DNA of 64,000 nucleotides, from NCBI GenBank assembly GCA_026709085.1, contig JAPOTR010000050.1:1-64000 (forward strand), read 5' to 3'. The notes below the pieces were generated by a model. It searched no databases. It worked only from the letters and a program-made list of their open reading frames with translations, and had not been told where the DNA came from. Below are positions 1 through 64,000 of this stretch, in pieces. Numbering within the stretch: position 1 is the first letter of the stretch; every line of letters begins with the position of its first letter. Source of the DNA: Cyanobacteria bacterium MAG CAR3_bin_5. Lineage in GTDB: Bacteria; Cyanobacteriota; Cyanobacteriia; PCC-6307; Cyanobiaceae. Both the position numbers and the translations under genes were made by a program.

Positions 1-1950
1 TCACAAACGTAACGTCAGCACCCTCGCTGCCGCCGGCCGCCGACGTGATGTTCACTTCCGGCGGTGGGACATCGTTATCCGCCACTGCCACACTGGCAGT
101 AACAACACTGCCCACCGTATAACCCGTCCCGGTAGTCACCGTCGCCGCAATCGATCCGTCCGCCTCGTCCACCGCATCGTTTTCCGTTGACACCGTGAAG
201 TCCACCGTCCCACCCGTACCAACTGTCACCGTGCGGGCGCCGGTCTGTCCCGAGGCGGCAAAATTGCCACTCTCCGTTACACTCACCGTCACCGCCAAGT
301 TGGCAGCCGGGACCGGATCAGCCGTCAACGTGAAGGTCACATCCCCTCCCTCCGTCACGGCAGAGCCACCGGCAATGCTCACCGTCGGCACTTCGTCATC
401 CCTCACCACCACACTGGCAGTAGCAGTGCTGCCCACCGTATAACCCGTCCCGGCTGTGACCGTCGCCGCAATCGATCCGTCCGCCTCGTCCACATCATCA
501 TCTTCCGTTGACACGGTGAAGGCCACCGTCCCACCCGTACCGATGGTCACCGTGCGGGTTCCGGTTGCCCCACTATTGGCAACGTTGCCGCTCTCCGATA
601 CGCTCACCGTCACCGGCAAGTTGGCAGCCGGGACCGGATCAGCCGTCAACGTGAAGACCACATCCCCTCCCTCCGTCACGGCAGAACCACCGGCAATGCT
701 GATCGTCGGCACTTCGTCATCCCTCACCACCACACTGGCAGTAGCAACACTGCCCACCGTATAACCCGTCCCGGCAGTGACCGTCGCCGCAATCGATCCG
801 TCCGCCTCGTCCACATCATCATCTTCCGTTGCCACCGTGAAGTCCACCGTCCCACCCGTCCCGATGGTCACCGTCCGGGCGCCGGTCTCTCCCGATGTGG
901 CTACGTTGCCGTTCTCGGTCACGCTCACCGTCACCGCCAAGTTGGCAGCCGGGGCAGGATTGGCCGTCAACGTGAAGGTCACATCACCTCCCTCCGTCAC
1001 GGCAGAACCACCGGCAATAGTGATCGTTGGTTGCACTGGCGGTTGCGCAGCAGCCTCCAACGCCGTCAATGCCGTCACCACCTCATTCCACCGCGTCCAA
1101 CCCTTATCCGCATAGGTCTGCGCCTCGCTGGCGGTCATGGGGGTGAGACCGGCAAACGCCGCATCATCCTCACCCACTGCCTTCAATACCCGCTGCCAAC
1201 GGTTCACGTGCTCCTCTCCATTCGCCGTCTCCGCTACATAACCACGCACACGGGCAATCAGAGCTGTATAGGGGTTGGTGTCGTCGTTATCCCTCACCGC
1301 CACACTGGCAGTGGCAACACTGCCCACCGTATAACCCGTCCCGGCAGTGACCGTTGCCTCAATCGACCCGTCCGCCTCGTCGATGGCATCATCTTCCGTT
1401 GCCACCGTGAAGTCCACTGTCCCGCTCGTCCCGATGGTCACCGTGCGGGTGCCCGTTGCCCCACTGCTGGCAACGCTGCCGTTCTCCGTTACACTCACCG
1501 TTACCGGCAAGTTGGCAGCCGGGGCAGGACTGGCCGTCAACGTGAAGGTCGCGTCCCCTCCTTCCGTCACAGAAGAACCACCAGTAATGCTCACCGTTGG
1601 CACATCGTTATCCGCTACCGTCACACTGGCAGTAGCAACACTGCCCACCGTATAACCCGTCCCGGTAGTGATGGTAGCGGCAATCGATCCGTCCGCCTCA
1701 TCGATGGCATCATCTTCCGTTGCCACCGTGAAGTCCACTGTCCCACCCGTCCCGATGGTTACCGTGCGGGTTCCCGTTGCGCCACTACTAGCAACGTCGC
1801 CACTCTCCGTTACACTCACCGTCACCGGCAAGTTGGCAGCCGGGACTGGATCAGCCGTCAACGTGAAGGTCACGTCACCTCCCTCCGCCACGGCAGAGCC
1901 ACCAGTGATGCTGATCGTTGGCTGGGTTGGCTCCGTCTCCCGCTGTCTGG
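1..1950. repeat. 321-bp tandem repeats encoding near-identical Calx-beta domains
   Basis: The same motif (reverse complement of accgtcgccgcaatcgatcc) recurs at 135, 456 and 777, and again at 1347 and 1668, with exact 321-bp steps inside each block. One unit encodes 107 residues, one Calx-beta domain. The two blocks are separated by the helical insert at about 1031-1262. The near-identity at DNA level suggests recent duplication or gene conversion, and the array is likely to vary in length between strains or be collapsed in assemblies. Confidence 0.9.
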
Positions 1951-3928
1951 GCAGATCGTCATTCGTGATGGAGGCAGTCTGGGAAGAGAGCGCACCAACG
2001 GTATAGCCCGCACCGCTCTCCAAGGTGAGGGTCACGGAGCCGTTCTCTTCATCCACCGTGTCGTCCGTGGTGGGTAACGTCAAGGTGAAACTGCCGCTGG
2101 TGGGGATGCTCACCGTGCGGGCACCGCCGCTGATGCCGTAATCACCGACCGCCGTTACCGTTATGCTCACCGGCAACGCTGAAGCTGGCGCAGGATTGGC
2201 CGTGATCACAAACGTGACGTCGTCACCCTCGTCGCCGCCAGCCGCCGACGTGATGTTCACCGTCGGTAGAGGGGTGTCGTTGTCGGCGATGGTCAGGGTA
2301 TGCTTCTGGCCACTTCTGTTCGCATCAAGGTTGTAGCCCGTGCCGGGGAGCAGGGTCAGGACCACCGTCTCGTTGCTCTCGATGACGCTGTCGTCGATGA
2401 TCGTCATGGGGATGGTTACCCTCGTTGCGCCCGCAGGCACGGATACGCTCCTCATGCGCAAGTTCGCCACCCTGTAGTTGTTCACGATGTTCATGGTCGT
2501 GACACCGGGGGGCACGGATACGGGGTGGAGCATGCGGAAGTCCCGCTCTCCCCACGGGTCCGTGAACAAATTGGCCGTGCCGCCGCCCACGGTGTAGCTC
2601 AGGGTCATGGCGCTGGTGGGGGCGGGGGCGATGTCCATCCTCGCGTTGACCGTACCCGCCGCCTCGTTGACGGTCTGGCCGGCAGAGGCGAAGGATATTT
2701 GCGGCGTGTCGTTGTCGGCAATGGTCAGGGTATGGTCGACCCTCCCACCCCGGTTCCAGAGGTGGCCACCGTCGATGCCCGTGTAAGAGAGCAAAGTCAG
2801 GACCACCGTCTCGTGGCCCTCGCTGGCGCTGTCGTCGATGATCGTCACGGGGATGGTCACGCTCGTTGCGCCTGCGGGGACGGATACGAAGTAGACGTCA
2901 GTCTCTTCACACTGCCGTGGTAACCACGGACGACAGCCGATGGCTGTTAAGTCACTGCCGACCCTGGCCGTGCCGAAGTTTGCCGGGTCGGCGTTTATGG
3001 CGTAGAGCACGGTCATGGCGCTGGTGGGGGCGGGGGCGATGTCCATCCTCACGTTGACCGTACCCGCCGCCTCGCTGACGGTTCGGCCGGCAGAGGCGAA
3101 GGACACTATCGGCATATCGTCGTCGACGATGGTCAGGGTCATGGTCGTCCGCTCGCCAAGCTTCTGATGCGTGCCGAGTTCATAGTCCGCGTCGGGGAGC
3201 AGGGTCAGGATCACCGTCTTGTCGCCATCGGCGATACTATCGTCAATGGTGTTCACACGCAAGCCCACCATGTTGACAGTCTCAACCATTTCCACAGTGC
3301 CGGAGACCGGAGTGAAATCACTGCCCGCCGTGGCGGTGCCGGCGCTTATGCTGTACTTCACGTTGATGGCGGCGCAAATGGGAGGGGAGCTTCGTATGTT
3401 CACGATGATGCTGCCTCCCTCGTTGACGGTTTGCGAGCTACGGCTGAAGGACACTCTTGGACCACTGAATCCATACCTCTGGTACGTAGTACTGGCACAG
3501 TGGGCCTTTTTGCGCCTAGCTGCCTCTTTCCTTTCCTGTTTGTCCTTTGCCCGTTGCTCCTCTGTGTAATTATTTTCACACCACAAGCGCATTCTATCAT
3601 TAAACACGCGAAGCTCCTCACCTAAAGTATCTTCCCCTATTTTAGATTTTCTAAATACGGGTTCGTTTTCGTATCTGTCACACCAGGTGAGACGGTGTTC
3701 ATCATCCCATAGACGACGGTTATCATATAATTCGAATCCCTCCGGCCATTCCCATTCCTGTGCATGGCTTGGGAAGATTGCCGGCAGCGGCAGGAAAACA
3801 AGGCCGGCGGCAGGCAGAACGGCGCCGGCAAATGCCGGCCATGCCCAACGCCAACCGTGTCCACGACCTGGCGACCGCCCGTCAACATCCGGGCCGGATC
3901 CGCCGGAGATGGGTCTGTTTTCTTCCAT
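1..3928 (-). CDS. Large secreted Calx-beta repeat protein, C-terminus beyond the left edge
   Basis: The frame is open from an ATG at 3928 to base 1 (about 1309 codons) with no stop seen. The N-terminus has a hydrophobic, Ala/Leu/Pro-rich stretch ending in P-S-H-A-Q, which fits a signal peptide after a longish basic start, followed by a charged region rich in Arg, Glu and Trp. From about position 3450 it becomes a chain of Calx-beta domains with the typical signatures V-x-E-G-G-D-V-T-F-T-L-T and D-x-A-D-E-A-D-G-S. I count nine complete domains and the start of a tenth. The first three (about 3450-2290) are divergent; the later ones are near-identical 107-residue units. A helical segment of about 75 residues (about 1262-1031) interrupts the array. 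Calx-beta domains bind calcium and occur in bacterial surface adhesins, so a cell-surface role is likely. Related loci in this window end in an outer-membrane barrel, and the missing C-terminus may do so too. Confidence 0.85.
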   Translation of the reverse strand, partial: MEENRPISGGSGPDVDGRSPGRGHGWRWAWPAFAGAVLPAAGLVFLPLPAIFPSHAQEWEWPEGFELYDNRRLWDDEHRLTWCDRYENEPVFRKSKIGEDTLGEELRVFNDRMRLWCENNYTEEQRAKDKQERKEAARRKKAHCASTTYQRYGFSGPRVSFSRSSQTVNEGGSIIVNIRSSPPICAAINVKYSISAGTATAGSDFTPVSGTVEMVETVNMVGLRVNTIDDSIADGDKTVILTLLPDADYELGTHQKLGERTTMTLTIVDDDMPIVSFASAGRTVSEAAGTVNVRMDIAPAPTSAMTVLYAINADPANFGTARVGSDLTAIGCRPWLPRQCEETDVYFVSVPAGATSVTIPVTIIDDSASEGHETVVLTLLSYTGIDGGHLWNRGGRVDHTLTIADNDTPQISFASAGQTVNEAAGTVNARMDIAPAPTSAMTLSYTVGGGTANLFTDPWGERDFRMLHPVSVPPGVTTMNIVNNYRVANLRMRSVSVPAGATRVTIPMTIIDDSVIESNETVVLTLLPGTGYNLDANRSGQKHTLTIADNDTPLPTVNITSAAGGDEGDDVTFVITANPAPASALPVSITVTAVGDYGISGGARTVSIPTSGSFTLTLPTTDDTVDEENGSVTLTLESGAGYTVGALSSQTASITNDDLPRQRETEPTQPTISITGGSAVAEGGDVTFTLTADPVPAANLPVTVSVTESGDVASSGATGTRTVTIGTGGTVDFTVATEDDAIDEADGSIAATITTGTGYTVGSVATASVTVADNDVPTVSITGGSSVTEGGDATFTLTASPAPAANLPVTVSVTENGSVASSGATGTRTVTIGTSGTVDFTVATEDDAIDEADGSIEATVTAGTGYTVGSVATASVAVRDNDDTNPYTALIARVRGYVAETANGEEHVNRWQRVLKAVGEDDAAFAGLTPMTASEAQTYADKGWTRWNEVVTALTALEAAAQPPVQPTITIAGGSAVTEGGDVTFTLTANPAPAANLAVTVSVTENGNVATSGETGARTVTIGTGGTVDFTVATEDDDVDEADGSIAATVTAGTGYTVGSVATASVVVRDDEVPTISIAGGSAVTEGGDVVFTLTADPVPAANLPVTVSVSESGNVANSGATGTRTVTIGTGGTVAFTVSTEDDDVDEADGSIAATVTAGTGYTVGSTATASVVVRDDEVPTVSIAGGSAVTEGGDVTFTLTADPVPAANLAVTVSVTESGNFAASGQTGARTVTVGTGGTVDFTVSTENDAVDEADGSIAATVTTGTGYTVGSVVTASVAVADNDVPPPEVNITSAAGGSEGADVTFV

Positions 3929-3959
3929 GATTGTCGTTGGCCTCGTCAGATCTATGGCC

Positions 3960-3988
3960 ATCTTATGGCTATCACATAATTCTTGCAA
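3960..3988 (-). promoter_or_regulatory. Candidate sigma-70 promoter of the Calx-beta gene
   Basis: On the minus strand TTGCAA (3988-3983) is followed after 17 bases by TAAGAT (3965-3960), 31 bp before the ATG at 3928. The spacing and both hexamers fit a sigma-70-type promoter. It lies in an A/T-richer patch between this gene and the end of the epimerase gene. Confidence 0.45.
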
Positions 3989-4044
3989 CGGACGAGTACG
4001 TTTCAAATGTTACCCTCGGAGTCCCATGGCGGCCGGGGGAGGGA

Positions 4045-5070
4045 TCAGCAGCCGTGGTAAGCCCGGTACCAGGCCACAAATTGCGCCAGACCGTCCTGCA
4101 GCCCGGTTCCGGGATGGAAGCCCACGACCTGCCGGAGGGCGGACACGTCGGCATGGGTCTGTTGCACGTCTCCGGCCTGCATGGGCAGGAACTCCACAAC
4201 AGCCTTTTTCCCCAGGGCCTCCTCCAGCAGCCGGATGAACTCCAGCAGGGGGACCGGCGTCCGGTTGCCGATATTGAAGACGCGCCATGGGGCATGACTG
4301 GCGGCCGCCGTGGGCGGCTCGTCCGCGGGTTGAGTCTGTGGCCGGGGCGGCTTGGACAACAGGCGCGCCAGGCTGGCGGCCACGTCGTCCACGTAGGTGA
4401 AGTCCCGCCCCATGCGCCCATGGTTAAACACCTGCAACGGCTCCCCCGCCAGGATTTTGCGGGTGAAGGTCCAATAGGCCATATCGGGTCGGCCCCAGGG
4501 GCCGTAGACCGTGAAGAAGCGCAGGCCGGTGCAGGGCAGCCCGAACAGGTGGCTGTAGGTGTGGGCCATGAGTTCATTGGCCCTTTTTGTGGCGCCGTAG
4601 AGGCTCACGGGGTGGTCCGCGGGGTCCGTCTCGGCAAAGGGCAGCTTGCGGTTGGCGCCGTAGACCGAACTGCTGCTGGCATAGACCAGATGGGGAACTT
4701 GCTGGCGCCGGCAGCCCTCCAGCACATGGCCGAAGGCCACCAGGTTGCTGTTGATGTAGGCGGCTGGATTCTCCAGGGAGTAGCGCACCCCGGCCTGGGC
4801 CGCCAGATGGACCACCGCCCGGAAGCGGGTCCGGGCAAAGAGGGTCCCGCAATCCTTCTCCTGGGCCAGATCCATCTCCACAAACCGGAACCGGGGCCAG
4901 GGTTGCAGTTGGGCCAGGCGGTCCCGTTTAAGCTGGGGGGAGTAGTAGGCATTGCAGTTGTCCAGGCCCACCACGGGCACGTTGGCCTGCAGCAGGGCCC
5001 GGCTCAGATGAAAGCCGATGAAACCGGCGGCTCCCGTCACCAGGACCGGCTCAGTCTGATGTGCGTCCAT
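4045..5070 (-). CDS. NAD-dependent sugar-nucleotide epimerase, UDP-glucuronate 4-epimerase-like
   Basis: This is a 341-residue short-chain dehydrogenase of the extended type. The NAD-binding G-A-A-G-F-I-G is at residues 13-19, the S-S-S segment at about 132-135, and the catalytic Y158-x-x-x-K162 in Y-G-A-T-K. The stretch G-R-P-D-M-A and the later H-G-x-M-x-R-D-F-T-Y-V-D-D-V are characteristic of UDP-glucuronate 4-epimerases (CapI/GAE group), so interconversion of UDP-glucuronate and UDP-galacturonate is the most likely reaction; the substrate is not proven. I chose the ATG at 5070 because GAGG lies about 6 bases upstream. It overlaps the end of manC by 20 bp, so the two are co-transcribed and probably supply nucleotide sugars for surface polysaccharide. 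Confidence 0.85.
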   Translation of the reverse strand: MDAHQTEPVLVTGAAGFIGFHLSRALLQANVPVVGLDNCNAYYSPQLKRDRLAQLQPWPRFRFVEMDLAQEKDCGTLFARTRFRAVVHLAAQAGVRYSLENPAAYINSNLVAFGHVLEGCRRQQVPHLVYASSSSVYGANRKLPFAETDPADHPVSLYGATKRANELMAHTYSHLFGLPCTGLRFFTVYGPWGRPDMAYWTFTRKILAGEPLQVFNHGRMGRDFTYVDDVAASLARLLSKPPRPQTQPADEPPTAAASHAPWRVFNIGNRTPVPLLEFIRLLEEALGKKAVVEFLPMQAGDVQQTHADVSALRQVVGFHPGTGLQDGLAQFVAWYRAYHGC

Positions 5071-6487
5071 AGTGATCCTCAAAGCGGACAATGTCGTCTT
5101 CCCCCAGATAGGGTCCGCTCTGCACCTCGATAATCTCCAGGGGAATGCGGCCGGGGTTGCTGAGCCGGTGACGACAGCCCAGGGGGATATAGGCGCTCTG
5201 GTTCTCGCTGAGCAGTAGGGTGTCCCCGTCCCGCTCCACCCGGGCCGTGCCCTGCACCACCACCCAGTGCTCGGCGCGATGGTGGTGCATCTGCAGCGAC
5301 AAGGCGCAGCCCGGCTTCACGTGGATTTTCTTCACCTGCCAGCGCTCCCCCTCCACCGCCGTGTCGTAGTGCCCCCATGGTCGATGGGTGCGCTGGTGGG
5401 CCTGGGTTTCCCGGGCCCCGGCAGCCTGAAGACGGGCCACCACCTGCTTCACCGCCTGGGTCCGGTCCCGTCGGGCCACCAGAACCGCGTCGTTGGTTTC
5501 CACCACCACCAGGTTCTCCAGGCCCAGAGCCACCACCAGGCGGTGTTCACTGCGAAGGTAGCAGTTGCGCACGTCTTCATGGAGAACGCGGCCACACAGG
5601 ATGTTGGCCTGCTCATCCTGCTCCCCTTCCCGCCAGAGAGCGCTCCAGTTCCCCACGTCACTCCAGCCCGCCGTCATGGGGGCCACGCTGCCCAACCGGG
5701 TCTGCTCCATCACGGCCACGTCGATGGACACCGTGGGGCAGCGGCGGAACGCCTCCGGCTCCAGGCGGAGAAAATCCAGATCCGTGCGGGCCTGCTGGAG
5801 GGACGCACGGGCCGCCTGCAGTACGCCGGGCGCGCAACGCCCCAACTCCTCCACCATCACCTCGGCGCGAAACAGAAAGATGCCGCTGTTCCAACGGAAG
5901 CCCCCCTGGCTCAGGAAGGCCTCGGCCCGCTCACGGCTGGGCTTTTCCACAAAACGGCGAACGGGATGAAGGCCGAACCCGTCCGAGCGGGAATCGGCTT
6001 CAATGTAGCCGTAGCCGGTTTCCGGGGCTGTGGGCGTAACGCCGAAGGTGACCAGGCGTCCCCCCAGAGCGGCGGGAACGGCCAGGCCAACGGCGGCGCG
6101 GAAGGCATCGGCATCGGCAACGGCATGGTCGGCCGCCAGCACCAGCAGCAGGGCATCCTCCCGACCCGCCGCCATGGTCTGGAGGCTGGCAACAGCCACT
6201 GCCGGCGCCGTGTTGCGACCCACAGGCTCCAGCAGAATGGCGGTGGGCTCCACGTTGATGGCCCCCATCTGCTCGGCGGCAATGAAGCGATGGGCATCGT
6301 TGCACACCAGCAGAGGCGGTTGCAATCCCGGCAGCCCCGCCAAGCGCAGAACGGTCTGCTGGAGCATGGTGTGGCGACCCACAAGGGGAAGAAACTGCTT
6401 GGGATAAGCGGACCGGGACAGGGGCCAGAGGCGGGCGCCAACGCCCCCACAGAGGACCACCGGAATCACTGCCGGGGGTGACGCCAT
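5051..6487 (-). CDS. manC: Bifunctional mannose-1-phosphate guanylyltransferase / mannose-6-phosphate isomerase
   Basis: This 478-residue protein makes GDP-mannose and can also interconvert fructose-6-phosphate and mannose-6-phosphate (type II PMI family). The nucleotidyltransferase signature G-G-V-G-A-R-L-W-P-L-S-R is at residues 14-25, followed by Y-P-K-Q-F-L-P-L. The C-terminal third is a cupin with P-W-G-H-Y-D, the metal-binding H-x-H-H-H-R-A-E-H-W segment and a terminal E-D-x-Y-G-R. Length is normal for the fused enzyme. Its ATG shares one base with the rimM stop (TGATG), and its 3' end overlaps the epimerase gene. GDP-mannose here probably feeds exopolysaccharide or lipopolysaccharide synthesis. 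Confidence 0.92.
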   Translation of the reverse strand: MASPPAVIPVVLCGGVGARLWPLSRSAYPKQFLPLVGRHTMLQQTVLRLAGLPGLQPPLLVCNDAHRFIAAEQMGAINVEPTAILLEPVGRNTAPAVAVASLQTMAAGREDALLLVLAADHAVADADAFRAAVGLAVPAALGGRLVTFGVTPTAPETGYGYIEADSRSDGFGLHPVRRFVEKPSRERAEAFLSQGGFRWNSGIFLFRAEVMVEELGRCAPGVLQAARASLQQARTDLDFLRLEPEAFRRCPTVSIDVAVMEQTRLGSVAPMTAGWSDVGNWSALWREGEQDEQANILCGRVLHEDVRNCYLRSEHRLVVALGLENLVVVETNDAVLVARRDRTQAVKQVVARLQAAGARETQAHQRTHRPWGHYDTAVEGERWQVKKIHVKPGCALSLQMHHHRAEHWVVVQGTARVERDGDTLLLSENQSAYIPLGCRHRLSNPGRIPLEIIEVQSGPYLGEDDIVRFEDHYGRTSD

Positions 6488-7074
6488 CAGGACTCGGGCT
6501 GGTGATTCGAGCCTATGGCATCCACCGGCGCGGGCTGCGCCTCAGCGGGCAGCAGCCCCGGCGGCGGGCACAGCAGGATCCACCCCTCTTCAATGCGCAC
6601 CTGGGGAACAATGGCCTCCACAAAGGGCGCCAGGACGGATGGCCCCCCATGGCGCAGGCGAATCTCCAGCAGGTCGTTGCCCCCATGGAGCAGGTTCACC
6701 ACCGTGCCCAGGGCCGGACCCGACGGATCCAGGCGCACCTCCAGACCCTCCAGGTCCAGCAGGTGAAACTCCCCTGGCGCCAGGGGAGGGCGGGCGGCGC
6801 CGTCCGCCAGCAGCCGGCGTCGCACCAGCGCTTCCGCCTGATTCCGCGTCTCAACGCCCTTGAGCCGGACTCCATACAGCCCCTTGCGGGGCAGGCAGCG
6901 GCCCCGCAGCAACTCCACCGGCCGGGGCGGCTCGTCCGACTTCTGTAACCAACGGGGACCAGGCTTGAGGAAACGCTCGGCGAAATCACTGCAGGGCAGA
7001 ATACGCAGTTCCCCCTTGAGGCCCTGGGCGGCCACCACGAGACCGACCTCGATCAGGGGAGGAGTGACGGTCAT
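6487..7074 (-). CDS. rimM: Ribosome maturation factor RimM
   Basis: The 195-residue protein starts with V-G-L-V-V-A-A-Q-G-L-K-G-E-L-R-I, the typical RimM N-terminal domain, and continues into a PRC-barrel around residues 95-170 (G-E-F-H-L-L-D-L-E-G-L-E-V). RimM binds S19 and helps 30S head maturation. I chose the ATG at 7074 because upstream extension of the frame has no RimM similarity. It is the first gene of a tightly packed minus-strand operon with manC and the epimerase. The rimM-manC link also occurs in marine picocyanobacteria as I recall, but is not functionally obvious. Confidence 0.92.
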   Translation of the reverse strand: MTVTPPLIEVGLVVAAQGLKGELRILPCSDFAERFLKPGPRWLQKSDEPPRPVELLRGRCLPRKGLYGVRLKGVETRNQAEALVRRRLLADGAARPPLAPGEFHLLDLEGLEVRLDPSGPALGTVVNLLHGGNDLLEIRLRHGGPSVLAPFVEAIVPQVRIEEGWILLCPPPGLLPAEAQPAPVDAIGSNHQPES

Positions 7075-7094
7075 GAATTGGCGCTTACCAAGAC

Positions 7095-7123
7095 TTGTGC
7101 AAGCCGAATTCGCCCCATAGACT
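7095..7123 (+). promoter_or_regulatory. Candidate promoter upstream of the small secreted protein gene
   Basis: TTGTGC (7095-7100) and TAGACT (7118-7123) are separated by 17 bases, 25 bp before the ATG at 7148. They lie in the divergent gap between rimM and the 7148 gene. The match to the consensus is only moderate. Confidence 0.3.
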
Positions 7124-7147
7124 AAAAGGAAACCCTCTGGTGAAACA

Positions 7148-7468
7148 ATGGAAAACAAGTTAAGGAAGTTGCGCCCACCTTTACGGCTCGGTCTCGTGGT
7201 GTTGGGGGTTATGGCAGCTTTTGCGGCCGGGCCGGGCCTGTTGCGTTCCAGCCAGGCCGGTCCCTCCGATTTTCTCAAAGCCGTTAAAAGCAATCCGGGC
7301 ATGGCCAAGGCGCTGTGCCGGCAGTTCAACGCCATCAACGCCGATGGCCACAGCGTCTACTCCTCTACGGGCCTGGAACAGGTGGCCTCAAGCCAGGGAA
7401 TCAGCACCGGCGATGCCGAGATTCTCGCCACCTACGTGGTGGGCCTGTATTGCCCCAGCGTGATCTGA
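7148..7468 (+). CDS. Small secreted protein, function unknown
   Basis: This encodes 106 residues. Residues 1-37 form a clear signal peptide: basic start (K-L-R-K-L-R), a Leu/Val/Ala core and a likely cleavage near S-S-Q-A-G. The mature part of about 68 residues contains two cysteines (C-R-Q-F and Y-C-P-S) that could form a disulfide, and a predicted helical stretch with G-I-S-T-G-D-A-E-I-L. I do not recognise a named domain. Short exported proteins like this are common in picocyanobacteria. It reads toward the hydrolase gene 24 bp downstream. Confidence 0.7.
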   Translation: MENKLRKLRPPLRLGLVVLGVMAAFAAGPGLLRSSQAGPSDFLKAVKSNPGMAKALCRQFNAINADGHSVYSSTGLEQVASSQGISTGDAEILATYVVGLYCPSVI

Positions 7469-7492
7469 AGGCGAACCCTGCAGGGATGTTCC

Positions 7493-9106
7493 ATGGGGGC
7501 TGCCGGGGCGCCACAGGACGTAATCCATGACCAACGCCAGGTGGTGTTGCCCGATGGCGTTGCCCTGCAGGCCGGTTGTTGGCGCCCCCGGCACGGTGGA
7601 CCATGGCCGGCCCTGCTGATGCGACAGCCCTATGGGCGCTCCCTGGCCTCCACCATGGTCTATGCCCACCCCGCCTGGTACGCCGCCCAGGGCTATCTGG
7701 TGGTGGTGCAGGACGTGCGGGGCTGTGGCGATTCCGGGGGCAGTTTTCGCCTGTTTGCCAGCGAGGCCCGGGATGGGAGTTGCACCCTGGCCTGGCTGCG
7801 GGCCCAGCCGGATTGCAACGGCCGCATCGGCTGCTACGGCTTTTCCTACCAGGGCTTGACCCAATTGCTCTGGGACGGTCCGGACGTGCCGGATTGCACG
7901 GCTCCAGCCATGGCGGGCCTCAACTTGCAACACCACTGGTGTCGGGACGGCCGGGCGGACTGGTGGGTCCTGGGACTGGCCTGGGCGCTGCAACTGGCGG
8001 CCGCAGCCTGTCAGCGACGAGGAGATGGCGCGGCCCACGGGCGAATCCGCAAGGCCCTTCACAGCCAGGATTTTCTTGAGGAGGGTTGGGAGCTTCTCCA
8101 GCAGGTGGACCCCGGGAATCACCTGTTGCGCTGGTGGTCGGGGGACTGGGAGTCACCCGTGGCGGATACGGGCCTGGCCGCCGTCTTGCGGCGGCCCATG
8201 CTGCTGATCGGGGGTTGGTACGATCCCTATCTGCGGGGCGTCATGGCTCTCTATGACCGGAGCCTGAAGGCCGGTGGCCGGCCCCGGTTGGTGGTGGGTC
8301 CCTGGACCCATGGCAACTGGCGCGGCGGCGGACTGGATCAGCGGCACCTGGCCTTCTTTAACCACCACTTGAAGGATGGCCCGCCGGTGCAGCCCCGGCG
8401 CCCTGTCCAGTTGTTCGACGTGGGACGTGGCCACTGGTGGGGTGGTTCCCGTTGGCCCCGACAGGCGCCGGGCCGCTGTTGGCTGAGGGGCGCAGGGCTC
8501 AGTGGGGTGGATCCTCAGGCCGGACGGCTGTTGCTGGAGCCGGAGCAAGCCATGGCGGGGGGCTGGGATCAACTGGTGCTGGATCCATGGCGCCCCACCC
8601 CGGCCCGGGGCGGGCATCTGGACCTGCAGGCCGGCCCCGCAGACCGCCATGACCTGGACTGCCGCAGCGACGTGCTCACCTTCACCACCACCCCTTTGCC
8701 CCAGGCCCTGACCCTCAGCGGCGCCGTGGAGCTGCGGCTGAAGGCCGCCAGTGAGGGGCAAGGCTTTGATCTCTGCTGCGCCCTGTCCCAGGTGCGGGAT
8801 ACGGGAGGGCGGACACGAGTGGAGCAACTCGCGCTGGGGGTGGAGCGCTGGCTGGGTCCCCAGGCCCGGGCCCTCGCATGGCGTCAGGTTCACTTCCAGC
8901 CCCTGCTGCGGACGGTGCCGGCGGAGGCAAGGCTCCGCCTGTCCATTGCCTTGGCGGGGTGGCCCCTGATCGGGATCAATTCAGGCAACGGCCGGGCGCC
9001 CCACACCACGGCGGCCCACGAACGCCAAGTGGTGGTGGTGCATTTCCGCTGGGACGAAGCCTGTCTGCAGTTGCCGTTGCAGCAGCAGGATCAGGCCACA
9101 GCGTAG
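7493..9106 (+). CDS. CocE/NonD-family alpha/beta hydrolase
   Basis: The 537-residue protein belongs to the X-Pro dipeptidyl-peptidase / cocaine-esterase group. A triad is visible: Ser118 in G-F-S-Y-Q-G, Asp244 in G-W-Y-D-P-Y and His273 in P-W-T-H-G-N-W. The [10 protein letters not shown] segment around residue 74 forms part of the active-site wall in this family. The C-terminal 200 residues fit the jelly-roll domain. These enzymes hydrolyse acyl or amide bonds; the natural substrate cannot be told from sequence. No signal peptide is seen, so it is probably cytoplasmic. The ATG follows the previous gene closely. Confidence 0.85.
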
Positions 9107-9131
9107 GCTCCTAGGAATCTGCATTCTCCCT

Positions 9132-11462
9132 GTGGTTGAACACCAAGGGCTTGTTCAAGCGGTTGAACGGCTGGCTGACTGCCGTCACCATGACCCCTAC
9201 GCAATTCTCGGCCCCCATGCCCTCCCCGGCGGCGGCCATGTGGTGCGCGCCTGGCTTCCGGACGCGGAGCGTGTGGATCTGGCGCTTCAAGACCGGATAC
9301 TGCCCATGGAGGCGGTCCACCATCCCTGGCTGTTTGAGCGGGAGCTACCGACAGATCCCGGCGGCGCCTACCAATTGCAACTGCTGCGGGGCGGCATCAA
9401 CAGCCGCCAGCACGACCCCTACGGCTTTCGTCAGGAGTGGATGGGGGAACTGGACCGCCATCTGTTTGCCGAGGGCAACCATCATCACATCTGGACCCGC
9501 ATGGGGGCTCATCGGGTGGAGCAGGCCGGGGTGAGCGGCGTGCAGTTCTGTCTCTGGGCCCCCAATGCGGTGAGTGTGTCCGTCATTGGCGCCTTCAACG
9601 GCTGGGACGGGCGGATGCATCCGGCGCAACAGCGCAGCGGCGGCGTCTGGGAACTCTTTGTCCCGGGTCTGGGGGAAGGGGAAGTGTACAAATACGAGAT
9701 TCACACCTGCCATGGCCATCCCTATGCCAAGGCCGACCCCTACGGATTTCACCATGAGGTGCGCCCGGCCACGGCCTCCGTGGTGGCGGAGAACCGCTTT
9801 GTCTGGAGTGATGAAGCCTGGATTCGTCAGCGGGACGGCCGGAATCCCCTGGAGCAGCCCATTGCCGTCTACGAGATGCACCTGGGAAGCTGGCTCCATG
9901 CCGACGCGGCCCAGCCCTACGTGGAATCGGACGGCACAGCCCGTTCACCCGTGCCTGCCAACGACATGAAGCCGGGGACCCGGCTGCTCACCTACAGGGA
10001 ACTGGCGGACAAGGTGATCCCCTACGTGAAGGCGCGGGGGTTCACCCATATCGAGTTGATGCCCATTACGGAGCATCCGTTCGAGGGCTCCTGGGGGTAT
10101 CAGGTGACGGGTTGGTATGCCCCCACCAGCCGCTATGGCACACCCGACGAGTTCCGGGCCTTTGTGGATCGCTGCCATCAAAGCGGGATTGGCGTCATTC
10201 TGGACTGGGTGCCGGGACATTTTCCAAAAGATAACCATGGCCTGGCATATTTTGACGGTGATTTCCTCTATGAACATGCTGATCCACGCATTGGCGAGCA
10301 TAAGGAATGGGGCACGTTGATTTTTAATTACAGTCGCAACGAGGTGCGCAATTTCCTGGTGTCCAGCGCCTTGTTCTGGATCAGTGAGTTCCATATTGAC
10401 GGAATCCGTGTGGATGCGGTTGCCTCCATGCTCTACCTGGATTATCTCCGCCCGGAGGGGGAGTGGTTGCCCAATAAATATGGTGGCCGCGAGAATCTGG
10501 AAGTGGTGAGTTTTCTCCAGCAGCTCAATGGAACCCTCTTCCATTATTTCCCCGGGATTCTTTCCATTGCAGAAGAATCAACGGAGTGGCCAGGTGTTAC
10601 CCAGCCGCCTGGTGAGCATAATCTTGATGCCTTGGGCTTTAACCTGAAATGGAATATGGGTTGGATGCATGATATGCTGGATTATTTCGCCATGGATCCA
10701 TGGTTCCGGCAATTTCATCAGAACTTGATTACTTTCTCCATGATGTACTACTATAGCGAGAACTTCATGCTGGCTCTTTCCCATGATGAGGTGGTGCATG
10801 AGAAGAGCAATCTACTCCATAAGATGCCAGGGGACGATTGGCGGAAATTTGCCAACACCCGCGCCCTGCTCTCCTACATGTGGACCCATCCCGGCAAGAA
10901 AACCATTTTCATGGGCATGGAGTTTGGCCAGCGGGGAGAATGGAACGTCTGGGATGATCTGGAATGGGATAAGCTAAAATATCCCGACCACCAGAAATTG
11001 ATGCGAATGATTGACGACATCAATGTTCTCTACAAATCGGAGCCGGCTCTCTGGCGGGAAGATTTCAACACCAACGGTTTTCAATGGATCCATTGTGATG
11101 ATAATCGTAACGGTGTGATCAGCTTCATGCGTAGAGACGAAAAAAGTCGGCGCTGGCTGGTGATTGTGTGTAATTTCACCCCGAATCCCCACAAGAATTA
11201 TCGAATCGGTGTGCCCCTGGAGGGTTGGTATGGAGAGATTTTCAACAGTGACGCGAAAATCTATGGGGGCAGCAATCTGGGCAACCTGGGGGGCCGTTTT
11301 ACAGATTCCTGGCCGATGCACAGCTATGCCCATTCCCTGGATCTATGCCTGCCCCCCTTGAGCACCGTGATCTTCCGCCACAGCCGCCATGGTCCTGATG
11401 AAGGAGAAGGAAGCGCCGTAGCCACTGTGGAGACAGCTCCCGGGAACGGCCAGGAAAGATAA
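9132..11462 (+). CDS. glgB: 1,4-alpha-glucan branching enzyme
   Basis: A 776-residue GH13 enzyme that introduces alpha-1,6 branches into glycogen. It has the N-terminal carbohydrate-binding modules (H-D-P-Y-A-I-L-G near residue 20 and L-W-A-P-N-A-x-x-V-S-V-I-G-x-F-N-G-W near 140). The catalytic barrel includes [28 protein letters not shown] with the nucleophile Asp, I-A-E-E-S with the acid/base Glu, and L-S-H-D-E-V. The length suits the cyanobacterial enzyme. The start is a GTG at 9132, since the N-terminal sequence around H-H-D-P-Y needs the frame to begin here. It is 26 bp after the hydrolase gene and may share its transcript. Confidence 0.95.
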
Positions 11463-11525
11463 TGCCTTGCAGGCGTTCCCCGGACTGCGCTCCAGCCCCG
11501 TTCCTCCCCCGTCATGCTTGACCCG

Positions 11526-12581
11526 ATGGCCGATTCTCTTCCCCTGCTTCTGCGCGCCGCACGGGGCGAACCCGTTGAGCGCACACCTGTCTGGATGATG
11601 CGACAGGCGGGGCGCTACATGAAGGCCTATCGGGACCTGCGGGACCGTTACCCCACTTTTCGGGAGCGCTCGGAAAACCCCGATCTCTCCTACGAGATCT
11701 CCATGCAGCCCTTCGAGGCCTTCCGCCCGGACGGGGTGATCCTGTTTTCCGACATCCTCACCCCCCTGCCGGGGATGGGCATCGAGTTCGACATTGTCGA
11801 GAGCCATGGTCCCCTGATCCATGACCCCATCCGCACCCAGGCCCAGGTGGATGCCCTGCGCCCCTTGGAGCCGGCCGCGTCCATGGGCTTTGTGGGGTCC
11901 GTGCTGACCCGGCTCCGGGAGGCGGTGGGCGCCTCTGCGGCAGTGCTGGGCTTTGTGGGGGCCCCGTGGACCCTGGCGGCCTATGCCGTAGAGGGCAAAA
12001 GCAGCAAAACCTATGGGGTCATCAAGGCCATGGCCTTCCGGGAGCCGGCCCTGTTGCGCCAACTGCTGGCCCACCTGGCGGACGGGATCGCCGCCTATGT
12101 GCGCTATCAGATTGATTCAGGCGCTCAGGTGGTGCAGATTTTCGACTCCTGGGCCGGCCAACTGAGCCCCCAGGATTACGATGTTTTCGCGGGACCCTAT
12201 CAGCAGCGCCTCATCCGCCAAGTGAAGCACACTCACCCGGACACACCTCTGATTCTCTACATCTCGGGCAGTGCCGGGGTGTTGGAGCGGATGGGCGCCA
12301 GCGGCGTGGATATCATCAGCCTGGACTGGACTGTGGACATGGCGGACGGTCTCTCCCGGCTGCCCGCACACCTGGGGGTGCAGGGCAACGTGGATCCCGG
12401 TCTTCTCTACGGCAGCCCCGAGGTGATTTGCGCCCGGATTGAAGACACCCTCCGCAAGGCCGGGGGCCACCGCCACATTCTCAACCTGGGCCATGGCATC
12501 TTGCCAGGCACCCCGGAGGAGAATGCCCGCCTGTTCTTCGAGGCCGGCAAGCGCCTGGGGGCCACCCTGGCTCCCTGCTGA
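11526..12581 (+). CDS. hemE: Uroporphyrinogen decarboxylase
   Basis: HemE (351 residues) decarboxylates uroporphyrinogen III to coproporphyrinogen III, a shared step of haem, chlorophyll and phycobilin synthesis. The substrate-binding signature [11 protein letters not shown] is close to the N-terminus, and [13 protein letters not shown] and [10 protein letters not shown] follow as expected. I prefer the ATG at 11526 ([14 protein letters not shown]) because cyanobacterial HemE begins that way; the ATG at 11514 would add four residues. It follows glgB by about 60 bp, an arrangement also known in marine Synechococcus. Confidence 0.95.
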
Positions 12582-12614
12582 CCGCCCCCGGACGGCCTAC
12601 CCGCACCTGAAGCC

Positions 12615-13619
12615 TTGCCTCACCCCAGCCGAATCCTGATCACCGGCGCCAGCGGCTGTATTGGCCAGGCGGTGACGGCCTGGCTACTGGAGCACAGCGA
12701 TGCCCGGCTGCTGCTCTGGCTGCGGCAGCCCGAGAAGCTCACCGCCGTTGATCGGCGGCATCCCCGCCTGGAGTTGCTGGTGGGGGATCTGCGCCAAGCC
12801 CGGCGTTTCCGCCGGCAACTGGCCCAGGTGGATCGGGTCATCCACACCGCCACGGCCTGGGGGGACCCGGCCCGCGCCTGGGCGGTCAACGTGGAAGCCG
12901 TCAAGGAACTGCTGGCCTGTCTTGACCACCAGCGGCTTCAGCAGATGCTCTATTTCTCCACCGCCAGCATTCTGGACCGTGATCTGGAGTTGCTGGCGGA
13001 AGCGGAGCAACAGGGAACGGAGTACATCCAGACCAAGGCCACGTGCCTGCGCCAGTTGATGGCCCATTCCCTCCGGGACAGGATCGTGGCCGTTTTCCCT
13101 ACGCTGATTTTTTCCGGCAGGATCGACGGTGGTGGAGTGTGGCCCACCAGCTACCTCACCGCCGGCCTCGGACCACTTCTGAACTGGCTGTGGCTGGCCC
13201 GTTTCCTGCGGCTGGAGGCCAGCTACCACTTCATCCACGGGGCGGACGTGGCCAGCATCTGCGGCCATCTGCTCACAACGCCCCACCAGCCCGGACCGCA
13301 GCACTGGGGGGGCATGCACCGTTATGTGCTGGGCCAGCACCCCATTACCGTCAACCGCACCATGGCCCGGCTTTGCCGCTACCGCGCCATGGCCTATCCC
13401 CCTGGTATAGAACTCCGCCGCTGGCTCATGCAAGCGCTGGTGGTGGTGTTCCGCATCCAGTTGAGCCGGTGGGACCGCTTCACCCTGCAGCGGCGTCACT
13501 TCGTTCACCACCCCGTCACCCGCCCGGAAAGTTTCGGGTTGTCATCGCGCTTCCCCGATCTGGAGACGGTGTTGTCCGGAGCGGGGGTCCCTGCAGGTAA
13601 CACTCCTTCAACCCCATAA
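12615..13619 (+). CDS. NAD-dependent epimerase/dehydratase family protein
   Basis: This encodes 334 residues from a TTG. It opens with the Rossmann signature I-L-I-T-G-A-S-G-C-I-G-Q (G-x-x-G-x-x-G). The region Y-F-S-T-A-S-I-L-D supplies the Ser/Thr, but the usual Y-x-x-x-K appears as Y-I-Q-T-K (residues near 136-140). Substrate is unknown. It lies between hemE and petE, and this order is one I associate with marine Synechococcus, so it is probably a vertically inherited core gene. The C-terminal third is rich in Arg and His and lacks clear motifs. Confidence 0.75.
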   Translation: MPHPSRILITGASGCIGQAVTAWLLEHSDARLLLWLRQPEKLTAVDRRHPRLELLVGDLRQARRFRRQLAQVDRVIHTATAWGDPARAWAVNVEAVKELLACLDHQRLQQMLYFSTASILDRDLELLAEAEQQGTEYIQTKATCLRQLMAHSLRDRIVAVFPTLIFSGRIDGGGVWPTSYLTAGLGPLLNWLWLARFLRLEASYHFIHGADVASICGHLLTTPHQPGPQHWGGMHRYVLGQHPITVNRTMARLCRYRAMAYPPGIELRRWLMQALVVVFRIQLSRWDRFTLQRRHFVHHPVTRPESFGLSSRFPDLETVLSGAGVPAGNTPSTP

Positions 13620-13671
13620 CCCCATTGAGCGGGGTGAACCCATATACTTCCGGCAGTGACTGAGCAACATC

Positions 13672-14028
13672 ATGTCTCGCCTTCTGGCCATCTGCCTTGC
13701 TACCGTTCTGAGCCTTGCCGGTCTGCTGGGCTGGGGATCCGCCGCAGCCGCCGCCACTGTTGAGGTGCAAATGGGAACCGACAGCGGCCTTCTGGCTTTT
13801 GAGCCCAGGGCGGTGACCATCAGTGCCGGCGACACGGTCAAGTTCGTGAACAACAAGCTTGGCCCCCACAATGCCGTGGTGGACGGTCATGGCGAACTGA
13901 GCCACACGGCTCTGGCTTTTACCCCTGGAGAGAGTTGGGAGCAGGCCTTCAATGAGCCTGGCACCTACAGCTACTACTGCGAGCCCCATCGTGGCGCGGG
14001 GATGGTGGGCACCATCACCGTTCAGTAA
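13672..14028 (+). CDS. petE: Plastocyanin precursor
   Basis: Plastocyanin is the lumenal copper protein carrying electrons from cytochrome b6f to photosystem I. Residues 1-28 are a signal peptide ending A-A-A-A-A for transfer to the thylakoid lumen. All four copper ligands are present: His66 (G-P-H-N), Cys103 (Y-Y-C-E-P-H), His106 and Met111 (G-A-G-M-V-G). The 118-residue precursor is a normal length. A terminator-like hairpin follows at 14082, so the gene is probably a single-gene unit. Its presence is strong evidence for a cyanobacterium. Confidence 0.96.
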
Positions 14029-14081
14029 TCCGGTTCTCTTTGCAAACCTGCGTTCTGGTTGACCGCAGGGATTGGTACGGT

Positions 14082-14112
14082 CTCCCGGCTGGCGCGGGTC
14101 GGGAGGTTTTTC
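14082..14112 (+). terminator. Rho-independent terminator after petE
   Basis: The stem CTCCCG (14082-14087) pairs with CGGGAG (14100-14105) across a 12-base loop and is followed by GTTTTTCT. It begins 53 bp after the petE stop and precedes the clpB start. Confidence 0.65.
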
Positions 14113-14148
14113 TAGGTTGGCGGGTAGATGTTGATCTACCGAAACACC

Positions 14149-16779
14149 ATGCAGCCCAACCCTGAAACCTTTACCCTCAAAGCCTGGGAAGCCATCACCT
14201 CTGCCCATGGTCTGGCCCGGGCCTGCAAATCCCAGACCCTGGAAAGCGAGCATCTGCTGAAGGCCTTGCTGGAGCAGAAAGATCTGGCCGTGCGAATTCT
14301 GGAAGCAAGTGGTGTGGATGTTGGTGCTCTGGGCCGGAATCTGGAGCAGTTCCTGGCCAGACAGCCCAGACTCAGCACCCCGCCGGAGACCGTTTCCCTG
14401 AGTTCCAGCCTGGATCAACTGCTGGATCGGGCGGAAAAGGAACGGCAAGCCTGGAAGGACCACTTCATTGCCGTTGAGCATCTGGTGCTGGCCCTGTGTG
14501 AGGACAGACGTTGTGGCAAACCCCTGCTGCAAGATCTTGGCGGGAAACGTCAAACCCTCAGAGAGGCCATTCAAGCCGTCCGCGGCAACCAGCAGGTCAC
14601 CAGCCAAACCCCGGAGGCCACCTATGAAGCCCTGGAGAACTATGGTTGTGACCTGACGGAAGCAGCCCGCCAGGGGAAGCTGGACCCGGTGATTGGCCGG
14701 GACGAAGAAATCCGCCGCACCATCCAGATTCTCTCCCGCCGTACAAAGAACAATCCCGTATTGATTGGTGAGCCCGGCGTCGGCAAGACCGCCATTGTGG
14801 AAGCACTGGCCCAGCGGATTGTCAACGGGGACGTGCCGACGGCGCTGCAGAATCGGCGCCTCATTGCTCTGGACATGGGTGCGTTGATCGCCGGAGCCAG
14901 GTACCGGGGCGAGTTTGAGGAACGCCTCAAGGCGGTGCTCAAGGAGGTGACAGCGGGGAAAGATCGGATTGTGTTGTTTATTGACGAGGTCCATACCGTG
15001 GTGGGGGCCGGGGCCACCGGCGGGTCCATGGATGCCAGCAATTTGCTCAAGCCCATGCTGGCCCGCGGGGAACTGCGGTGCATTGGCGCCACCACCCTCG
15101 ACGAACATCGCCGCTACATTGAAAAAGATGCCGCCCTTGAGCGACGGTTCCAGCAGGTTTTGGTGTCCCAGCCAACGGTGGAGGACACCGTTTCCATTCT
15201 GCGGGGCCTGAAGGAGCGCTATGAAGTTCACCATGGCGTCCGCATTGCCGACAATGCGCTTGTGGCCGCAGCAGTACTGAGCAGTCGCTACATCAACGAC
15301 CGTTTCTTGCCGGATAAGGCCATTGATCTGGTGGATGAGGCCGCTGCCCGTTTGAAAACGGAAATCACCTCCAAGCCTGAGGAGATTGACGAGATCGACC
15401 GCAAGATTCTCCAACTGGAGATGGAGAAACTGTCCCTTGCCAAGGAAAACGACCCGGCCAGCAAAGAGCGACTGGCCCGCATCAACCATGACCTGGCCAG
15501 GCTCATGGAGCAGCAGTGCGCTTCCATGGCCCAATGGAATCAGGAGAAGGGAGCGCTGGATGATCTCCAGACCTTGAAGGAACAAATTGAGCAGGTGCAG
15601 GTCAAGCTGGAGCAAGCCAAACGCAGCTACGACCTCAACAGGGCTGCGGAGCTGGAGTACGGCACTCTGGCCCAGTTGCAACGCCGCCTGCAGGAGGGAG
15701 AGCAGCGGCTCCAGAACAACGAGAAAAGACTTCTCCGCCAAACCATCGGCGAAGAGGACGTGGCGGAGGTGGTGAGCAAGTGGACCGGCATTCCCGTGAA
15801 ACGCCTTGCCCAATCCGAATTGCAAAAGCTGCTGGATCTGGAGCAGCGGCTCCAGGCGCGGGTGGTGGGTCAACAGGAGGCGGTCAGCAGCGTGGCCGAT
15901 GCCATCCAGCGCTCCCGGGCTGGTCTGGCGGACCCGCGGCGCCCCATTGCGTCGTTTTTCTTCCTGGGCCCCACCGGCGTGGGCAAGACGGAATTGTGCA
16001 AGGCCCTGGCGGAGCAACTCTTTGACGATGAGGGCGCCATGGTGCGTCTCGACATGTCGGAGTACATGGAGCGCCACGCCGTATCCCGGCTCATTGGCGC
16101 GCCCCCCGGCTACGTGGGCCATGAGGAGGGGGGGCAACTCACCGAAGCCGTACGACGCAAGCCCTATGCGGTGATCCTGCTGGACGAGGTGGAAAAAGCC
16201 CACTCCGAGGTGTTCAACGTGCTGCTCCAGGTGCTGGACGACGGCCGCATCACCGATAGCCAGGGCCGCACGGTGAACTTCACCAACAGCATTGTCATCC
16301 TCACCAGCAACATTGCCAGCCAGGCCATTCTGGAGTTGGCCGGGGATCATAGCCGCCATGGCGAGATGGAAGCCCGGGTCAAGCAGGCCCTGCAAAACCA
16401 CTTCCCGCCCGAGTTTCTGAACCGCATTGACGAGACCATCATCTTCCATGCCCTCCGGAAGCAGGAGCTCAGGCGGATCGTGGAGATCCAGGTGAGCCAT
16501 CTCCAGCAACGGCTGCAAGGGCGGGGCCTCCGCCTGACGCTCACACTGGAAGCCTATAACTGGCTGGCGACAGTGGGTCACGACCCCGTCTACGGGGCCA
16601 GACCGTTACGACGGGCCATCCAAAAACATCTGGAGACCCCCATGGCCAAAGCCATTCTGAAGGGTGATTTTTCCGAGGGGGACACCATTGTGGTTCAGCC
16701 CGAGGAGGGCTTTGGCGGCAACCGGTTGCATCTGGACAAAGCGGTCCACCCCCGGGAAGCGGCGGTGACCGCAAGCTGA
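14149..16779 (+). CDS. clpB: ATP-dependent disaggregase ClpB
   Basis: An 876-residue Hsp100 chaperone that works with DnaK to dissolve protein aggregates. It has two Clp-N repeats (residues 1-150), NBD1 with Walker A G-E-P-G-V-G-K-T near 206-213 and Walker B V-L-F-I-D-E-V-H, a long coiled-coil middle domain (about 400-530, E/K/Q-rich), and NBD2 with G-P-T-G-V-G-K-T near 607-614 and sensor motif G-A-R-P-L-R-R. The intact M domain separates it from ClpC and ClpA. I chose M-Q-P-N-P-E-T-F-T at 14149, the form usual in marine Synechococcus ClpB1, over the ATG at 14128. Heat induction is likely but no operator was recognised. Confidence 0.95.
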
Positions 16780-16821
16780 ACGGTGCTCTCCATCCGGCGA
16801 ACAGGGGCCGGCCTGGATGGC

Positions 16822-17058
16822 TCAGCCTTCCAGGATCCACCAACCCAGGGCAGGGCCGATAAAGCGGACCACGAGCCAGAGCACCACCAGCAAGCCAATG
16901 CCCGCCCAAGCGCCCCGACTCGTCCAGGTCATGAAACTGCGGGCCTGTTGGCGGGTCAGGGGCAGCCAGCTCACCACACGGGGAGAAGAATCTCGTGGTT
17001 GTCCCCACCTCTGCCGCGGCGGCAGGCCCAGATCCCGGCGACGTTTTGCTTCTCCCAT
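16822..17058 (-). CDS. DUF2839 small membrane protein
   Basis: The 78-residue product begins M-G-E-A-K-R-R, the hallmark of cyanobacterial DUF2839 proteins, then L-G-L-P-P-R and S-P-R-V-V-S-W-L-P-L-T-R. A single transmembrane helix follows near residues 50-70 (G-I-G-L-L-V-V-L-W-L-V-V). The start was set by the family N-terminus; an upstream ATG at 17082 adds eight unrelated residues. The function of the family is unknown. It is convergent with clpB. Confidence 0.8.
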   Translation of the reverse strand: MGEAKRRRDLGLPPRQRWGQPRDSSPRVVSWLPLTRQQARSFMTWTSRGAWAGIGLLVVLWLVVRFIGPALGWWILEG

Positions 17059-17292
17059 GGATTGGAACTCCACTCCCCCCATCCTAAGCTCAGGATTGAT
17101 TACCAGAAGCTAAGTGTAGCGGTGCGGAGGACGGCAGAGAGAAAAACATGGACACAGCGGTCATGGCGGGTGGCAATGGAGCGCCGGCATGGCGCGTACC
17201 TTGTCAACCCAAGTTCCGGATCAGCGATGAAGGGAAAATAGCGCCTTCCCGTGAACCGTTGCGCCCCCTCCTGCATCCCATAGCCTCTCTCA

Positions 17293-18098
17293 TCAGAAGG
17301 GGAGTGAGAAGGAGAGCATGAGGGAATGATCTACAGGGGATGTTGCGGAGTTGCTTTCTTCCCGCTCCCCCTCCAGGGCGATTTCCCAAGGTTCGGTCTG
17401 ACCCTGCCGGGTGTAGGGGGCGAGGGACCAGAGGATACCGTAGCTTCTGCTATCCGGGGAAAGCGCCACCGCCACGCCAGAGGTGAGGGTGAGGGAGTTG
17501 TTGGCGGCGGGGAAGCCGTAGGCCATTGGATGACGGTGGGATTGAGGAGGGCATCCATGCCACTCGCTGCGACGGTGCCCATGGCATGATTCAGGGAGAG
17601 GGACGGCACGCGATTGGACGGGTTGGTGGGATCCCATGCGAAGGAGAGGGCCAAGCCCTGCTGGCGGAACTCCTGATCCGCATGGGTGAGGAGGGTGTGG
17701 GGCCCTGCACCTCACCCCTGATGCCCCGCTGTGGGTCATGCCAGAGGATGCCGGCGCCGATGTCCAGGCCGAAGCCGGTTTCCGCATCGCCGCCGTCCTG
17801 TCTCATGCCCACCTCCACCGAGGGGAGAGGGAGGCGTCATTGGGCAAAGGGACCGGCCATGCGGCCTCCAGGCCCACCCGAAGCCGGGAGATGTTGCTCT
17901 CGGCGGCGGCCAAGTCGTCCACTGCGGCCGACGTGGGGTTCACCAGCAATAGATCGGTGACGGCAGCGAGGCTCAACCCCGCATCGCCCCCATCCAGCAG
18001 CAGGCCGTCCATGCCCACGGCGCCCATGCGCAGATTGGCGGCGGTTGATACTCCCTCTCGGTCCCATCCGGTTTGACGGAGAGGGCGCCCCAGCCGTA
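17293..18098 (-). pseudogene. Decayed outer-membrane beta-barrel domain, minus-strand copy
   Basis: Read on the minus strand, successive pieces of one barrel domain appear in different frames: W-G-A-L-S-V-K near 18085, L-R-M-G-A-V-G-M-D-G-L-L-L near 18020, E-V-G-M-R-Q-D-G-G-D-A-E-T-G-F-G near 17810, M-D-A-L-L-N-P-T-V-I-Q at 17558, and the end H-S-L-M-L-S-F-S-L-P-F at 17293. The final Phe is the usual beta-barrel signal for BAM-dependent insertion. At least three frame changes are needed. Compared with the plus-strand copy, 46 bases are missing after P-T-V-I-Q, which explains one shift. The domain type is the C-terminal autotransporter-like barrel found on Calx-beta proteins. Confidence 0.75.
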
Positions 18099-18410
18099 AT
18101 GGATGCCCTCCTCAATCCCACCGTCATCCAGAGGTTGGACGCACCCGCCGGCAGCGGGCAGCGGTTCAAGGCGGAGGTAGCCTACGGCTTCCCCGCCGCC
18201 AACGACCGCCTCACCCTGACGCCTGGCGTGGCAGTGGCCCTCTCCCCCACGAGCAGGAGCTACAGCCTCCTCTGGTCGCTGGCTCCCTACCACAAGCAGG
18301 GTCAGACTGAACCGTGGCAACTCTCCCTGGAGGGGGAGCGGCAGCAAAGCGCCACTGCAGGCATTCCTGTGGATCATTCCCTCAAGCTCCGCTTCTCTCT
18401 CCCCTTCTGA
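18099..18410 (+). pseudogene. C-terminal fragment of the same beta-barrel, inverted relative to 17293-18098
   Basis: The frame from ATG 18099 encodes 103 residues, M-D-A-L-L-N-P-T-V-I-Q through R-F-K-A-E-V-A-Y-G-F-P-A-A-N to the end H-S-L-K-L-R-F-S-L-P-F. This is only the last few strands of the barrel, with no signal peptide or passenger. It matches the 3' end of the neighbouring minus-strand copy closely but keeps the 46 bases lost there. It starts exactly where the minus-strand copy begins, so the two lie head to head. It may be translated but cannot be exported by itself. Confidence 0.7.
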
Positions 18411-18593
18411 CGAGGACCACACATCCTCTCAATCCTTCCCCATGGGTCCATCCTCTCGCTATCAAAAGCCAGGCAGTCAAGGGGGTTCTCAAGGGCCGAT
18501 AACTCTTTCAGGTGGGGAAACAGTGACTTTCCCTGGTGTCCTTATCCACAACTGGGATATCGATAGGCTGAGGTTTCATGTGATCATGGCCTG

Positions 18594-19889
18594 ATGAACG
18601 TCCCACTTCCCCTATGGCTGAAGCGCGCCCTGGCCCTGTCCGGGTGCAGCGCCTTGCTGATTCTGAGCAGTGGCGCCCTACCCAGGCGCAGTTGGGCGAC
18701 TCTCATTACAGACAGCCCCAAGGAGGTGATTGACGAGGCATGGCAGATCATTTACCGCAACTACCTGGTCTCCATCGGCGACTATGACAGGAAAAGCTGG
18801 CGCCAGTTGCGCAAGGAGTTGCTCTCGCAGAGCTATAGCACCAGGGACGAGGCCTACGAGGCCATTCGGGGCATGCTGCTCACCCTGGAAGACCCCTACA
18901 CCCGCTTCATGGACCCTGACGAATTCAAGGAGTTGCATATTGATACCACCGGTGAGTTGACGGGGGTGGGCATCCAACTCAGCTTCGATGAGGAAACCCA
19001 GCGGTTGACAGTGGTGGCGCCCATTGAGGACGGCCCGGCAGCCGCCGCCGGCGTGGAGACCAACGACCACATCGTGGGCATTGACGGCAAGGATGCCCGA
19101 GGGATGAGCTCGGAAGAGGCGGTGCAACTGATCCGCGGACCCATCGGTTCTCTCGTCACCCTCACCATCGAGCGAGAGGGGGAGAGCTTCGACGTGGTCA
19201 TCATCCGCGAGCGCATCAGCATCAACCCGATGGTGAGCCGGATCAACACAACCTCCGCCGGCGCCCAGGTGGGCTACATCCGTCTCAAGCAGTTCAGCGC
19301 CAACGCCGCCACAGACATGTCCAAGGTGGTCAGAGACATGGAAGCACAAGGGGTGGATGCCTATGTGCTGGACCTGCGTTTCAATCCCGGCGGCCTTCTG
19401 GAAGCCAGCGTGGCCATTAGCGATCAGTGGCTGGAGGTTGGCGTCCCCATTGTCAGCATTCAGGGAGGGCGCTCCAGGAGCATACGCCTCACGCGACAGG
19501 AGCCCCTCACGGACGACCCTCTGGTGGTTCTGGTCAACGGGGTCAGCGCCAGCGCCAGTGAGATCCTCTCCGGCGCCATCCAGGACAACGGCCGCGGCAA
19601 GCTCGTAGGGGAGCAAACCTTTGGCAAGGGGCTGGTGCAGTCCGTGCGGGCGCTTTCCGATGGTTCCGGCATGACCGTGACCATCTCCAAATATCTGACC
19701 CCCAACGGTCGGGACATTCACAGGGAAGGAATTGAACCGGACGTGGAGTCTGCCCTGAGCGTTGAGGAGTTGCGGGATCTGGGTGTGGACGGCTTGGGGA
19801 CCACCAAGGATCGCCAATACCGGGTAGCGGAAGGGGTCCTCCTGCAAGCCCTGGCTCAACCGCAAGGGGAAGACTCTCGGGATCTCTAG
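18594..19889 (+). CDS. ctpA: Carboxyl-terminal processing protease (D1 processing)
   Basis: CtpA (431 residues) removes the C-terminal tail of the photosystem II D1 precursor in the lumen. A signal peptide is visible at residues 1-37 (A-L-A-L-S-G-C-S-A-L-L). A PDZ domain with G-V-G-I-Q-L-S and the substrate groove occupies about 115-200. The Ser/Lys dyad is Ser320 in S-A-S-A-S-E and Lys345 in T-F-G-K-G-L-V-Q, 25 residues apart as in the family. The petB-petD genes that often sit near ctpA in cyanobacteria are not upstream here; decayed barrel genes are. Confidence 0.93.
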   Translation: MNVPLPLWLKRALALSGCSALLILSSGALPRRSWATLITDSPKEVIDEAWQIIYRNYLVSIGDYDRKSWRQLRKELLSQSYSTRDEAYEAIRGMLLTLEDPYTRFMDPDEFKELHIDTTGELTGVGIQLSFDEETQRLTVVAPIEDGPAAAAGVETNDHIVGIDGKDARGMSSEEAVQLIRGPIGSLVTLTIEREGESFDVVIIRERISINPMVSRINTTSAGAQVGYIRLKQFSANAATDMSKVVRDMEAQGVDAYVLDLRFNPGGLLEASVAISDQWLEVGVPIVSIQGGRSRSIRLTRQEPLTDDPLVVLVNGVSASASEILSGAIQDNGRGKLVGEQTFGKGLVQSVRALSDGSGMTVTISKYLTPNGRDIHREGIEPDVESALSVEELRDLGVDGLGTTKDRQYRVAEGVLLQALAQPQGEDSRDL

Positions 19890-19908
19890 ACCGTGGTGGC
19901 AGTGGATC

Positions 19909-20055
19909 TCAGATTCCGGCGGCGATGGGTTGCATCAGGCCGCCGTCCGAGGAGTCATCGTCGTCGTCGTTGGGGAAGCCGCTGCTGACGAAGAACAGGG
20001 CCAGGGCGGAAACACTGATCATCAAGGAGACGTTGATGGCAATGAGGTCGTCCAA
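19909..20055 (-). CDS. Possible small acidic membrane protein
   Basis: From a TTG at 20055 the frame encodes 48 residues: M-D-D-L-I-A-I-N, a hydrophobic segment (V-S-L-M-I-S-V-S-A-L-A-L-F-F-V), then D-D-D-D-D-S-S-D. One transmembrane helix and an acidic tail is a typical layout for small thylakoid-associated proteins, but I cannot match it to a named photosystem subunit. No ATG is in frame and no clear ribosome-binding site was found, so the call rests on the helix and on its place between ctpA and a regulator gene. Confidence 0.4.
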   Translation of the reverse strand: MDDLIAINVSLMISVSALALFFVSSGFPNDDDDDSSDGGLMQPIAAGI

Positions 20056-20135
20056 CAGGATTGATGCGGTTGCCGTAGTGTAACAGCACTTTTTCTTTTG
20101 CGTAGAAAATTGGAAACCCCGGCGGGTAACCCCCG

Positions 20136-20870
20136 CTAGCGCACCCCATGGCTGGCTGACGGCCAGGGCACCAACCTCAGGGCAATGGCCTGAACTGCGG
20201 CCTGGGTGCGGTCACGGGCCCCCAGCTTGTCCAGCAACTGGCCCACGTGGGTTTTCACGGTGCTGATCCCCAGGTGCAGGTTCTCACCAATTTCCCGATT
20301 GGAACATCCTTGAACAATCAGTTGCAGCACCTGCTGTTCTCGCGCCGTGAGCTTGTAGTCCTGCTGGGAACCACGGTCACCATGAGGGGACCATGGCCCG
20401 GTGGCGAGTGCGGGATCCCTGTACCTGCCTCCATTCAGCACAACCCTCAATGCCTGAACGACGGCGCCGGCATCCGCCGAGTTGATGCCAAGGATCCCGT
20501 CACAGTAGGCCTCCGCAATTTCCCGGCTTAATTGAGAATCAGGAAGATTACAGATCAATAAAGCCTTGGGCGCTGTGGGCAGGCGTTTGGCCTGGGAAAT
20601 GAGCGCAAGGGTGTCCCCCTCGACAACCAGGGGCTCAATGCAGACAAGCAGTTGAGGTTGTCGGGAGCGGATCAGAGCAAGGCCGCGGGTTGCGCATGTG
20701 GACAGCTCCAGGGCCAGGGGCTCGGGAAACAGGGCAACACTGATGATCGACACAAGACCGAGAATGTCCTGGCGACCGCAGACCACCACCACGGATGCCC
20801 CGGGTTCGGCGCGCAGAGCCTGGTCCGGGATGGTGGAAGGCTCTTGGAGAGAGGGGCCGTATCGAGGCAT
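20136..20870 (-). CDS. LuxR/NarL-type regulator with a degenerate receiver domain
   Basis: The 244-residue protein has a C-terminal GerE helix-turn-helix (L-T-A-R-E-Q-Q-V-L-Q-L-I-V-Q-G-C-S-N-R-E-I, then S-T-V-K-T-H-V) at about 175-235. The N-terminal 130 residues fit a receiver fold, but the phospho-acceptor region reads Q-L-L-V-C-I-E-P and the conserved Lys near D-G-I-L-G-I-N-S is missing, so phosphotransfer as in classical regulators is unlikely. The start at ATG 20870 avoids a poor N-terminal extension. The next gene upstream on this strand is a second regulator with a changed receiver. Confidence 0.8.
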   Translation of the reverse strand: MPRYGPSLQEPSTIPDQALRAEPGASVVVVCGRQDILGLVSIISVALFPEPLALELSTCATRGLALIRSRQPQLLVCIEPLVVEGDTLALISQAKRLPTAPKALLICNLPDSQLSREIAEAYCDGILGINSADAGAVVQALRVVLNGGRYRDPALATGPWSPHGDRGSQQDYKLTAREQQVLQLIVQGCSNREIGENLHLGISTVKTHVGQLLDKLGARDRTQAAVQAIALRLVPWPSASHGVR

Positions 20871-20986
20871 TGAGTGGGGGTGACGGGTGCTTATTGAGAA
20901 TAATAACCCAAAAACGGCCACAAATGAGATTCAATAAGGAGTCATCTGCAGGCGCCCCCATGCCATGGCCTTTCCCCATGGGGTTA

Positions 20987-21757
20987 TCAGGAAGACCCGG
21001 CCGCCGCGCCACTCTTGTGCAGGCTCGTCTCCATGGCCTGGTGATTCAGACAATCCAGACTGAAACGATATCCCTGCTGCCGCACCGTCTGAACCACGCT
21101 GCCTTCTCTCCCCAATCCCGCCTGCTCCAGCTTGCGCCGCAAGGTGAGCACCTGGGTATCCACGGAGCGGGGGCCGCCACTATGGGGCGGCCAGGCCATG
21201 CGCAACAACTCCTGGCGGCTGCGGGTGGCGCCAGGGGGCATCAACAGGGCACAAAGCAGGGCGAACTCCCGTGGACTCAGTTCCACGGGTTGATCCCGAA
21301 GGGTGACCCTTCGCAAGAGCAGGTGGACATCCAACGGTCCCACACTGACCCGTTCCTTCAGGCTATTGGTGCGACGCAACAGGCCCCGGCAGCGGGCGGC
21401 CAACTCTTCCAGGCCGAAGGGCTTGCATAAAACGTCATCGGCGCCGCCGTCGAGCAACTCCACGGTGGCCTCCGTAGCTGTACGCGCCGTGAGAATCAAC
21501 ACACGACAGCCCAGGGATTCCGCAAGACGCAAGCCTGTTGAATCCTCCAGAAACTCTGTGGTCACCACCAGATCGGGCTTTTCGTTGGCACAGATCTGCA
21601 TGGCTTGACGGGCAGTGGCTACACCTGCGGTCAGGTGGCCGTCCTGTCGCAAACGCTGGGCAAGCACAACCCGCAGTGCCGGATGAGCCTCCAGCACAAG
21701 AATGCGGGTTGTCGGGGTCAGCGACCCGCGGTCAGTTGCGCCAAGGTTGGGCTCCAA
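20987..21757 (-). CDS. OmpR/PhoB-type regulator with an atypical receiver domain
   Basis: A 256-residue regulator with an N-terminal receiver (about 18-130) and a C-terminal winged helix (L-S-P-R-E-F-A-L-L-C-A-L-L and V-Q-T-V-R-Q-Q-G-Y-R-F). The site aligned with the phospho-Asp (normally D-L-V-L-L-D) reads D-L-V-V-T-T-E-F, and the usual acidic pair near the N-terminus is only L-E-A-H. The Thr in I-L-T-A-R-T and the Lys in C-K-P-F-G are kept. Phosphorylation-independent control, as described for NblR-like regulators, is a reasonable inference. The start is a TTG and is uncertain. Confidence 0.85.
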   Translation of the reverse strand: MEPNLGATDRGSLTPTTRILVLEAHPALRVVLAQRLRQDGHLTAGVATARQAMQICANEKPDLVVTTEFLEDSTGLRLAESLGCRVLILTARTATEATVELLDGGADDVLCKPFGLEELAARCRGLLRRTNSLKERVSVGPLDVHLLLRRVTLRDQPVELSPREFALLCALLMPPGATRSRQELLRMAWPPHSGGPRSVDTQVLTLRRKLEQAGLGREGSVVQTVRQQGYRFSLDCLNHQAMETSLHKSGAAAGSS

Positions 21758-21974
21758 AGCAGGCTGGTGCAGATATGGTTAAGCTATCGGTAGAAAAGGT
21801 TTGGCTGCTGCCCAGGCCCGGTCAAACCGAGGTGGGCATTGACCTTTGTAAAGGAAGGAGACATTCGCCAGCCCCGGGACCCCCGGGGCGCCCACCAACC
21901 GGAGAAGCACCCGGAAACCACCACCATCACCCCCATGTGATGCCCCGTTCATCCTTCAGCCTCCCCCAAGACCG

Positions 21975-22238
21975 ATGACGGCCCTTCAAGATCCCGATGC
22001 GATCCGCCACTTCCAATCCCTCTGTGATGCGTGCCGCCATATGGCCCTCCGCGGCTGTAATCCCTCGGAGTTGCGCCTCTACGCGGACGGCTATCTCCAT
22101 TGTCTGGGCCGCAGCCAGCAATTGAATCCCATGGCGCAGCAGCGGTTGGAGGAACTGATTGGCCGCTGGATCCTGGATCCCTCCAGCAGCATCTGGCCGG
22201 AAGGGCACAACCACGGCCTGCATCGCCTTCTCAGCTAA
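21975..22238 (+). CDS. DUF6761 family conserved cyanobacterial protein
   Basis: The 87-residue soluble protein begins M-T-A-L-Q-D-P-D-A-I-R-H-F-Q and carries L-R-L-Y-A-D-G-Y-L-H-C-L and L-E-E-L-I-G-R-W-I-L-D-P-S-S, a pattern I recognise from a small family conserved across cyanobacteria. It is predicted to be all-helical. Function is unknown. The 217-bp gap upstream separates it from the divergent regulator gene at 21757. It is convergent with the glutaredoxin gene. Confidence 0.75.
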   Translation: MTALQDPDAIRHFQSLCDACRHMALRGCNPSELRLYADGYLHCLGRSQQLNPMAQQRLEELIGRWILDPSSSIWPEGHNHGLHRLLS

Positions 22239-22263
22239 CCCTCCACACCGCTCAAGGGGGGAT

Positions 22264-22587
22264 TCAGGACGCCAGGGCCACCTCCATGGTTTCCCGCAGT
22301 TCGCCGGAGTTGTACATCTCGATGAGAATATCGCTGCCGCCAAGGAACTCCCCCTTGAGATACACCTGGGGGATGGTTGGCCAGTCGGTGTAGTCCTTGA
22401 TTCCCTGGCGAATCTCCGGATCCGAGAGCACGTCAAAGGTTTCGTAGGGGACGCCAAGGGCGTTGAGCACCTGCACCACGTTATTGGAAAAACCGCACTG
22501 GGGCATGAGCTTGCTCCCCTTCATGAAGACGAAAACGGGGCTGCTGGCCACCAGGGTTTCAATGCGTTGCTTCAGGACAGGATCCAT
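22264..22587 (-). CDS. grxD: Monothiol glutaredoxin, Grx4/GrxD type
   Basis: A 107-residue CGFS glutaredoxin. The active-site C-G-F-S is at residues 30-33, preceded by the conserved K-G-S; W-P-T-I-P-Q-V-Y and G-G-S-D-I complete the glutathione-binding site. Such proteins bind a [2Fe-2S] cluster as a homodimer or with BolA and pass it on. The BolA gene lies immediately upstream on the same strand (77-bp gap), supporting a joint role in iron-sulfur cluster handling and iron sensing. Confidence 0.95.
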   Translation of the reverse strand: MDPVLKQRIETLVASSPVFVFMKGSKLMPQCGFSNNVVQVLNALGVPYETFDVLSDPEIRQGIKDYTDWPTIPQVYLKGEFLGGSDILIEMYNSGELRETMEVALAS

Positions 22588-22664
22588 GACAGTGGGAAGG
22601 TGGGAGAATGGGCGCCAAGGGGACCGGGACCAAGCCTTGAGGGATTGTGCCTTATGCCGTGTCC

Positions 22665-22898
22665 CTAGTCTGGCGGTGCTGTTGTCAGGGCCAGGGCGTG
22701 AATGGCTTCGCTGGCAAACTGGTTCTTGAGTGCGCCATAGACAAGTTGATGCTGACGCACCCGGGGCAGACCGGCAAACGCTGACGAGGTCACGGAGACC
22801 TGCAGATGATCTCCGGAACCGGTGAGATCCTCAACGGCCACCCGGGCATCGGGAAGGGCTGCGCAGATGGCGGCCTCAACAGCGGCTGGAGTGACCAT
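22665..22898 (-). CDS. BolA family protein
   Basis: The 77-residue product from the ATG at 22898 has the compact BolA fold: [12 protein letters not shown], the helix-loop G-D-H-L-Q-V-S-V, and the segment L-V-Y-G-A-L-K with the invariant-type His in R-V-R-Q-H-Q. BolA proteins partner with monothiol glutaredoxins through a shared [2Fe-2S] cluster. The next gene downstream is exactly such a glutaredoxin. A start three codons upstream is possible. Confidence 0.9.
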
Positions 22899-22933
22899 GG
22901 TCAGCAAAGCGCACTTGAATCCTAGTCTGCATC

Positions 22934-23512
22934 CTAGCCCGCACTGCCGCCGGGTCCCTGGTACACGGTTTCCGCAAAGCCCAACTCCACCAATTGCTGG
23001 TAGGCCCGGGCGCCCAACGGACTGGTGACTGTCATCAGCTTGATCACGTCCACCAGCAACGGAACCGCTACCTCGGGCTGTTGCCGGCGACGGTAGAGGG
23101 CTGCAAGCCGAAGATTGGCTTCGGCTTGCAGCGTAATGGAACGGCGACCCTTGGTGTCCATTTCCCGGGGCACCCGGGCATCGAGGCCACGGAAGGCGCC
23201 ACTGAGGTCACGATAGAAGCCCGCCAATGCCCGCGCTGCGCTGCGGGCGTCGTCGTAGTTCTTGCGCGCCGTCTCCAGATCCCCTGCCGCGACGGCTTCA
23301 TCCCCCTGGCTCAGGAGGCGTTCCACGGCGTCGGGGTTAAAGCTGGCCTCGGCGGACTGGAGCACCTTGGTGGCGGTGTCCGATGGATCCTGCTCCTGGG
23401 CAAAAGACCCATGGGCAAACGGCAAGACCATGGCCACCGCCAAAGCCGTGAAGCAGCCGGCAGAGGATTGCCAGAGGTTACGCACCGGCAGGGAAACAAT
23501 GATGCAACCCAT
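22934..23512 (-). CDS. Exported helical protein, function unknown
   Basis: The 192-residue protein has a signal peptide ([16 protein letters not shown], cleavage near residue 39) and a helical mature part resembling tetratricopeptide-like pairs: [21 protein letters not shown] and [13 protein letters not shown]. It contains no catalytic motif. Conserved exported proteins of this type occur in marine Synechococcus, and it may act as a periplasmic or lumenal scaffold. The IS605-like element lies just upstream of its start. Confidence 0.7.
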
Positions 23513-23554
23513 GGTACGGGATCAGGGGGCCGGGCAGCGGGAGGGGGCGCCTGA

Positions 23555-24847
23555 ATGGAGCGAGGGTCTCCGTCCTTTGCATCCTGCTTGCTGGGGCCTG
23601 GCATTCAAGGAGCGCCGTCACAGGATTGCCACCCTCAAGCGCTCCTCAACCCCGTCAAAATCCTGGCATTGCCAGTCCGCTACCGCTGCGAGCCAACATC
23701 ACGACAGAAGATTGCCCTGGCGCAAGCCGTTGGTTGTGCCGGGGTTGTTTGGAACGACGCACTGGCTCTACGTCGGAAGCTGTGCCAAGAGGGCGAGAAG
23801 TACCCAGGCAGCGGGCAGTTGCAGAAGCGCTGCATCACCCAGGCGAAGCGGACTGCTGAACGCTCCTGGCTTGGCGCCGTCTCCGCCTCGATGCTCCAAC
23901 AGTCTGTGCGAGATCCGGACAAAGCCTTCCGTAACCGGTGGAAAGGCAAGTTCCGGGCTCCCCGCTTCAAGAAGCGGTCCAATGCTCAAAGCATCCGCAT
24001 CTGTGGCAAGGAGTTCAGGACAACCGACAGGGGTATCCGTTTCCCAAGGATCGGAGAACGAAACTGCGTTGGAGTCGCCCTCTCCCCAGCCCTCCAAGCT
24101 CCTGCGCCATCATCAAGGACAGGGAGGGCAGGGCGTTACTGTGCCGGTTTTGTGGTGGAGGTGGAGCGCAAGCAACTGGAGCCCAACGGCAAAGCGGTGG
24201 GCATCGACCTGGGCGCGGCATCCCTCGCCGTCGCTTCTGACGGTGAGAAGATCGCCCCTCCCAAGTTTCTGCGTGCTGCGCTGACACGACCGAGGAAACT
24301 CCAGAGGAATCTGAAGCACAAGCAACGTGGCTCACATCGCTTGGCCAAGGCCAGGCTCTTGGTAGCCGGATTGCACACCAAGGTCTCGGACAAGCGTCTC
24401 GACTTCCTGCATGAACTCGGTACTCGATTGATTCGCGAGAACCAAGCGGTCTCCATCGAGAACCTGCACGTGGCAGGGATGGTCAAGAATCGCAAGCTCT
24501 CCAAGGCAATTGCTGATGCCGGTTGGCGAACGTTCAGGACGCTCCTGGAGTACAAGGCTGAACTGTACGGCAGGGTATTGCACGTTGTCTCCCGTTGGCT
24601 GCCAACGTCTCAGGTCCGTTCTGTCTGCGGGCGCAGAGCCGGCAAGAAGCCGTTGAGTGTGCGGGCCTGGACATGCCCAGCCTGTGGCACTGAGCACGAC
24701 CGGGACGTAAATGCTGCACGAAACATCCTCGCCGCCAGCCCGGCGGCGAGGTTAAACGGACGTGGAGCCGAGAGTAAAACCAGTTTGCCGGTGTCTGGCT
24801 GTGAAGCGTCAACCCGTCTTGAAGGAGGAGTGTCATGCTTCTCCTAG
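23555..24847 (+). pseudogene. tnpB: tnpB with two compensating frameshifts and a broken zinc ribbon
   Basis: TnpB is an RNA-guided nuclease related to Cas12. RuvC motifs are visible: G-I-D-L-G with the first Asp, S-I-E-N-L with the Glu, and D-R-D-V-N-A-A-R-N-I with the last Asp. Between about 24055 and 24125 the family sequence (K-L-R-W-S-R-P-L-P-S-P-P-S-S-C) lies in another frame, so one indel shifts the frame and a second restores it; about 22 residues are scrambled. The zinc ribbon reads V-R-S-V-C-G ... C-P-A-C-G, with the first Cys replaced by Arg. The true start is uncertain: family similarity begins near V-K-I-L-A-L-P-V-R-Y-R-C at about 23655. The protein is probably inactive. Confidence 0.8.
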
Positions 24848-24890
24848 AAGGAATCCCCGCTCTTCAGGGCGGGGAGGAAGTCAACGATTA
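23560..24890 (+). mobile_element. IS200/IS605-type element carrying only tnpB
   Basis: The element carries a tnpB-like gene and ends in a hairpin plus a short conserved tail, the pattern of IS605-group right ends. No tnpA (HUH transposase) is present, so it could move only with help in trans. The left boundary is not defined by sequence I can see; the right boundary is near 24885. It sits between a conserved exported-protein gene and a G3E GTPase gene. A decayed relative is at 57253-57415. Confidence 0.75.
24850..24888 (+). other. Right-end hairpin of the IS605-type element (likely omega-RNA 3' region)
   Basis: CCCCGC (24855-24860) pairs with GCGGGG (24869-24874), followed by AGGAAGTCAA. A GC-rich hairpin followed by a short tail just after tnpB matches the right end of IS605-group elements, where the guide scaffold RNA of TnpB ends at the element boundary. 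The base at which host DNA resumes would be the guide start if the RNA is made. Confidence 0.65.
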
Positions 24891-24938
24891 ACCTGGATCC
24901 CTGACTTGCCACAGCACTGCTCACCAGGCACGGTTACC

Positions 24939-26009
24939 ATGACAACCCATCAACCAGCCCCGGACGCCACACCAGAGACAGGAATCCCGGTCACCATCCT
25001 GACGGGATTTCTCGGGGCGGGGAAGACCACGCTGCTCAACCACATTCTCAGCAACCAGGACGGCCTGAAAGTGGCCGTCCTGGTCAACGAGTTCGGTGAG
25101 ATCGGCATTGATAACGACCTGATCGTAACCACCAGCGATATCATGGTGGAGTTGAGCAACGGTTGTATCTGCTGCACCATCAACGGGGAACTGGTGGAGG
25201 CCATGGATCGACTGCTGGCCCAGCCCCAGCGGCTGGATTACGTCATTGTGGAGACGACGGGTCTGGCGGACCCTCTGCCCGTGGCCATGACCTTCCTGAG
25301 CAGCGAACTGCGGGATGAGTGCCGCCTGGACTCCATCATCACCCTGGTGGATGCGGAGAACTTTTCCCTGGATCTGCTGACGGGTGACGTGGGCCGCAGA
25401 CAGATTGTCTACGGCGATATTCTGCTGCTCAACAAGACCGATCTGGTGAGTGAGGAGCGGCTGAAACAGGTGGAGCACTCCCTCCTGCACATCAAGCCGG
25501 ATGCCCGCATTCTCCCCTGCCGGCGCGGCAACGTTCCCCTGGGCCTCCTGCTCAGCGTGGGCCTCTTTGACTCCGATCACTGGCTACAGCTTGAGGATGA
25601 GACCCAACCCGGCCATGACGGCCACCACAGTGGGGACCATCACCACCATCACGGTCACCACCATCACTCCTCGGAGGGGGACGAGTCCGGCGCCATTGAA
25701 GGGTTCACGTCCCTCTCCTTCCGTAGCGATCAACCCCTGGACCTGCGATCCTTTCAGAACTTTCTCGACAATCAGCTTCCCCAGACCGTGTTTCGGGCCA
25801 AGGGGATTCTCTGGTTCCGGGAGAGTGAGCGGCGCCACCTGTTCCACCTGGCCGGCAAACGCTTTTCCATTGACGACGACGACTGGCCTGCCGCCAAACC
25901 CCGCAGCAATCGCCTGGTTCTGATTGGCCGGGACCTGGACCACCCCACCTTGCGGCAGCAACTGGCAGCCTGCCGCGTCGGCGCCAGGGCGGGTGCGGGA
26001 CTTGCCTGA
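24939..26009 (+). CDS. G3E-family GTPase (CobW/ZNG1-like metal chaperone)
   Basis: A 356-residue P-loop GTPase. Walker A G-F-L-G-A-G-K-T is at 23-30, the metal-binding C-I-C-C at 76-79 (G-C-I-C-C), switch E-T-T-G-L-A-D-P, and base-specificity N-K-T-D. A histidine cluster encoded at about 25607-25676 (H-H-H-H-H-G-H-H-H-H) joins the GTPase and C-terminal CobW domains. Such proteins deliver Zn, Co or Ni to client enzymes. The start ATG at 24939 avoids a frame that runs back into the transposon. The iron-type permease begins 8 bp after its stop, so the two probably share a transcript with a metal theme. Confidence 0.88.
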   Translation: MTTHQPAPDATPETGIPVTILTGFLGAGKTTLLNHILSNQDGLKVAVLVNEFGEIGIDNDLIVTTSDIMVELSNGCICCTINGELVEAMDRLLAQPQRLDYVIVETTGLADPLPVAMTFLSSELRDECRLDSIITLVDAENFSLDLLTGDVGRRQIVYGDILLLNKTDLVSEERLKQVEHSLLHIKPDARILPCRRGNVPLGLLLSVGLFDSDHWLQLEDETQPGHDGHHSGDHHHHHGHHHHSSEGDESGAIEGFTSLSFRSDQPLDLRSFQNFLDNQLPQTVFRAKGILWFRESERRHLFHLAGKRFSIDDDDWPAAKPRSNRLVLIGRDLDHPTLRQQLAACRVGARAGAGLA

Positions 26010-26016
26010 GATCCCG

Positions 26017-27555
26017 ATGACTCACCGGCGCCCTTCCCTGACCGTCCTGGTGCTGGTCATCGCCGGCCTGGCCCTGGCTCCCGTGGTGATGGTGGTGTGG
26101 CTGGCGCTGCAGGATCAAGGCATTGCCGAGGGCATCGGCGTTGGCGTGATCAACACCCGCCAACTGAGGGGAACCATCGGCCTGTTGGCCACCGTCGGCC
26201 TCGGGGTGACCCTGCTGGGGGTAACCACCGGCTGGGTCACCGCCTGTTGTCGCTTCCCCGGACGTCGCTTCCTGCGCTCCATTCAACTCCTGCCTCTGGC
26301 CACACCGGCCTACCTGTTGGCGGCGACCCTGGTGGATCTGGGATCCATCCAGGGATGGCGTATCTACGGGTTCGCGTGGGGGGTGGTGGTGCTCAGCCTG
26401 GCCAACTATCCCTATGTCTTCCTGCTCACGACGGACAGCTTCTCCCGCCTGGGCCAGCGGCAACTGGAGGCCTGCCGCACCCTGGGCCTTGGGCCTTGGG
26501 CAAGTTTCTGGCGGGTGGCGCTGCCCCTGACTTTGCCCGCCGTGGGCGCCGGCATTGCCCTTAGCGGCATGGAGGTGGTCAATGAACTGGGGGCTGTGGA
26601 GTTGCTGGGCGTTCCCACCTTGTCCTACGGCATCCTTCAGCGCTGGCAGGAACAGGGCAACCCCACCAGTGCTGCCCAGATGGCCCTGGTTACCCTGGTG
26701 GTGGTGGCCAGCCTGGTGGCCCTGGAGCGCTGGCTCCGTCGCCGCAGCCGCCGTTGGGCCCTGGATGGCCGGAGTGGGCACCCGTCGTTGGTGTGGCCTT
26801 TGGCGGGGTGGCGGGCCGCAGCCGCCCAGGTGATTTGCGTCCTCCCCCCTGCCCTGAGCCTGGGGGCGCCCCTGCTATGGATGAGTCGGCGCTGGCAGGG
26901 AATGGCGGAGGACCCGCAAGAGTTGCTCACCCTGACAGGGAATACCGTGATCCTGGCTTCGGCGGCGGCGGTGCTCACCATTGCCGTAGCCCTGTTCCTG
27001 GCGGTGGCGCGCCGCTGGATCCACCATCCTCTCCTGCAACGCCTGGTATTTGTGGCCTCCATGGGCTATGCCATTCCAGGCACGGTTCTGGCCCTGGGCC
27101 TGTTGGCCCTGGGGGGCCGCCTGGGCTGGACACCGTTAACCCTCCTGGTTCTGGGCTACACGGATCGCTTCATGGCGGTGGGCCGGGGTGGGTTTGACGC
27201 CGCCCTGGAGCGGATTCCCCCCACCATGGAAGAGGCCGCCACCAGTCTGGGCAGCAACTGGTGGCAAACCCTGTGGCGCATCCATTTGCCCCTGCTGGCC
27301 GGTCCCCTGCGGGTGGGGGGCCTGCTGGTGTTTGTGGACACCATCAAGGAGTTGCCCCTCACCTTCGCCCTGCGGCCCTTCAACTTTGACACCCTCTCCG
27401 TGCGGGTGTTCCAGTACGCGGGAGACGAGCGGCTGAACTCCGCCCTGGGGCCGGCCGCCCTGATCCTGATCCTCGGCCTGGTGGCCTCCTTCGCCATGAT
27501 GCGCACCACGGAAACCCTGGAGCCCCGGCAGGAGCCGGTGTCGGTGGGGAGGTGA
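26017..27555 (+). CDS. futB: Iron(III) ABC transporter permease, FutB-like
   Basis: A 512-residue membrane protein with about 12 helices arranged as two homologous halves. Each half carries an EAA loop: E-A-C-R-T-L-G-L-G-P-W-A-S-F near residue 150 and E-A-A-T-S-L-G-S-N-W-W-Q-T near 405. This fused layout is typical of FbpB/FutB permeases for ferric iron. The matching binding protein and ATPase are not in the window, which is common in picocyanobacteria where fut genes are scattered. The start at ATG 26017 gives a short N-terminus before helix 1. Confidence 0.85.
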   Translation: MTHRRPSLTVLVLVIAGLALAPVVMVVWLALQDQGIAEGIGVGVINTRQLRGTIGLLATVGLGVTLLGVTTGWVTACCRFPGRRFLRSIQLLPLATPAYLLAATLVDLGSIQGWRIYGFAWGVVVLSLANYPYVFLLTTDSFSRLGQRQLEACRTLGLGPWASFWRVALPLTLPAVGAGIALSGMEVVNELGAVELLGVPTLSYGILQRWQEQGNPTSAAQMALVTLVVVASLVALERWLRRRSRRWALDGRSGHPSLVWPLAGWRAAAAQVICVLPPALSLGAPLLWMSRRWQGMAEDPQELLTLTGNTVILASAAAVLTIAVALFLAVARRWIHHPLLQRLVFVASMGYAIPGTVLALGLLALGGRLGWTPLTLLVLGYTDRFMAVGRGGFDAALERIPPTMEEAATSLGSNWWQTLWRIHLPLLAGPLRVGGLLVFVDTIKELPLTFALRPFNFDTLSVRVFQYAGDERLNSALGPAALILILGLVASFAMMRTTETLEPRQEPVSVGR

Positions 27556-27588
27556 GGATAAGATGTCAGCAGTAAAGCTCAAGGTTCC

Positions 27589-28242
27589 ATGATAAAAACG
27601 CTGACCGCATCAACCGAAGCGGCCGCTTGGCGTCGGGGGTTGACCGGGGCAATCCGGGCCGCGCTCATGGCGGCGCCCGGGATGCTATTTGCCGGTGCGG
27701 CCTTGGCGGGGGCCGTTCGGTTTTGACCTGAAAAGTTCTGTGGAGCCTTCGAGGCTTTATAGTTTCTGCGAGGAGTTTGATGATAATTTTTTTAATTTTT
27801 ACTGCACCACTGCGCCTAAGCCTCATCCTGATATGGAGTTTTATTACGTGAGCTTTGTACAAAGTGTCGGAGTGTGTGCTGTGCAAGGCATAGGTAAAGA
27901 TATTAATGATACCAGATGGGGATACGAGACAAGATATAAAACTGATATAATATCTAATCAAATAAGATAAAATATGGACTATGGAATGAGAAATTTGATG
28001 ACATTTATTCTCACAGTGCTTTGTACGATAATCCAGAAGATTGGATGATATCAGTTCTAGAAGAAGAAAGATTCTATGGCTATGAATGGATTTTCTTAAG
28101 ACCAAATAATGACATTAAAGAAATACATATTTTTGCTGAAGCGACCAGCAAAGACACCGGATACGTTACTGTGAATTTTGATACATATCTCAACGATTCT
28201 TGTGAAAAGGTAATCTCGCGAAGAGGAGCTGACGTATTTTAG
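27589..28242 (+). pseudogene. Frameshifted, low-GC secreted hypothetical protein
   Basis: An ATG at 27589 gives a 45-residue piece ending in a signal-like helix (A-P-G-M-L-F-A-G-A-A-L-A-G-A-V-R-F, stop 27724). The neighbouring frame then continues from about 27689 to 27970 (K-S-S-V-E-P-S-R-L-Y-S-F-C-E-E-F), and a third stretch from about 27950 to 28242 continues as K-Y-G-L-W-N-E-K-F-D-D-I-Y-S-H. The overlap I-I-S-N/S-N-K at about 27955 suggests a single-base shift in one original gene. Base composition falls sharply after 27740 compared with the neighbours, which points to foreign origin. No family recognised. Confidence 0.5.
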
Positions 28243-28369
28243 TGGCTCTTTTGACGAAAAATCAGGAAGGCATTTGTCCCTTGAAGCCAAGTATGTCTGA
28301 AAACCATCTTACCCCTCGCTACTCAAGTCAGCCCACACTAAACTGACCACAGCCTTATCGGAAACTCCA

Positions 28370-29245
28370 ATGCCACTTTCTCGAAACGTAGACCGGGTGG
28401 CCACACGGAAATCCACGTCACGCCATGCCTTGAACTACCTGCATTACGGCATCAGGGAAGGGGATCTGTTGCACATCTCTCAAGTGCCCAGGGGTCTTTC
28501 CTGTGAATGTGTGTGTCCAGCCTGCCACAAGTCTTTGGTTGCGAAGAAAGGGCGTCAGCGGGAGCATCATTTTGCCTATGCATCAGGCAACTCGTGTCAA
28601 CATGCAATAGAAACCGCCCTTCACTTGGCGGCCAAAGACGTGCTGGCAAGGAGACGGGAGATCGTCTTGCCAGCCATCGAGATCAGATTTCCTTACGACA
28701 AATCTGTTAATTATGATTTTTCCACCAAAGTGGTCACAATAGCGCCAGAACAACATTACCAACTCGATTCTGTTGAGTTGGAACATCGAGTGTCGGAAAT
28801 TATTCCTGATGTGTTAGCCAAAGTGAAAAATCGATCACTACTTATCGAGATACGAGTGACGCACAAAATTGATGAGCGTAAACTGAAAAAGATTCAAGAT
28901 CTCAATATGTCATGCATTGAAATAGATTTATCAAATATGCCTCGCAACTTTTCCGAAGAAGATATAGAAAAATGGATCATTGAAGCAGGTCCACACAAGC
29001 GCTGGATTCATAATGTTACCATAGAGCAGCGGCGTCAACGTATTCTTTCCCAGGCAACATCTCGTCCACTTTTCACTAATAGGATTCTCTTAACAGAATT
29101 TGTTTGTAATTGTCCACTTGAAGAACATGCTAAGTCTTATTGGATAAACGAAAAACGATATGCAGATTTCATGTATGAATGTGTTTATTGCAAGCATTTT
29201 TTAGCAAAGGATTATGAAAGAGGCTCTGTTATCTGTGATGCTTAA
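28370..29245 (+). CDS. CoiA-like protein: zinc finger plus PD-(D/E)xK nuclease-like domain
   Basis: The 291-residue protein has an N-terminal zinc-finger-like motif (C49-P-A-C52, H67, C76) with H-H-F-A-Y and an E-x-A-L-H-L-A-A-K helix, as in competence protein CoiA and related proteins. A nuclease-like core follows: P146-D147, then L-L-I-E160-I-R, where the third residue of the E-x-K motif is Arg rather than Lys (CoiA proteins also vary here). A second Cys set (C-N-C and C-V-Y-C) lies near the C-terminus. It sits directly upstream of a restriction-modification pair. CoiA-like proteins occur with competence genes and in defence islands; the neighbours favour defence. A weak alternative is a role in incoming DNA processing. 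Confidence 0.65.
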   Translation: MPLSRNVDRVATRKSTSRHALNYLHYGIREGDLLHISQVPRGLSCECVCPACHKSLVAKKGRQREHHFAYASGNSCQHAIETALHLAAKDVLARRREIVLPAIEIRFPYDKSVNYDFSTKVVTIAPEQHYQLDSVELEHRVSEIIPDVLAKVKNRSLLIEIRVTHKIDERKLKKIQDLNMSCIEIDLSNMPRNFSEEDIEKWIIEAGPHKRWIHNVTIEQRRQRILSQATSRPLFTNRILLTEFVCNCPLEEHAKSYWINEKRYADFMYECVYCKHFLAKDYERGSVICDA

Positions 29246-29425
29246 TCAAGAATCAGCAGAGAACAAAATCTCCAGGTTCTCAGCCTCAGCCTCAGCCGTT
29301 GAGAAGCGGTAGCCATGGGTTGAGATGCTCGTGAACTGGAGTGCTTGCGGCTGGGCCTGCATTACGGGCCTATGCTAAAATATGGACGGATGGATCCCGT
29401 ATTGTCCGACTCCAGGAAGAGCCCT

Positions 29426-31156
29426 ATGGCGCATTCGCTACCGTTTCAACCGTCTTTCCAAGGATTCTGCCCGGTCGCAGAAGCCGTTGAGCGGCTTGCC
29501 AGTGACGGCGGCACCGGAGAACGTGGCGCAGTCTACACCAAGCGGGAGGTGGTGGACTTCATGCTTGATCTGGTGGGATACACAGATGATCAGCCCCTCA
29601 CAAGCTTCCGTCTCCTTGAGCCGGCTTTTGGCGCCGGCGACTTTATTTTTCCTGCTGTGAAGCGACTCTTGAGCGCGGCGCAACATGAGGCGGACGGCCT
29701 CAGCCTTGAGCGTCTGGCACCCGCGATCCGTGGCGTCGAACTCCACCGTGCAACTTTTGCATGCAACCGCAAGGCCATGCACGCCATGATGATCGAGCAG
29801 GGCATGGGAGTTTCTGACACCGAAGCCTTATTGGATATATGGCTCAGCCAAGGAGACTTCCTACTCTCTGGTTTTGACCAGGACTTCACCCATGTGGTCG
29901 GCAATCCCCCCTATGTGCGCCAGGAAGCGATTCCCGATGTTCTCATGAAAGAATACCGGCAGCGCTACAACACGATTTATGACCGTGCAGACATCTATGT
30001 GCCGTTCATTGAACAATCACTTCGTTTATTGGGAGTAGAGGGGAAACTCAGCTTTATTTGTACTGACCGCTGGATCAAAAATCGTTATGGCAAAAAACTT
30101 CGCGAACTGGTGAGCAGCACGTATCACCACCTTACAACTTATGTGGATATGGTTGGCACGGACGCATTTCACACAGAAGTGAGTACGTATCCGGCTATCA
30201 TCGTGATTGAGCGTTGTGTTCCAGGGCAGACAAGTAAGGTGACACGTGTATTTTCCTGCCCCAAAATCAACATTAAAGTGCTGAGTGGCCTTGCCCGGGA
30301 GCTTAAAGCGCCGAAACTGCACCCATCGAGCACTATTCGGGAGATCAGCAAAATTGCTGCGGGTGGTGAGCCCTGGATCACTGAGAACCTCGACGCACTT
30401 GCACTTGTGCGACGCCTTGAAGCTGAGTTTCCGCGCTTGGAGGAAGCGGGATGCAAAGTGGGCATTGGTGTTGCAACTGGCGCTGACAAGGCATTCATCA
30501 GCGATTTTGACGCGCTCGATGTTGAACCATCCCGAAAGCTTCCCCTGGTGATGACCAGGGACATTCTCCAGGGCTATGTTCAATGGCGGGGCAAGGGGGT
30601 TATTAACCCTTTTACGGATGATGGCAAGCTTGTCAGTCTTGAGGATTTCCCCAAACTCAGGCGCTATTTGAACAAGCGCCATGGGCAGATTGCAAGGCGG
30701 CACATCGCAACCAAAGTGCCCCAGAACTGGTATCGGACAATCGACCGCATCTATCCCGAACTTGCACGCCGTGAGAAGCTCCTGATTCCTGATATCAAGG
30801 GCAAGGTGTCTATCGTCTACGAAGAAGGCAGGCTCTATCCCCACCATAATCTATATTTTATTACGTCCGACAAGTGGGATGTGCATGCATTGCAAGCCAT
30901 CATGCAATCCGGCATTGCTCGACTCTTCATTTCCCTCTATTCAACCAGGATGCGCGGCGGCTATCTGCGATTTCAGGCCCAGTACCTCCGGCGCATCAGG
31001 CTACCCCGTTGGGAGAGCCTGAGTGATTCTGTTCGGGAGCGCTTGAAGCACTATTCAGAGACCAATGATCAGCAGGAACTGAACGAGATTGTGATGAGCC
31101 TTTATGGTCTTTCTTCCGATGAAATGACTTTGGTTGAGGGAGAGAGAGTCAAATGA
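29426..31156 (+). CDS. Adenine-specific DNA methyltransferase, PaeR7I/XhoI-type
   Basis: A 576-residue N6-adenine methyltransferase. The SAM motif [11 protein letters not shown] is at 63-73 and the catalytic N-P-P-Y at about 161-164. The N-terminal [15 protein letters not shown] is typical of PaeR7I-family modification enzymes. The start ATG at 29426 (M-A-H-S-L-P-F) fits the family and has AGGA upstream; frames starting earlier add unmatched residues. It overlaps the restriction gene by 4 bp (ATGA). Expected recognition sequence is CTCGAG by analogy with the partner endonuclease. Confidence 0.88.
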
Positions 31157-31893
31157 GTCTTGATCTTGCCAACTATGAAACCCAAGCCCGTGAGGCCGTC
31201 AAGCTCTTCTGGGGCAGCCGTGAAGCTGCGCTCGCCAGGCAGATCGAATCCGGTAACCAGGATATGGGTTCCCGTGGCGCGGTGACGGCGGGCAAGAATA
31301 TGGATGGATTTCTTACAATTGCCCAATCACTGATTGAGGCCAATGGGTTTGCCCTTGCTGATATTTTCATACAGAAGCGTGTTTTGACGCTGCCAGGTTT
31401 CTTCCGGGCAACAAAGCTTTGGGACATGCTTGTGATTCATCACGGCGAGCTTGTTGCGGCGCTCGAATTCAAATCCCAAGTCGGCCCGTCTTTTGGCAAC
31501 AACTTCAACAATCGATCAGAAGAGGCCATTGGTGCTGCGCACGATCTTTGGACAGCCTACCGAGAGGGGGCATTTGGCAAAGATGCGCCACGCCCGTTTC
31601 TCGGTTGGATTATGCTTCTCGAGGATTGCGACAAGTCCAACATGCCGGTGCAGGACAAAGAGCCATATTTCCCGGTTGATCCAGCTTTCAAGGGCACGTC
31701 CTACGCCCAGCGCTATAACTTGCTGTGCAAACGGCTTGTACAGGAAGGACTCTATTCAAGCGCGACCTTTATTCTCTCACCTCGCACGGCGTCTGAAGAC
31801 GGCCAGTATCGCTACCTCAGTGCGCTCACCTCGCTCAAAACATTCGTTACCGAGTTTGCTGGTCATATCGCGACCGTAGCAGCAAAACGATAG
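31153..31893 (+). CDS. Type II restriction endonuclease, PaeR7I/XhoI family
   Basis: The 246-residue protein closely follows the PaeR7I pattern: [25 protein letters not shown] and [19 protein letters not shown]-(D/E)xK centre is visible as D91, E105 and K107. Members cut CTCGAG. A CTCGAG sequence occurs inside the gene at 31618-31623, so methylation by the partner is needed to protect it. The pair looks intact and should be functional. The region from 27.6 to 31.9 kb is an accessory insertion between futB and a UPF0104 gene. Confidence 0.9.
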
Positions 31894-32004
31894 CGCTGGT
31901 GACAGCTATACAGGATCCAAACGAGGGCCTTGGAAAGATCTCAATGCGTAGTTGTCTGACCAATAACCGGGATAACGGATACATTATCGCTGGGTTCTAT
32001 ATGC

Positions 32005-32910
32005 CTATCGAACACACCTCAACCCCCACACCCCTGCCGCCGCCAGAGCGTCTCCTATGGTGGAGGCCACCCGGTAGCTGAGGGCAGTGGCCAGTAGGGC
32101 CGCCTCGTCCGGCATCACGCTTTCCAGCCGGAGCACCAGCACCAATTCGAACACTCCCAGGCCTGCGGGGGCGCCGGGAATGACCAGGCCGGCTGTCCAC
32201 GCCAGGGCAAAGGCGGCGAGCAGGGATCCCGGGGGCGCCCCGGGGGGCAGGAACGCGGACGCACAGAGGGCAAAGCCCAGATAACGCACCAGTACAAAAG
32301 CCGTCTCCGCCAGCAACGGGCCGCCCGGGAAGGATCCCGGCAATACCTGGCCGGGGGACAGCTTGGCGGTGGCAATTCCTCCAACCCGGGGCAGCTTGAC
32401 ACGATGCAGGAGACGTTTCATCAGGGGCTTTTGCCACCCCGGCAGCAGACACAACACCGCCAGAGGCCCCAGCAGCCCCAACCCCCGCTGCCAGCCCCCC
32501 AGGGGCAACAGCAACAGGGCGGCAACGGCCATCAGCAGGGGATCCAGCAACACCCCCATGGCAGCCTGGCCCCAGCCATGGCCATGACTCCGCAGCAGTT
32601 GGATCCGCCCGGCCAAATGCCAGATTCCGCCTGGGATGTACTTCAGTAGATTGGTCCGGGCAAAGACAACCACCGCCTGAACCGTGGGCAGGGGACAGCG
32701 CAACCAGCGCAGCAGCACCGCCCAGGCCACGCCGTTGACGGCCACCGCCAGACCGCTGACCAGCGCCCCGGCTGCCAACAGCCACCAGTCCCGTGGAGCC
32801 AGACTGAGCTCCAGAAGCTGACGGCCCTGATCCCCCATGGCCCACCCCAGGCAGCCGAAGCACGCCAGACTCACGGCCCAGCGGCCCACCAGGCCCGTTC
32901 TCTTCTTCAA
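32005..32910 (-). CDS. UPF0104/LPG synthase-like integral membrane protein
   Basis: A 301-residue protein with about seven hydrophobic segments and the features L-L-K-Y-I-P-G-G-I-W and P-G-A-P-A-G-L-G-V-F-E found in the lysylphosphatidylglycerol synthase transmembrane (UPF0104/YbhN) family. The C-terminal transferase domain of MprF is absent, so it is more likely a flippase-like or lipid-transport protein. The start is a TTG at 32910 that overlaps the larC stop (TTGA), since upstream frame is antisense to nothing conserved and lies inside larC. Translational coupling to larC is likely. Confidence 0.75.
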   Translation of the reverse strand: MKKRTGLVGRWAVSLACFGCLGWAMGDQGRQLLELSLAPRDWWLLAAGALVSGLAVAVNGVAWAVLLRWLRCPLPTVQAVVVFARTNLLKYIPGGIWHLAGRIQLLRSHGHGWGQAAMGVLLDPLLMAVAALLLLPLGGWQRGLGLLGPLAVLCLLPGWQKPLMKRLLHRVKLPRVGGIATAKLSPGQVLPGSFPGGPLLAETAFVLVRYLGFALCASAFLPPGAPPGSLLAAFALAWTAGLVIPGAPAGLGVFELVLVLRLESVMPDEAALLATALSYRVASTIGDALAAAGVWGLRCVR

Positions 32911-34118
32911 GGCTCCAGGAAGGGTTGCACCTGTCGGCGCACCTCCTGCAGGGGCAGGCGGTGGTGGTGGGCCAGGTCCGCCAGGTCCCCGTGTTCCGCC
33001 TTCCCCCGCCTGCTGCCGTCCGGCAAGATGGCCCACTTGATCCGTACCGGCCCCAACGGGGTCTGTCGCTGCTCCTGGCGCCGGGGCAGGATCCAGCGGT
33101 GATGCCACTGCTCCCGTAAGCCCAGGGTGGTGGAGTGGCGCCACAGAAGTTGCCGCAGTGCCGGCAAGTCGTCAGGTCGCGCCAGAACCTGCACCAGGTG
33201 GCCGGGACGTTGCTTTTTCATGTGGATGGGTTGTAGCCAGGCATCCAGGGCGCCGCCTTCCAGCATGGCCTGCTGCAGGGTGGCCAGCGCTTCCCCGTCC
33301 ATGTCGTCGATTTGGCAACCCACCAGCACCACCCACTCCTGGAACGGCGCCAGCGGCGGGGCCGGGCGCCCGGGGTTGGGCCATGGCTCCGCCAGCAGCA
33401 ACCGCACCTGATTGGGGCGATCCAGCCGCCGTTGTCCAAGACCGATGCCCACTTGGCGCGGCGCCAGTGCCGGCGCCACCCCGAAACGCCGGCTCCAGGT
33501 GACCGCCAGGGCCAGTCCCGTGGGGGTCACCAGCTCTCCTGGGGGCCAGCCTTCACAGCCCAGCAAGGGAACGCGGTGGGCGCTGGCCAGTTCCAGCACC
33601 GCCGGGGCGGGGATGGGCAACAGGCCGTGGGCCGTGGTCACGGAGCCATGGCCTGCCGGCAGGGGGGAACAACTGATGGTCTCCACGTCCAGATGGCAAA
33701 GACCGGCACACACACCCAGCACGTCGGCAACGGCGTCCAGGGCCCCCACCTCATGGAAATGCACGTCATCCACCGGGCAGCCGTGGACCCGGGCCTCCGC
33801 CGCCGCCAATAGCCCGAAGCAGCGCAGCGCCGCCTTCCGCACCGGATCCTCCAGGGGGGCGCTCAGCAGGAGTTGGCGCAACTGGCGCCAATGGCGGTGA
33901 TCCTCCTGGGGGGTCAGCACCTCCACGTGGGCCTTGATGCCCCGCAATCCGCCGTTGCTGCCCGGCCGGGTCACAATGCGGCATTGATCCGCCAGGCCCA
34001 GTTGATGCAGGGGTTGATTGAGGACCGCCTCCGGTACGCCCAGATCCGCCAGGGCCGCCAGGAGCATATCCCCCGCAATGCCGGTGGGACAGTCCCAGTG
34101 GAGAATGGCTTGGGTCAT
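32907..34118 (-). CDS. larC: Nickel-pincer cofactor biosynthesis protein LarC
   Basis: LarC (403 residues) inserts nickel into the pyridinium dithiocarboxylate cofactor of lactate racemase and related enzymes. The start W-D-C-P-T-G-I-A-G-D-M-L-L is diagnostic, as is H-F-H-E-V-G-A-L-D-A-V-A-D. The C-terminal LarC2 part (I-D-D-M-D-G-E, and M-K-K-Q-R-P-G) is in the same frame, so no programmed frameshift is needed as in Lactobacillus. ATG 34118 was chosen by family alignment. The larB gene is in the same window at 56097, unlinked; larE and larA were not seen. Confidence 0.92.
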   Translation of the reverse strand: MTQAILHWDCPTGIAGDMLLAALADLGVPEAVLNQPLHQLGLADQCRIVTRPGSNGGLRGIKAHVEVLTPQEDHRHWRQLRQLLLSAPLEDPVRKAALRCFGLLAAAEARVHGCPVDDVHFHEVGALDAVADVLGVCAGLCHLDVETISCSPLPAGHGSVTTAHGLLPIPAPAVLELASAHRVPLLGCEGWPPGELVTPTGLALAVTWSRRFGVAPALAPRQVGIGLGQRRLDRPNQVRLLLAEPWPNPGRPAPPLAPFQEWVVLVGCQIDDMDGEALATLQQAMLEGGALDAWLQPIHMKKQRPGHLVQVLARPDDLPALRQLLWRHSTTLGLREQWHHRWILPRRQEQRQTPLGPVRIKWAILPDGSRRGKAEHGDLADLAHHHRLPLQEVRRQVQPFLEP

Positions 34119-34134
34119 GGGTGGGCGCCCCTCG

Positions 34135-34986
34135 TCAAGATGCCGGGGCCGCATCACCGCCAACGGTGACCGCAAAAGCATCCAGTTGCCGATTGAACTT
34201 CATCAATTGCTCATCACTCAGGGATTGGCGGCTGGTGTGGCCAAAGTGGCGTTTCAGGAAGGCTCGGCCCTGGTCGGTAGTCCAACCCAACTGGCGCAAC
34301 AGGGTATTGCCGTTCTGAATCAGCAACTCCCGGGAGGGCGGTGGCTGCTGAAGATCCCCCGGCAACAGATCCCCCGGCAGCGGCGCCGTACACGAATCCG
34401 CCGGGGGAGAGAGTGTCTGCAGGGCGTCAATGTAAAGCCGTAGATCCTGGTAGCGGGTGATCCTGCTGCGCTCCATGTAGCCCAACCAGCGCTCCAGGTA
34501 GACACTCTCCTGGTTCCGGTCCCAGCCCAGTCTTTCCAGGTGTGCCTCCACCAGGGCCAGGTCTTCACTCCAGTCCGCCGGTTCGGAGGCGTCTTCAGAT
34601 TCAGAGACGGCAGGGCCGGGTGGTGGTGGTTGCGGCGTCAGCGGCACGGTTGGGGGAGAGACGGTTGGCGGCCCAGGGGGGAGCCCCTCCGGCTCCGGCT
34701 TCAGGGGCTCCGGCTTGAGGATGTCCGCTGCCGGCACGGGTGCTTCCACCGTGGCGGGCGGCGGCGGAGAGGGGTGCTGCTGCTCCGGGGCGGGGTGGGT
34801 TTCCAGAAGCATCCGGGCGGCCCGGCGGCGGGCCCGGTCTTCCGCCACCTCGGCGGTGGTGGCTTCGCCAAACGCCATGGCCAACAACCGGCCTCCCCCC
34901 TCGCAACTGGCTTCCACCACCCGCGCCCCCAATTCGGCATGAACAAGCCGTACCCGCCAAATCTGTTTGGTGGTGTCGGAGGTCAC
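34135..34986 (-). CDS. Conserved cyanobacterial protein with proline-rich linker
   Basis: The 283-residue protein starts at a GTG. It has an N-terminal domain of about 65 residues (W-R-V-R-L-V-H-A-E-L-G, R-A-R-R-R-A-A-R-M-L-L), a Pro/Glu-rich linker (about 70-130), and a C-terminal helical half with two repeats: L-E-R-L-G-W-D-R-N-Q-E-S-V-Y-L-E-R-W and L-R-Q-L-G-W-T-T-D-Q-G-R-A-F-L-K-R-H-F-G. These tandem L-G-W helical units occur in conserved cyanobacterial proteins of unknown role. It is 16 bp upstream of larC on the same strand, so co-expression is likely. Confidence 0.7.
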   Translation of the reverse strand: MTSDTTKQIWRVRLVHAELGARVVEASCEGGGRLLAMAFGEATTAEVAEDRARRRAARMLLETHPAPEQQHPSPPPPATVEAPVPAADILKPEPLKPEPEGLPPGPPTVSPPTVPLTPQPPPPGPAVSESEDASEPADWSEDLALVEAHLERLGWDRNQESVYLERWLGYMERSRITRYQDLRLYIDALQTLSPPADSCTAPLPGDLLPGDLQQPPPSRELLIQNGNTLLRQLGWTTDQGRAFLKRHFGHTSRQSLSDEQLMKFNRQLDAFAVTVGGDAAPAS

Positions 34987-35245
34987 GGGACGGTGTTCAA
35001 CGGGATGGCCCTACCAGGGTACGGAGACAGAACCAGCCCGTGGGACAGTGCCCCACGGGGACCAGCCCTGCTAGCATTGTCAGTGTGTTTTGTATTCCAG
35101 ATTACAGGAGTGTAAGAGAAAGAGAAACTTGCCCGCCAGATCGTTAGATGCTCCTGGATGTTCATGGGGCGCCGATACACCACAACAAAAGGTTGACAAT
35201 CCGGCCATTCGGCTTAAGACTGGCAGGGAACTGGAACCCAAACAC

Positions 35246-36610
35246 ATGGTGACACTGTTGCCCTCGGTGGCTGCTGTGACAGGAGGAATTGAGGGGGTCA
35301 TTAAGTCTATCAACGATCCCATCAACAGTTTTGCCTGGGGCTGGCCCACGGTGCTGCTGATCGCTGCAACGGGCATTCTGCTGATGGCGCGGCTCGGCTT
35401 CATGCCGATCCGGCGGTTGGGCTACGGCTTCCGCCTGATGCTGAAGCCTACGGACGCATCGGACAAGGACGGGGAGATCACCCCCTTCCAGGCCTTGATG
35501 ACCTCCCTCTCCGCCACGGTGGGCACCGGCAACATTGCCGGCGTGGCGACGGCCATCTTCGTAGGGGGACCCGGAGCCGTATTCTGGATGTGGGTCGTTG
35601 CCTTCTTCGGTATTGCCACAAAGTATGCCGAAGCGGTCCTGGCGGTGCATTATCGAGAGGTGGACCCCCTGGGCAACCATGTGGGCGGCCCCATGTACTA
35701 CATCAAGAACGGCCTCGGCTTGAGTTGGCTGGGGGGGGCGTTTGCCCTCTTTGGCATGCTGGCGGCGTTCGGCATCGGCAACGGGGTTCAATCGTTTGAG
35801 GTGGCCAGGGCGCTGGGAACGTGGGGCATCCCAACCGGGATAACCGCGGTGGTGATGGGGGCGCTGGTGTTTCTGGTCATTATTGGCGGCGTCAAAAGAA
35901 TCGCCCTGGCAGCCTCTGCGGTGGTGCCTTTCATGGCCATCGGCTATGTTGTGGTTTGCCTGCTGCTGCTGGTGATCAATGCAGGTGCGGTTCCCGCCGC
36001 CATTGGCAGTATTTTTTCCGATGCTTTCACGGGGGAGGCTGCAGCAGGCGGCGCCGTTGGCACGGTGATTCTTCAGGGCTTCAAGCGGGGGATCTTCTCC
36101 AATGAAGCCGGTCTGGGCAGTGCTCCCATCGCCCATGCAGCGGCAAAAACAAGTTCCCCTGTGCGCCAGGGCGCCATTGCCATGCTGGGCACCTTTATCG
36201 ATACCATCGTCATCTGCACCATGACGGCCCTGGTCATCATCTCCAGCGGCGCCATCAGTGGGGGGGAGTCAGGCTCTAACCTGTCCATCGCGGCTTTCAA
36301 CGAAAGCTTGAGCGGCAGCGGCGGAATCGTGACCTTGGCTCTGTTGTTCTTTGCCTTCACCACCGTGCTGGGCTGGAGTTTCTACGGTGAGAAATGCACC
36401 GAGTTTCTCTTTGGCGTGAAGGCCATCAAGCCTTTTCGTCTGGTGTGGGTGGCGGTGGTGGTCATTGGCTCCATTGCCGGCGACCGGGGCATTGTCTGGG
36501 GTCTGGCCGATACCCTGAACGGGCTGATGGCAATTCCGAACCTGATTGCCCTGGTGTTGCTCTCCGGCACGGTCTACAAGCTCACCAGAGATTACGCCTT
36601 CTCAGAGTAG
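35246..36610 (+). CDS. Sodium:alanine symporter, AGCS family
   Basis: The 454-residue protein has about 11 hydrophobic helices and AGCS signatures: A-T-V-G-T-G-N-I-A-G-V-A-T-A, G-G-P-G-A-V-F-W-M-W, and S-N-E-A-G-L-G-S-A-P-I-A-H-A-A. It is expected to import alanine or glycine with sodium across the inner membrane. I chose ATG 35246; the frame runs open further upstream but without hydrophobic or conserved sequence. The region between 34987 and 35245 shows no gene. Confidence 0.9.
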   Translation: MVTLLPSVAAVTGGIEGVIKSINDPINSFAWGWPTVLLIAATGILLMARLGFMPIRRLGYGFRLMLKPTDASDKDGEITPFQALMTSLSATVGTGNIAGVATAIFVGGPGAVFWMWVVAFFGIATKYAEAVLAVHYREVDPLGNHVGGPMYYIKNGLGLSWLGGAFALFGMLAAFGIGNGVQSFEVARALGTWGIPTGITAVVMGALVFLVIIGGVKRIALAASAVVPFMAIGYVVVCLLLLVINAGAVPAAIGSIFSDAFTGEAAAGGAVGTVILQGFKRGIFSNEAGLGSAPIAHAAAKTSSPVRQGAIAMLGTFIDTIVICTMTALVIISSGAISGGESGSNLSIAAFNESLSGSGGIVTLALLFFAFTTVLGWSFYGEKCTEFLFGVKAIKPFRLVWVAVVVIGSIAGDRGIVWGLADTLNGLMAIPNLIALVLLSGTVYKLTRDYAFSE

Positions 36611-36645
36611 GGCTTCCCCTTCAACGGAGTTTGATCGCGGTGGTG

Positions 36646-36975
36646 ATGCAGCGCACCCGCCTACGCCAGGTGACGGGGAGAACCTTCCCCTCCCTGGAGC
36701 TTTGGGCGGCCAATCCCTGGCGCCATGTGTCCTTGCTGGCTGTGGTCTTCACCACCGCGTTCTTTCTGGGGAACAGCATCACCACTGTTGCCGGCTCGTT
36801 GAACCACCTGGATCCCGTAGTGGCCGGCGTCACCATGGCCCTGACGGAAGTGTTGGTAAGACAGCGGCCCCGGTTGCAGCGACAGGCCAACCGTCTCTGG
36901 CTCCACTTGGCGGACGGTCTTCGTCTGGGTTTTCTCTACGGAGTGATCCTGGACGGATACCGCCTGATGACCTAG
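36646..36975 (+). CDS. DUF565/Ycf20 family protein
   Basis: A 109-residue protein beginning M-Q-R-T-R-L with two hydrophobic segments (L-A-V-V-F-T-T-A-F-F-L-G-N-S and V-A-G-V-T-M-A-L). The sequence R-L-G-F-L-Y-G-V-I-L-D-G-Y near the C-terminus is typical of Ycf20 proteins of cyanobacteria and chloroplasts. In plants and algae, Ycf20 is linked to non-photochemical quenching. ATG 36646 was chosen from the family start; a TTG at 36631 is possible. It follows the symporter by 35 bp. Confidence 0.75.
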   Translation: MQRTRLRQVTGRTFPSLELWAANPWRHVSLLAVVFTTAFFLGNSITTVAGSLNHLDPVVAGVTMALTEVLVRQRPRLQRQANRLWLHLADGLRLGFLYGVILDGYRLMT

Positions 36976-37138
36976 CCTGATCGCCAAGCCCGGCGGGCGG
37001 CCCACAGTCACCGAACAGCGCCATGGCGCGACCACAGGACGTCACAACCCTTGTTGCCACAGACCCATGGGCTTCAACTGGCATCTTCGGGGGATCTCTG
37101 CCATTGTGAAACCACTTGTTCCCTCCCCAATCCCGGTG

Positions 37139-38524
37139 ATGGCTCGCTCCTTTCGTTTGCTGGCCGCAATACCTCTGCTGAGTTTGCTGGCGGCGCCTGC
37201 ATTGGCCAGTGGGCGCTATCAGGTGCAGCCCCGGGACAGCTTCCACAGCGTTGCCCGTAAGTGCCAGGTGGATGTCTATGAACTCATAGATCTGAACCCC
37301 CGCCCGGACAACGCTCTCAAACTGGGGGAGGAGTTGCGGCTGCCGGACCATGCCCGCTGTGGTAGCGGCGCGGGTTCCGCCGGTTCGGCGGGCAACGCTT
37401 CAACGTACCAGGTGCGGCCCCGGGACAGCTTCCACAGCGTTGCCCGTAAGTGCCAGGTGGATGTCTATGAACTCATAGATCTGAACCCCCGCCCGGACAA
37501 CACTCTCAAACTGGGGGAACAGTTGCGTCTGCCGGGCAATGCCCAATGCGGAAACACCAGGGACCTTGCCGATGCAACCGTCAGACAGGTGTCCTACCAG
37601 GTGCAGCCCCGGGACGGTCTCTACAGCATTGCCCGCAAATGCCGGGTGGATGCCCAGGAACTGATGCGGCTCAATGCCGCCAGCGGAACCACCCTGCAAC
37701 CCGGCCAGCAGTTGACCCTGCCCGCCAATGCCCGCTGCCCTGCCGCCACCGCCACGGTGGCCAGGACCGGCACAACCACAACTACGGCACAAACACAGAC
37801 TGGGGCAAGTGTGGGGGTAACCATCTCCTATCAGGTGCAACCCCGGGAGGGCTTCCACAGCATTGCCCAGAAATGCCAGGTGGACACTGCAGAACTGATC
37901 AACCTCAACCCGGATGTCCCCACTGTCCTGCGCGCCGGTCTGCAGTTACAATTGCCCGGCCATGCCCGCTGCCCGGTGGAATCCACCGCAGTGGCCAGCG
38001 CCAGCCCATCCCAAGGCGCCGGCGGCTCCAACAGCAGTGCAGGCACAAAAAGCTATTACGAGGTGCAACCCAGGGACGGTTTCTATAGCATCGCCCGCAA
38101 ATGCCGGGTCAATCCCCAAGCGCTTATGGGCCTGAATCCCCGCCCTGGCGACACCCTCCACGTGGGAGATCAGTTGGAACTGCCCAGCGGGGCCCGATGC
38201 GAGCGGGTGGTGGCCGCAAATCCCGACGCTGCTGCAGCCTCGGCAGCGGCCAGCAGTGGTGGTGGGGCGCCCGTGGGTTCCGGTTGGCGTACCTACGGAC
38301 CCCTCCAGGTCAACTGGCAGGCTTGGCAGATGATTGAAGGCCATTGGGTTGCAGAAAGTCGGAATAACTCCGGTCGGTCACTTCATCTGGCGGTCAACTG
38401 CCCCGCCAGGAAAATCAACCAGACCAGCAGCGATGGACAGTGGTCCGCATGGGACGACCCGGATCCGGGTTTCGAGGAGCAACTCATGAACGACCTTTGC
38501 CAGGAGAAGAAAAATCAGGGTTAA
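37139..38524 (+). CDS. Secreted protein with five LysM domains
   Basis: The 461-residue protein has a signal peptide (L-L-A-A-I-P-L-L-S-L-L-A-A-P-A-L-A-S, residues 1-24). Five LysM-like repeats of about 48 residues follow (near 27-74, 90-137, 150-197, 232-279 and 310-357), each with Y-x-V-Q-P-R-D-G-F-x-S-I-A-R-K-C, L-N-P-R and L-P-x-x-A-R-C. LysM domains bind peptidoglycan or chitin-like glycans. Each repeat carries one Cys after R-K and one after A-R, which would suit an internal disulfide. The C-terminal 90 residues have no known domain. ATG 37139 was chosen because it starts right before the signal peptide. Confidence 0.85.
   Translation: MARSFRLLAAIPLLSLLAAPALASGRYQVQPRDSFHSVARKCQVDVYELIDLNPRPDNALKLGEELRLPDHARCGSGAGSAGSAGNASTYQVRPRDSFHSVARKCQVDVYELIDLNPRPDNTLKLGEQLRLPGNAQCGNTRDLADATVRQVSYQVQPRDGLYSIARKCRVDAQELMRLNAASGTTLQPGQQLTLPANARCPAATATVARTGTTTTTAQTQTGASVGVTISYQVQPREGFHSIAQKCQVDTAELINLNPDVPTVLRAGLQLQLPGHARCPVESTAVASASPSQGAGGSNSSAGTKSYYEVQPRDGFYSIARKCRVNPQALMGLNPRPGDTLHVGDQLELPSGARCERVVAANPDAAAASAAASSGGGAPVGSGWRTYGPLQVNWQAWQMIEGHWVAESRNNSGRSLHLAVNCPARKINQTSSDGQWSAWDDPDPGFEEQLMNDLCQEKKNQG
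37220..37522 (+). repeat. Direct duplication of the first LysM unit
   Basis: The stretch starting caggtg at 37220 recurs at 37409, a step of 189 bp, with near-perfect identity over about 110 bp. The other three LysM repeats are clearly more diverged. Recent duplication or gene conversion within the gene is the simplest explanation. Confidence 0.85.
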
Positions 38525-38573
38525 ATGAAACGAGTCCAATCCAGGAAACACTGAACAACACCGGAGCACGTCC

Positions 38574-40028
38574 CTAAGACCGAACCAGCCAATGGGCGGT
38601 GTCCACAGGCTTGTTGATGGTGCTCACCTGGGGCGGCGTCTGCTGGCCAGGGGTGGTGAGGGTGATCAGCAGGGCTTCGCTCCGGGGCTCCTCGTCCCGG
38701 GGTTCCGTGGTGCGCTCCAGCACGGTCAAAAGACTGTGGGTGACAGGGTCGTAGTGGAGGGTAGGGGTGGCGCTCAGGCCATGGTCCGTCAAGGCAAGGC
38801 CGGTCACCACGCCATGGCCCGGCTGCACTTCCAACAGGAGAATGTCCTGATGGGGCTGGCCGTCCCTCAGAACGCCATCAACGGTGAGCAGCCAGATGCG
38901 CTCTGCAATTTCGTCACAGGCAACGGCGAGAACGGCCGCCTCCCCCTCCCACACCACCTCCGGCGCCAAGCCGGGCCGCAGGAGCTCGATGGTTTTGACG
39001 TAATCGGGCTGGTGCTCCAGCACCACAGCCCGCTGCCCGCCGCCACAGAAGGTTTTCAGGTCCCGGTTGCCGGGCAGAAGTTGGCGCTGGGGCGGCAGGG
39101 GCGGCAAGCTGACCACCACCAGCCCGTTCTCGTCCGGGAAGACGATCCCGTCCCCGCTGGGCAGCAACTCCACCGATCCGCCCGGCTGTTCATCCAGGGG
39201 CGCCATCTGCTTCCAAGGCGGATCCTGTGGCCCCAGCCAGTGGGGACGACTGTTCCGACCGGGTTGAAAGAGCCGCAAAAACGGCGGGTGGTCGGTGGGC
39301 TGCTTCAGGGCGGCCCTGTCCACCCCCTGGAGCAACAGCAGGCCGGTGTTGCTGCTGCTGAAGTGGCTATAGAGGGTGGCCGGACCCGGCAGGGGCCAGG
39401 GTGGCGCGGCCGGCCCCCCTGCTGGGGATTGGTGTTGTTGCGCCACCACAGCGGACGGCGACACCGCCACAAACCAGTTCTTCCGGCTGAGGGAATCCAC
39501 CGCCGCGGCATAGACCACCCCCCGCCCGTCCCGCAGGGGCAGCACGTTGCTGATGCTGCTCTCCCATGGGGTGACGGGCTGCCATGGGCCATCGGGCCGG
39601 CCCAGTTCCAGGCGTTGGCCCCGGGGACCGGACACCAGCGCCAGTAGCAAGGGGCGGGGCTCCCAGCGAAGCTGGACCCGGCGGAGGGGCTGGCCCTGCT
39701 GATCCCGGCCCCCCAGCCTCACCACGAGGGGGCCACTGGCGCGATAGGGCCGGGTCAGCCGCAGGTGGACGGTGGCCCCATCCGCTGTGGCGCTGAAGGG
39801 CGCTTCAGGGGCAAGCCGGATGGATGGGGCCAGGGAGGCCCCATCCACGGGGCGGCTGTACCGTAGTTCCAGGGCCGCCGCCCCATCCATGGCGGGCCGC
39901 ACCGCCAGCAGACGGCCCGGACGCTGCCGGAGACCGTACTGCTGGAGCAGCGCCAGGAGGAGACCGGCAAACAGCAGACGCCAAGAGAAACCACGGAACC
40001 AGCCGGCGGCTTTCCAGGACCGGTTCAA
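38574..40028 (-). CDS. Membrane-anchored protein of unknown function
   Basis: This 484-residue protein starts at a TTG. One hydrophobic helix lies near residues 15-35 (L-L-F-A-G-L-L-L-A-L-L), followed by a large non-cytoplasmic part rich in beta-type segments (L-E-L-R-Y-S-R-P-V-D, V-H-L-R-L-T-R-P-Y). The second half has repeated strand patterns that could form a propeller-like fold, but no family motif is clear. It looks like a conserved marine Synechococcus protein. The neighbours are a LysM gene (convergent) and dapB (divergent). Confidence 0.65.
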   Translation of the reverse strand: MNRSWKAAGWFRGFSWRLLFAGLLLALLQQYGLRQRPGRLLAVRPAMDGAAALELRYSRPVDGASLAPSIRLAPEAPFSATADGATVHLRLTRPYRASGPLVVRLGGRDQQGQPLRRVQLRWEPRPLLLALVSGPRGQRLELGRPDGPWQPVTPWESSISNVLPLRDGRGVVYAAAVDSLSRKNWFVAVSPSAVVAQQHQSPAGGPAAPPWPLPGPATLYSHFSSSNTGLLLLQGVDRAALKQPTDHPPFLRLFQPGRNSRPHWLGPQDPPWKQMAPLDEQPGGSVELLPSGDGIVFPDENGLVVVSLPPLPPQRQLLPGNRDLKTFCGGGQRAVVLEHQPDYVKTIELLRPGLAPEVVWEGEAAVLAVACDEIAERIWLLTVDGVLRDGQPHQDILLLEVQPGHGVVTGLALTDHGLSATPTLHYDPVTHSLLTVLERTTEPRDEEPRSEALLITLTTPGQQTPPQVSTINKPVDTAHWLVRS

Positions 40029-40168
40029 GCTGGCTTGACGGTAAGGAGGGCGTCCAGTATCCGATCCGTCTTTTCACCAAGGGCTGACGGGAGGGATGGC
40101 AACAAAGCGAACGGACGGCTTCCTTGAGTCTACCCTCGAAGATCAGGATTGATGCCGTCACCCACACC

Positions 40169-41047
40169 ATGCCCGCTTCCATGACCGTCACCGATCCAGG
40201 CTCCCCCCCGTCTTCTGCCTCCACAATCCCCGTTCTTGTGGTTGGCGCCCTGGGGCGCATGGGCTCCCACGTGGTTCGGGCCGTCACGGCGGCAGCGGAT
40301 CTCAGCCTGGCGGCCGCCATTGATACGGCGGCGGAAGCCCAGGGGGAGGATATTGGCCACCTGCTGGGCCTGGGTACGCTGGACGTGGCGGTGAGCCGGG
40401 ATCTGGAGGGGCATCTCTGCCTGATCAGCCAGCAGCATCGCGGCGCCGTCATGGTGGATTTCACCCATCCTGCCGTGGTGTACGACCACACCCGGGCGGC
40501 CATTGCCTACGGGGTTCACCCGGTCATCGGCACCACCGGTCTGTCCCCCGAGCAACTGGAAGACCTGGCTGACTTCAGTCGCAAGGCGTCCGTTGGCGCG
40601 GCGGTGATTCCCAACTTTTCCGTGGGCATGGTGCTGTTGCAGCAGGCCGCCGTGGCGGCAGCCCGTTTCTACGATCATGCCGAATTGATCGAGTTGCACC
40701 ACAACGGCAAGGCGGACGCCCCCAGCGGCACCTGCATCAAGACCGCGGAGTTGCTGGAAGCCGGCGGCAAGACCTACAACCCGGCTTCCGTGGAGGAGAA
40801 GGAAAGCCTTGGGGGGAGCCGTGGCGGGCAGCGCCCCAGCGGTCTGCGGCTCCATGCCCTGCGGCTCCCCGGGCTGGTGGCCCATCAGGAGGTGATGTTT
40901 GGCGGCCCCGGGGAGACCTATACCCTGCGTCACGACACCATTGACCGCAGCGCCTACATGCCGGGCGTACTGAGAACCATTCGCCATGTGGGCGCCCTGG
41001 AGGGACTGATCTACGGGCTGGAACATCTCCTCACGGCGCCATGCTGA
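40169..41047 (+). CDS. dapB: 4-hydroxy-tetrahydrodipicolinate reductase
   Basis: DapB reduces the dihydrodipicolinate precursor in lysine and meso-diaminopimelate synthesis. The nucleotide-binding V-V-G-A-L-G-R-M-G is near residue 25, V-D-F-T-H-P at about 100, and the active-site signature [14 protein letters not shown] near 180 with the catalytic His and Lys. The length is normal (292 residues from 40169). Start choice between ATGs at 40169 and 40181 is open. Its stop overlaps the next gene by 7 bp. Confidence 0.95.
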
Positions 41048-41700
41048 TTCCGCTGAGCGGAGCGGAGCGGGACCGGTTGATCCCCAGGGTGGCCACCGGC
41101 CCCCAGTTCACGGCTTGCTGGGGCGGCCCTCAGGTGTTGCTCCAGCGGGTGATGATCTCGGTGGTTGGGGGTGTGATCAGCTTGCTCCTCAGCCAGGCTT
41201 TCCTCGGTTTTGCCAGCCCTGGGGGGGCGTTCTGGCTGATCACCGGCATTGTCTTCGGCTTCACCTGGTTGTGGGGCCCCATAGCCGTGGCCGCCCAGCG
41301 CAACGGTCGCCTGCGCCGATTTCCCCATACGGCCCTCGTGATCGCCCAGGTGGGGGACCTGTTCACGGAAGAGCGGGTGGCGGAGCGCCGCGAGGACGTC
41401 AATGCCACAGGACGGCTGGAACTGGTGGAGAACAATCGCCGCTGGCTCAACCTGGAACTTGCCGACGAGGACGGGTTCCTGGGCATCCTGGCGTTTCCCC
41501 TGGAGCAGAAGCACCAGGGCATTCGCCGCGGGGACGCCGTTTGCTGTCTGGCCGTGGCCAATCGCCGGGATTTCTCCCCCGTCGCCGCCTTCAGCGATGC
41601 CTGGTTGCCGCAACAGAATCTCTGGGTGGGTCGCTACCCCTATCTGCGCCGGGATCTGCTGGTGAACCTGTACCGGCGTCAGGGGTCCGCCTGGGGTTGA
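41041..41700 (+). CDS. Conserved membrane protein of unknown function
   Basis: The 219-residue product has two hydrophobic helices near residues 38-85 ([16 protein letters not shown] and [15 protein letters not shown]), then a soluble C-terminal half with beta segments ([17 protein letters not shown]). Related proteins occur in marine Synechococcus as hypothetical. The start overlaps dapB by 7 bp, implying coupling. The last 22 bp overlap the convergent folP gene. Confidence 0.7.
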
Positions 41701-42563
41701 GGCTCGGCCAGGAATGAGCCGTCCCGTGGTGGCCGCCAGAGGGCATCCGCCATGGCGGCCACCTGGGCCATGGCCGCCACGTCATGGACCCGCACCACGG
41801 CAGCGCCGCCGGCAACGGCCTTGCAGACCGTTGCGGCCGTTCCCCAACTGCGCCGGCAAGGGTCGGGCTGGGCCAGCACCGCACCGATGAACCGTTTGCG
41901 GGACGGTCCCACCAGCAGGGGATAACCATGGCTGGCCAGGCGGGGCAGGCAGCGCAGGATGGCCAGGTTGTGGTGGGTGGTCTTGGCGAATCCCAGGCCG
42001 GGATCCCAGAGGATCTGCCGGGATTCCACCCCGGCGGCTCGGGCCGTGGCCGTCCGACGCAGCAAAGCGGTCTCCACTTCCCCCACCACGTCTTCGTAGT
42101 GGGCCAGGTTGTCCATGGTGCGGCTGTCCCCCCGGCGGTGCATGAGCACGTAGGGACAGCGCCAGCGGGCCACCAACGGCAGCATGGCGGGATCATGGCT
42201 GCCGCCGCTCACGTCGTTCACCCAGTTCACCCCCTCCTGCAGGGCCGCCTCCGCCACGTCGGCCCGGAACGTGTCAACGGAGAGCACGGGTTCAGGCCCC
42301 AACCGTTGGCGAACCGCCCGAATCACGGGCGCCACCCGCTCCGTCTCCACCGCAGACCCCACCTCCACAGCGCCGGGCCGGGTGCTCTGGCCGCCAAGGT
42401 CCAGAATATGGGCCCCCGCCTTGAGATGGGCGCTACAGGTGTCCACCGCCTGGGCAACGCTGGTGATGCGTCCCCCATCGCTGAAACTGTCGGGGGTGAG
42501 GTTCACCACCGCCATCACCCCCGTACGCCCCGGCGCCAAGCCCGGGATCTCGCTCCCCATCAT
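41679..42563 (-). CDS. folP: Dihydropteroate synthase
   Basis: FolP condenses 4-aminobenzoate with the pterin pyrophosphate in folate synthesis. The signatures V-N-L-T-P-D-S-F-S-D-G-G, D-L-G-G-Q-S-T-R-P-G-A and G-P-S-R-K-R-F-I-G are all present in about 294 residues. I used ATG 42563; the frame could begin at a TTG at 42575. A perfect inverted repeat lies immediately upstream. It marks the left boundary of the large accessory island. Confidence 0.95.
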   Translation of the reverse strand: MMGSEIPGLAPGRTGVMAVVNLTPDSFSDGGRITSVAQAVDTCSAHLKAGAHILDLGGQSTRPGAVEVGSAVETERVAPVIRAVRQRLGPEPVLSVDTFRADVAEAALQEGVNWVNDVSGGSHDPAMLPLVARWRCPYVLMHRRGDSRTMDNLAHYEDVVGEVETALLRRTATARAAGVESRQILWDPGLGFAKTTHHNLAILRCLPRLASHGYPLLVGPSRKRFIGAVLAQPDPCRRSWGTAATVCKAVAGGAAVVRVHDVAAMAQVAAMADALWRPPRDGSFLAEPQPQADP

Positions 42564-42575
42564 GGACGGCTGCAA

Positions 42576-42598
42576 CCGGATGAGGTTATCTCATCCGG
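42576..42598. repeat. Perfect 9-bp inverted repeat upstream of folP
   Basis: CCGGATGAG (42576-42584) and CTCATCCGG (42590-42598) flank a five-base spacer GTTAT. No run of T follows on either strand, so it is not a standard terminator. It could be a regulator site for folP or a scar at the island edge. Confidence 0.6.
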
Positions 42599-42672
42599 AA
42601 CCGGGGTTGCCGCCTGTTGAATGCGGGGGCGGGCATGGGTACACTGACCTGTGTTCTCCCCTATGCGCCATC

Positions 42673-43224
42673 TCACGACGTGGTATTGATCAGACCGTGT
42701 TCACGTGCCAGTGCCTCGTTGAGTACGATCACTGAAGCTGGATCAAAAGCCCAGGTCTTGATGGTTGGGTGCAAGGCTTCCTTGAGGGCATCTGTGATTG
42801 GCGACAAGGCATCATCTGGATGATCTTTCATCACTACTACGAACTTCACCTGAACCTGGGACAGCCTGAGTTTCTTGAATGCAAAGGGCAATTCCGGCTC
42901 ATCTTGCGGGTGTCTTCCCAGGACAGAAGCCAATCCTAGAGAGAGTGCATTGACTAACTTTTGCTTGATCTCGTCGATAAATCTCCCAAAGTTTCCTGAT
43001 GGATTGTCAGGATGAGGCGAACTTGATTTGGCCTCGACGATCCAGATTACGGGATTATTGTTGCTGGTGCTACCATTGTTGCGCAACAACAAAAACTCTG
43101 CTATCTTGACACCGTCCTGAATAGCCTCATAGACTTTGCTTGCCTCTACATAAAAGCATTTATCCTGCGCAAACGGGCCGAAGCGCATGCCTGATTCGGT
43201 GATGGTGATTGGTTGTGTGCTCAT
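42673..43224 (-). CDS. Small protein with nuclease-like E-A-K motif, partner of an ATPase
   Basis: A 183-residue protein with no named domain that I can assign. The central strand V-I-W-I-V-E-A-K-S-S-S resembles the E-x-K of PD-(D/E)xK nucleases, with an upstream acidic residue in K-I-A-E-F-L-L. Downstream are an amphipathic helix (F-I-D-E-I-K-Q-K-L-V-N-A) and strands V-Q-V-K-F-V-V-V-M-K. The C-terminus V-I-V-L-N-E-A-L-A-R-E-H-G-L-I looks conserved. The start overlaps the end of the ATPase gene by 4 bp (ATGA), so the two act as a pair. The nuclease role is inference. Confidence 0.7.
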   Translation of the reverse strand: MSTQPITITESGMRFGPFAQDKCFYVEASKVYEAIQDGVKIAEFLLLRNNGSTSNNNPVIWIVEAKSSSPHPDNPSGNFGRFIDEIKQKLVNALSLGLASVLGRHPQDEPELPFAFKKLRLSQVQVKFVVVMKDHPDDALSPITDALKEALHPTIKTWAFDPASVIVLNEALAREHGLINTTS

Positions 43225-44243
43225 CCCAGTGTCAGCTCCACCTCCTGTTTGTACATATCAATCGACTCGTTGATAATGGAATTGTCCGGCATTCCCTGCC
43301 GGAGGTCTGTGTAGGTCCACTGGTTTTCTTGGTTTCCCAGGGCAACCGGAATGGACATGTGCTGCTTTTGAGCCATCAGATATAGCTTCTTCACAACAAA
43401 ATAGGAATGGCTGGCCAGAAAAAACTGGATGCCGAATTCAGAAAGCAAGGCGATGATGTCCATGAATATGGAGATGGCCGAGGGATGCAGCGCTGCTTCC
43501 GGTTCATCAATGAATACAATCGAATGTTGATCGAGATAACGATTGCCCAGCAACCTGTCCAGTATGGCTATCTTCTTGATGCCTTCTGAAGTGACCCAGA
43601 TAGGGAACTTCAGATTCCCTTGTCTGAAATGCCAGCCACCGGTTTCTTTATCCCGGTCCACCTTGCCGCCAAGCATATCCTCCAATATCCGTCGCGCCCG
43701 GGCAAACGCCTGGTAATTCTTGCCTCTGGTGGTGTCATCTCCCAACGCTCGGGCCAGATCAAGATAGGTGTCGTCAAAACCAAAGAGCTGGTCCCGATCA
43801 CGGGAACGGAGAATGACCTGATGCAGTGACAACACCTCTTTCGCCGGCAGGAAGATGGAATTACTTGCCCGTGGCGGAACGTGGTTTTCGAGCGATTGAA
43901 TCTGCTTGGTGGTGTCCTTGCCGAAGCGGTACTGGAAGTCGTTTTCATCAAGTCGTATCCTGGATATCAGGGGGCCTTCCACGCCCTTGCCCTTGCTCAC
44001 CAGATCACCAATTTTGTCTGATTCGAATGTCCACCTGAGCTTTTCGACGAGAATCTCCGGGGCAGTTCTTGGATCGTTACCCCGCTTGTATGCTTCCAAT
44101 GTCCGCATGGCGCAGTAGCAGGCTTTCATCAGGAACGTCTTGCCGGCCCCATTGCCGCCGATGATCAGGTTGATGGGGCCAAGGTGGTCCCATTCCACCT
44201 TGCCAAGTGGCCCGAAATTGATCAACTCGATTTGATTCAGCAC
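43221..44243 (-). CDS. OLD/SMC-like AAA ATPase of a two-gene cassette
   Basis: A 340-residue ATPase of the ABC/SMC class. Walker A G-G-N-G-A-G-K-T is at 29-36, the signature-like S-E-G-I-K-K-I-A near 220, Walker B S-I-V-F-I-D-E-P-E-A-A-L-H-P near 241-254, and the His switch F-L-A-S-H-S-Y near 274. The C-terminal TOPRIM nuclease of full OLD proteins and of GajA is absent, so the partner encoded downstream may supply the effector. ATPase plus small nuclease recalls Septu (PtuA/PtuB), but PtuB is an HNH protein. It begins the minus-strand unit and is divergent from the MmeI-type gene. Confidence 0.8.
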   Translation of the reverse strand: MLNQIELINFGPLGKVEWDHLGPINLIIGGNGAGKTFLMKACYCAMRTLEAYKRGNDPRTAPEILVEKLRWTFESDKIGDLVSKGKGVEGPLISRIRLDENDFQYRFGKDTTKQIQSLENHVPPRASNSIFLPAKEVLSLHQVILRSRDRDQLFGFDDTYLDLARALGDDTTRGKNYQAFARARRILEDMLGGKVDRDKETGGWHFRQGNLKFPIWVTSEGIKKIAILDRLLGNRYLDQHSIVFIDEPEAALHPSAISIFMDIIALLSEFGIQFFLASHSYFVVKKLYLMAQKQHMSIPVALGNQENQWTYTDLRQGMPDNSIINESIDMYKQEVELTLG

Positions 44244-44712
44244 GGTGATGCTCCTGGTGGGCTTGTTGCGGCTGTGGTCAAGCGATGGCCGCTGCTGCTG
44301 TCATCTTTCTACAAAGGCTACCAGAGAATACCATCATGGGACCATGAGAAGAGCTTTCCAAGGCTGCATGAACCTGAAACGAGCCGGGCGGTCATGGCAG
44401 AAAGCAGCGTGCAGTCGTCCCCACGGCTCACGCTATGAGACTTGGGAAAGAAGGGTTGGGTTCTCTCAAGCTGCTGCCCAGTGAGCCAGAACAAGCGGGC
44501 CATCCCTCTTCCTGCAGGTCTCTGGCGTGAACGGCGGGGATTCCAGATCTCGGCAGCCTTCAATAGTGTAGCATGTTCTCGGGCGTGCTGCGCACGGTCG
44601 TATTGGTCGCCATCCCTCCCTTCTCTGAAGAAGCAGTCTCCCAGTCCATGCTGATGAACCACAACAGCACTCCGCGGAAACTGCAGAAAATCGCTCCGGT
44701 TGAGGTCGTGTG
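44244..44712. other. 469-bp intergenic stretch between ATPase and MmeI-type genes
   Basis: No convincing gene, RNA or repeat was found here. Short frames exist on both strands but have no conserved motifs. It must hold the divergent promoters for the cassette and the restriction gene; no hexamer pair was convincing. Confidence 0.5.
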
Positions 44713-47502
44713 ATGCGCCTGTCCTGGAATGAAGTGCGGGCCCGGGCGGCCGTTTTTGCTGAGGAATGGCAAGCCGCCGCCTACGAGAAGGGGGAGACCC
44801 AGAGCTTCTACAACGCCTTCTTCCGGGTGTTCGGGGTGAAGCGGCGCAGTGTGGCCCGTTATGAAGCCCACGTGGCCAAGCTGGGCAACCGCTCCGGGTT
44901 CATTGACCTGTTCTGGCCCGGGGTGTTGCTGGTGGAGCAGAAAAGCGCCGGGCGGGATCTGGGCAAAGCCTATGAGCAGGCGGGGGAATACTTCGACGCG
45001 CTGCCGGAGCGGGAGCGGCCCCGCTACATCCTGGTGAGCGATTTCCAAACTTTCCACCTCCACGACCTGGAGGAGGGGGACACGGTGACCTTCCCCCTGG
45101 CGGAGTTACCGGACTACGTGGAGGCATTCGGCTTCATCCTGGGGGTGCAACGGCGCGCGTTCCGGGATCAGGACCCGGTGAACATCGCCGCCGCCGAACT
45201 GGTGGGGTTACTCCACGACCAGTTGGCGGCAGCGGGCTATCGGGGTCACGACCTGGAACGGTTCCTGGTGCGTATCGTGTTCTGTCTCTTTGCCGACGAC
45301 ACCGGCATCTTCGAGCCCCGGGACATCTTCCTGGACCTCATGGAAAGCCGCACCAGTGAGGACGGCTTCGACACGGGTTCACGCCTAGCGGAATTGTTCC
45401 AGGTGCTGGATACACCGGAAAGCGAACGCCAGAACAACCTGGACGAGGACCTGGCCCGTTTCCCCTATCTCAACGGCGGCCTCTTTGGCGGCGCCTTGCG
45501 GATTCCCTCCTTCAACCCCGCCATGCGCAGCGCCCTGCTGGACGCCTGCCGGTTTGATTGGTCCCAAGTCTCCCCCGCCATCTTCGGGGCATTGTTTCAA
45601 TCGGTGATGGACCCGGGCCAGCGGCGCGCCCAGGGGGCTCATTACACCACCGAGAAAAACATCCTCAAGGTGATCGAGCCGTTGTTCATGGACGATCTGC
45701 GGGCCGACTTTGCCCGTCTGCAAGCCCGTAAAACCCGGCGGCGGGCAGCGCTGCAAAACTTCCAAACCAGACTTGGGGAGCTAACCTTCTTTGATCCCGC
45801 CTGTGGCTGCGGCAATTTCCTGATCATTGCCTACCGGGAATTGCGTTTGCTGGAGATTGAAGTTCTCAAAGCGCTCCATCCCAGGGATCGGGACGGCGGC
45901 CGGCAAAGGGAAGGGTTTGCAGGGGACCTGTCTCAACTGAACGTGGATCAGTTCTACGGCATCGAACTGGGGGAGTTTCCGGCCCGCATTGCCGAGACGG
46001 CGTTGTGGATGATGGACCACATCATGAACAACCGGCTCAGCCTGGAGTTTGGTCAAACCTTTGTGCGCATTCCCCTGGAAACATCCCCCAATATCGTCCA
46101 CGGCGATGCGCTGGAACTGGATTGGGCCGAATTGCTGAAACCCGGCAAGTGTTCTTTCGTGTTTGGCAATCCGCCCTTTGTGGGGGCAAAATACCAAACC
46201 ACCGGGCAACGGGCACAGGTGCGCCGGATTGCAGATCTAGGCAAGAGTGGCGGCACACTGGATTACGTAGCCGCCTGGTTTATCAAAGCAGGAGGGTATA
46301 TGAAAAGCGGCAAGGGAAGAATTGCCTTTGTGGCCACCAACTCCATCACCCAGGGGGAACAGGTGGGCCAACTCTGGCCGCTTGTATTTGACCGCTGCAA
46401 ACTGGACATCGCCTTTGCCCACCGCACCTTCGCCTGGGGTTCCGATGCCCGCGGTAAAGCCCACGTCCACGTGGTGATCCTGGGCCTGGAGCCGCGGAAT
46501 ACTACACGGCAAGAGAAGCGGCTGTTCAGCTATCCCGACATCAACGGGGAACCGGAGGAAAGCCGTCATAAGGTGTTGTCGCCCTATCTGTTCGATGCCG
46601 GCAGCCTCTCCGACCCCCATCTGGTGGTGCGGGAGGAAAGCGCGCCCATCAACGGGATGAGCAGATTGATCATCGGCTCCAAGCCCATTGACGGCGGCAA
46701 CTATATCTTCGACACGGCAGAACGTAGGGCGTTTCTGGAAACGGAACCCGAAGCCGCGCCATGGCTCCGTCCATTCATCGGCGCACGGGAATACCTGCAG
46801 GGCGGTGAACGGTGGATTCTGGCGCTACACAATGCGCCGCCGGATCTGCTGGCGCGACTGCCCCAGGTGCGGGAGCGGATCGCCGCGGTCCGCGCCTATC
46901 GGGAGGCCAGCAAGAGTAGGCTGACACAGAAACTTGCTGCGACGCCAACGCTCTATCACGTCAACGTCATCCCCACGGCGCCGTTTCTGGTGATTCCTGA
47001 AGTCAGTTCGGAACGAAGGGAATACGCGCCCATTGGTTGGCTGGAGCCGCCGGTGATCCCTAGCAATAAGCTCCGTCTGCTTGCGAACGCGAAACTCACC
47101 GACTTTGCACTTTTGACTTCGGCCATGCACATGGCATGGACGCGACACATCGGCGGTCGGCTGAAAAGCGACTACCAGTATTCAGTAGGCATCAACTACA
47201 ACACCTTCCCGCTGCCACCCAAGGATGCCGATCTCTCGAAACTGGAGCCGTTGGCCCAAGCTGTGCTCACTGCCCGCGCTGCCCATCCCGGCGCTACGCT
47301 GGCTGATCTCTACGATCCCTTAACCATGCCGCCCAATCTTCGCAAGGCTCATCAAGCGCTTGATCGGGCGGTGGATCGGCTTTATCGGCGCTCTGGGTTT
47401 GCTTCCGAGCGGGAGAGGGTGGAGTGTTTGTTGATGATGTATGAGGGGTTGAGGGCTCCATTGAAGGCGCAGGCAAAGAAGAAGAGGGGGAGGCGGCGTT
47501 AG
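44713..47502 (+). CDS. Single-chain restriction-modification enzyme, MmeI family (type IIL)
   Basis: The 929-residue protein combines nuclease, adenine methyltransferase and DNA-recognition parts. The nuclease signature D65-x9-E75-Q-K77 (F-I-D-L-F-W-P-G-V-L-L-V-E-Q-K-S) is the MmeI D-x9-E-x-K arrangement. The SAM motif F-F-D-P-A-C-G-C-G-N-F lies near 358-368 and catalytic N-P-P-F near 485-488. The C-terminal third should contain the target-recognition domain, which sets both cutting and methylation specificity. The target sequence cannot be read off. ATG 44713 follows GAGG at a good distance. No frameshift was found, so the enzyme should be active. Confidence 0.9.
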   Translation: MRLSWNEVRARAAVFAEEWQAAAYEKGETQSFYNAFFRVFGVKRRSVARYEAHVAKLGNRSGFIDLFWPGVLLVEQKSAGRDLGKAYEQAGEYFDALPERERPRYILVSDFQTFHLHDLEEGDTVTFPLAELPDYVEAFGFILGVQRRAFRDQDPVNIAAAELVGLLHDQLAAAGYRGHDLERFLVRIVFCLFADDTGIFEPRDIFLDLMESRTSEDGFDTGSRLAELFQVLDTPESERQNNLDEDLARFPYLNGGLFGGALRIPSFNPAMRSALLDACRFDWSQVSPAIFGALFQSVMDPGQRRAQGAHYTTEKNILKVIEPLFMDDLRADFARLQARKTRRRAALQNFQTRLGELTFFDPACGCGNFLIIAYRELRLLEIEVLKALHPRDRDGGRQREGFAGDLSQLNVDQFYGIELGEFPARIAETALWMMDHIMNNRLSLEFGQTFVRIPLETSPNIVHGDALELDWAELLKPGKCSFVFGNPPFVGAKYQTTGQRAQVRRIADLGKSGGTLDYVAAWFIKAGGYMKSGKGRIAFVATNSITQGEQVGQLWPLVFDRCKLDIAFAHRTFAWGSDARGKAHVHVVILGLEPRNTTRQEKRLFSYPDINGEPEESRHKVLSPYLFDAGSLSDPHLVVREESAPINGMSRLIIGSKPIDGGNYIFDTAERRAFLETEPEAAPWLRPFIGAREYLQGGERWILALHNAPPDLLARLPQVRERIAAVRAYREASKSRLTQKLAATPTLYHVNVIPTAPFLVIPEVSSERREYAPIGWLEPPVIPSNKLRLLANAKLTDFALLTSAMHMAWTRHIGGRLKSDYQYSVGINYNTFPLPPKDADLSKLEPLAQAVLTARAAHPGATLADLYDPLTMPPNLRKAHQALDRAVDRLYRRSGFASERERVECLLMMYEGLRAPLKAQAKKKRGRRR

Positions 47503-47547
47503 GGAAAGACTGGGAACCACTCTGCTCCTATATTGTCAAACAACAAT

Positions 47548-50500
47548 TCAGTCACCGATGCTTGGCCATGAGTTCTTGACTTCGGAGAACTCGTTCGGAT
47601 TGCTGCACACTTCCTGCCAACGTTGAATCGCTTTCGGCTCTCCCAGTTCAGAATCTTGATAGTATTCGAATAGTGCAAACGCTAAGGACGCTGCCTCAGC
47701 ACGGATGGTGATCACCCCATCTTCGTCGTTACCTTTGACACCGCTTGACGTCTCCTCCACAATTTGTTCCAGGCCAGCGAGCAGATCACCTATATCTACT
47801 AGCAAAAGAAACCATCGCTGCTTTTTCACTAAATCTGCTACGGTCACAAGCTTGCTGATGAGTGCAGGGCGATGCCTCCATTGGATACCTTGCACAAGCA
47901 TCGCGGCTATGGGACCAAACTCGTCACGTGAATCCTCCTTTGCCAATTTCCATGCCAAGATATTGGCTGCCAAGAGTGCATCATGAACAATGTCAGAATC
48001 ACTATGGGGCAATGCCTCCATCACTTTCTTGAACAACTTTCTCCGAGACCGAGTCTCCTTACTCAAGATCGCTGCCTCTAAACCCTTTGCAGGAATATTA
48101 TACTCGGCGAGTTCGACGAGAAGATTCCGTAGCTGCTCAACTCCTTCGTCTTCATCATCTTTGGGAAGGTGCAAAAATACTTCTGACAAGGCGCGTACAG
48201 TTTTTTGGATCGTGCATTTCATTACGTTCGCAGGTGAATCCAAAGATGTCGGTGTGCAGTAGCGTAGAGAAAACTTGTGTCTGCCCCACCATCCTGAGAA
48301 CTCCGCGATTAAGTCTAAGGCTTCTGCCTTAGACCATTCTACTATCTCTGCAGACTGACGAAGCTCGACTAAAACTTTGTTCATTTGGCTGCTCGCAATT
48401 TGATTGTCTCGCATTTGCTCACTGAAAATAGATCTCAGATGCTGTCTTGTCCGCGGTTTCGGGTCAATATTCTCAGGATGTGGCAACTTTATGTATTGAG
48501 AGATGTAGCATCTAGTTACAATCGGTAATCCTGAAGCCTCAACGCCATCCCATAATAGCTTCTCTAATTGACTGGACTGATGTCGGTTCAGCTTGCCCCA
48601 CCCATGCAACTGGACGAGCGATGTCATTGCCCAGTCACGGTCCTGTGAAGCAAGAGCTAGCCGAAGTAACTCGTCTATTCTTTCCTCTGCTATACATAGC
48701 ACTTCTCCACGTGCCAATGGGGGCAGAAAAATCCAGAATATCGGGTTGATAAATTCTCTCCTTTGGAGATTGCTCAGACCATCCGGTATCGGGAAGTCAA
48801 TAAGTGAAGACGCTGCACTAACGCGCTCTTTAACTGACATACTGTCAAAGAGGCGGCGGGCGAACTTCTTGACTCCTTCAAACATTTCCCTCTGTTTTGA
48901 ACTGTAGATCGCACGAAGTACAACAACTAAATCCTCCCGGTATGCTGGAGAGCATTTGTAGCAGAGGCGCGAGAATATGTCTGGGAGAATTTTTGCCAAC
49001 GGCTTGAAGTTCTTTATTTTGGATAGATCTGATTCATTAACCATATCAATCGTACATTTGAAAGCTGGCAAGTAGACTTCAAAAAACCTATCCACATTCT
49101 CTAAACTAAGACTAGGACTAGATAGATACTCACGGTCAAACAGCCAGTCAATGGCCTTGGCCTTGCCAAGACGCACAATGTTTACTAGTGCCCAGTGTGG
49201 AGCATGATGACGTATACGATGTAGTGTCGACTCAATGGCTCCTACAAAAATTCTCTCTATGCGGTTTTCATACTCTATACGATAGGGCATACCGAAACCC
49301 TCATACATCCGAAGTATATTGTAGGCCTTAACTATTTCCTCGTCAAATCCAAATCGCAATGTATTAGACACCATTCCAAGATCAAAACTATAGGTATTGC
49401 TTTCCCATTGCCAGCAAGCTTCTGGATGTTGCAGACGTGCAGATAACAACTCGATTTCACGATTCGGATCGCATTTGTATTGTGCAAGATCGTTCCATCG
49501 CTCAGACATTGCACTGTCCTCTGAATCTGGTCCCGTTATGGTCCGACCATGTTCTACTGCCCAGAGCAGAAGCATGATGATCGACTCCTGCGAGACTAGT
49601 GTGTAGTCTTTAATAACTGGGCTCAGACTTAACTGCTGGCGTACGGATGCCAGGCTGGTTTCCAAAATTGAGTGTGCAGCAGCTACTTCTCCTAACTCCG
49701 CCATCAGAGCTGCACGCTTTGCCTCCCAAAAGGGAAGGCTGTCATTGCTCTGCCAGTTGACCAGAAGCCGTTTTGCCTCATCAGGATTGAAACAGAATAG
49801 TGCATGCAATATCTTTTCTAATTGAAATCTGGCTTTGTCTTCAGGTAGCAGATTCTCAGAATCATTCTGGATTATCTGTCTGACTTCCTGCCACTCGTCA
49901 TCTAAACCCTGTTCGCGATAATACCGAAGTAGCCATAGCCGGATACTCACGACGGCTTTGAGTACAGATGTTGTCGTCCAATGAGTATTCTCTAAAGACT
50001 GCAACTGTCCATCACTGTACTTCTTTGCTACATCCTTAAAGAATGACGGTAACTCACCAATTAGCGGGAATAGACATCGATCCAGACGCCACCCCAGTTC
50101 GAATGCCAGATCCAGGTCTAAGGGCGCTTCCAGGTGATTACGGTCTTCTGACGACATTTCAGAAATAAGTGATAGCCAGTTCTGGGTGTAGAGCCATAGG
50201 AACTGACGTCGATCACTGGGTATGACAACCCAACCTGGATACTCGCCTCGCTGCCGCCGCCACTCCGCTACAACTTCATGGTACTTGCTGGGGTCACTGC
50301 TCATCCCTGGCGCACCTGCCGAAACGGTTGGCCAATCTAAGGAGCGAGTCTCGCGGCTTTTCAGGCAATTCAGAAACTTACCTAACGCTTTTCCATCATT
50401 CGTTTTGAATATTGATAGGTCTACTACAACAATGCCCCGACGGTCGAGCAGCTTTCTGTCTCCCTCGCCCAGCGTACTAAACATCCCAACTAGATAGATT

Positions 50501-51192
50501 TTCGGGGCGGTCTCCTTGCCAATGTGGTCTCGTATCCACCCGATCCACTGCAGGAAGTTTGGGTCGTCACCTGAAAACCCAATCAAACAAAGAGTGTTTT
50601 CAAGTAATGACTGGCGCACAGTATTGACGAACGGCGCGTTATCGTTGGGATAGCGGCGGTAATCTTCCTCAGTGATGACGAAAGGAGGCGATGGAAAACT
50701 GCCATGCAGCTTGATGATTCTTGGTTGGTTTGCATAGAGCAGGTTTTCCTTCGTTGTCACGATGTCGTAGTTCTTTAATGTCACAGATGCGCGTGCCCGC
50801 TCAAGAAGCGTATCGTAGTTTGTCGTGAATACATCCTTCCAGGGTAGGCTTAACAGTTGGCTATGCAACGGTGAAGGCTCGTACCTCAAATCTGGAATGG
50901 CATCGCGGAGTAGTTGGTTCAGTGCGGGGCGTCCGAAAGCAGCCTCAACCTGTTCGGCCAGCTTCAGGATGCTCAAGTACCTGGCTCCTTCCCGTGGGCG
51001 ATGCCCGCGTAGCTTCTCAAAGAAACGATCTCCAAGTTCTTGCCAGCTTGGGAAAGATGCGGATGTGGAACCCACAGGTTTAGCATTCCGGCTGAAACCG
51101 GCACCCACCATCACTGCGGCGTTGTTCGACCACAGTCGATCCGCAATCTGGCCAAGGTATGGCTTGATTTGGCTGGGAACGTCAACAGGCAT
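47548..51192 (-). CDS. Large SIR2-domain protein, probable anti-phage NADase
   Basis: The 1214-residue protein has an N-terminal SIR2 domain (about 1-290): G-A-G-F-S-R-N at 30-36, T-T-N-Y-D at 123-127, K-L-H-G-S with the catalytic His at about 163, and G-F-S-G-D-D-P-N at 205-212. The remaining 900 residues are mostly helical with no family motif I can name, fitting a sensor and assembly region as in DSR1 and DSR2 proteins. Those deplete NAD on phage infection. It lies in an island with two restriction-type systems. Start was set at ATG 51192; a GC-rich extension is possible. The base composition is lower than the flanking core genes, suggesting transfer. Confidence 0.82.
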   Translation of the reverse strand: MPVDVPSQIKPYLGQIADRLWSNNAAVMVGAGFSRNAKPVGSTSASFPSWQELGDRFFEKLRGHRPREGARYLSILKLAEQVEAAFGRPALNQLLRDAIPDLRYEPSPLHSQLLSLPWKDVFTTNYDTLLERARASVTLKNYDIVTTKENLLYANQPRIIKLHGSFPSPPFVITEEDYRRYPNDNAPFVNTVRQSLLENTLCLIGFSGDDPNFLQWIGWIRDHIGKETAPKIYLVGMFSTLGEGDRKLLDRRGIVVVDLSIFKTNDGKALGKFLNCLKSRETRSLDWPTVSAGAPGMSSDPSKYHEVVAEWRRQRGEYPGWVVIPSDRRQFLWLYTQNWLSLISEMSSEDRNHLEAPLDLDLAFELGWRLDRCLFPLIGELPSFFKDVAKKYSDGQLQSLENTHWTTTSVLKAVVSIRLWLLRYYREQGLDDEWQEVRQIIQNDSENLLPEDKARFQLEKILHALFCFNPDEAKRLLVNWQSNDSLPFWEAKRAALMAELGEVAAAHSILETSLASVRQQLSLSPVIKDYTLVSQESIIMLLLWAVEHGRTITGPDSEDSAMSERWNDLAQYKCDPNREIELLSARLQHPEACWQWESNTYSFDLGMVSNTLRFGFDEEIVKAYNILRMYEGFGMPYRIEYENRIERIFVGAIESTLHRIRHHAPHWALVNIVRLGKAKAIDWLFDREYLSSPSLSLENVDRFFEVYLPAFKCTIDMVNESDLSKIKNFKPLAKILPDIFSRLCYKCSPAYREDLVVVLRAIYSSKQREMFEGVKKFARRLFDSMSVKERVSAASSLIDFPIPDGLSNLQRREFINPIFWIFLPPLARGEVLCIAEERIDELLRLALASQDRDWAMTSLVQLHGWGKLNRHQSSQLEKLLWDGVEASGLPIVTRCYISQYIKLPHPENIDPKPRTRQHLRSIFSEQMRDNQIASSQMNKVLVELRQSAEIVEWSKAEALDLIAEFSGWWGRHKFSLRYCTPTSLDSPANVMKCTIQKTVRALSEVFLHLPKDDEDEGVEQLRNLLVELAEYNIPAKGLEAAILSKETRSRRKLFKKVMEALPHSDSDIVHDALLAANILAWKLAKEDSRDEFGPIAAMLVQGIQWRHRPALISKLVTVADLVKKQRWFLLLVDIGDLLAGLEQIVEETSSGVKGNDEDGVITIRAEAASLAFALFEYYQDSELGEPKAIQRWQEVCSNPNEFSEVKNSWPSIGD

Positions 51193-51975
51193 TGCTCGCC
51201 TCCTGAGACGCCGCCGCGGCAAAGGCTATCCCTTCTGAAAACAGGAACCCGGAAAGCTGCTGCGATCCGTTGTTGAGGTTGCCCAGGCTCTCCCTGGCCA
51301 CTGACCCGCTGTTGCAAAAGGAAGACATCCGGCCTTGTCGGTTGGCAGTTGAAACGGCAGTTGCTAGATTAGCTCAGCAACAAGCATAGTGGAGGGACCA
51401 GGATGGCTCGTAGCGACCTGCTTGTTTCCCTGGTCCAAGCCGGTGCCTCGGGAGACAGCAAGGAACTGGCCACCACAGTATTCTGTCATTGCCAGCACCC
51501 GAGAGCGGGGACAACTCTTCCCATGGGCCGGGCTTCCCTTGTGACATGTCAAGTCTGTCCCAATTCTCGCCCAGGGAGTGGAATTTGACCAATGACCCAG
51601 CTCGGGATACGCTGTTGCTGCCGACTCCTGACGCTCGGTCTGCGTCCCCACAGGGAAAAACCCGGAATGGGTGGCGAAACAAACGGCAACAATGCTCCTG
51701 AAGAGTCTAGTACGTTGCTACTATTTGGGTGACAGCTTATGCCCTGCCGTGTACGCTGCCACCATTGACCCCTTGCTACCACCAGCCCCTGACTTCCAGT
51801 TCTCCATGGCCCACCCGATTCGTCACGAGGCACCCACCGAGCCAATCCATCTGAGCGGTCCAGGGGCAGTGCAACCGGCCAACGGCCCGCTTTCGGAAAG
51901 GGCGGGAACGGTCCACACCGCCTTCCGCCACAGGCGCACAATGCAGGTAACAAGGATTTTCCAAGGAGGCCCCAA
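51193..51975. other. 783-bp stretch between the SIR2 gene and the Panacea gene
   Basis: I found no full gene. It contains the truncated ATPase start at 51403 and otherwise only short frames without motifs. GGAGG just before 51976 is the ribosome-binding site of the Panacea gene. The rest looks like decayed DNA. Confidence 0.5.
51403..51588 (+). pseudogene. Possible N-terminal remnant of an AAA ATPase
   Basis: A well-placed GGAGG precedes an ATG at 51403. The first residues M-A-R-S-D-L-L-V-S-L-V-Q-A-G-A-S-G-D-S resemble the start of a family of defence-type AAA ATPases that I recall, often paired with a subtilisin-like protease. After about 25 residues the similarity stops and the frame ends at 51588. 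No Walker motifs are present. The similarity is from memory and should be tested. Confidence 0.3.
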
Positions 51976-52464
51976 ATGACCATCGATGTTCTTCAGGCGG
52001 CAAAGTGTCTTGGCCGAATGTCAAGTTGGAGATTTTCCAACTTGGAATTGCAGAAGATAATTTACATTTGCCATATGCTTTATTTCAGTCAACAAGGAGA
52101 GCCCTTGGTCAAGGGACATTTTCAGGCTTGGGATTATGGCCCTGTCCACCCCAAGCTTTATCATCGACTAAAACGTTTTGGTTCATCTTCCATTGATCAA
52201 TCTGCTCTTAGAAATGTAAAAGACTTAAAGATTGATCTGCATAGAGACATGATTAACATCTTAAAAGAAGCATTTGAACATTTCCCCCCTGGTTCAGGCC
52301 CAAAACTTGTGGCGATTACCCATTGGGAGAAAGGTGCCTGGGCAAAAAATTATATCTGTGGAATGAAAGATCTTGTAATTTCTCATGATGACATTCTGGA
52401 AGAATACAAACAACGTCAAACAGAAAAACTTCGCAAACAAGAGCAAAAGGAGAATGAACAATGA
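51976..52464 (+). CDS. Panacea-domain (SocA/DUF4065-like) antitoxin
   Basis: The 162-residue protein has the Panacea pattern: helix F-S-N-L-E-L-Q-K-I-I-Y-I-C-H, then G-E-P-L-V-K-G-H-F-Q-A-W-D-Y-G-P-V-H-P-K-L-Y. Panacea antitoxins neutralise very different toxins, each encoded next door. A strong GGAGG lies 6 bases before the ATG. The C-terminus is a charged Lys/Glu/Gln tail that overlaps the next gene by 4 bp (ATGA). The base composition is clearly A/T-rich compared with core genes. Confidence 0.82.
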   Translation: MTIDVLQAAKCLGRMSSWRFSNLELQKIIYICHMLYFSQQGEPLVKGHFQAWDYGPVHPKLYHRLKRFGSSSIDQSALRNVKDLKIDLHRDMINILKEAFEHFPPGSGPKLVAITHWEKGAWAKNYICGMKDLVISHDDILEEYKQRQTEKLRKQEQKENEQ

Positions 52465-52826
52465 AGAAGCAAGATTTAACCGCAAGAGCGGAAGACAAGC
52501 TTCAAGAGGTTTCGTTTGACGATTTGGATAGAATTGAACCTACCAAGCAAGATTATTTTAATGAGAAACTTGCACTTGAAAACGAAGATCTCAAAAATAA
52601 AATCAACCAGAAACAAACATATTCAAAGATATTCGTCTGCATGGGAATCTCCTGGCTTGTCTTTCTAGGAGCTATTGTATGTGCGAATGGAATGCCAAAG
52701 GATTGGGGTAGATTCTCCACCAGTGATAAAGTCATGATTACGTTGATTGCTACTTCTTCCTTTCCCCCACTGATTCTAGTTGCTAAATATCTCTTCGGGG
52801 ATTCCGGGAAGAAGAACTCAGCATGA
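52461..52826 (+). CDS. Two-helix membrane protein, probable toxin partner of the Panacea antitoxin
   Basis: The 121-residue protein has a charged N-terminal half with coiled-coil character (residues 30-50, L-A-L-E-N-E-D-L-K-N-K-I) and two hydrophobic helices near 57-77 (F-V-C-M-G-I-S-W-L-V-F-L) and 88-112 (V-M-I-T-L-I-A-T-S-S-F-P-P-L-I-L-V). Membrane-acting toxins are one described class of Panacea partners. The 4-bp overlap with the antitoxin gene supports the pairing. I see no enzymatic motif. Toxicity is inferred from layout only. Confidence 0.65.
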   Translation: MKKQDLTARAEDKLQEVSFDDLDRIEPTKQDYFNEKLALENEDLKNKINQKQTYSKIFVCMGISWLVFLGAIVCANGMPKDWGRFSTSDKVMITLIATSSFPPLILVAKYLFGDSGKKNSA

Positions 52827-52849
52827 ACAGCCATCCGGGGAGAACTTGC

Positions 52850-53611
52850 TCAGGATGCCATGGAAAGGACGCCACGGCTACTTCCCACCGAAACCTTGGG
52901 CATGGAATTGTACTCCACCCCCTCCAGTTCCCGGCCACCGGCCTTGGGTGTCTGCCCGCCCCACTGCTTGAAGAAAAAGGCCGTTCCTGCACCCCTGCAC
53001 TGATCCCGAATCTCGCAAACCCATTCGGACCGCAACGGCCGGGCCTGGGGACCGCTTTCCCCGCCAACGATCACCCAGGCAATGCCCCCCAGGTCAATGG
53101 CCCCCAGGGATTCCAACAGGGGTTCAAGGGAGAGAAAGCGCACCGCCGCCGGCGCCATGGCCAAATGGCGAATGCGTGAGCGCACCGTGCGGTCTTCCAC
53201 GGAGACGCCGCACCAGATATGGGGCGGTGCGGATCGATCCCCATACCTGTCGCTGAGGTAGTCCCGCATCCGCAGGCTGCGCTTGGTGAGCACCTGGTAG
53301 ATATGACGGTTGACCCTCTCCATTTGCTCGAAGACCCGGTCAATGAACCCGCCGGGAACGTCCTTGTGGAAGAGGTCCCCCATGGAGTTGACGAAGATCA
53401 TCCGGGGCCGGCGCCATTGGGCCGGCTGATCCAGCCGTGATTCCCGGAGGCGGAGATCAAAACCCTGTTCATAGGGATGGCCGGGAATGCCCCGCCAGCG
53501 TTCCGCGAAGCGCTCCGCATAGCAGTGGTCACACCCCCGGGACACCTTGGCGCAGCCGGTCACCGGATTCCAGGTGGCATCGGTCCACTCGATTGCCGAG
53601 TTGTCGGCCAT
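52850..53611 (-). CDS. DUF5131 (phage Gp37/Gp68-like) protein
   Basis: A 253-residue protein with the N-terminal signature I-E-W-T-D-A-T-W-N-P-V-T-G-C and the Cys cluster C-A-K-V-S-R-G-C-D-H-C-Y (C20, C27, C30 region), which resembles a radical-SAM iron-sulfur site. The middle N-S-M-G-D-L-F-H and the later V-I-V-G-G-E-S-G-P are also typical. DUF5131 proteins occur in phages and in bacterial accessory regions, with no settled function. Its place at the right edge of the island fits mobile origin. Confidence 0.85.
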   Translation of the reverse strand: MADNSAIEWTDATWNPVTGCAKVSRGCDHCYAERFAERWRGIPGHPYEQGFDLRLRESRLDQPAQWRRPRMIFVNSMGDLFHKDVPGGFIDRVFEQMERVNRHIYQVLTKRSLRMRDYLSDRYGDRSAPPHIWCGVSVEDRTVRSRIRHLAMAPAAVRFLSLEPLLESLGAIDLGGIAWVIVGGESGPQARPLRSEWVCEIRDQCRGAGTAFFFKQWGGQTPKAGGRELEGVEYNSMPKVSVGSSRGVLSMAS

Positions 53612-53699
53612 GGCGCCTGGGGTGAGTGCTTCCCCAGTCTATGAACAGGCCGCGCCCTGGGGTCTGGGGAGCCCTGGTTTCAGTTTCAACCAGGCACAT

Positions 53700-55175
53700 T
53701 CACGCCGGAGACTGCCGGGCGGCGGTCTCCACAGTGGCCACCACCTCCCGCACCCGCTCCCCGAAACTACGAGCCCGCTCCATGACGGCCTTCTCGTCCA
53801 CGGTGAGGATTTGGCGATCCCGCACCACGATCCGGCCGTTCACAATGACCGTATCCACGTCACTGCCCCGGGCTGCATACACCAAGTGGGAATAGACCCG
53901 GTAGAGGGGCGTCAGCCCTGGACGCTCCATGTCCAGCAGGACAACATCGGCCCGTTTGCCCGGCTCCAGGGACCCGATTTCATCCTGCAGGTTCAGCACC
54001 CGGGCGCCGCCCATGGTGGCCATGCGGAAGACCGTCTCCGCCGGGAGAGCGGTGGGGTCACCCAACGCGAACTTCTGGAGCTTGGCGGCGGCATTCATCT
54101 CGTCGAACAGGTCCAGGTTGTTGTTGCTGGCGGGTCCGTCGGTTCCCAACCCCACCGGAATGCCGGCCGCCAGCGCCTCTGTCACCGGCGCCGCCTTCGG
54201 GATGCCCAGTTTCATGTTGCTCTGGGGGTTGTGGGCAATGCCGGCGCCCCCCGCCGCGATGCGCGCCATGTCCTCATCGGACAGGTAGATGGAATGGGCC
54301 AGCACGGTGCCGGGCCTCAGGGCGCCGATGGAATCCAGGGCTTCCACCACCCCCATGCCGGTTGCCTTCCGGGCGGTGGCCTCTTCGGAGGAGTCTTCAA
54401 GAACGTGAATCTGGAAAACGGCATCGTGGGCCTCCGCCAATCGGAAAGCGGCCGCCACGGCAGGAAGGGGGGTGGTGTAGAGGGCATGGGCGCTGATGGA
54501 AGGCGTCAGGGTGGGGTGGCGTCGATAACGTTCCATGAATGCCGCCGCTTCCGCCAGTGAGGCTTCCGGCGTGGGGAAATCGGGTGTGGGGAATCCCACC
54601 ACCAGAGGACCGCTCACGGCCCGGATCCCCGCGTCAATGGAGGCCTGGGCCATCTGGTCACGGAAGTAGTACATATCCGTGAAGGTGGTCGTCCCGCTTT
54701 TCAGCATCTCCACCGAGGAGAGCAAGGTGCCCCAGTAGACGAAATCGGGGTCCACCAGAGCCGCCTCTGCGGGGAAGACATATGCTTCCAGCCAGGTCAT
54801 GAGTGGTAGATCGTCCGCCAGGCCCCGCAGCAGCGACATGGCGGCGTGGCCATGGGTGTTCACCAGGCCGGGGATAACCAAGTGGCCCGTTGCGTCAAGG
54901 ACCGGAACATGGGTAGGGCGGGGTGCATCCGGCTCCAGCAGGGCCGTGATGCGGTCCCCCTCGATCAGCACCGCGCCCCCCTCCAGGACGTTCCCTTCAT
55001 CGTCCATCACCACCACCACGCCACCGTCAACAAGGAGGGCATGGTGGGGGAAAACAGGCGTATTGGGGTCGGCGGCAGCAGGATCGGGCTTCAGAGGTCC
55101 GGCCACGGGCGGGGCTGTGGTTGTGATGAAAAGATCACCGTACCAGTGGCCTGTTGTCTCGCCATGGCCACCCAT
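53700..55175 (-). CDS. Amidohydrolase, adenosine/S-adenosylhomocysteine deaminase-like
   Basis: The 491-residue protein is an AHS-type deaminase (MtaD/SAH deaminase and related). Metal ligands are visible: N-T-H-G-H-A-A-M, a His in S-A-H-A-L-Y and in F-Q-I-H-V-L-E-D, and G-T-D-G-P-A-S-N-N with the catalytic Asp. It is likely to deaminate adenosine derivatives such as 5'-deoxyadenosine, methylthioadenosine or SAH; the exact substrate is not decided. The first 35 residues show no conservation, so the real start may be later than ATG 55175. It marks the right boundary of the island. Confidence 0.87.
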   Translation of the reverse strand: MGGHGETTGHWYGDLFITTTAPPVAGPLKPDPAAADPNTPVFPHHALLVDGGVVVVMDDEGNVLEGGAVLIEGDRITALLEPDAPRPTHVPVLDATGHLVIPGLVNTHGHAAMSLLRGLADDLPLMTWLEAYVFPAEAALVDPDFVYWGTLLSSVEMLKSGTTTFTDMYYFRDQMAQASIDAGIRAVSGPLVVGFPTPDFPTPEASLAEAAAFMERYRRHPTLTPSISAHALYTTPLPAVAAAFRLAEAHDAVFQIHVLEDSSEEATARKATGMGVVEALDSIGALRPGTVLAHSIYLSDEDMARIAAGGAGIAHNPQSNMKLGIPKAAPVTEALAAGIPVGLGTDGPASNNNLDLFDEMNAAAKLQKFALGDPTALPAETVFRMATMGGARVLNLQDEIGSLEPGKRADVVLLDMERPGLTPLYRVYSHLVYAARGSDVDTVIVNGRIVVRDRQILTVDEKAVMERARSFGERVREVVATVETAARQSPA

Positions 55176-55204
55176 AAGCGGCGAACGGTTTAGGCTGGAT
55201 ATTG

Positions 55205-55420
55205 ATGTTTACGCTTCCCCTTGCGGGCAATCCGGTTGTGGTCACGGATCGAGAACGGCAATTGAGCCAGGAATTCTGGTCCCGCCGGGGGCAGGGACCC
55301 CGCGCCAGGGGGGTGTTTTCTTCGCGACGCCGCTTCCGTCTTCAGCCCAGGGAGCGGATTTTTGTTGTCCTTGGCATTGCCACTGCTGCCCTGGTGGTGG
55401 TGCTGGGCATCCTGCGGTGA
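55205..55420 (+). CDS. Small membrane protein of unknown function
   Basis: The 71-residue product has an Arg-rich middle (R-R-G-Q-G-P-R-A-R-G, S-R-R-R-F-R-L) and one C-terminal helix (I-F-V-V-L-G-I-A-T-A-A-L-V-V-V-L-G-I-L). It is divergent from the deaminase gene and 16 bp before thyX, with which it may be transcribed. No family recognised. Confidence 0.5.
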   Translation: MFTLPLAGNPVVVTDRERQLSQEFWSRRGQGPRARGVFSSRRRFRLQPRERIFVVLGIATAALVVVLGILR

Positions 55421-55436
55421 TGCCGGCTGGGCCGCC

Positions 55437-56084
55437 ATGCACGTCAAGCTTCAAAGCCACACCCCCGACCCTGAAGCCTTCATGGCCTACGTGGCCAGGG
55501 TCAGCAATCCGGCCAACCAGGCCAACCCGGACCACAGCCGCCTGTTGAGGTATTGCATCCGCCATGGGCACTGGAGCGTGTTCGAGCACGCCTCCATGAC
55601 CCTGGAGATTGTCACCACCCTGGACATCGCCACCCAGATCCTGCGGCATCGCAGCTTTTGCTTCCAGCAGCTTTCCCGTCGTTATGCAGGGGAGCAGCAG
55701 GCGCCCGTGGAATGGGCCATGCCCCAGCTTCGCAGCCCCCACCCCAAAGACCGCCAGGCATCCCTGGATACCCTACCCCCCGAGGTGGTGCGCCATTGGC
55801 AGGCCAGGATTGCAGCCCAGCTTGATGCCGCCCACCACCTCTATCGCCAGTTGCTGGCCGCCGGTGTTGCCAGGGAGTGCGCCCGGGCCGTGCTGCCGGT
55901 GGCCACCACCACCACCCTCTACATGACCGGCAACTGCCGAAGCTGGATCCACTACATTGCCCTGCGGAGTCAGCCCGGCGCCCAAGCGGAACACCGGGCC
56001 GTTGCCCAGCAGGCCCAGGCGGTGTTCCGGACGGTGTTTCCCACCTGCGGCGCCGTGCTGGACGACCTGAACTGGGCCGCCTGA
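55437..56084 (+). CDS. thyX: Flavin-dependent thymidylate synthase
   Basis: ThyX (215 residues) makes dTMP from dUMP with FAD and methylene-tetrahydrofolate. The family motif is R-H-R-S-F-C-F-Q-Q-L-S-R-R; the usual first Ser of RHRxxSxxxxSxR is Cys here. Other conserved parts are H-W-S-V-F-E-H-A near residue 43 and the C-terminal N-C-R-S-W-I-H-Y-I-A-L-R. The ATG at 55437 gives M-H-V-K-L, a normal start. No thyA was seen in the window. Confidence 0.93.
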   Translation: MHVKLQSHTPDPEAFMAYVARVSNPANQANPDHSRLLRYCIRHGHWSVFEHASMTLEIVTTLDIATQILRHRSFCFQQLSRRYAGEQQAPVEWAMPQLRSPHPKDRQASLDTLPPEVVRHWQARIAAQLDAAHHLYRQLLAAGVARECARAVLPVATTTTLYMTGNCRSWIHYIALRSQPGAQAEHRAVAQQAQAVFRTVFPTCGAVLDDLNWAA

Positions 56085-56096
56085 ACACGGAAGGGT

Positions 56097-56759
56097 TCAA
56101 CCCTTCGCCATGCGCAGGATGCGGAGGGCCGCCATGGCGGCGCCGTAGCCGTTGTCGATATTCACCACACAGAGGCCGGGGGCGCAACTGGCCAGCATCC
56201 CCACACATGCTGCATGGCCGCCGGCCCCCATGCCGTAGCCCACGGATACAGGCACGGCAATGACGGGTTGGGGCAGGAGACCGGCCACCACCGTGGGCAG
56301 GGAGCCTTCCATCCCGGCGCAGACAATCAGAACGGGGAACCGGGCCAGGTGGTCCAGCCGGGCCATGAGGCGATGGAGCCCCGCCACCCCCACGTCCGCG
56401 ATCAACTCCGCCGCCACCCCATGGCAGGCCAGGGCAGTGGACGCCTCCGCAGCCACGGGCAGATCACTGCTGCCCCCGGTGAGGATGGCCAGCCGCCGCC
56501 ATGGGCTGGTGGGCAGGGGACCCATGGTGAGGCACCGGGCCTGGGGGTGGTAGCACAGTTCGGGGAGTTGCTGGCGTACGGCCCCGGCTTTGGTCTCCTC
56601 CACCCGGGTCACCAGCAGAGGTTGGCCGGCGGCGGCAAAGCGGTGGGCAGCCGCCAGAATCTGCTCCACCGTCTTGTCCGCTCCCCAGACCGCCTCCACC
56701 ATGCCCAGGCGGCGGCGGCGGTCCAGATCCAGGTTCAGGTTCCTGTCCCCATCGGTCAT
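56097..56759 (-). CDS. larB: Pyridinium biscarboxylate synthase LarB
   Basis: LarB (220 residues) carboxylates and hydrolyses nicotinic acid adenine dinucleotide to start the nickel-pincer cofactor. It has the AIR-carboxylase-like core: [13 protein letters not shown] near residue 112, [14 protein letters not shown] near 166, and P-V-S-V-G-Y-G-M near 187. It overlaps the ispF stop by 4 bp and is in the same operon. LarC is encoded at 32907; the pair suggests that the cell makes this cofactor, but the enzyme that uses it is not in view. Confidence 0.92.
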
Positions 56760-57295
56760 GGCCAGCCGTCCGGTTCCCGGACCAGAAGCGCCACGGCAGA
56801 GCAGGACATTCCCTCCTCACGGCCTTCCGGGCCAAGCTTTTCATTGGTGGTGGCTTTTACGCCCACTTGGTCCGGAGTGATGTCCAACCGGGCGGCCATG
56901 TTGGCGGCCATGGCGGCAACATGGGGCCGCAGACGGGGGCGTTCCGCCACCACCACGGTGTCCACGTTCACCACCTGCCAGCCCTTTTCCCGCACCAGCA
57001 ACCCCACCTGCTGGAGCAACGCCAGACTGTTGGCGCCCCGCCAGCGGGGATCCTCGGGGGGAAAATGGCGACCGATGTCCCCCAGGGCCAGGGCCCCCAG
57101 CAGGGCATCCATCACGGCATGGACCAGCACGTCCGCATCGCTGTGGCCATCCAGACCCAGGGGATGGTCGATGGTCACGCCCCCCAGGATCAGGGGGCGT
57201 CCCGCCACCAGGCGATGAATGTCGTAACCGTGACCGATGCGAAGATGCCCTCCTTGCTTCCGTGAGCGGCAGGGATTCCTTCTCAGGTTCAGCAT
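56756..57295 (-). CDS. ispF: 2-C-methyl-D-erythritol 2,4-cyclodiphosphate synthase
   Basis: IspF catalyses the cyclisation step of the MEP isoprenoid pathway. The signature [11 protein letters not shown], metal ligands Asp and His in G-Y-D-I-H, and [10 protein letters not shown] are present, as is the C-terminal K-A-T-T-N-E-K-L-G. The first 17 residues ([12 protein letters not shown]) are unlike IspF and are encoded by the right-end remnant of a transposon. No ATG, GTG or TTG in frame lies between the remnant and R-I-G-H-G, so the start codon appears to come from the remnant. Confidence 0.92.
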
Positions 57296-57415
57296 TTTGC
57301 TTCCTCTTTCAGACAGGTTCCCGCTTCGCAGCCAGACACCAGCAGGCTGGACTTACTCTCGGCTCCACAGGCGTTTAACCGCTCCGCTAGCCCGGCAGCG
57401 ACGATGTTCTTAGGG
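57253..57415 (-). pseudogene. tnpB: 3' remnant of a tnpB gene and IS605-type right end
   Basis: On the minus strand about 39 codons ending at 57289 read N-I-V-A-A-G-L-A-E-R-L-N-A and [17 protein letters not shown]. The intact relative at 24.7 kb reads N-I-L-A-A-S-P-A-A-R-L-N-G and G-A-E-S-K-T-S-L-P-V-S-G-C-E-A-S-T at its end. Both are followed by agaaggaatccc and a decayed hairpin. Everything upstream of the C-terminus is gone. The remnant overlaps the ispF start. Confidence 0.8.
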
Positions 57416-57521
57416 TCAGGATCCATAAACTGAGGGAGTGATTTCTCTCTGCCGAGAGGAATCTTGCAAGACAAGAGAGTATAAGGAGGCTAGATAGAGC
57501 CCCGCTGGTGGGAGCAGCCGT

Positions 57522-59010
57522 TCAGAAGAGGAGGGAGAAGCGCAGCCCCAGGGAGTGTTCTGCGGCAGAACCAGCACTGCTGCTTTCTTCCCTCTCACCC
57601 TCCAGGGAGAGTTCCCACGGCAGCCCCCTGTCCCGGCTGAGCGTCGGGGGCCCAGGCCCAGGCAGGCCGTAGGTGGCGCTGTCGGAGGAGAGCGCCAGGG
57701 TCAGCGCTGAGGTGAGGGTGAGGCGGTCACCGAAGGCGGGCATCCCATAGGCCAACTCTCCTTCAAACTTCTGCCCATTGCTGCTGGAAGTAGCATCCAG
57801 CGCCTCCCTCTCCCCCTCGTCGTAGCTGTCGTTGTAGACGAGAACCTGCACAGTCTGCTCCGTCTCGCCGGCCGCAAAGCTGAGACTGCCCGACGCCGCA
57901 ACGTAGTCCTCCCCTGCAGTCGCCGTGCCGTCGCGGGTGGCATACTTCACCGTAACCGTACCGGTGCGGGCCTGGCTGAGCCGCACCCTGAACGCAAGCT
58001 CCACCCCCTCAGCTTCCTTCACCGTCGCGTCCGCCACCGAGATCAGCAGCGTGTCATCATCCATGACCGCCACCGTGGCGGTGGACCTGCTCCCCACCCT
58101 ATAGCCAGCGCCGGCGCCCAAGGTCACGGCAATCGATCCGTTGGCCTCGGCGCTGCTGTCGTTCACTGTCGCTACGCTGTAGGTGATTGTGCTGGCTACC
58201 GGGATGGTCACTGTCTTGGCGCCCGTGCCGCCGCCCGCATAGCTGCCACGCTGGGCCACCGTCGCCGAGACACTGAGAGACGCCGCGGGGCAGGGCTGGC
58301 CGTCAGGCTAAAACTAGCCGCCATACCCTCACTTACCACTCCCTGCCCACTACGGCAGCCCTCTAGCCGGTTGAGTTCGGTCCGCAGCGCCGGCCAGTTC
58401 CCCGGCGCACCCCTCTCCCATCTCGGGCCGGGCATCGTCTCCCGCACATCCATCCAGACGAGGGTGTGGTTTCCTTCCAGCGTGCTCACTGCCTGCCCCG
58501 CGAGCGCCCGCACGTTCGGGGTGGTCGCTCCCGTCGATACGCCCTGCAGCCAGTTCCAATATGCCCAACTGGATGGCGTCACGCACGACGCTCCCATGGT
58601 GATGGAGACCTGGGGCGGATCGTCATCGTTTTCCGCCACAGCTATCGAGAAGGTCTTCCGCGTCCCGTAGGGATCGGCGCCGCCCACGTTGGCGGTGATG
58701 CTCTCCCCCATCTCCTTTATTCCATCGTCTACCACCGTCAAACGCGATAAGCTTTCCGGTAAACAACTTGGCTTATTGCCACTTAGCAAGAGCAATTCTT
58801 GCTTAGAGAGGCTATCGAACACGTTTTCTGGTAGACTGCTTAGCTGATTTCTATACAGATTGAGCTATTCTAGCTTAGAGAGACCATTGAATATATCTTC
58901 CGGTAGATTGCTTAGGTGATTGATACCCAGGTAGAGCTTCTGTAAATTAGAGAGATCATCGAAGATATCCTCCGGCAAGCTGGTTAGGTAATTATTACTG
59001 AGACCGCCAC
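57522..59010 (-). pseudogene. Decayed LRR / Calx-beta / beta-barrel surface protein gene
   Basis: On the minus strand the region starts at about 59010 with leucine-rich repeats (L-P-E-D-I-F-D-D-L-S-N-L-Q-K-L-Y-L, L-P-E-D-I-F-N-G-L-S-K-L-E), interrupted by a TAG in frame near 58865, then more repeats, a Calx-beta-like part, a helical insert (G-N-W-P-A-L-R-T-E-L-N) and another Calx-beta part. A frameshift lies near 58285. The last piece jumps from Calx-beta straight to the end of the barrel (E-L-A-Y-G-M-P-A-F-G-D-R) and finishes R-F-S-L-L-F, so most barrel strands are deleted. No signal peptide remains. Its 5' end overlaps the CYTH gene stop. Confidence 0.8.
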
Positions 59011-59516
59011 AGCGCCTGCTTCTCCTCCTCCCCCCACTGGCTCCAGGGGCGGCAAGCCAGGGCTGCGTTGCTCAGTCGCCCGTCGCCACTCACCTCCGGG
59101 CCGAGCCATGGGGGCAATTCAAGGCTGGCGTCAGGTCGCGTCAACTCCACCTCCGCCAGCACCAGCCCCTCGTTGGCGCCGATAAAGCAATCCACCAGCC
59201 AGTCCCCACCGGTCAGATTGAGCATATGGCGCTCCTTGCCGAGCTGGTGGGGGCAGTGTTCCAGCAGACGCCGGGCATCCCCGAGGGGAATAGCATACTC
59301 GAACTCCCACCGCTGAATGGGGGCGCCGGGGGCAGCCCCCACCGCCATGGGGGCCTTCAGGGTGAGCCAGCCCCGGTGGCAGTCATGGCGCACCCGGGTG
59401 GTTACTCCATGGGGGCTGATGCTGATGTAGCCCTGGCTCAGGCGGATGCTGGCGCGCACCTGGTCTTGCCAGGCTGTTGTGCGCACCAGGAAACGTCGCT
59501 CGATCTCCAGACCCAT
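58995..59516 (-). CDS. CYTH-domain protein (triphosphate tunnel metalloenzyme)
   Basis: The 173-residue protein starts M-G-L-E-I-E-R-R-F-L, the CYTH signature (E-x-E-x-K with Arg in place of Lys). Tunnel-lining charged strands follow: T-T-R-V-R, G-W-L-T-L-K, W-E-F-E-Y and L-V-L-A-E-V-E-L. Cyanobacterial members act as tripolyphosphatases or bind nucleotide triphosphates. Its 3' end is joined to the decayed LRR gene, and the last residues (A-L-W-R-S-Q) may be changed by that event. Confidence 0.85.
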   Translation of the reverse strand: MGLEIERRFLVRTTAWQDQVRASIRLSQGYISISPHGVTTRVRHDCHRGWLTLKAPMAVGAAPGAPIQRWEFEYAIPLGDARRLLEHCPHQLGKERHMLNLTGGDWLVDCFIGANEGLVLAEVELTRPDASLELPPWLGPEVSGDGRLSNAALACRPWSQWGEEEKQALWRSQ

Positions 59517-59532
59517 GGACGCGGCGCGGCAG

Positions 59533-60375
59533 TCACACCGGTTCGCCCGAGCGACCCGTCGTCAACCCGCCGGTGCGCTGCTTCCCTTGAACAATCACGG
59601 GAGGCGCCTGGCCACTGCCAGGGAGACCGGGCACCACCGTGGTGGTTCCGTCCCATTTGTCGAGGAAGAGCTTGTAGAGCACCTGGTCGTTGAGGCTCTG
59701 GTTGAGGGTCTGATAGCGCTTGGCTTCCTGCTCGGCGATGCGCACCTCCGTGCGGGCCTTCAGCAGCCGCTGGTCGGCAATCTGCTTCTGCTCAATGGCG
59801 GCCCGGTACTCCTCGGCAATGCGCAGCCCGGTGAGGTCCAGCCCCTGAACGTCCACGTAACCGAACTTGCTGAGTTCTTCCGACACCTTCTCCTGCACGA
59901 TCTCGGAAATGCTGTTCCACTCGGAGGCGATGGTTACCAGTTCGTACTGGGAGAAGACGGATTTCAGGGCCTTGAGGAGGGACGGTTGCACGATGCGGCC
60001 ATAGACCTGCTGGTTGGCGGTGGCAATGGACCGGAAGATGCGCCCAGCCTGGTTGGAGCGGATCGCGTACTTGATGGTGGCCGTGGCCTCAATGACCTGC
60101 AGATCCTTGGTGAGGGAGGAGAATTCTTCCGGCCGCACCTGGGTCTTGATGTCGAACATGGCAATGTTCTGGACCAGGGGAACCTTGAAATTGGGGCCCG
60201 CAGTCCGGGGTTCACCGGTCACTTTCCCCAGGGTGGTGACGACCGCAACATTGCCTGCAGGCACAATGAACAGCACCTGGCTCAGGAGGATGAGGGCAAC
60301 AGCAACCACAAACCCCAGCAGGGGCAGAAGGGCGTTGCCGTTGTCGTTGTTGAGGGGTCGGATGGGCGTCTGCAT
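59533..60375 (-). CDS. SPFH/prohibitin family membrane protein
   Basis: The 280-residue protein has one N-terminal helix (L-L-P-L-L-G-F-V-V-A-V-A-L-I-L-L), an SPFH domain (G-P-N-F-K-V-P-L-V-Q-N-I-A-M-F-D-I-K-T-Q near residues 60-80), and a coiled-coil-forming helix (about 195-235, A-A-I-E-Q-K-Q-I-A-D-Q-R-L-L-K-A-R-T-E). Prohibitins form ring-like membrane scaffolds. The start is ATG 60375; the longer frame upstream has no conservation. It is 16 bp upstream of the CYTH gene. Confidence 0.87.
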   Translation of the reverse strand: MQTPIRPLNNDNGNALLPLLGFVVAVALILLSQVLFIVPAGNVAVVTTLGKVTGEPRTAGPNFKVPLVQNIAMFDIKTQVRPEEFSSLTKDLQVIEATATIKYAIRSNQAGRIFRSIATANQQVYGRIVQPSLLKALKSVFSQYELVTIASEWNSISEIVQEKVSEELSKFGYVDVQGLDLTGLRIAEEYRAAIEQKQIADQRLLKARTEVRIAEQEAKRYQTLNQSLNDQVLYKLFLDKWDGTTTVVPGLPGSGQAPPVIVQGKQRTGGLTTGRSGEPV

Positions 60376-60513
60376 GGAGCGGGTTGGTTGCCCGTCCAGT
60401 CTGCAACCTCCAGGCATCCAGTGGGTGGATGTTTGACCAGACCGTTTGCCTGATTTGCCGGCTTCCGGCATGGTGAGTGAAGCTTGAATCAAACCGCCCC
60501 GTCCCACCGCCCC

Positions 60514-60795
60514 ATGGCTGCCGACGATGTCAGGAAACCGCCGCAGCGCTACCGCCAGCGGGTACGGGTGGTGGCGGTCATTGTCTCCGGGGCCTTTGCC
60601 TTGCCGGTGCTGTTCGTGTTTGGCGTAACACTGCGTGAATTGTCCAGGCCGCCGGAACCCTCCATCTACGCTGCGCCTCCCGCCCCGCCGGAGCCCACCC
60701 CGGCCATACCCTCCCCCACTGCTGTGCCGGAAGGATCCTCCCCTTCAACGGAAGGCCCCTCTCTTCCATTGCCGCCGCTCCCGGAGGTGCCCTGA
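60514..60795 (+). CDS. Small membrane protein with proline-rich tail
   Basis: From ATG 60514 the product is 93 residues with a helix (V-V-A-V-I-V-S-G-A-F-A-L-P-V-L-F-V-F-G) and a tail very rich in Pro, Ser and Glu (P-A-P-P-E-P-T-P-A-I-P). A TTG at 60484 would add ten residues. It is divergent from the prohibitin gene. No family recognised; the tail suggests a linker through the periplasm. Confidence 0.55.
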   Translation: MAADDVRKPPQRYRQRVRVVAVIVSGAFALPVLFVFGVTLRELSRPPEPSIYAAPPAPPEPTPAIPSPTAVPEGSSPSTEGPSLPLPPLPEVP

Positions 60796-60867
60796 CAAGG
60801 GATCTCAACACCGGGTTGACCGGCGGACTTCCTGGCGGTCGGTGATCCGGCGCTAAGCTGGTGTCCC

Positions 60868-61722
60868 ATGCCCCTGGGCAGCATCTTCCATTGTTCTGTG
60901 TACAACAGTGTTTTTCCGCATTTGCTCCGTGCTGTGACCACCTCCGCCCTGCGGGTAACGGCCGGGATTGCGGGCCTGTTGACCCTTGGTCTTGGGGCAA
61001 TGCCCGCCCTGGCCATTCCCGAGGCCGACGCCATCAGGAAGCTTGAGGCAGTCGCCGTCCACGTGGTGGTGAACGGGGAAGGCGGGCTCATCTTTCACAC
61101 GTATGACTACATGGCGGTGGATGGTGAAGGCCGGCCTGTTTTTCCCTTTTATCAGCAGTTCAATCAGTTGGCGCTCCCCATGTTCATGACGGCCGAGCAG
61201 GCCCGGCAAGCGCAGGAGACTCTGGAGAGGGAGGGCCGACCGGACGCCGAAGGGAGCCGCGTGGTTGCCCTGCCGTTGAACAGTGCCTTGGAACAAAGCG
61301 AGAGGCTGGTCCAGGAGATCAAGGCAAGGGATGAGAGCCAGTCCCTGATCACGCCACTGGTGCCTGCCATGGCGGACTGGAGAAAAGCCGAGCAAATCTT
61401 GCGGGCTGAACGGTACAGCCGACAAGAGATTGCTCAGACCCTCAAGGTTCCCATCTTTTTCACCATCCCTCCCATTACCATCACGCCACCGGGCACGGAG
61501 GAAGCCAAGATCGCCCTGTTCTTCAACTACAGCCAGCTTCAGGAAGCAAAACAGGCTGTGCCGGATTTTGACGGGCAAGATAGGGTGTGGGATTTGCGTA
61601 AGGCCCTGAACGTGCTGGTTCAGGATGAGGAGGACCGGTATTTCTTTGTTCCTACGGTGGATCTGATCCAATCCGTACAGGACCAGCAGGAGGCGGCTCC
61701 GGAAGAGGCGGGCCAGGAATAG
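60868..61722 (+). CDS. Tic22-like periplasmic protein
   Basis: The 284-residue protein has a signal peptide (G-I-A-G-L-L-T-L-G-L-G-A-M-P-A-L-A-I, cleaved near residue 49). Mature parts match the layout of cyanobacterial Tic22: V-P-x-F repeats with L-P-M-F-M-T-A-E-Q-A-R-Q-A-Q and V-P-I-F-F-T, and P-T-V-D-L-I near the end. Tic22 in cyanobacteria is linked to outer-membrane assembly with Omp85. The match rests on pattern memory rather than a strong motif. Confidence 0.6.
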   Translation: MPLGSIFHCSVYNSVFPHLLRAVTTSALRVTAGIAGLLTLGLGAMPALAIPEADAIRKLEAVAVHVVVNGEGGLIFHTYDYMAVDGEGRPVFPFYQQFNQLALPMFMTAEQARQAQETLEREGRPDAEGSRVVALPLNSALEQSERLVQEIKARDESQSLITPLVPAMADWRKAEQILRAERYSRQEIAQTLKVPIFFTIPPITITPPGTEEAKIALFFNYSQLQEAKQAVPDFDGQDRVWDLRKALNVLVQDEEDRYFFVPTVDLIQSVQDQQEAAPEEAGQE

Positions 61723-61826
61723 GGCGATTCACGGGGCGGTGAAGCCAGCCCATCCCCGGCCCGCCCGGACAGGAGATCCCTTTCTGCAAGGCTGGGGGCA
61801 AACAGAGTTGATCCCCGCCTCGTCCC

Positions 61827-62516
61827 ATGCCCGATACATCATCCCCCCAGCCTGCCCCGCCCAAGTCTTTTTTCCTGGACCCGGATCTCCACGGCTACAT
61901 TCTGAGCCATGGGGGCGGCCCGAATGAGGCGCAACAGGCCTTGATTGCCGCCACCCAGGCCCTGGGACCGGTGGCCAGGATGCAGATTGCACCGGAACAG
62001 GGGGTGTTCATGGAATGGCTGGCCCGGGTGACGGGGGCCCGGCAGGCCGTTGAGGTGGGCGTCTTCACGGGCTATTCCGCCCTCTGTCTGGCCCGGGGTC
62101 TGGGGTCCGGGGGGCGCCTGCTCTGCCTGGACGTGAACGAAGAGTGGACCCGCATTGCCCGGACCCACTGGCGCCGGGCCGGGTTGGCGGATCGCATTAC
62201 GTTGCGGCTGGGACCTGCCGCCGCCACCCTCGCCACCCTTCCCCGGCAGCCCACCTTCGACCTGGGCTTTATCGATGCGGACAAGGAAAACGGTCGTCTC
62301 TACTACGAAGAGGTATTGGCGCGGTTGCGGCCAGGGGGGATTCTCATGCTGGATAACGTCTTCTGGGGGGGCACGGTGGCGGCGCCCCATCAGCACCCTG
62401 AAGACACCGCCCTGCAGGCCATCTGCGAACTGAACGATTTTGCGGCCGCGGATCCACGGGTGCAAGCGAGTCTACTGCCCCTGGGTGACGGCCTATTGCT
62501 GCTGCGGAAACGCTGA
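61827..62516 (+). CDS. SAM-dependent O-methyltransferase, family 3
   Basis: The 229-residue protein belongs to the CCoAOMT/COMT-like group. SAM motif [11 protein letters not shown] is at about 71-81, metal ligands are in F-I-D-A-D-K-E-N and the later L-D-N-V-F-W-G-G. The substrate is likely a catechol-type or small phenolic compound; members are frequent in cyanobacteria. Its 3' end overlaps trpC by 24 bp on the opposite strand. Confidence 0.88.
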
Positions 62517-63407
62517 AGACCGGCCCACCCCACCCCGTAATGCCCGCAGGGCTGCGCCCACGTCAGGCTGACCCATCAGGGCTTCCCCCACCAGCACCGC
62601 CTGGGCGCCGGCAGCCGCCACTTGCTCCAGATCCTGGTGCTCCTTCAGGCCGGACTCGCTCACCAGCAGGGCGCCGCCCTGGCGCAGGGCCTGGCGATAG
62701 GTGGCGGCCAGGCGCCGGGTCACGGTCAGGTCGGTGGCGAAGGTGGCGAGGTCCCGGTTGTTGATGCCGATCAGGTCCACCCCGAGGGCGATGGCCCGCT
62801 CCATCTCCCCGGCGTCATGCACCTCCACCAGGCAGTCCAACCCCAACCGGCGGGCCACCTTGTGCAGGTAACGAACGTCCTGATCCGAGAGGACGGCGGC
62901 AATGAGCAGGGCCGCGTCGGCGCCGGCCGCCCGGGCCTGGAACAACTGGTAGGGGGAGAGGATGAAGTCCTTGCAGAGCAGAGGCAGGGGCACCGCCTCC
63001 CGCACGGCGCTGAGCACCCCGAAGCCGCCTTGGAAAAACTGCCGATCCGTGAGCACCGAGATGCAGGACGCTCCAGCGGCGGCGTAGGCCCGGGACAGGG
63101 CCACCGGGTCAAAATCTTCGCGGATGACCCCTCGGCTGGGACTGGCTTTCTTGATTTCCGCAATGACGGCCGGCCGTTCCGCCGCCTGGTGTAATGCCCG
63201 CCGGAAACCCCGGGTGGGGGGCAGTTGCTCCACCTGCTGCTGCAACTCCTGCAGGGGTACCCGCTGGCGGGCCTGCTCCAGTTCCTCCCCCTTGGCCCAG
63301 ACGATTTTCTCCAGAATGTGGCGGGGCTCGCTCTCCGGATGGGGGGTGGCGTAGGTGAGATGGGCCACCCGCACCAGGGAATTGGGGGGGCGACGGCGAA
63401 TCTGCAT
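62493..63407 (-). CDS. trpC: Indole-3-glycerol phosphate synthase
   Basis: TrpC (304 residues) catalyses the fourth step of tryptophan synthesis. Signatures: [11 protein letters not shown] near residue 82, L-C-K-D-F-I near 145, L-V-E-V-H-D near 194, G-I-N-N-R-D-L near 215 and S-E-S-G-L near 250. The N-terminal extension M-Q-I-R-R-R-P-P-N is typical of marine Synechococcus. The lpdA gene lies upstream on the same strand (21-bp gap). Confidence 0.95.
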
Positions 63408-63428
63408 GGGTGGTCCGGTGGGTGAGGA

Positions 63429-64000
63429 TCAGGAGGAGAGGACAGCGGCGGCTTGCTTATAGGCCACCTCCACCACCTCGCTGAGGGTGGGATGGGTATG
63501 CACGGCCCGGCTGAGCTGCCGGACGGACTGGCCCGTAGCCATGGCATTGGCCACTTCCTGAATCAGATCCCCCGCGTGGAGACCGTAAATCTGGGCCCCC
63601 AGCACCCGGCCGTTGTCCCGACGGAACAGGAGTTTCATGAGGCCGTCCCCTTCGGCTTCCGCCAGGGCCTTGGCGTTGGCGCGGAAATAACTGCGCACAC
63701 TGCCCAACTCGAACCCCTGCTCCCCGGCCTCCGCCTGGGCCTGCTCCTGGGTGAGCCCCACGGAACTGATCTCGGGATGGGTGAAGGTGACGGCCGGAAT
63801 GCTTCGGTAATCCATGGTACGCCCACGGCCGAGGATGTTCTCCACCGCCACGATGCCCTGGGCGGCGGCGGCATGGGCCAGCATGAGCTTGCCCGTCACG
63901 TCCCCCACGGCCCATAACCCTTCAACGGGTTCACCATCCGCCAGCACCCGCAGCCCCTCGTCCACGGGAATAAAGCCCCGCTCCGTGGCCACCCCCACAC
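63429..64000 (-). CDS. lpdA: Dihydrolipoamide dehydrogenase, C-terminal part
   Basis: The frame runs off the right edge, so only about 190 residues are seen. The FAD-binding W-A-V-G-D-V-T-G-K-L-M-L-A-H-A-A and the dimerisation domain with T-F-T-H-P-E-I-S-S-V-G and the active-site H-T-H-P-T-L-S-E are present. The enzyme is the E3 part of pyruvate and related dehydrogenase complexes. It stands just before trpC, an arrangement I recall from marine picocyanobacteria. Confidence 0.92.
   Translation of the reverse strand, partial: VGVATERGFIPVDEGLRVLADGEPVEGLWAVGDVTGKLMLAHAAAAQGIVAVENILGRGRTMDYRSIPAVTFTHPEISSVGLTQEQAQAEAGEQGFELGSVRSYFRANAKALAEAEGDGLMKLLFRRDNGRVLGAQIYGLHAGDLIQEVANAMATGQSVRQLSRAVHTHPTLSEVVEVAYKQAAAVLSS

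Follow-up and report, generated by a model that had tools for sequence, protein, structure and literature searches.

A Dsr2-family gene in a cyanobacterial genome

It is very probable that the window (the whole 64,000-nucleotide stretch of DNA analysed here) encodes a complete Dsr2 protein, in the PADLOC and NCBIfam sense of that family, which probably arrived by horizontal transfer; it would be a single-gene anti-phage system acting through hydrolysis of NAD+. The gene itself is ordinary: it is one more Dsr2, although the family is rare in this cyanobacterial lineage. We note, as a caution, that the tail-tube mechanism was published for the 1005-residue family of Bacillus subtilis, and that its transfer to the 1215-residue database Dsr2 is unsupported.

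The region is occupied by one minus-strand gene of 1214 codons, running from an ATG at 51192 to a TGA at 47550–47548, while the plus strand has stops throughout. The start is supported because a consensus AGGAGG stands 6 bases ahead of it. The length of the frame, together with the existence of full-length homologues in many phyla, means that it is not a chance frame. The features discussed below are listed in Table 1.

Table 1. Features of the dsr2-type gene and its neighbours, in window coordinates.
Feature	Coordinates	Strand	Evidence or remarks
dsr2-type gene, intact, 1214 aa	47548..51192	-	Open frame; PADLOC Dsr2 1163 bits; NCBIfam Dsr2 1176 bits
Shine-Dalgarno AGGAGG	51199..51204	-	6 bases 5' of ATG; sequence itself
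N-terminal SIR2 (NADase) domain, ~residues 9-269, N125/D127/H163	50386..51168	-	Pfam SIR2_2; ThsA profile; structural match; conservation
C-terminal helical region, residues 270-1214, predicted HEAT/ARM-type alpha-solenoid	47551..50385	-	AlphaFold2; fold search; Dsr2 profiles
MmeI-type restriction-methyltransferase	44710-47502	+	
HEC-02A/B pair	42673-44243	-	HEC-02A ATPase 500.8 bits, HEC-02B 203 bits; candidate two-gene defence system in PADLOC
Panacea-domain (SocA-like) antitoxin gene and small adjoining gene	51976-52826	+	

The Dsr2 family of these databases (PADLOC PDLC02184, NCBIfam NF041819) is reportedly attributed to Gao et al. 2020. Its PADLOC profile spans residues 3–1209 of the 1214, and residues 6–1209 match positions 1–1215 of the 1215 in the NCBIfam model. 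The protein shares with the family a length of about 1215 residues, the SIR2 domain followed by a helical tail, and the single-gene arrangement, but its NCBIfam score of 1176 bits lies below the curated equivalog cut-off of 1400 bits. The protein therefore cannot be taken as a strict equivalent of the named Dsr2, and we place it at the level of the family, in a divergent clade. When one genome per species was scanned, 44 relatives turned up, spread over many phyla. About 35 bacterial homologues, again from many phyla, align with the window protein across most or all of their length, tail included, the nearest being a protein from a Binatia MAG (65% identical). Since the tail aligns end to end in the full-length homologues, we conclude that the 900-residue tail is a trait of the family.

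An earlier sequence-only reading had described a 1214-residue SIR2 protein, and more specifically one of the DSR type whose SIR2 domain is intact. Both descriptions are correct, on the evidence of the open frame, Pfam SIR2_2, the two Dsr2 profiles and the conservation of residues. Its proposal that the C-terminus could be a new type of sensor is not upheld, given the reach of the two profiles: the protein matches an already known DSR family, Dsr2, over its full length, and so is not novel. The statement that no motif could be assigned to the C-terminus holds for Pfam but not for PADLOC and NCBIfam, whose Dsr2 profiles cover the whole tail. Likewise, the protein does group apart in the sense of a five-member divergent subclade (see below), but this subclade is still inside Dsr2.

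The SIR2 domain and the helical tail

Pfam recognises SIR2_2 in residues 121–239 (E 3.6e-21), and the PADLOC ThsA profile matches residues 9–229. The domain has a GAGFS motif near residue 31, a T-T-N-Y-D motif containing N125 and D127, and the pair H163-G164; the TTNxD and HG catalytic residues that mark Dsr2 members are present. N125 and D127 are invariant in 37/37 homologues and H163 is kept in 36/37, the sole exception having N at this position. An H-to-N change of this kind is also known from active Avs5 proteins (PMC12931631). G164, S207, D210 and N212 are likewise unvarying among the 37 aligned proteins. The three catalytic residues expected from the sequence alone are thus retained. The SIR2 part of the AlphaFold2 model superimposes on the solved SIR2 domains of ThsA and of the B. 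subtilis DSR2 with Z scores of 25–27, at 2.4–2.7 Å over about 250 residues (with 8wyc_C, Z is 27.5 at 2.4 Å over 250 residues).

The structure of residues 15–1214 was predicted by AlphaFold2 from a 37-row alignment, with a mean pLDDT of 83.6 and a pTM of 0.70; for the tail alone (residues 270–1214) the values were 84.6 and 0.81. Both models show an almost entirely helical tail, which bears out the helical C-terminal region of some 900 residues that had been anticipated. Importin-beta-like proteins, exportin and armadillo proteins rank first in a fold search with the tail, which is confidently modelled as an all-helical, HEAT/ARM-like solenoid and is presumed to be the sensor and oligomerisation part of the protein. 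No match at E 0.001 or better was obtained when a library of viral structures was searched with the tail, and sequence searches of the PDB gave no convincing match for the tail of the PADLOC/NCBIfam type of Dsr2.

Comparison with DSR2 of Bacillus subtilis

The DSR2 of B. subtilis 29R (WP_029317421, 1005 aa; PDB 8k98 and others) has the same SIR2 fold and catalytic residues, its N133 and H171 corresponding to N125 and H163. Its tail is likewise helical, with HEAT repeats, and its overall shape is collinear with that of the window protein, although the match between the tails is no better than that to unrelated solenoids (see below). The window protein is however about 200 residues longer, and the two tails have no detectable sequence similarity, as tested via one Lysinibacillus relative of B. 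subtilis DSR2 and not a deep alignment of that family. This relative aligns with the solved DSR2 over residues 6–980 (E 4e-42), and it matches neither PADLOC Dsr2 nor NCBIfam Dsr2. When the tail profile of the window protein's family was compared with the tail of the Lysinibacillus protein, hhalign gave a probability of 0.1, and a profile search with filters off scored −1.0 bits. In the PDB, the profile of the window protein's family matches solved DSR2 through the SIR2 region only.

If the window protein were nevertheless a DSR2 of the B. subtilis type, its tail would, as the solved structures show for DSR2, recognise the phage tail-tube protein. The architecture is common to both, and DSR2 chains can be aligned with the full-length model over 631–742 residues at 6–7.6 Å. 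The tail alone is also collinear with that of DSR2, residues 295–880 aligning to DSR2 302–857 (424 residues at 6.2 Å), but with a Z score of 10.0 and a rank of 47 this match does not stand out from those to unrelated solenoids, the best of which reaches Z 12.7. The 302–857 stretch of DSR2 comprises an HTH domain, a helix bundle and six HEAT repeats, and it is these parts, together with the C-terminal domain, that bind the tail-tube protein and DSAD1 (PMC11263360, PMC10973363). The activator-binding regions vary among the DSR2 proteins of different species and are not conserved (PMC11087589). With this variation, sequence matches confined to the SIR2 domain, and a Lysinibacillus relative that is found neither by the tail profile nor by the database Dsr2 models, we consider a B. 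subtilis-type DSR2 unlikely. As the tails have no detectable sequence similarity, a tail-tube trigger should not be assumed for Dsr2 of the PADLOC/NCBIfam type. It is possible, though less likely than not, that the Dsr2 of the databases and the DSR2 of the structural literature are two separate inventions, each joining a SIR2 NADase to an unrelated solenoid tail, in which case the sensor of the window clade would be one without a solved structure and something else than the tail-tube protein would trigger it.

A divergent clade within Dsr2

A quick maximum-likelihood tree places the window protein in a clade of five, with proteins from a Binatia MAG and a Pseudomonadales MAG and two proteins from one Rhodobacteraceae MAG (supports 98 and 100). 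Its closest kin are thus in other phyla and are not the other cyanobacterial Dsr2, since the other intact cyanobacterial protein (G109, locus L055) lies elsewhere in the tree, among other phyla. The window protein and three of its clade relatives score 1058–1192 bits with NCBIfam Dsr2, against 1607–1693 for three typical members. By sequence, then, the family is a known one and the clade a divergent branch of it.

One might suppose that the tail of this clade is a new class of sensor, detecting something other than what the rest of Dsr2 detects. The well-supported clade and its low scores are consistent with this. The other clade members are 72–93% identical to the window protein over the SIR2 domain and 34–46% identical in residues 915–1064 of the tail, the least conserved stretch. 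However, the tail aligns with other Dsr2 from end to end (958/958 profile columns, 1035 bits), and defence proteins commonly diverge fast at their sensor surface, and we therefore find a new sensor class improbable and retain the assignment to Dsr2.

Two different Dsr2 of the clade, L012 and L026, come from the Rhodobacteraceae MAG (COS2_bin_10), and their identities to the window protein are 61% and 58%; an MmeI-like gene adjoins L026, as it does the gene in the window. In another genome (G229, contig C1), a dsr2 of the cyanobacterial class is split into two frames, L057 and L065, with one match crossing an internal TGA, and this gene is probably a pseudogene.

Genomic setting and acquisition

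The dsr2 gene has a GC content of 48% (49% at third positions), compared with 57–65% (68–79%) for clpB, glgB and an amidohydrolase gene, and it sits in a GC-poor defence island with the neighbours given in Table 1. The region at 40124–41044, on one side of dsr2, is shared with congeners at 88–96% identity, and that at 53703–55175, on the other side, is 83–92% identical in the five congeners with a long match. Nine congeners gave no full-length match to the window protein. Since the genes flanking the island on either side are conserved across the genus, the contig is the organism's own, and acquisition is the most likely origin of the island. The two congeners in which both flanks were found have them on different contigs, and for this reason no clean empty insertion site could be demonstrated there.

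An isolated gene of low GC in an assembly of 67 contigs, lacking a full-length match in nine congeners, might alternatively be degraded or mis-binned and so non-functional in the cyanobacterium, but this is highly improbable in view of the intact 1214-codon frame, its consensus Shine-Dalgarno sequence, the presence of all the catalytic residues, the genes shared with congeners on either side, and the photosystem II reaction-centre genes in the genome, on account of which it is taken to be cyanobacterial.

The flanks of the 44 related loci were compared all against all, and no family is common to them as a partner. The only recurring families are scattered restriction-modification genes, type I-like in seven loci and MmeI-like in two loci and the window; a HEC-02-like family occurs in one locus and the window. 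An obligate partner gene was therefore rejected, and the dsr2 gene of the window fits the description of Dsr2 as a stand-alone gene. Among 50,697 phage records there was one partial match only, and among 72,556 plasmids there was no match over 80% of the query.

The small gene beside the Panacea antitoxin gene encodes 121 residues with hydrophobic stretches and the look of a membrane protein, and the two genes overlap by 4 bases. Both have a GC content of 40%. The 121-residue product has no Pfam or PADLOC match, and the two genes look like a toxin-antitoxin pair with an undescribed toxin. Further away on the plus strand, the window contains a low-GC XhoI-type restriction endonuclease gene with a type II methyltransferase gene (28370–31893), in which group an upstream gene of 291 codons has a product with a weak match to the CoiA N-terminal domain, and an IS200/IS605-type TnpB RNA-guided nuclease gene (23555–24847).

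Proposed mechanism

The mechanism of DSR proteins with a SIR2 domain and a helical tail was worked out on B. subtilis DSR2 (PMC10973363, PMC11263360, PMC11087589). For the window protein, the sequence shows an intact gene with its NADase residues, a family-wide helical tail, the lack of a conserved partner and the setting in a defence island. In the proposed scheme, the resting protein would be an inactive oligomer. On infection, the alpha-solenoid tail would bind a phage protein, and this binding would release the SIR2 domain. The freed domain would hydrolyse NAD+ to ADP-ribose and nicotinamide, and the loss of NAD+ would stop phage production, probably because the infected cell dies or ceases to grow. 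By analogy with DSR2 and with earlier findings on SIR2 defence proteins, NAD+ depletion and cell death are likely outcomes for the window protein.

Other SIR2 systems

Three further systems with a SIR2 domain were considered. The likeness to Thoeris ThsA lies in this domain (PADLOC ThsA residues 9–229; Z 25 over 248 residues), but the window protein has a long solenoid tail and the C-terminal SLOG domain was not found, Pfam giving only SIR2_2 and a sub-threshold chance match; identity with ThsA was accordingly rejected. Avs5 (SIR2-STAND) also has a SIR2 domain, and was rejected because the Pfam scan of the window protein gave no STAND NTPase domain. DSR1 shares the combination of SIR2 with a tail of about 900 residues; the PADLOC and NCBIfam Dsr1 models gave no match to the window protein at E 1 or better.

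Another contig of the same genome encodes a second large SIR2 protein, of 1216 residues and with a divergent tail (C65, locus L004; 11042–14689, minus strand). It is Dsr1-like (PADLOC 215.6 bits; NCBIfam 287 bits, with a cut-off of 1400), and the genome thus has both Dsr1-like and Dsr2-type proteins. Gene duplication was considered and rejected, since the two are similar in length but the tail of this protein is unrelated to that of the window protein. A type IIG restriction-methyltransferase gene at 15165–18821 adjoins the L004 gene.
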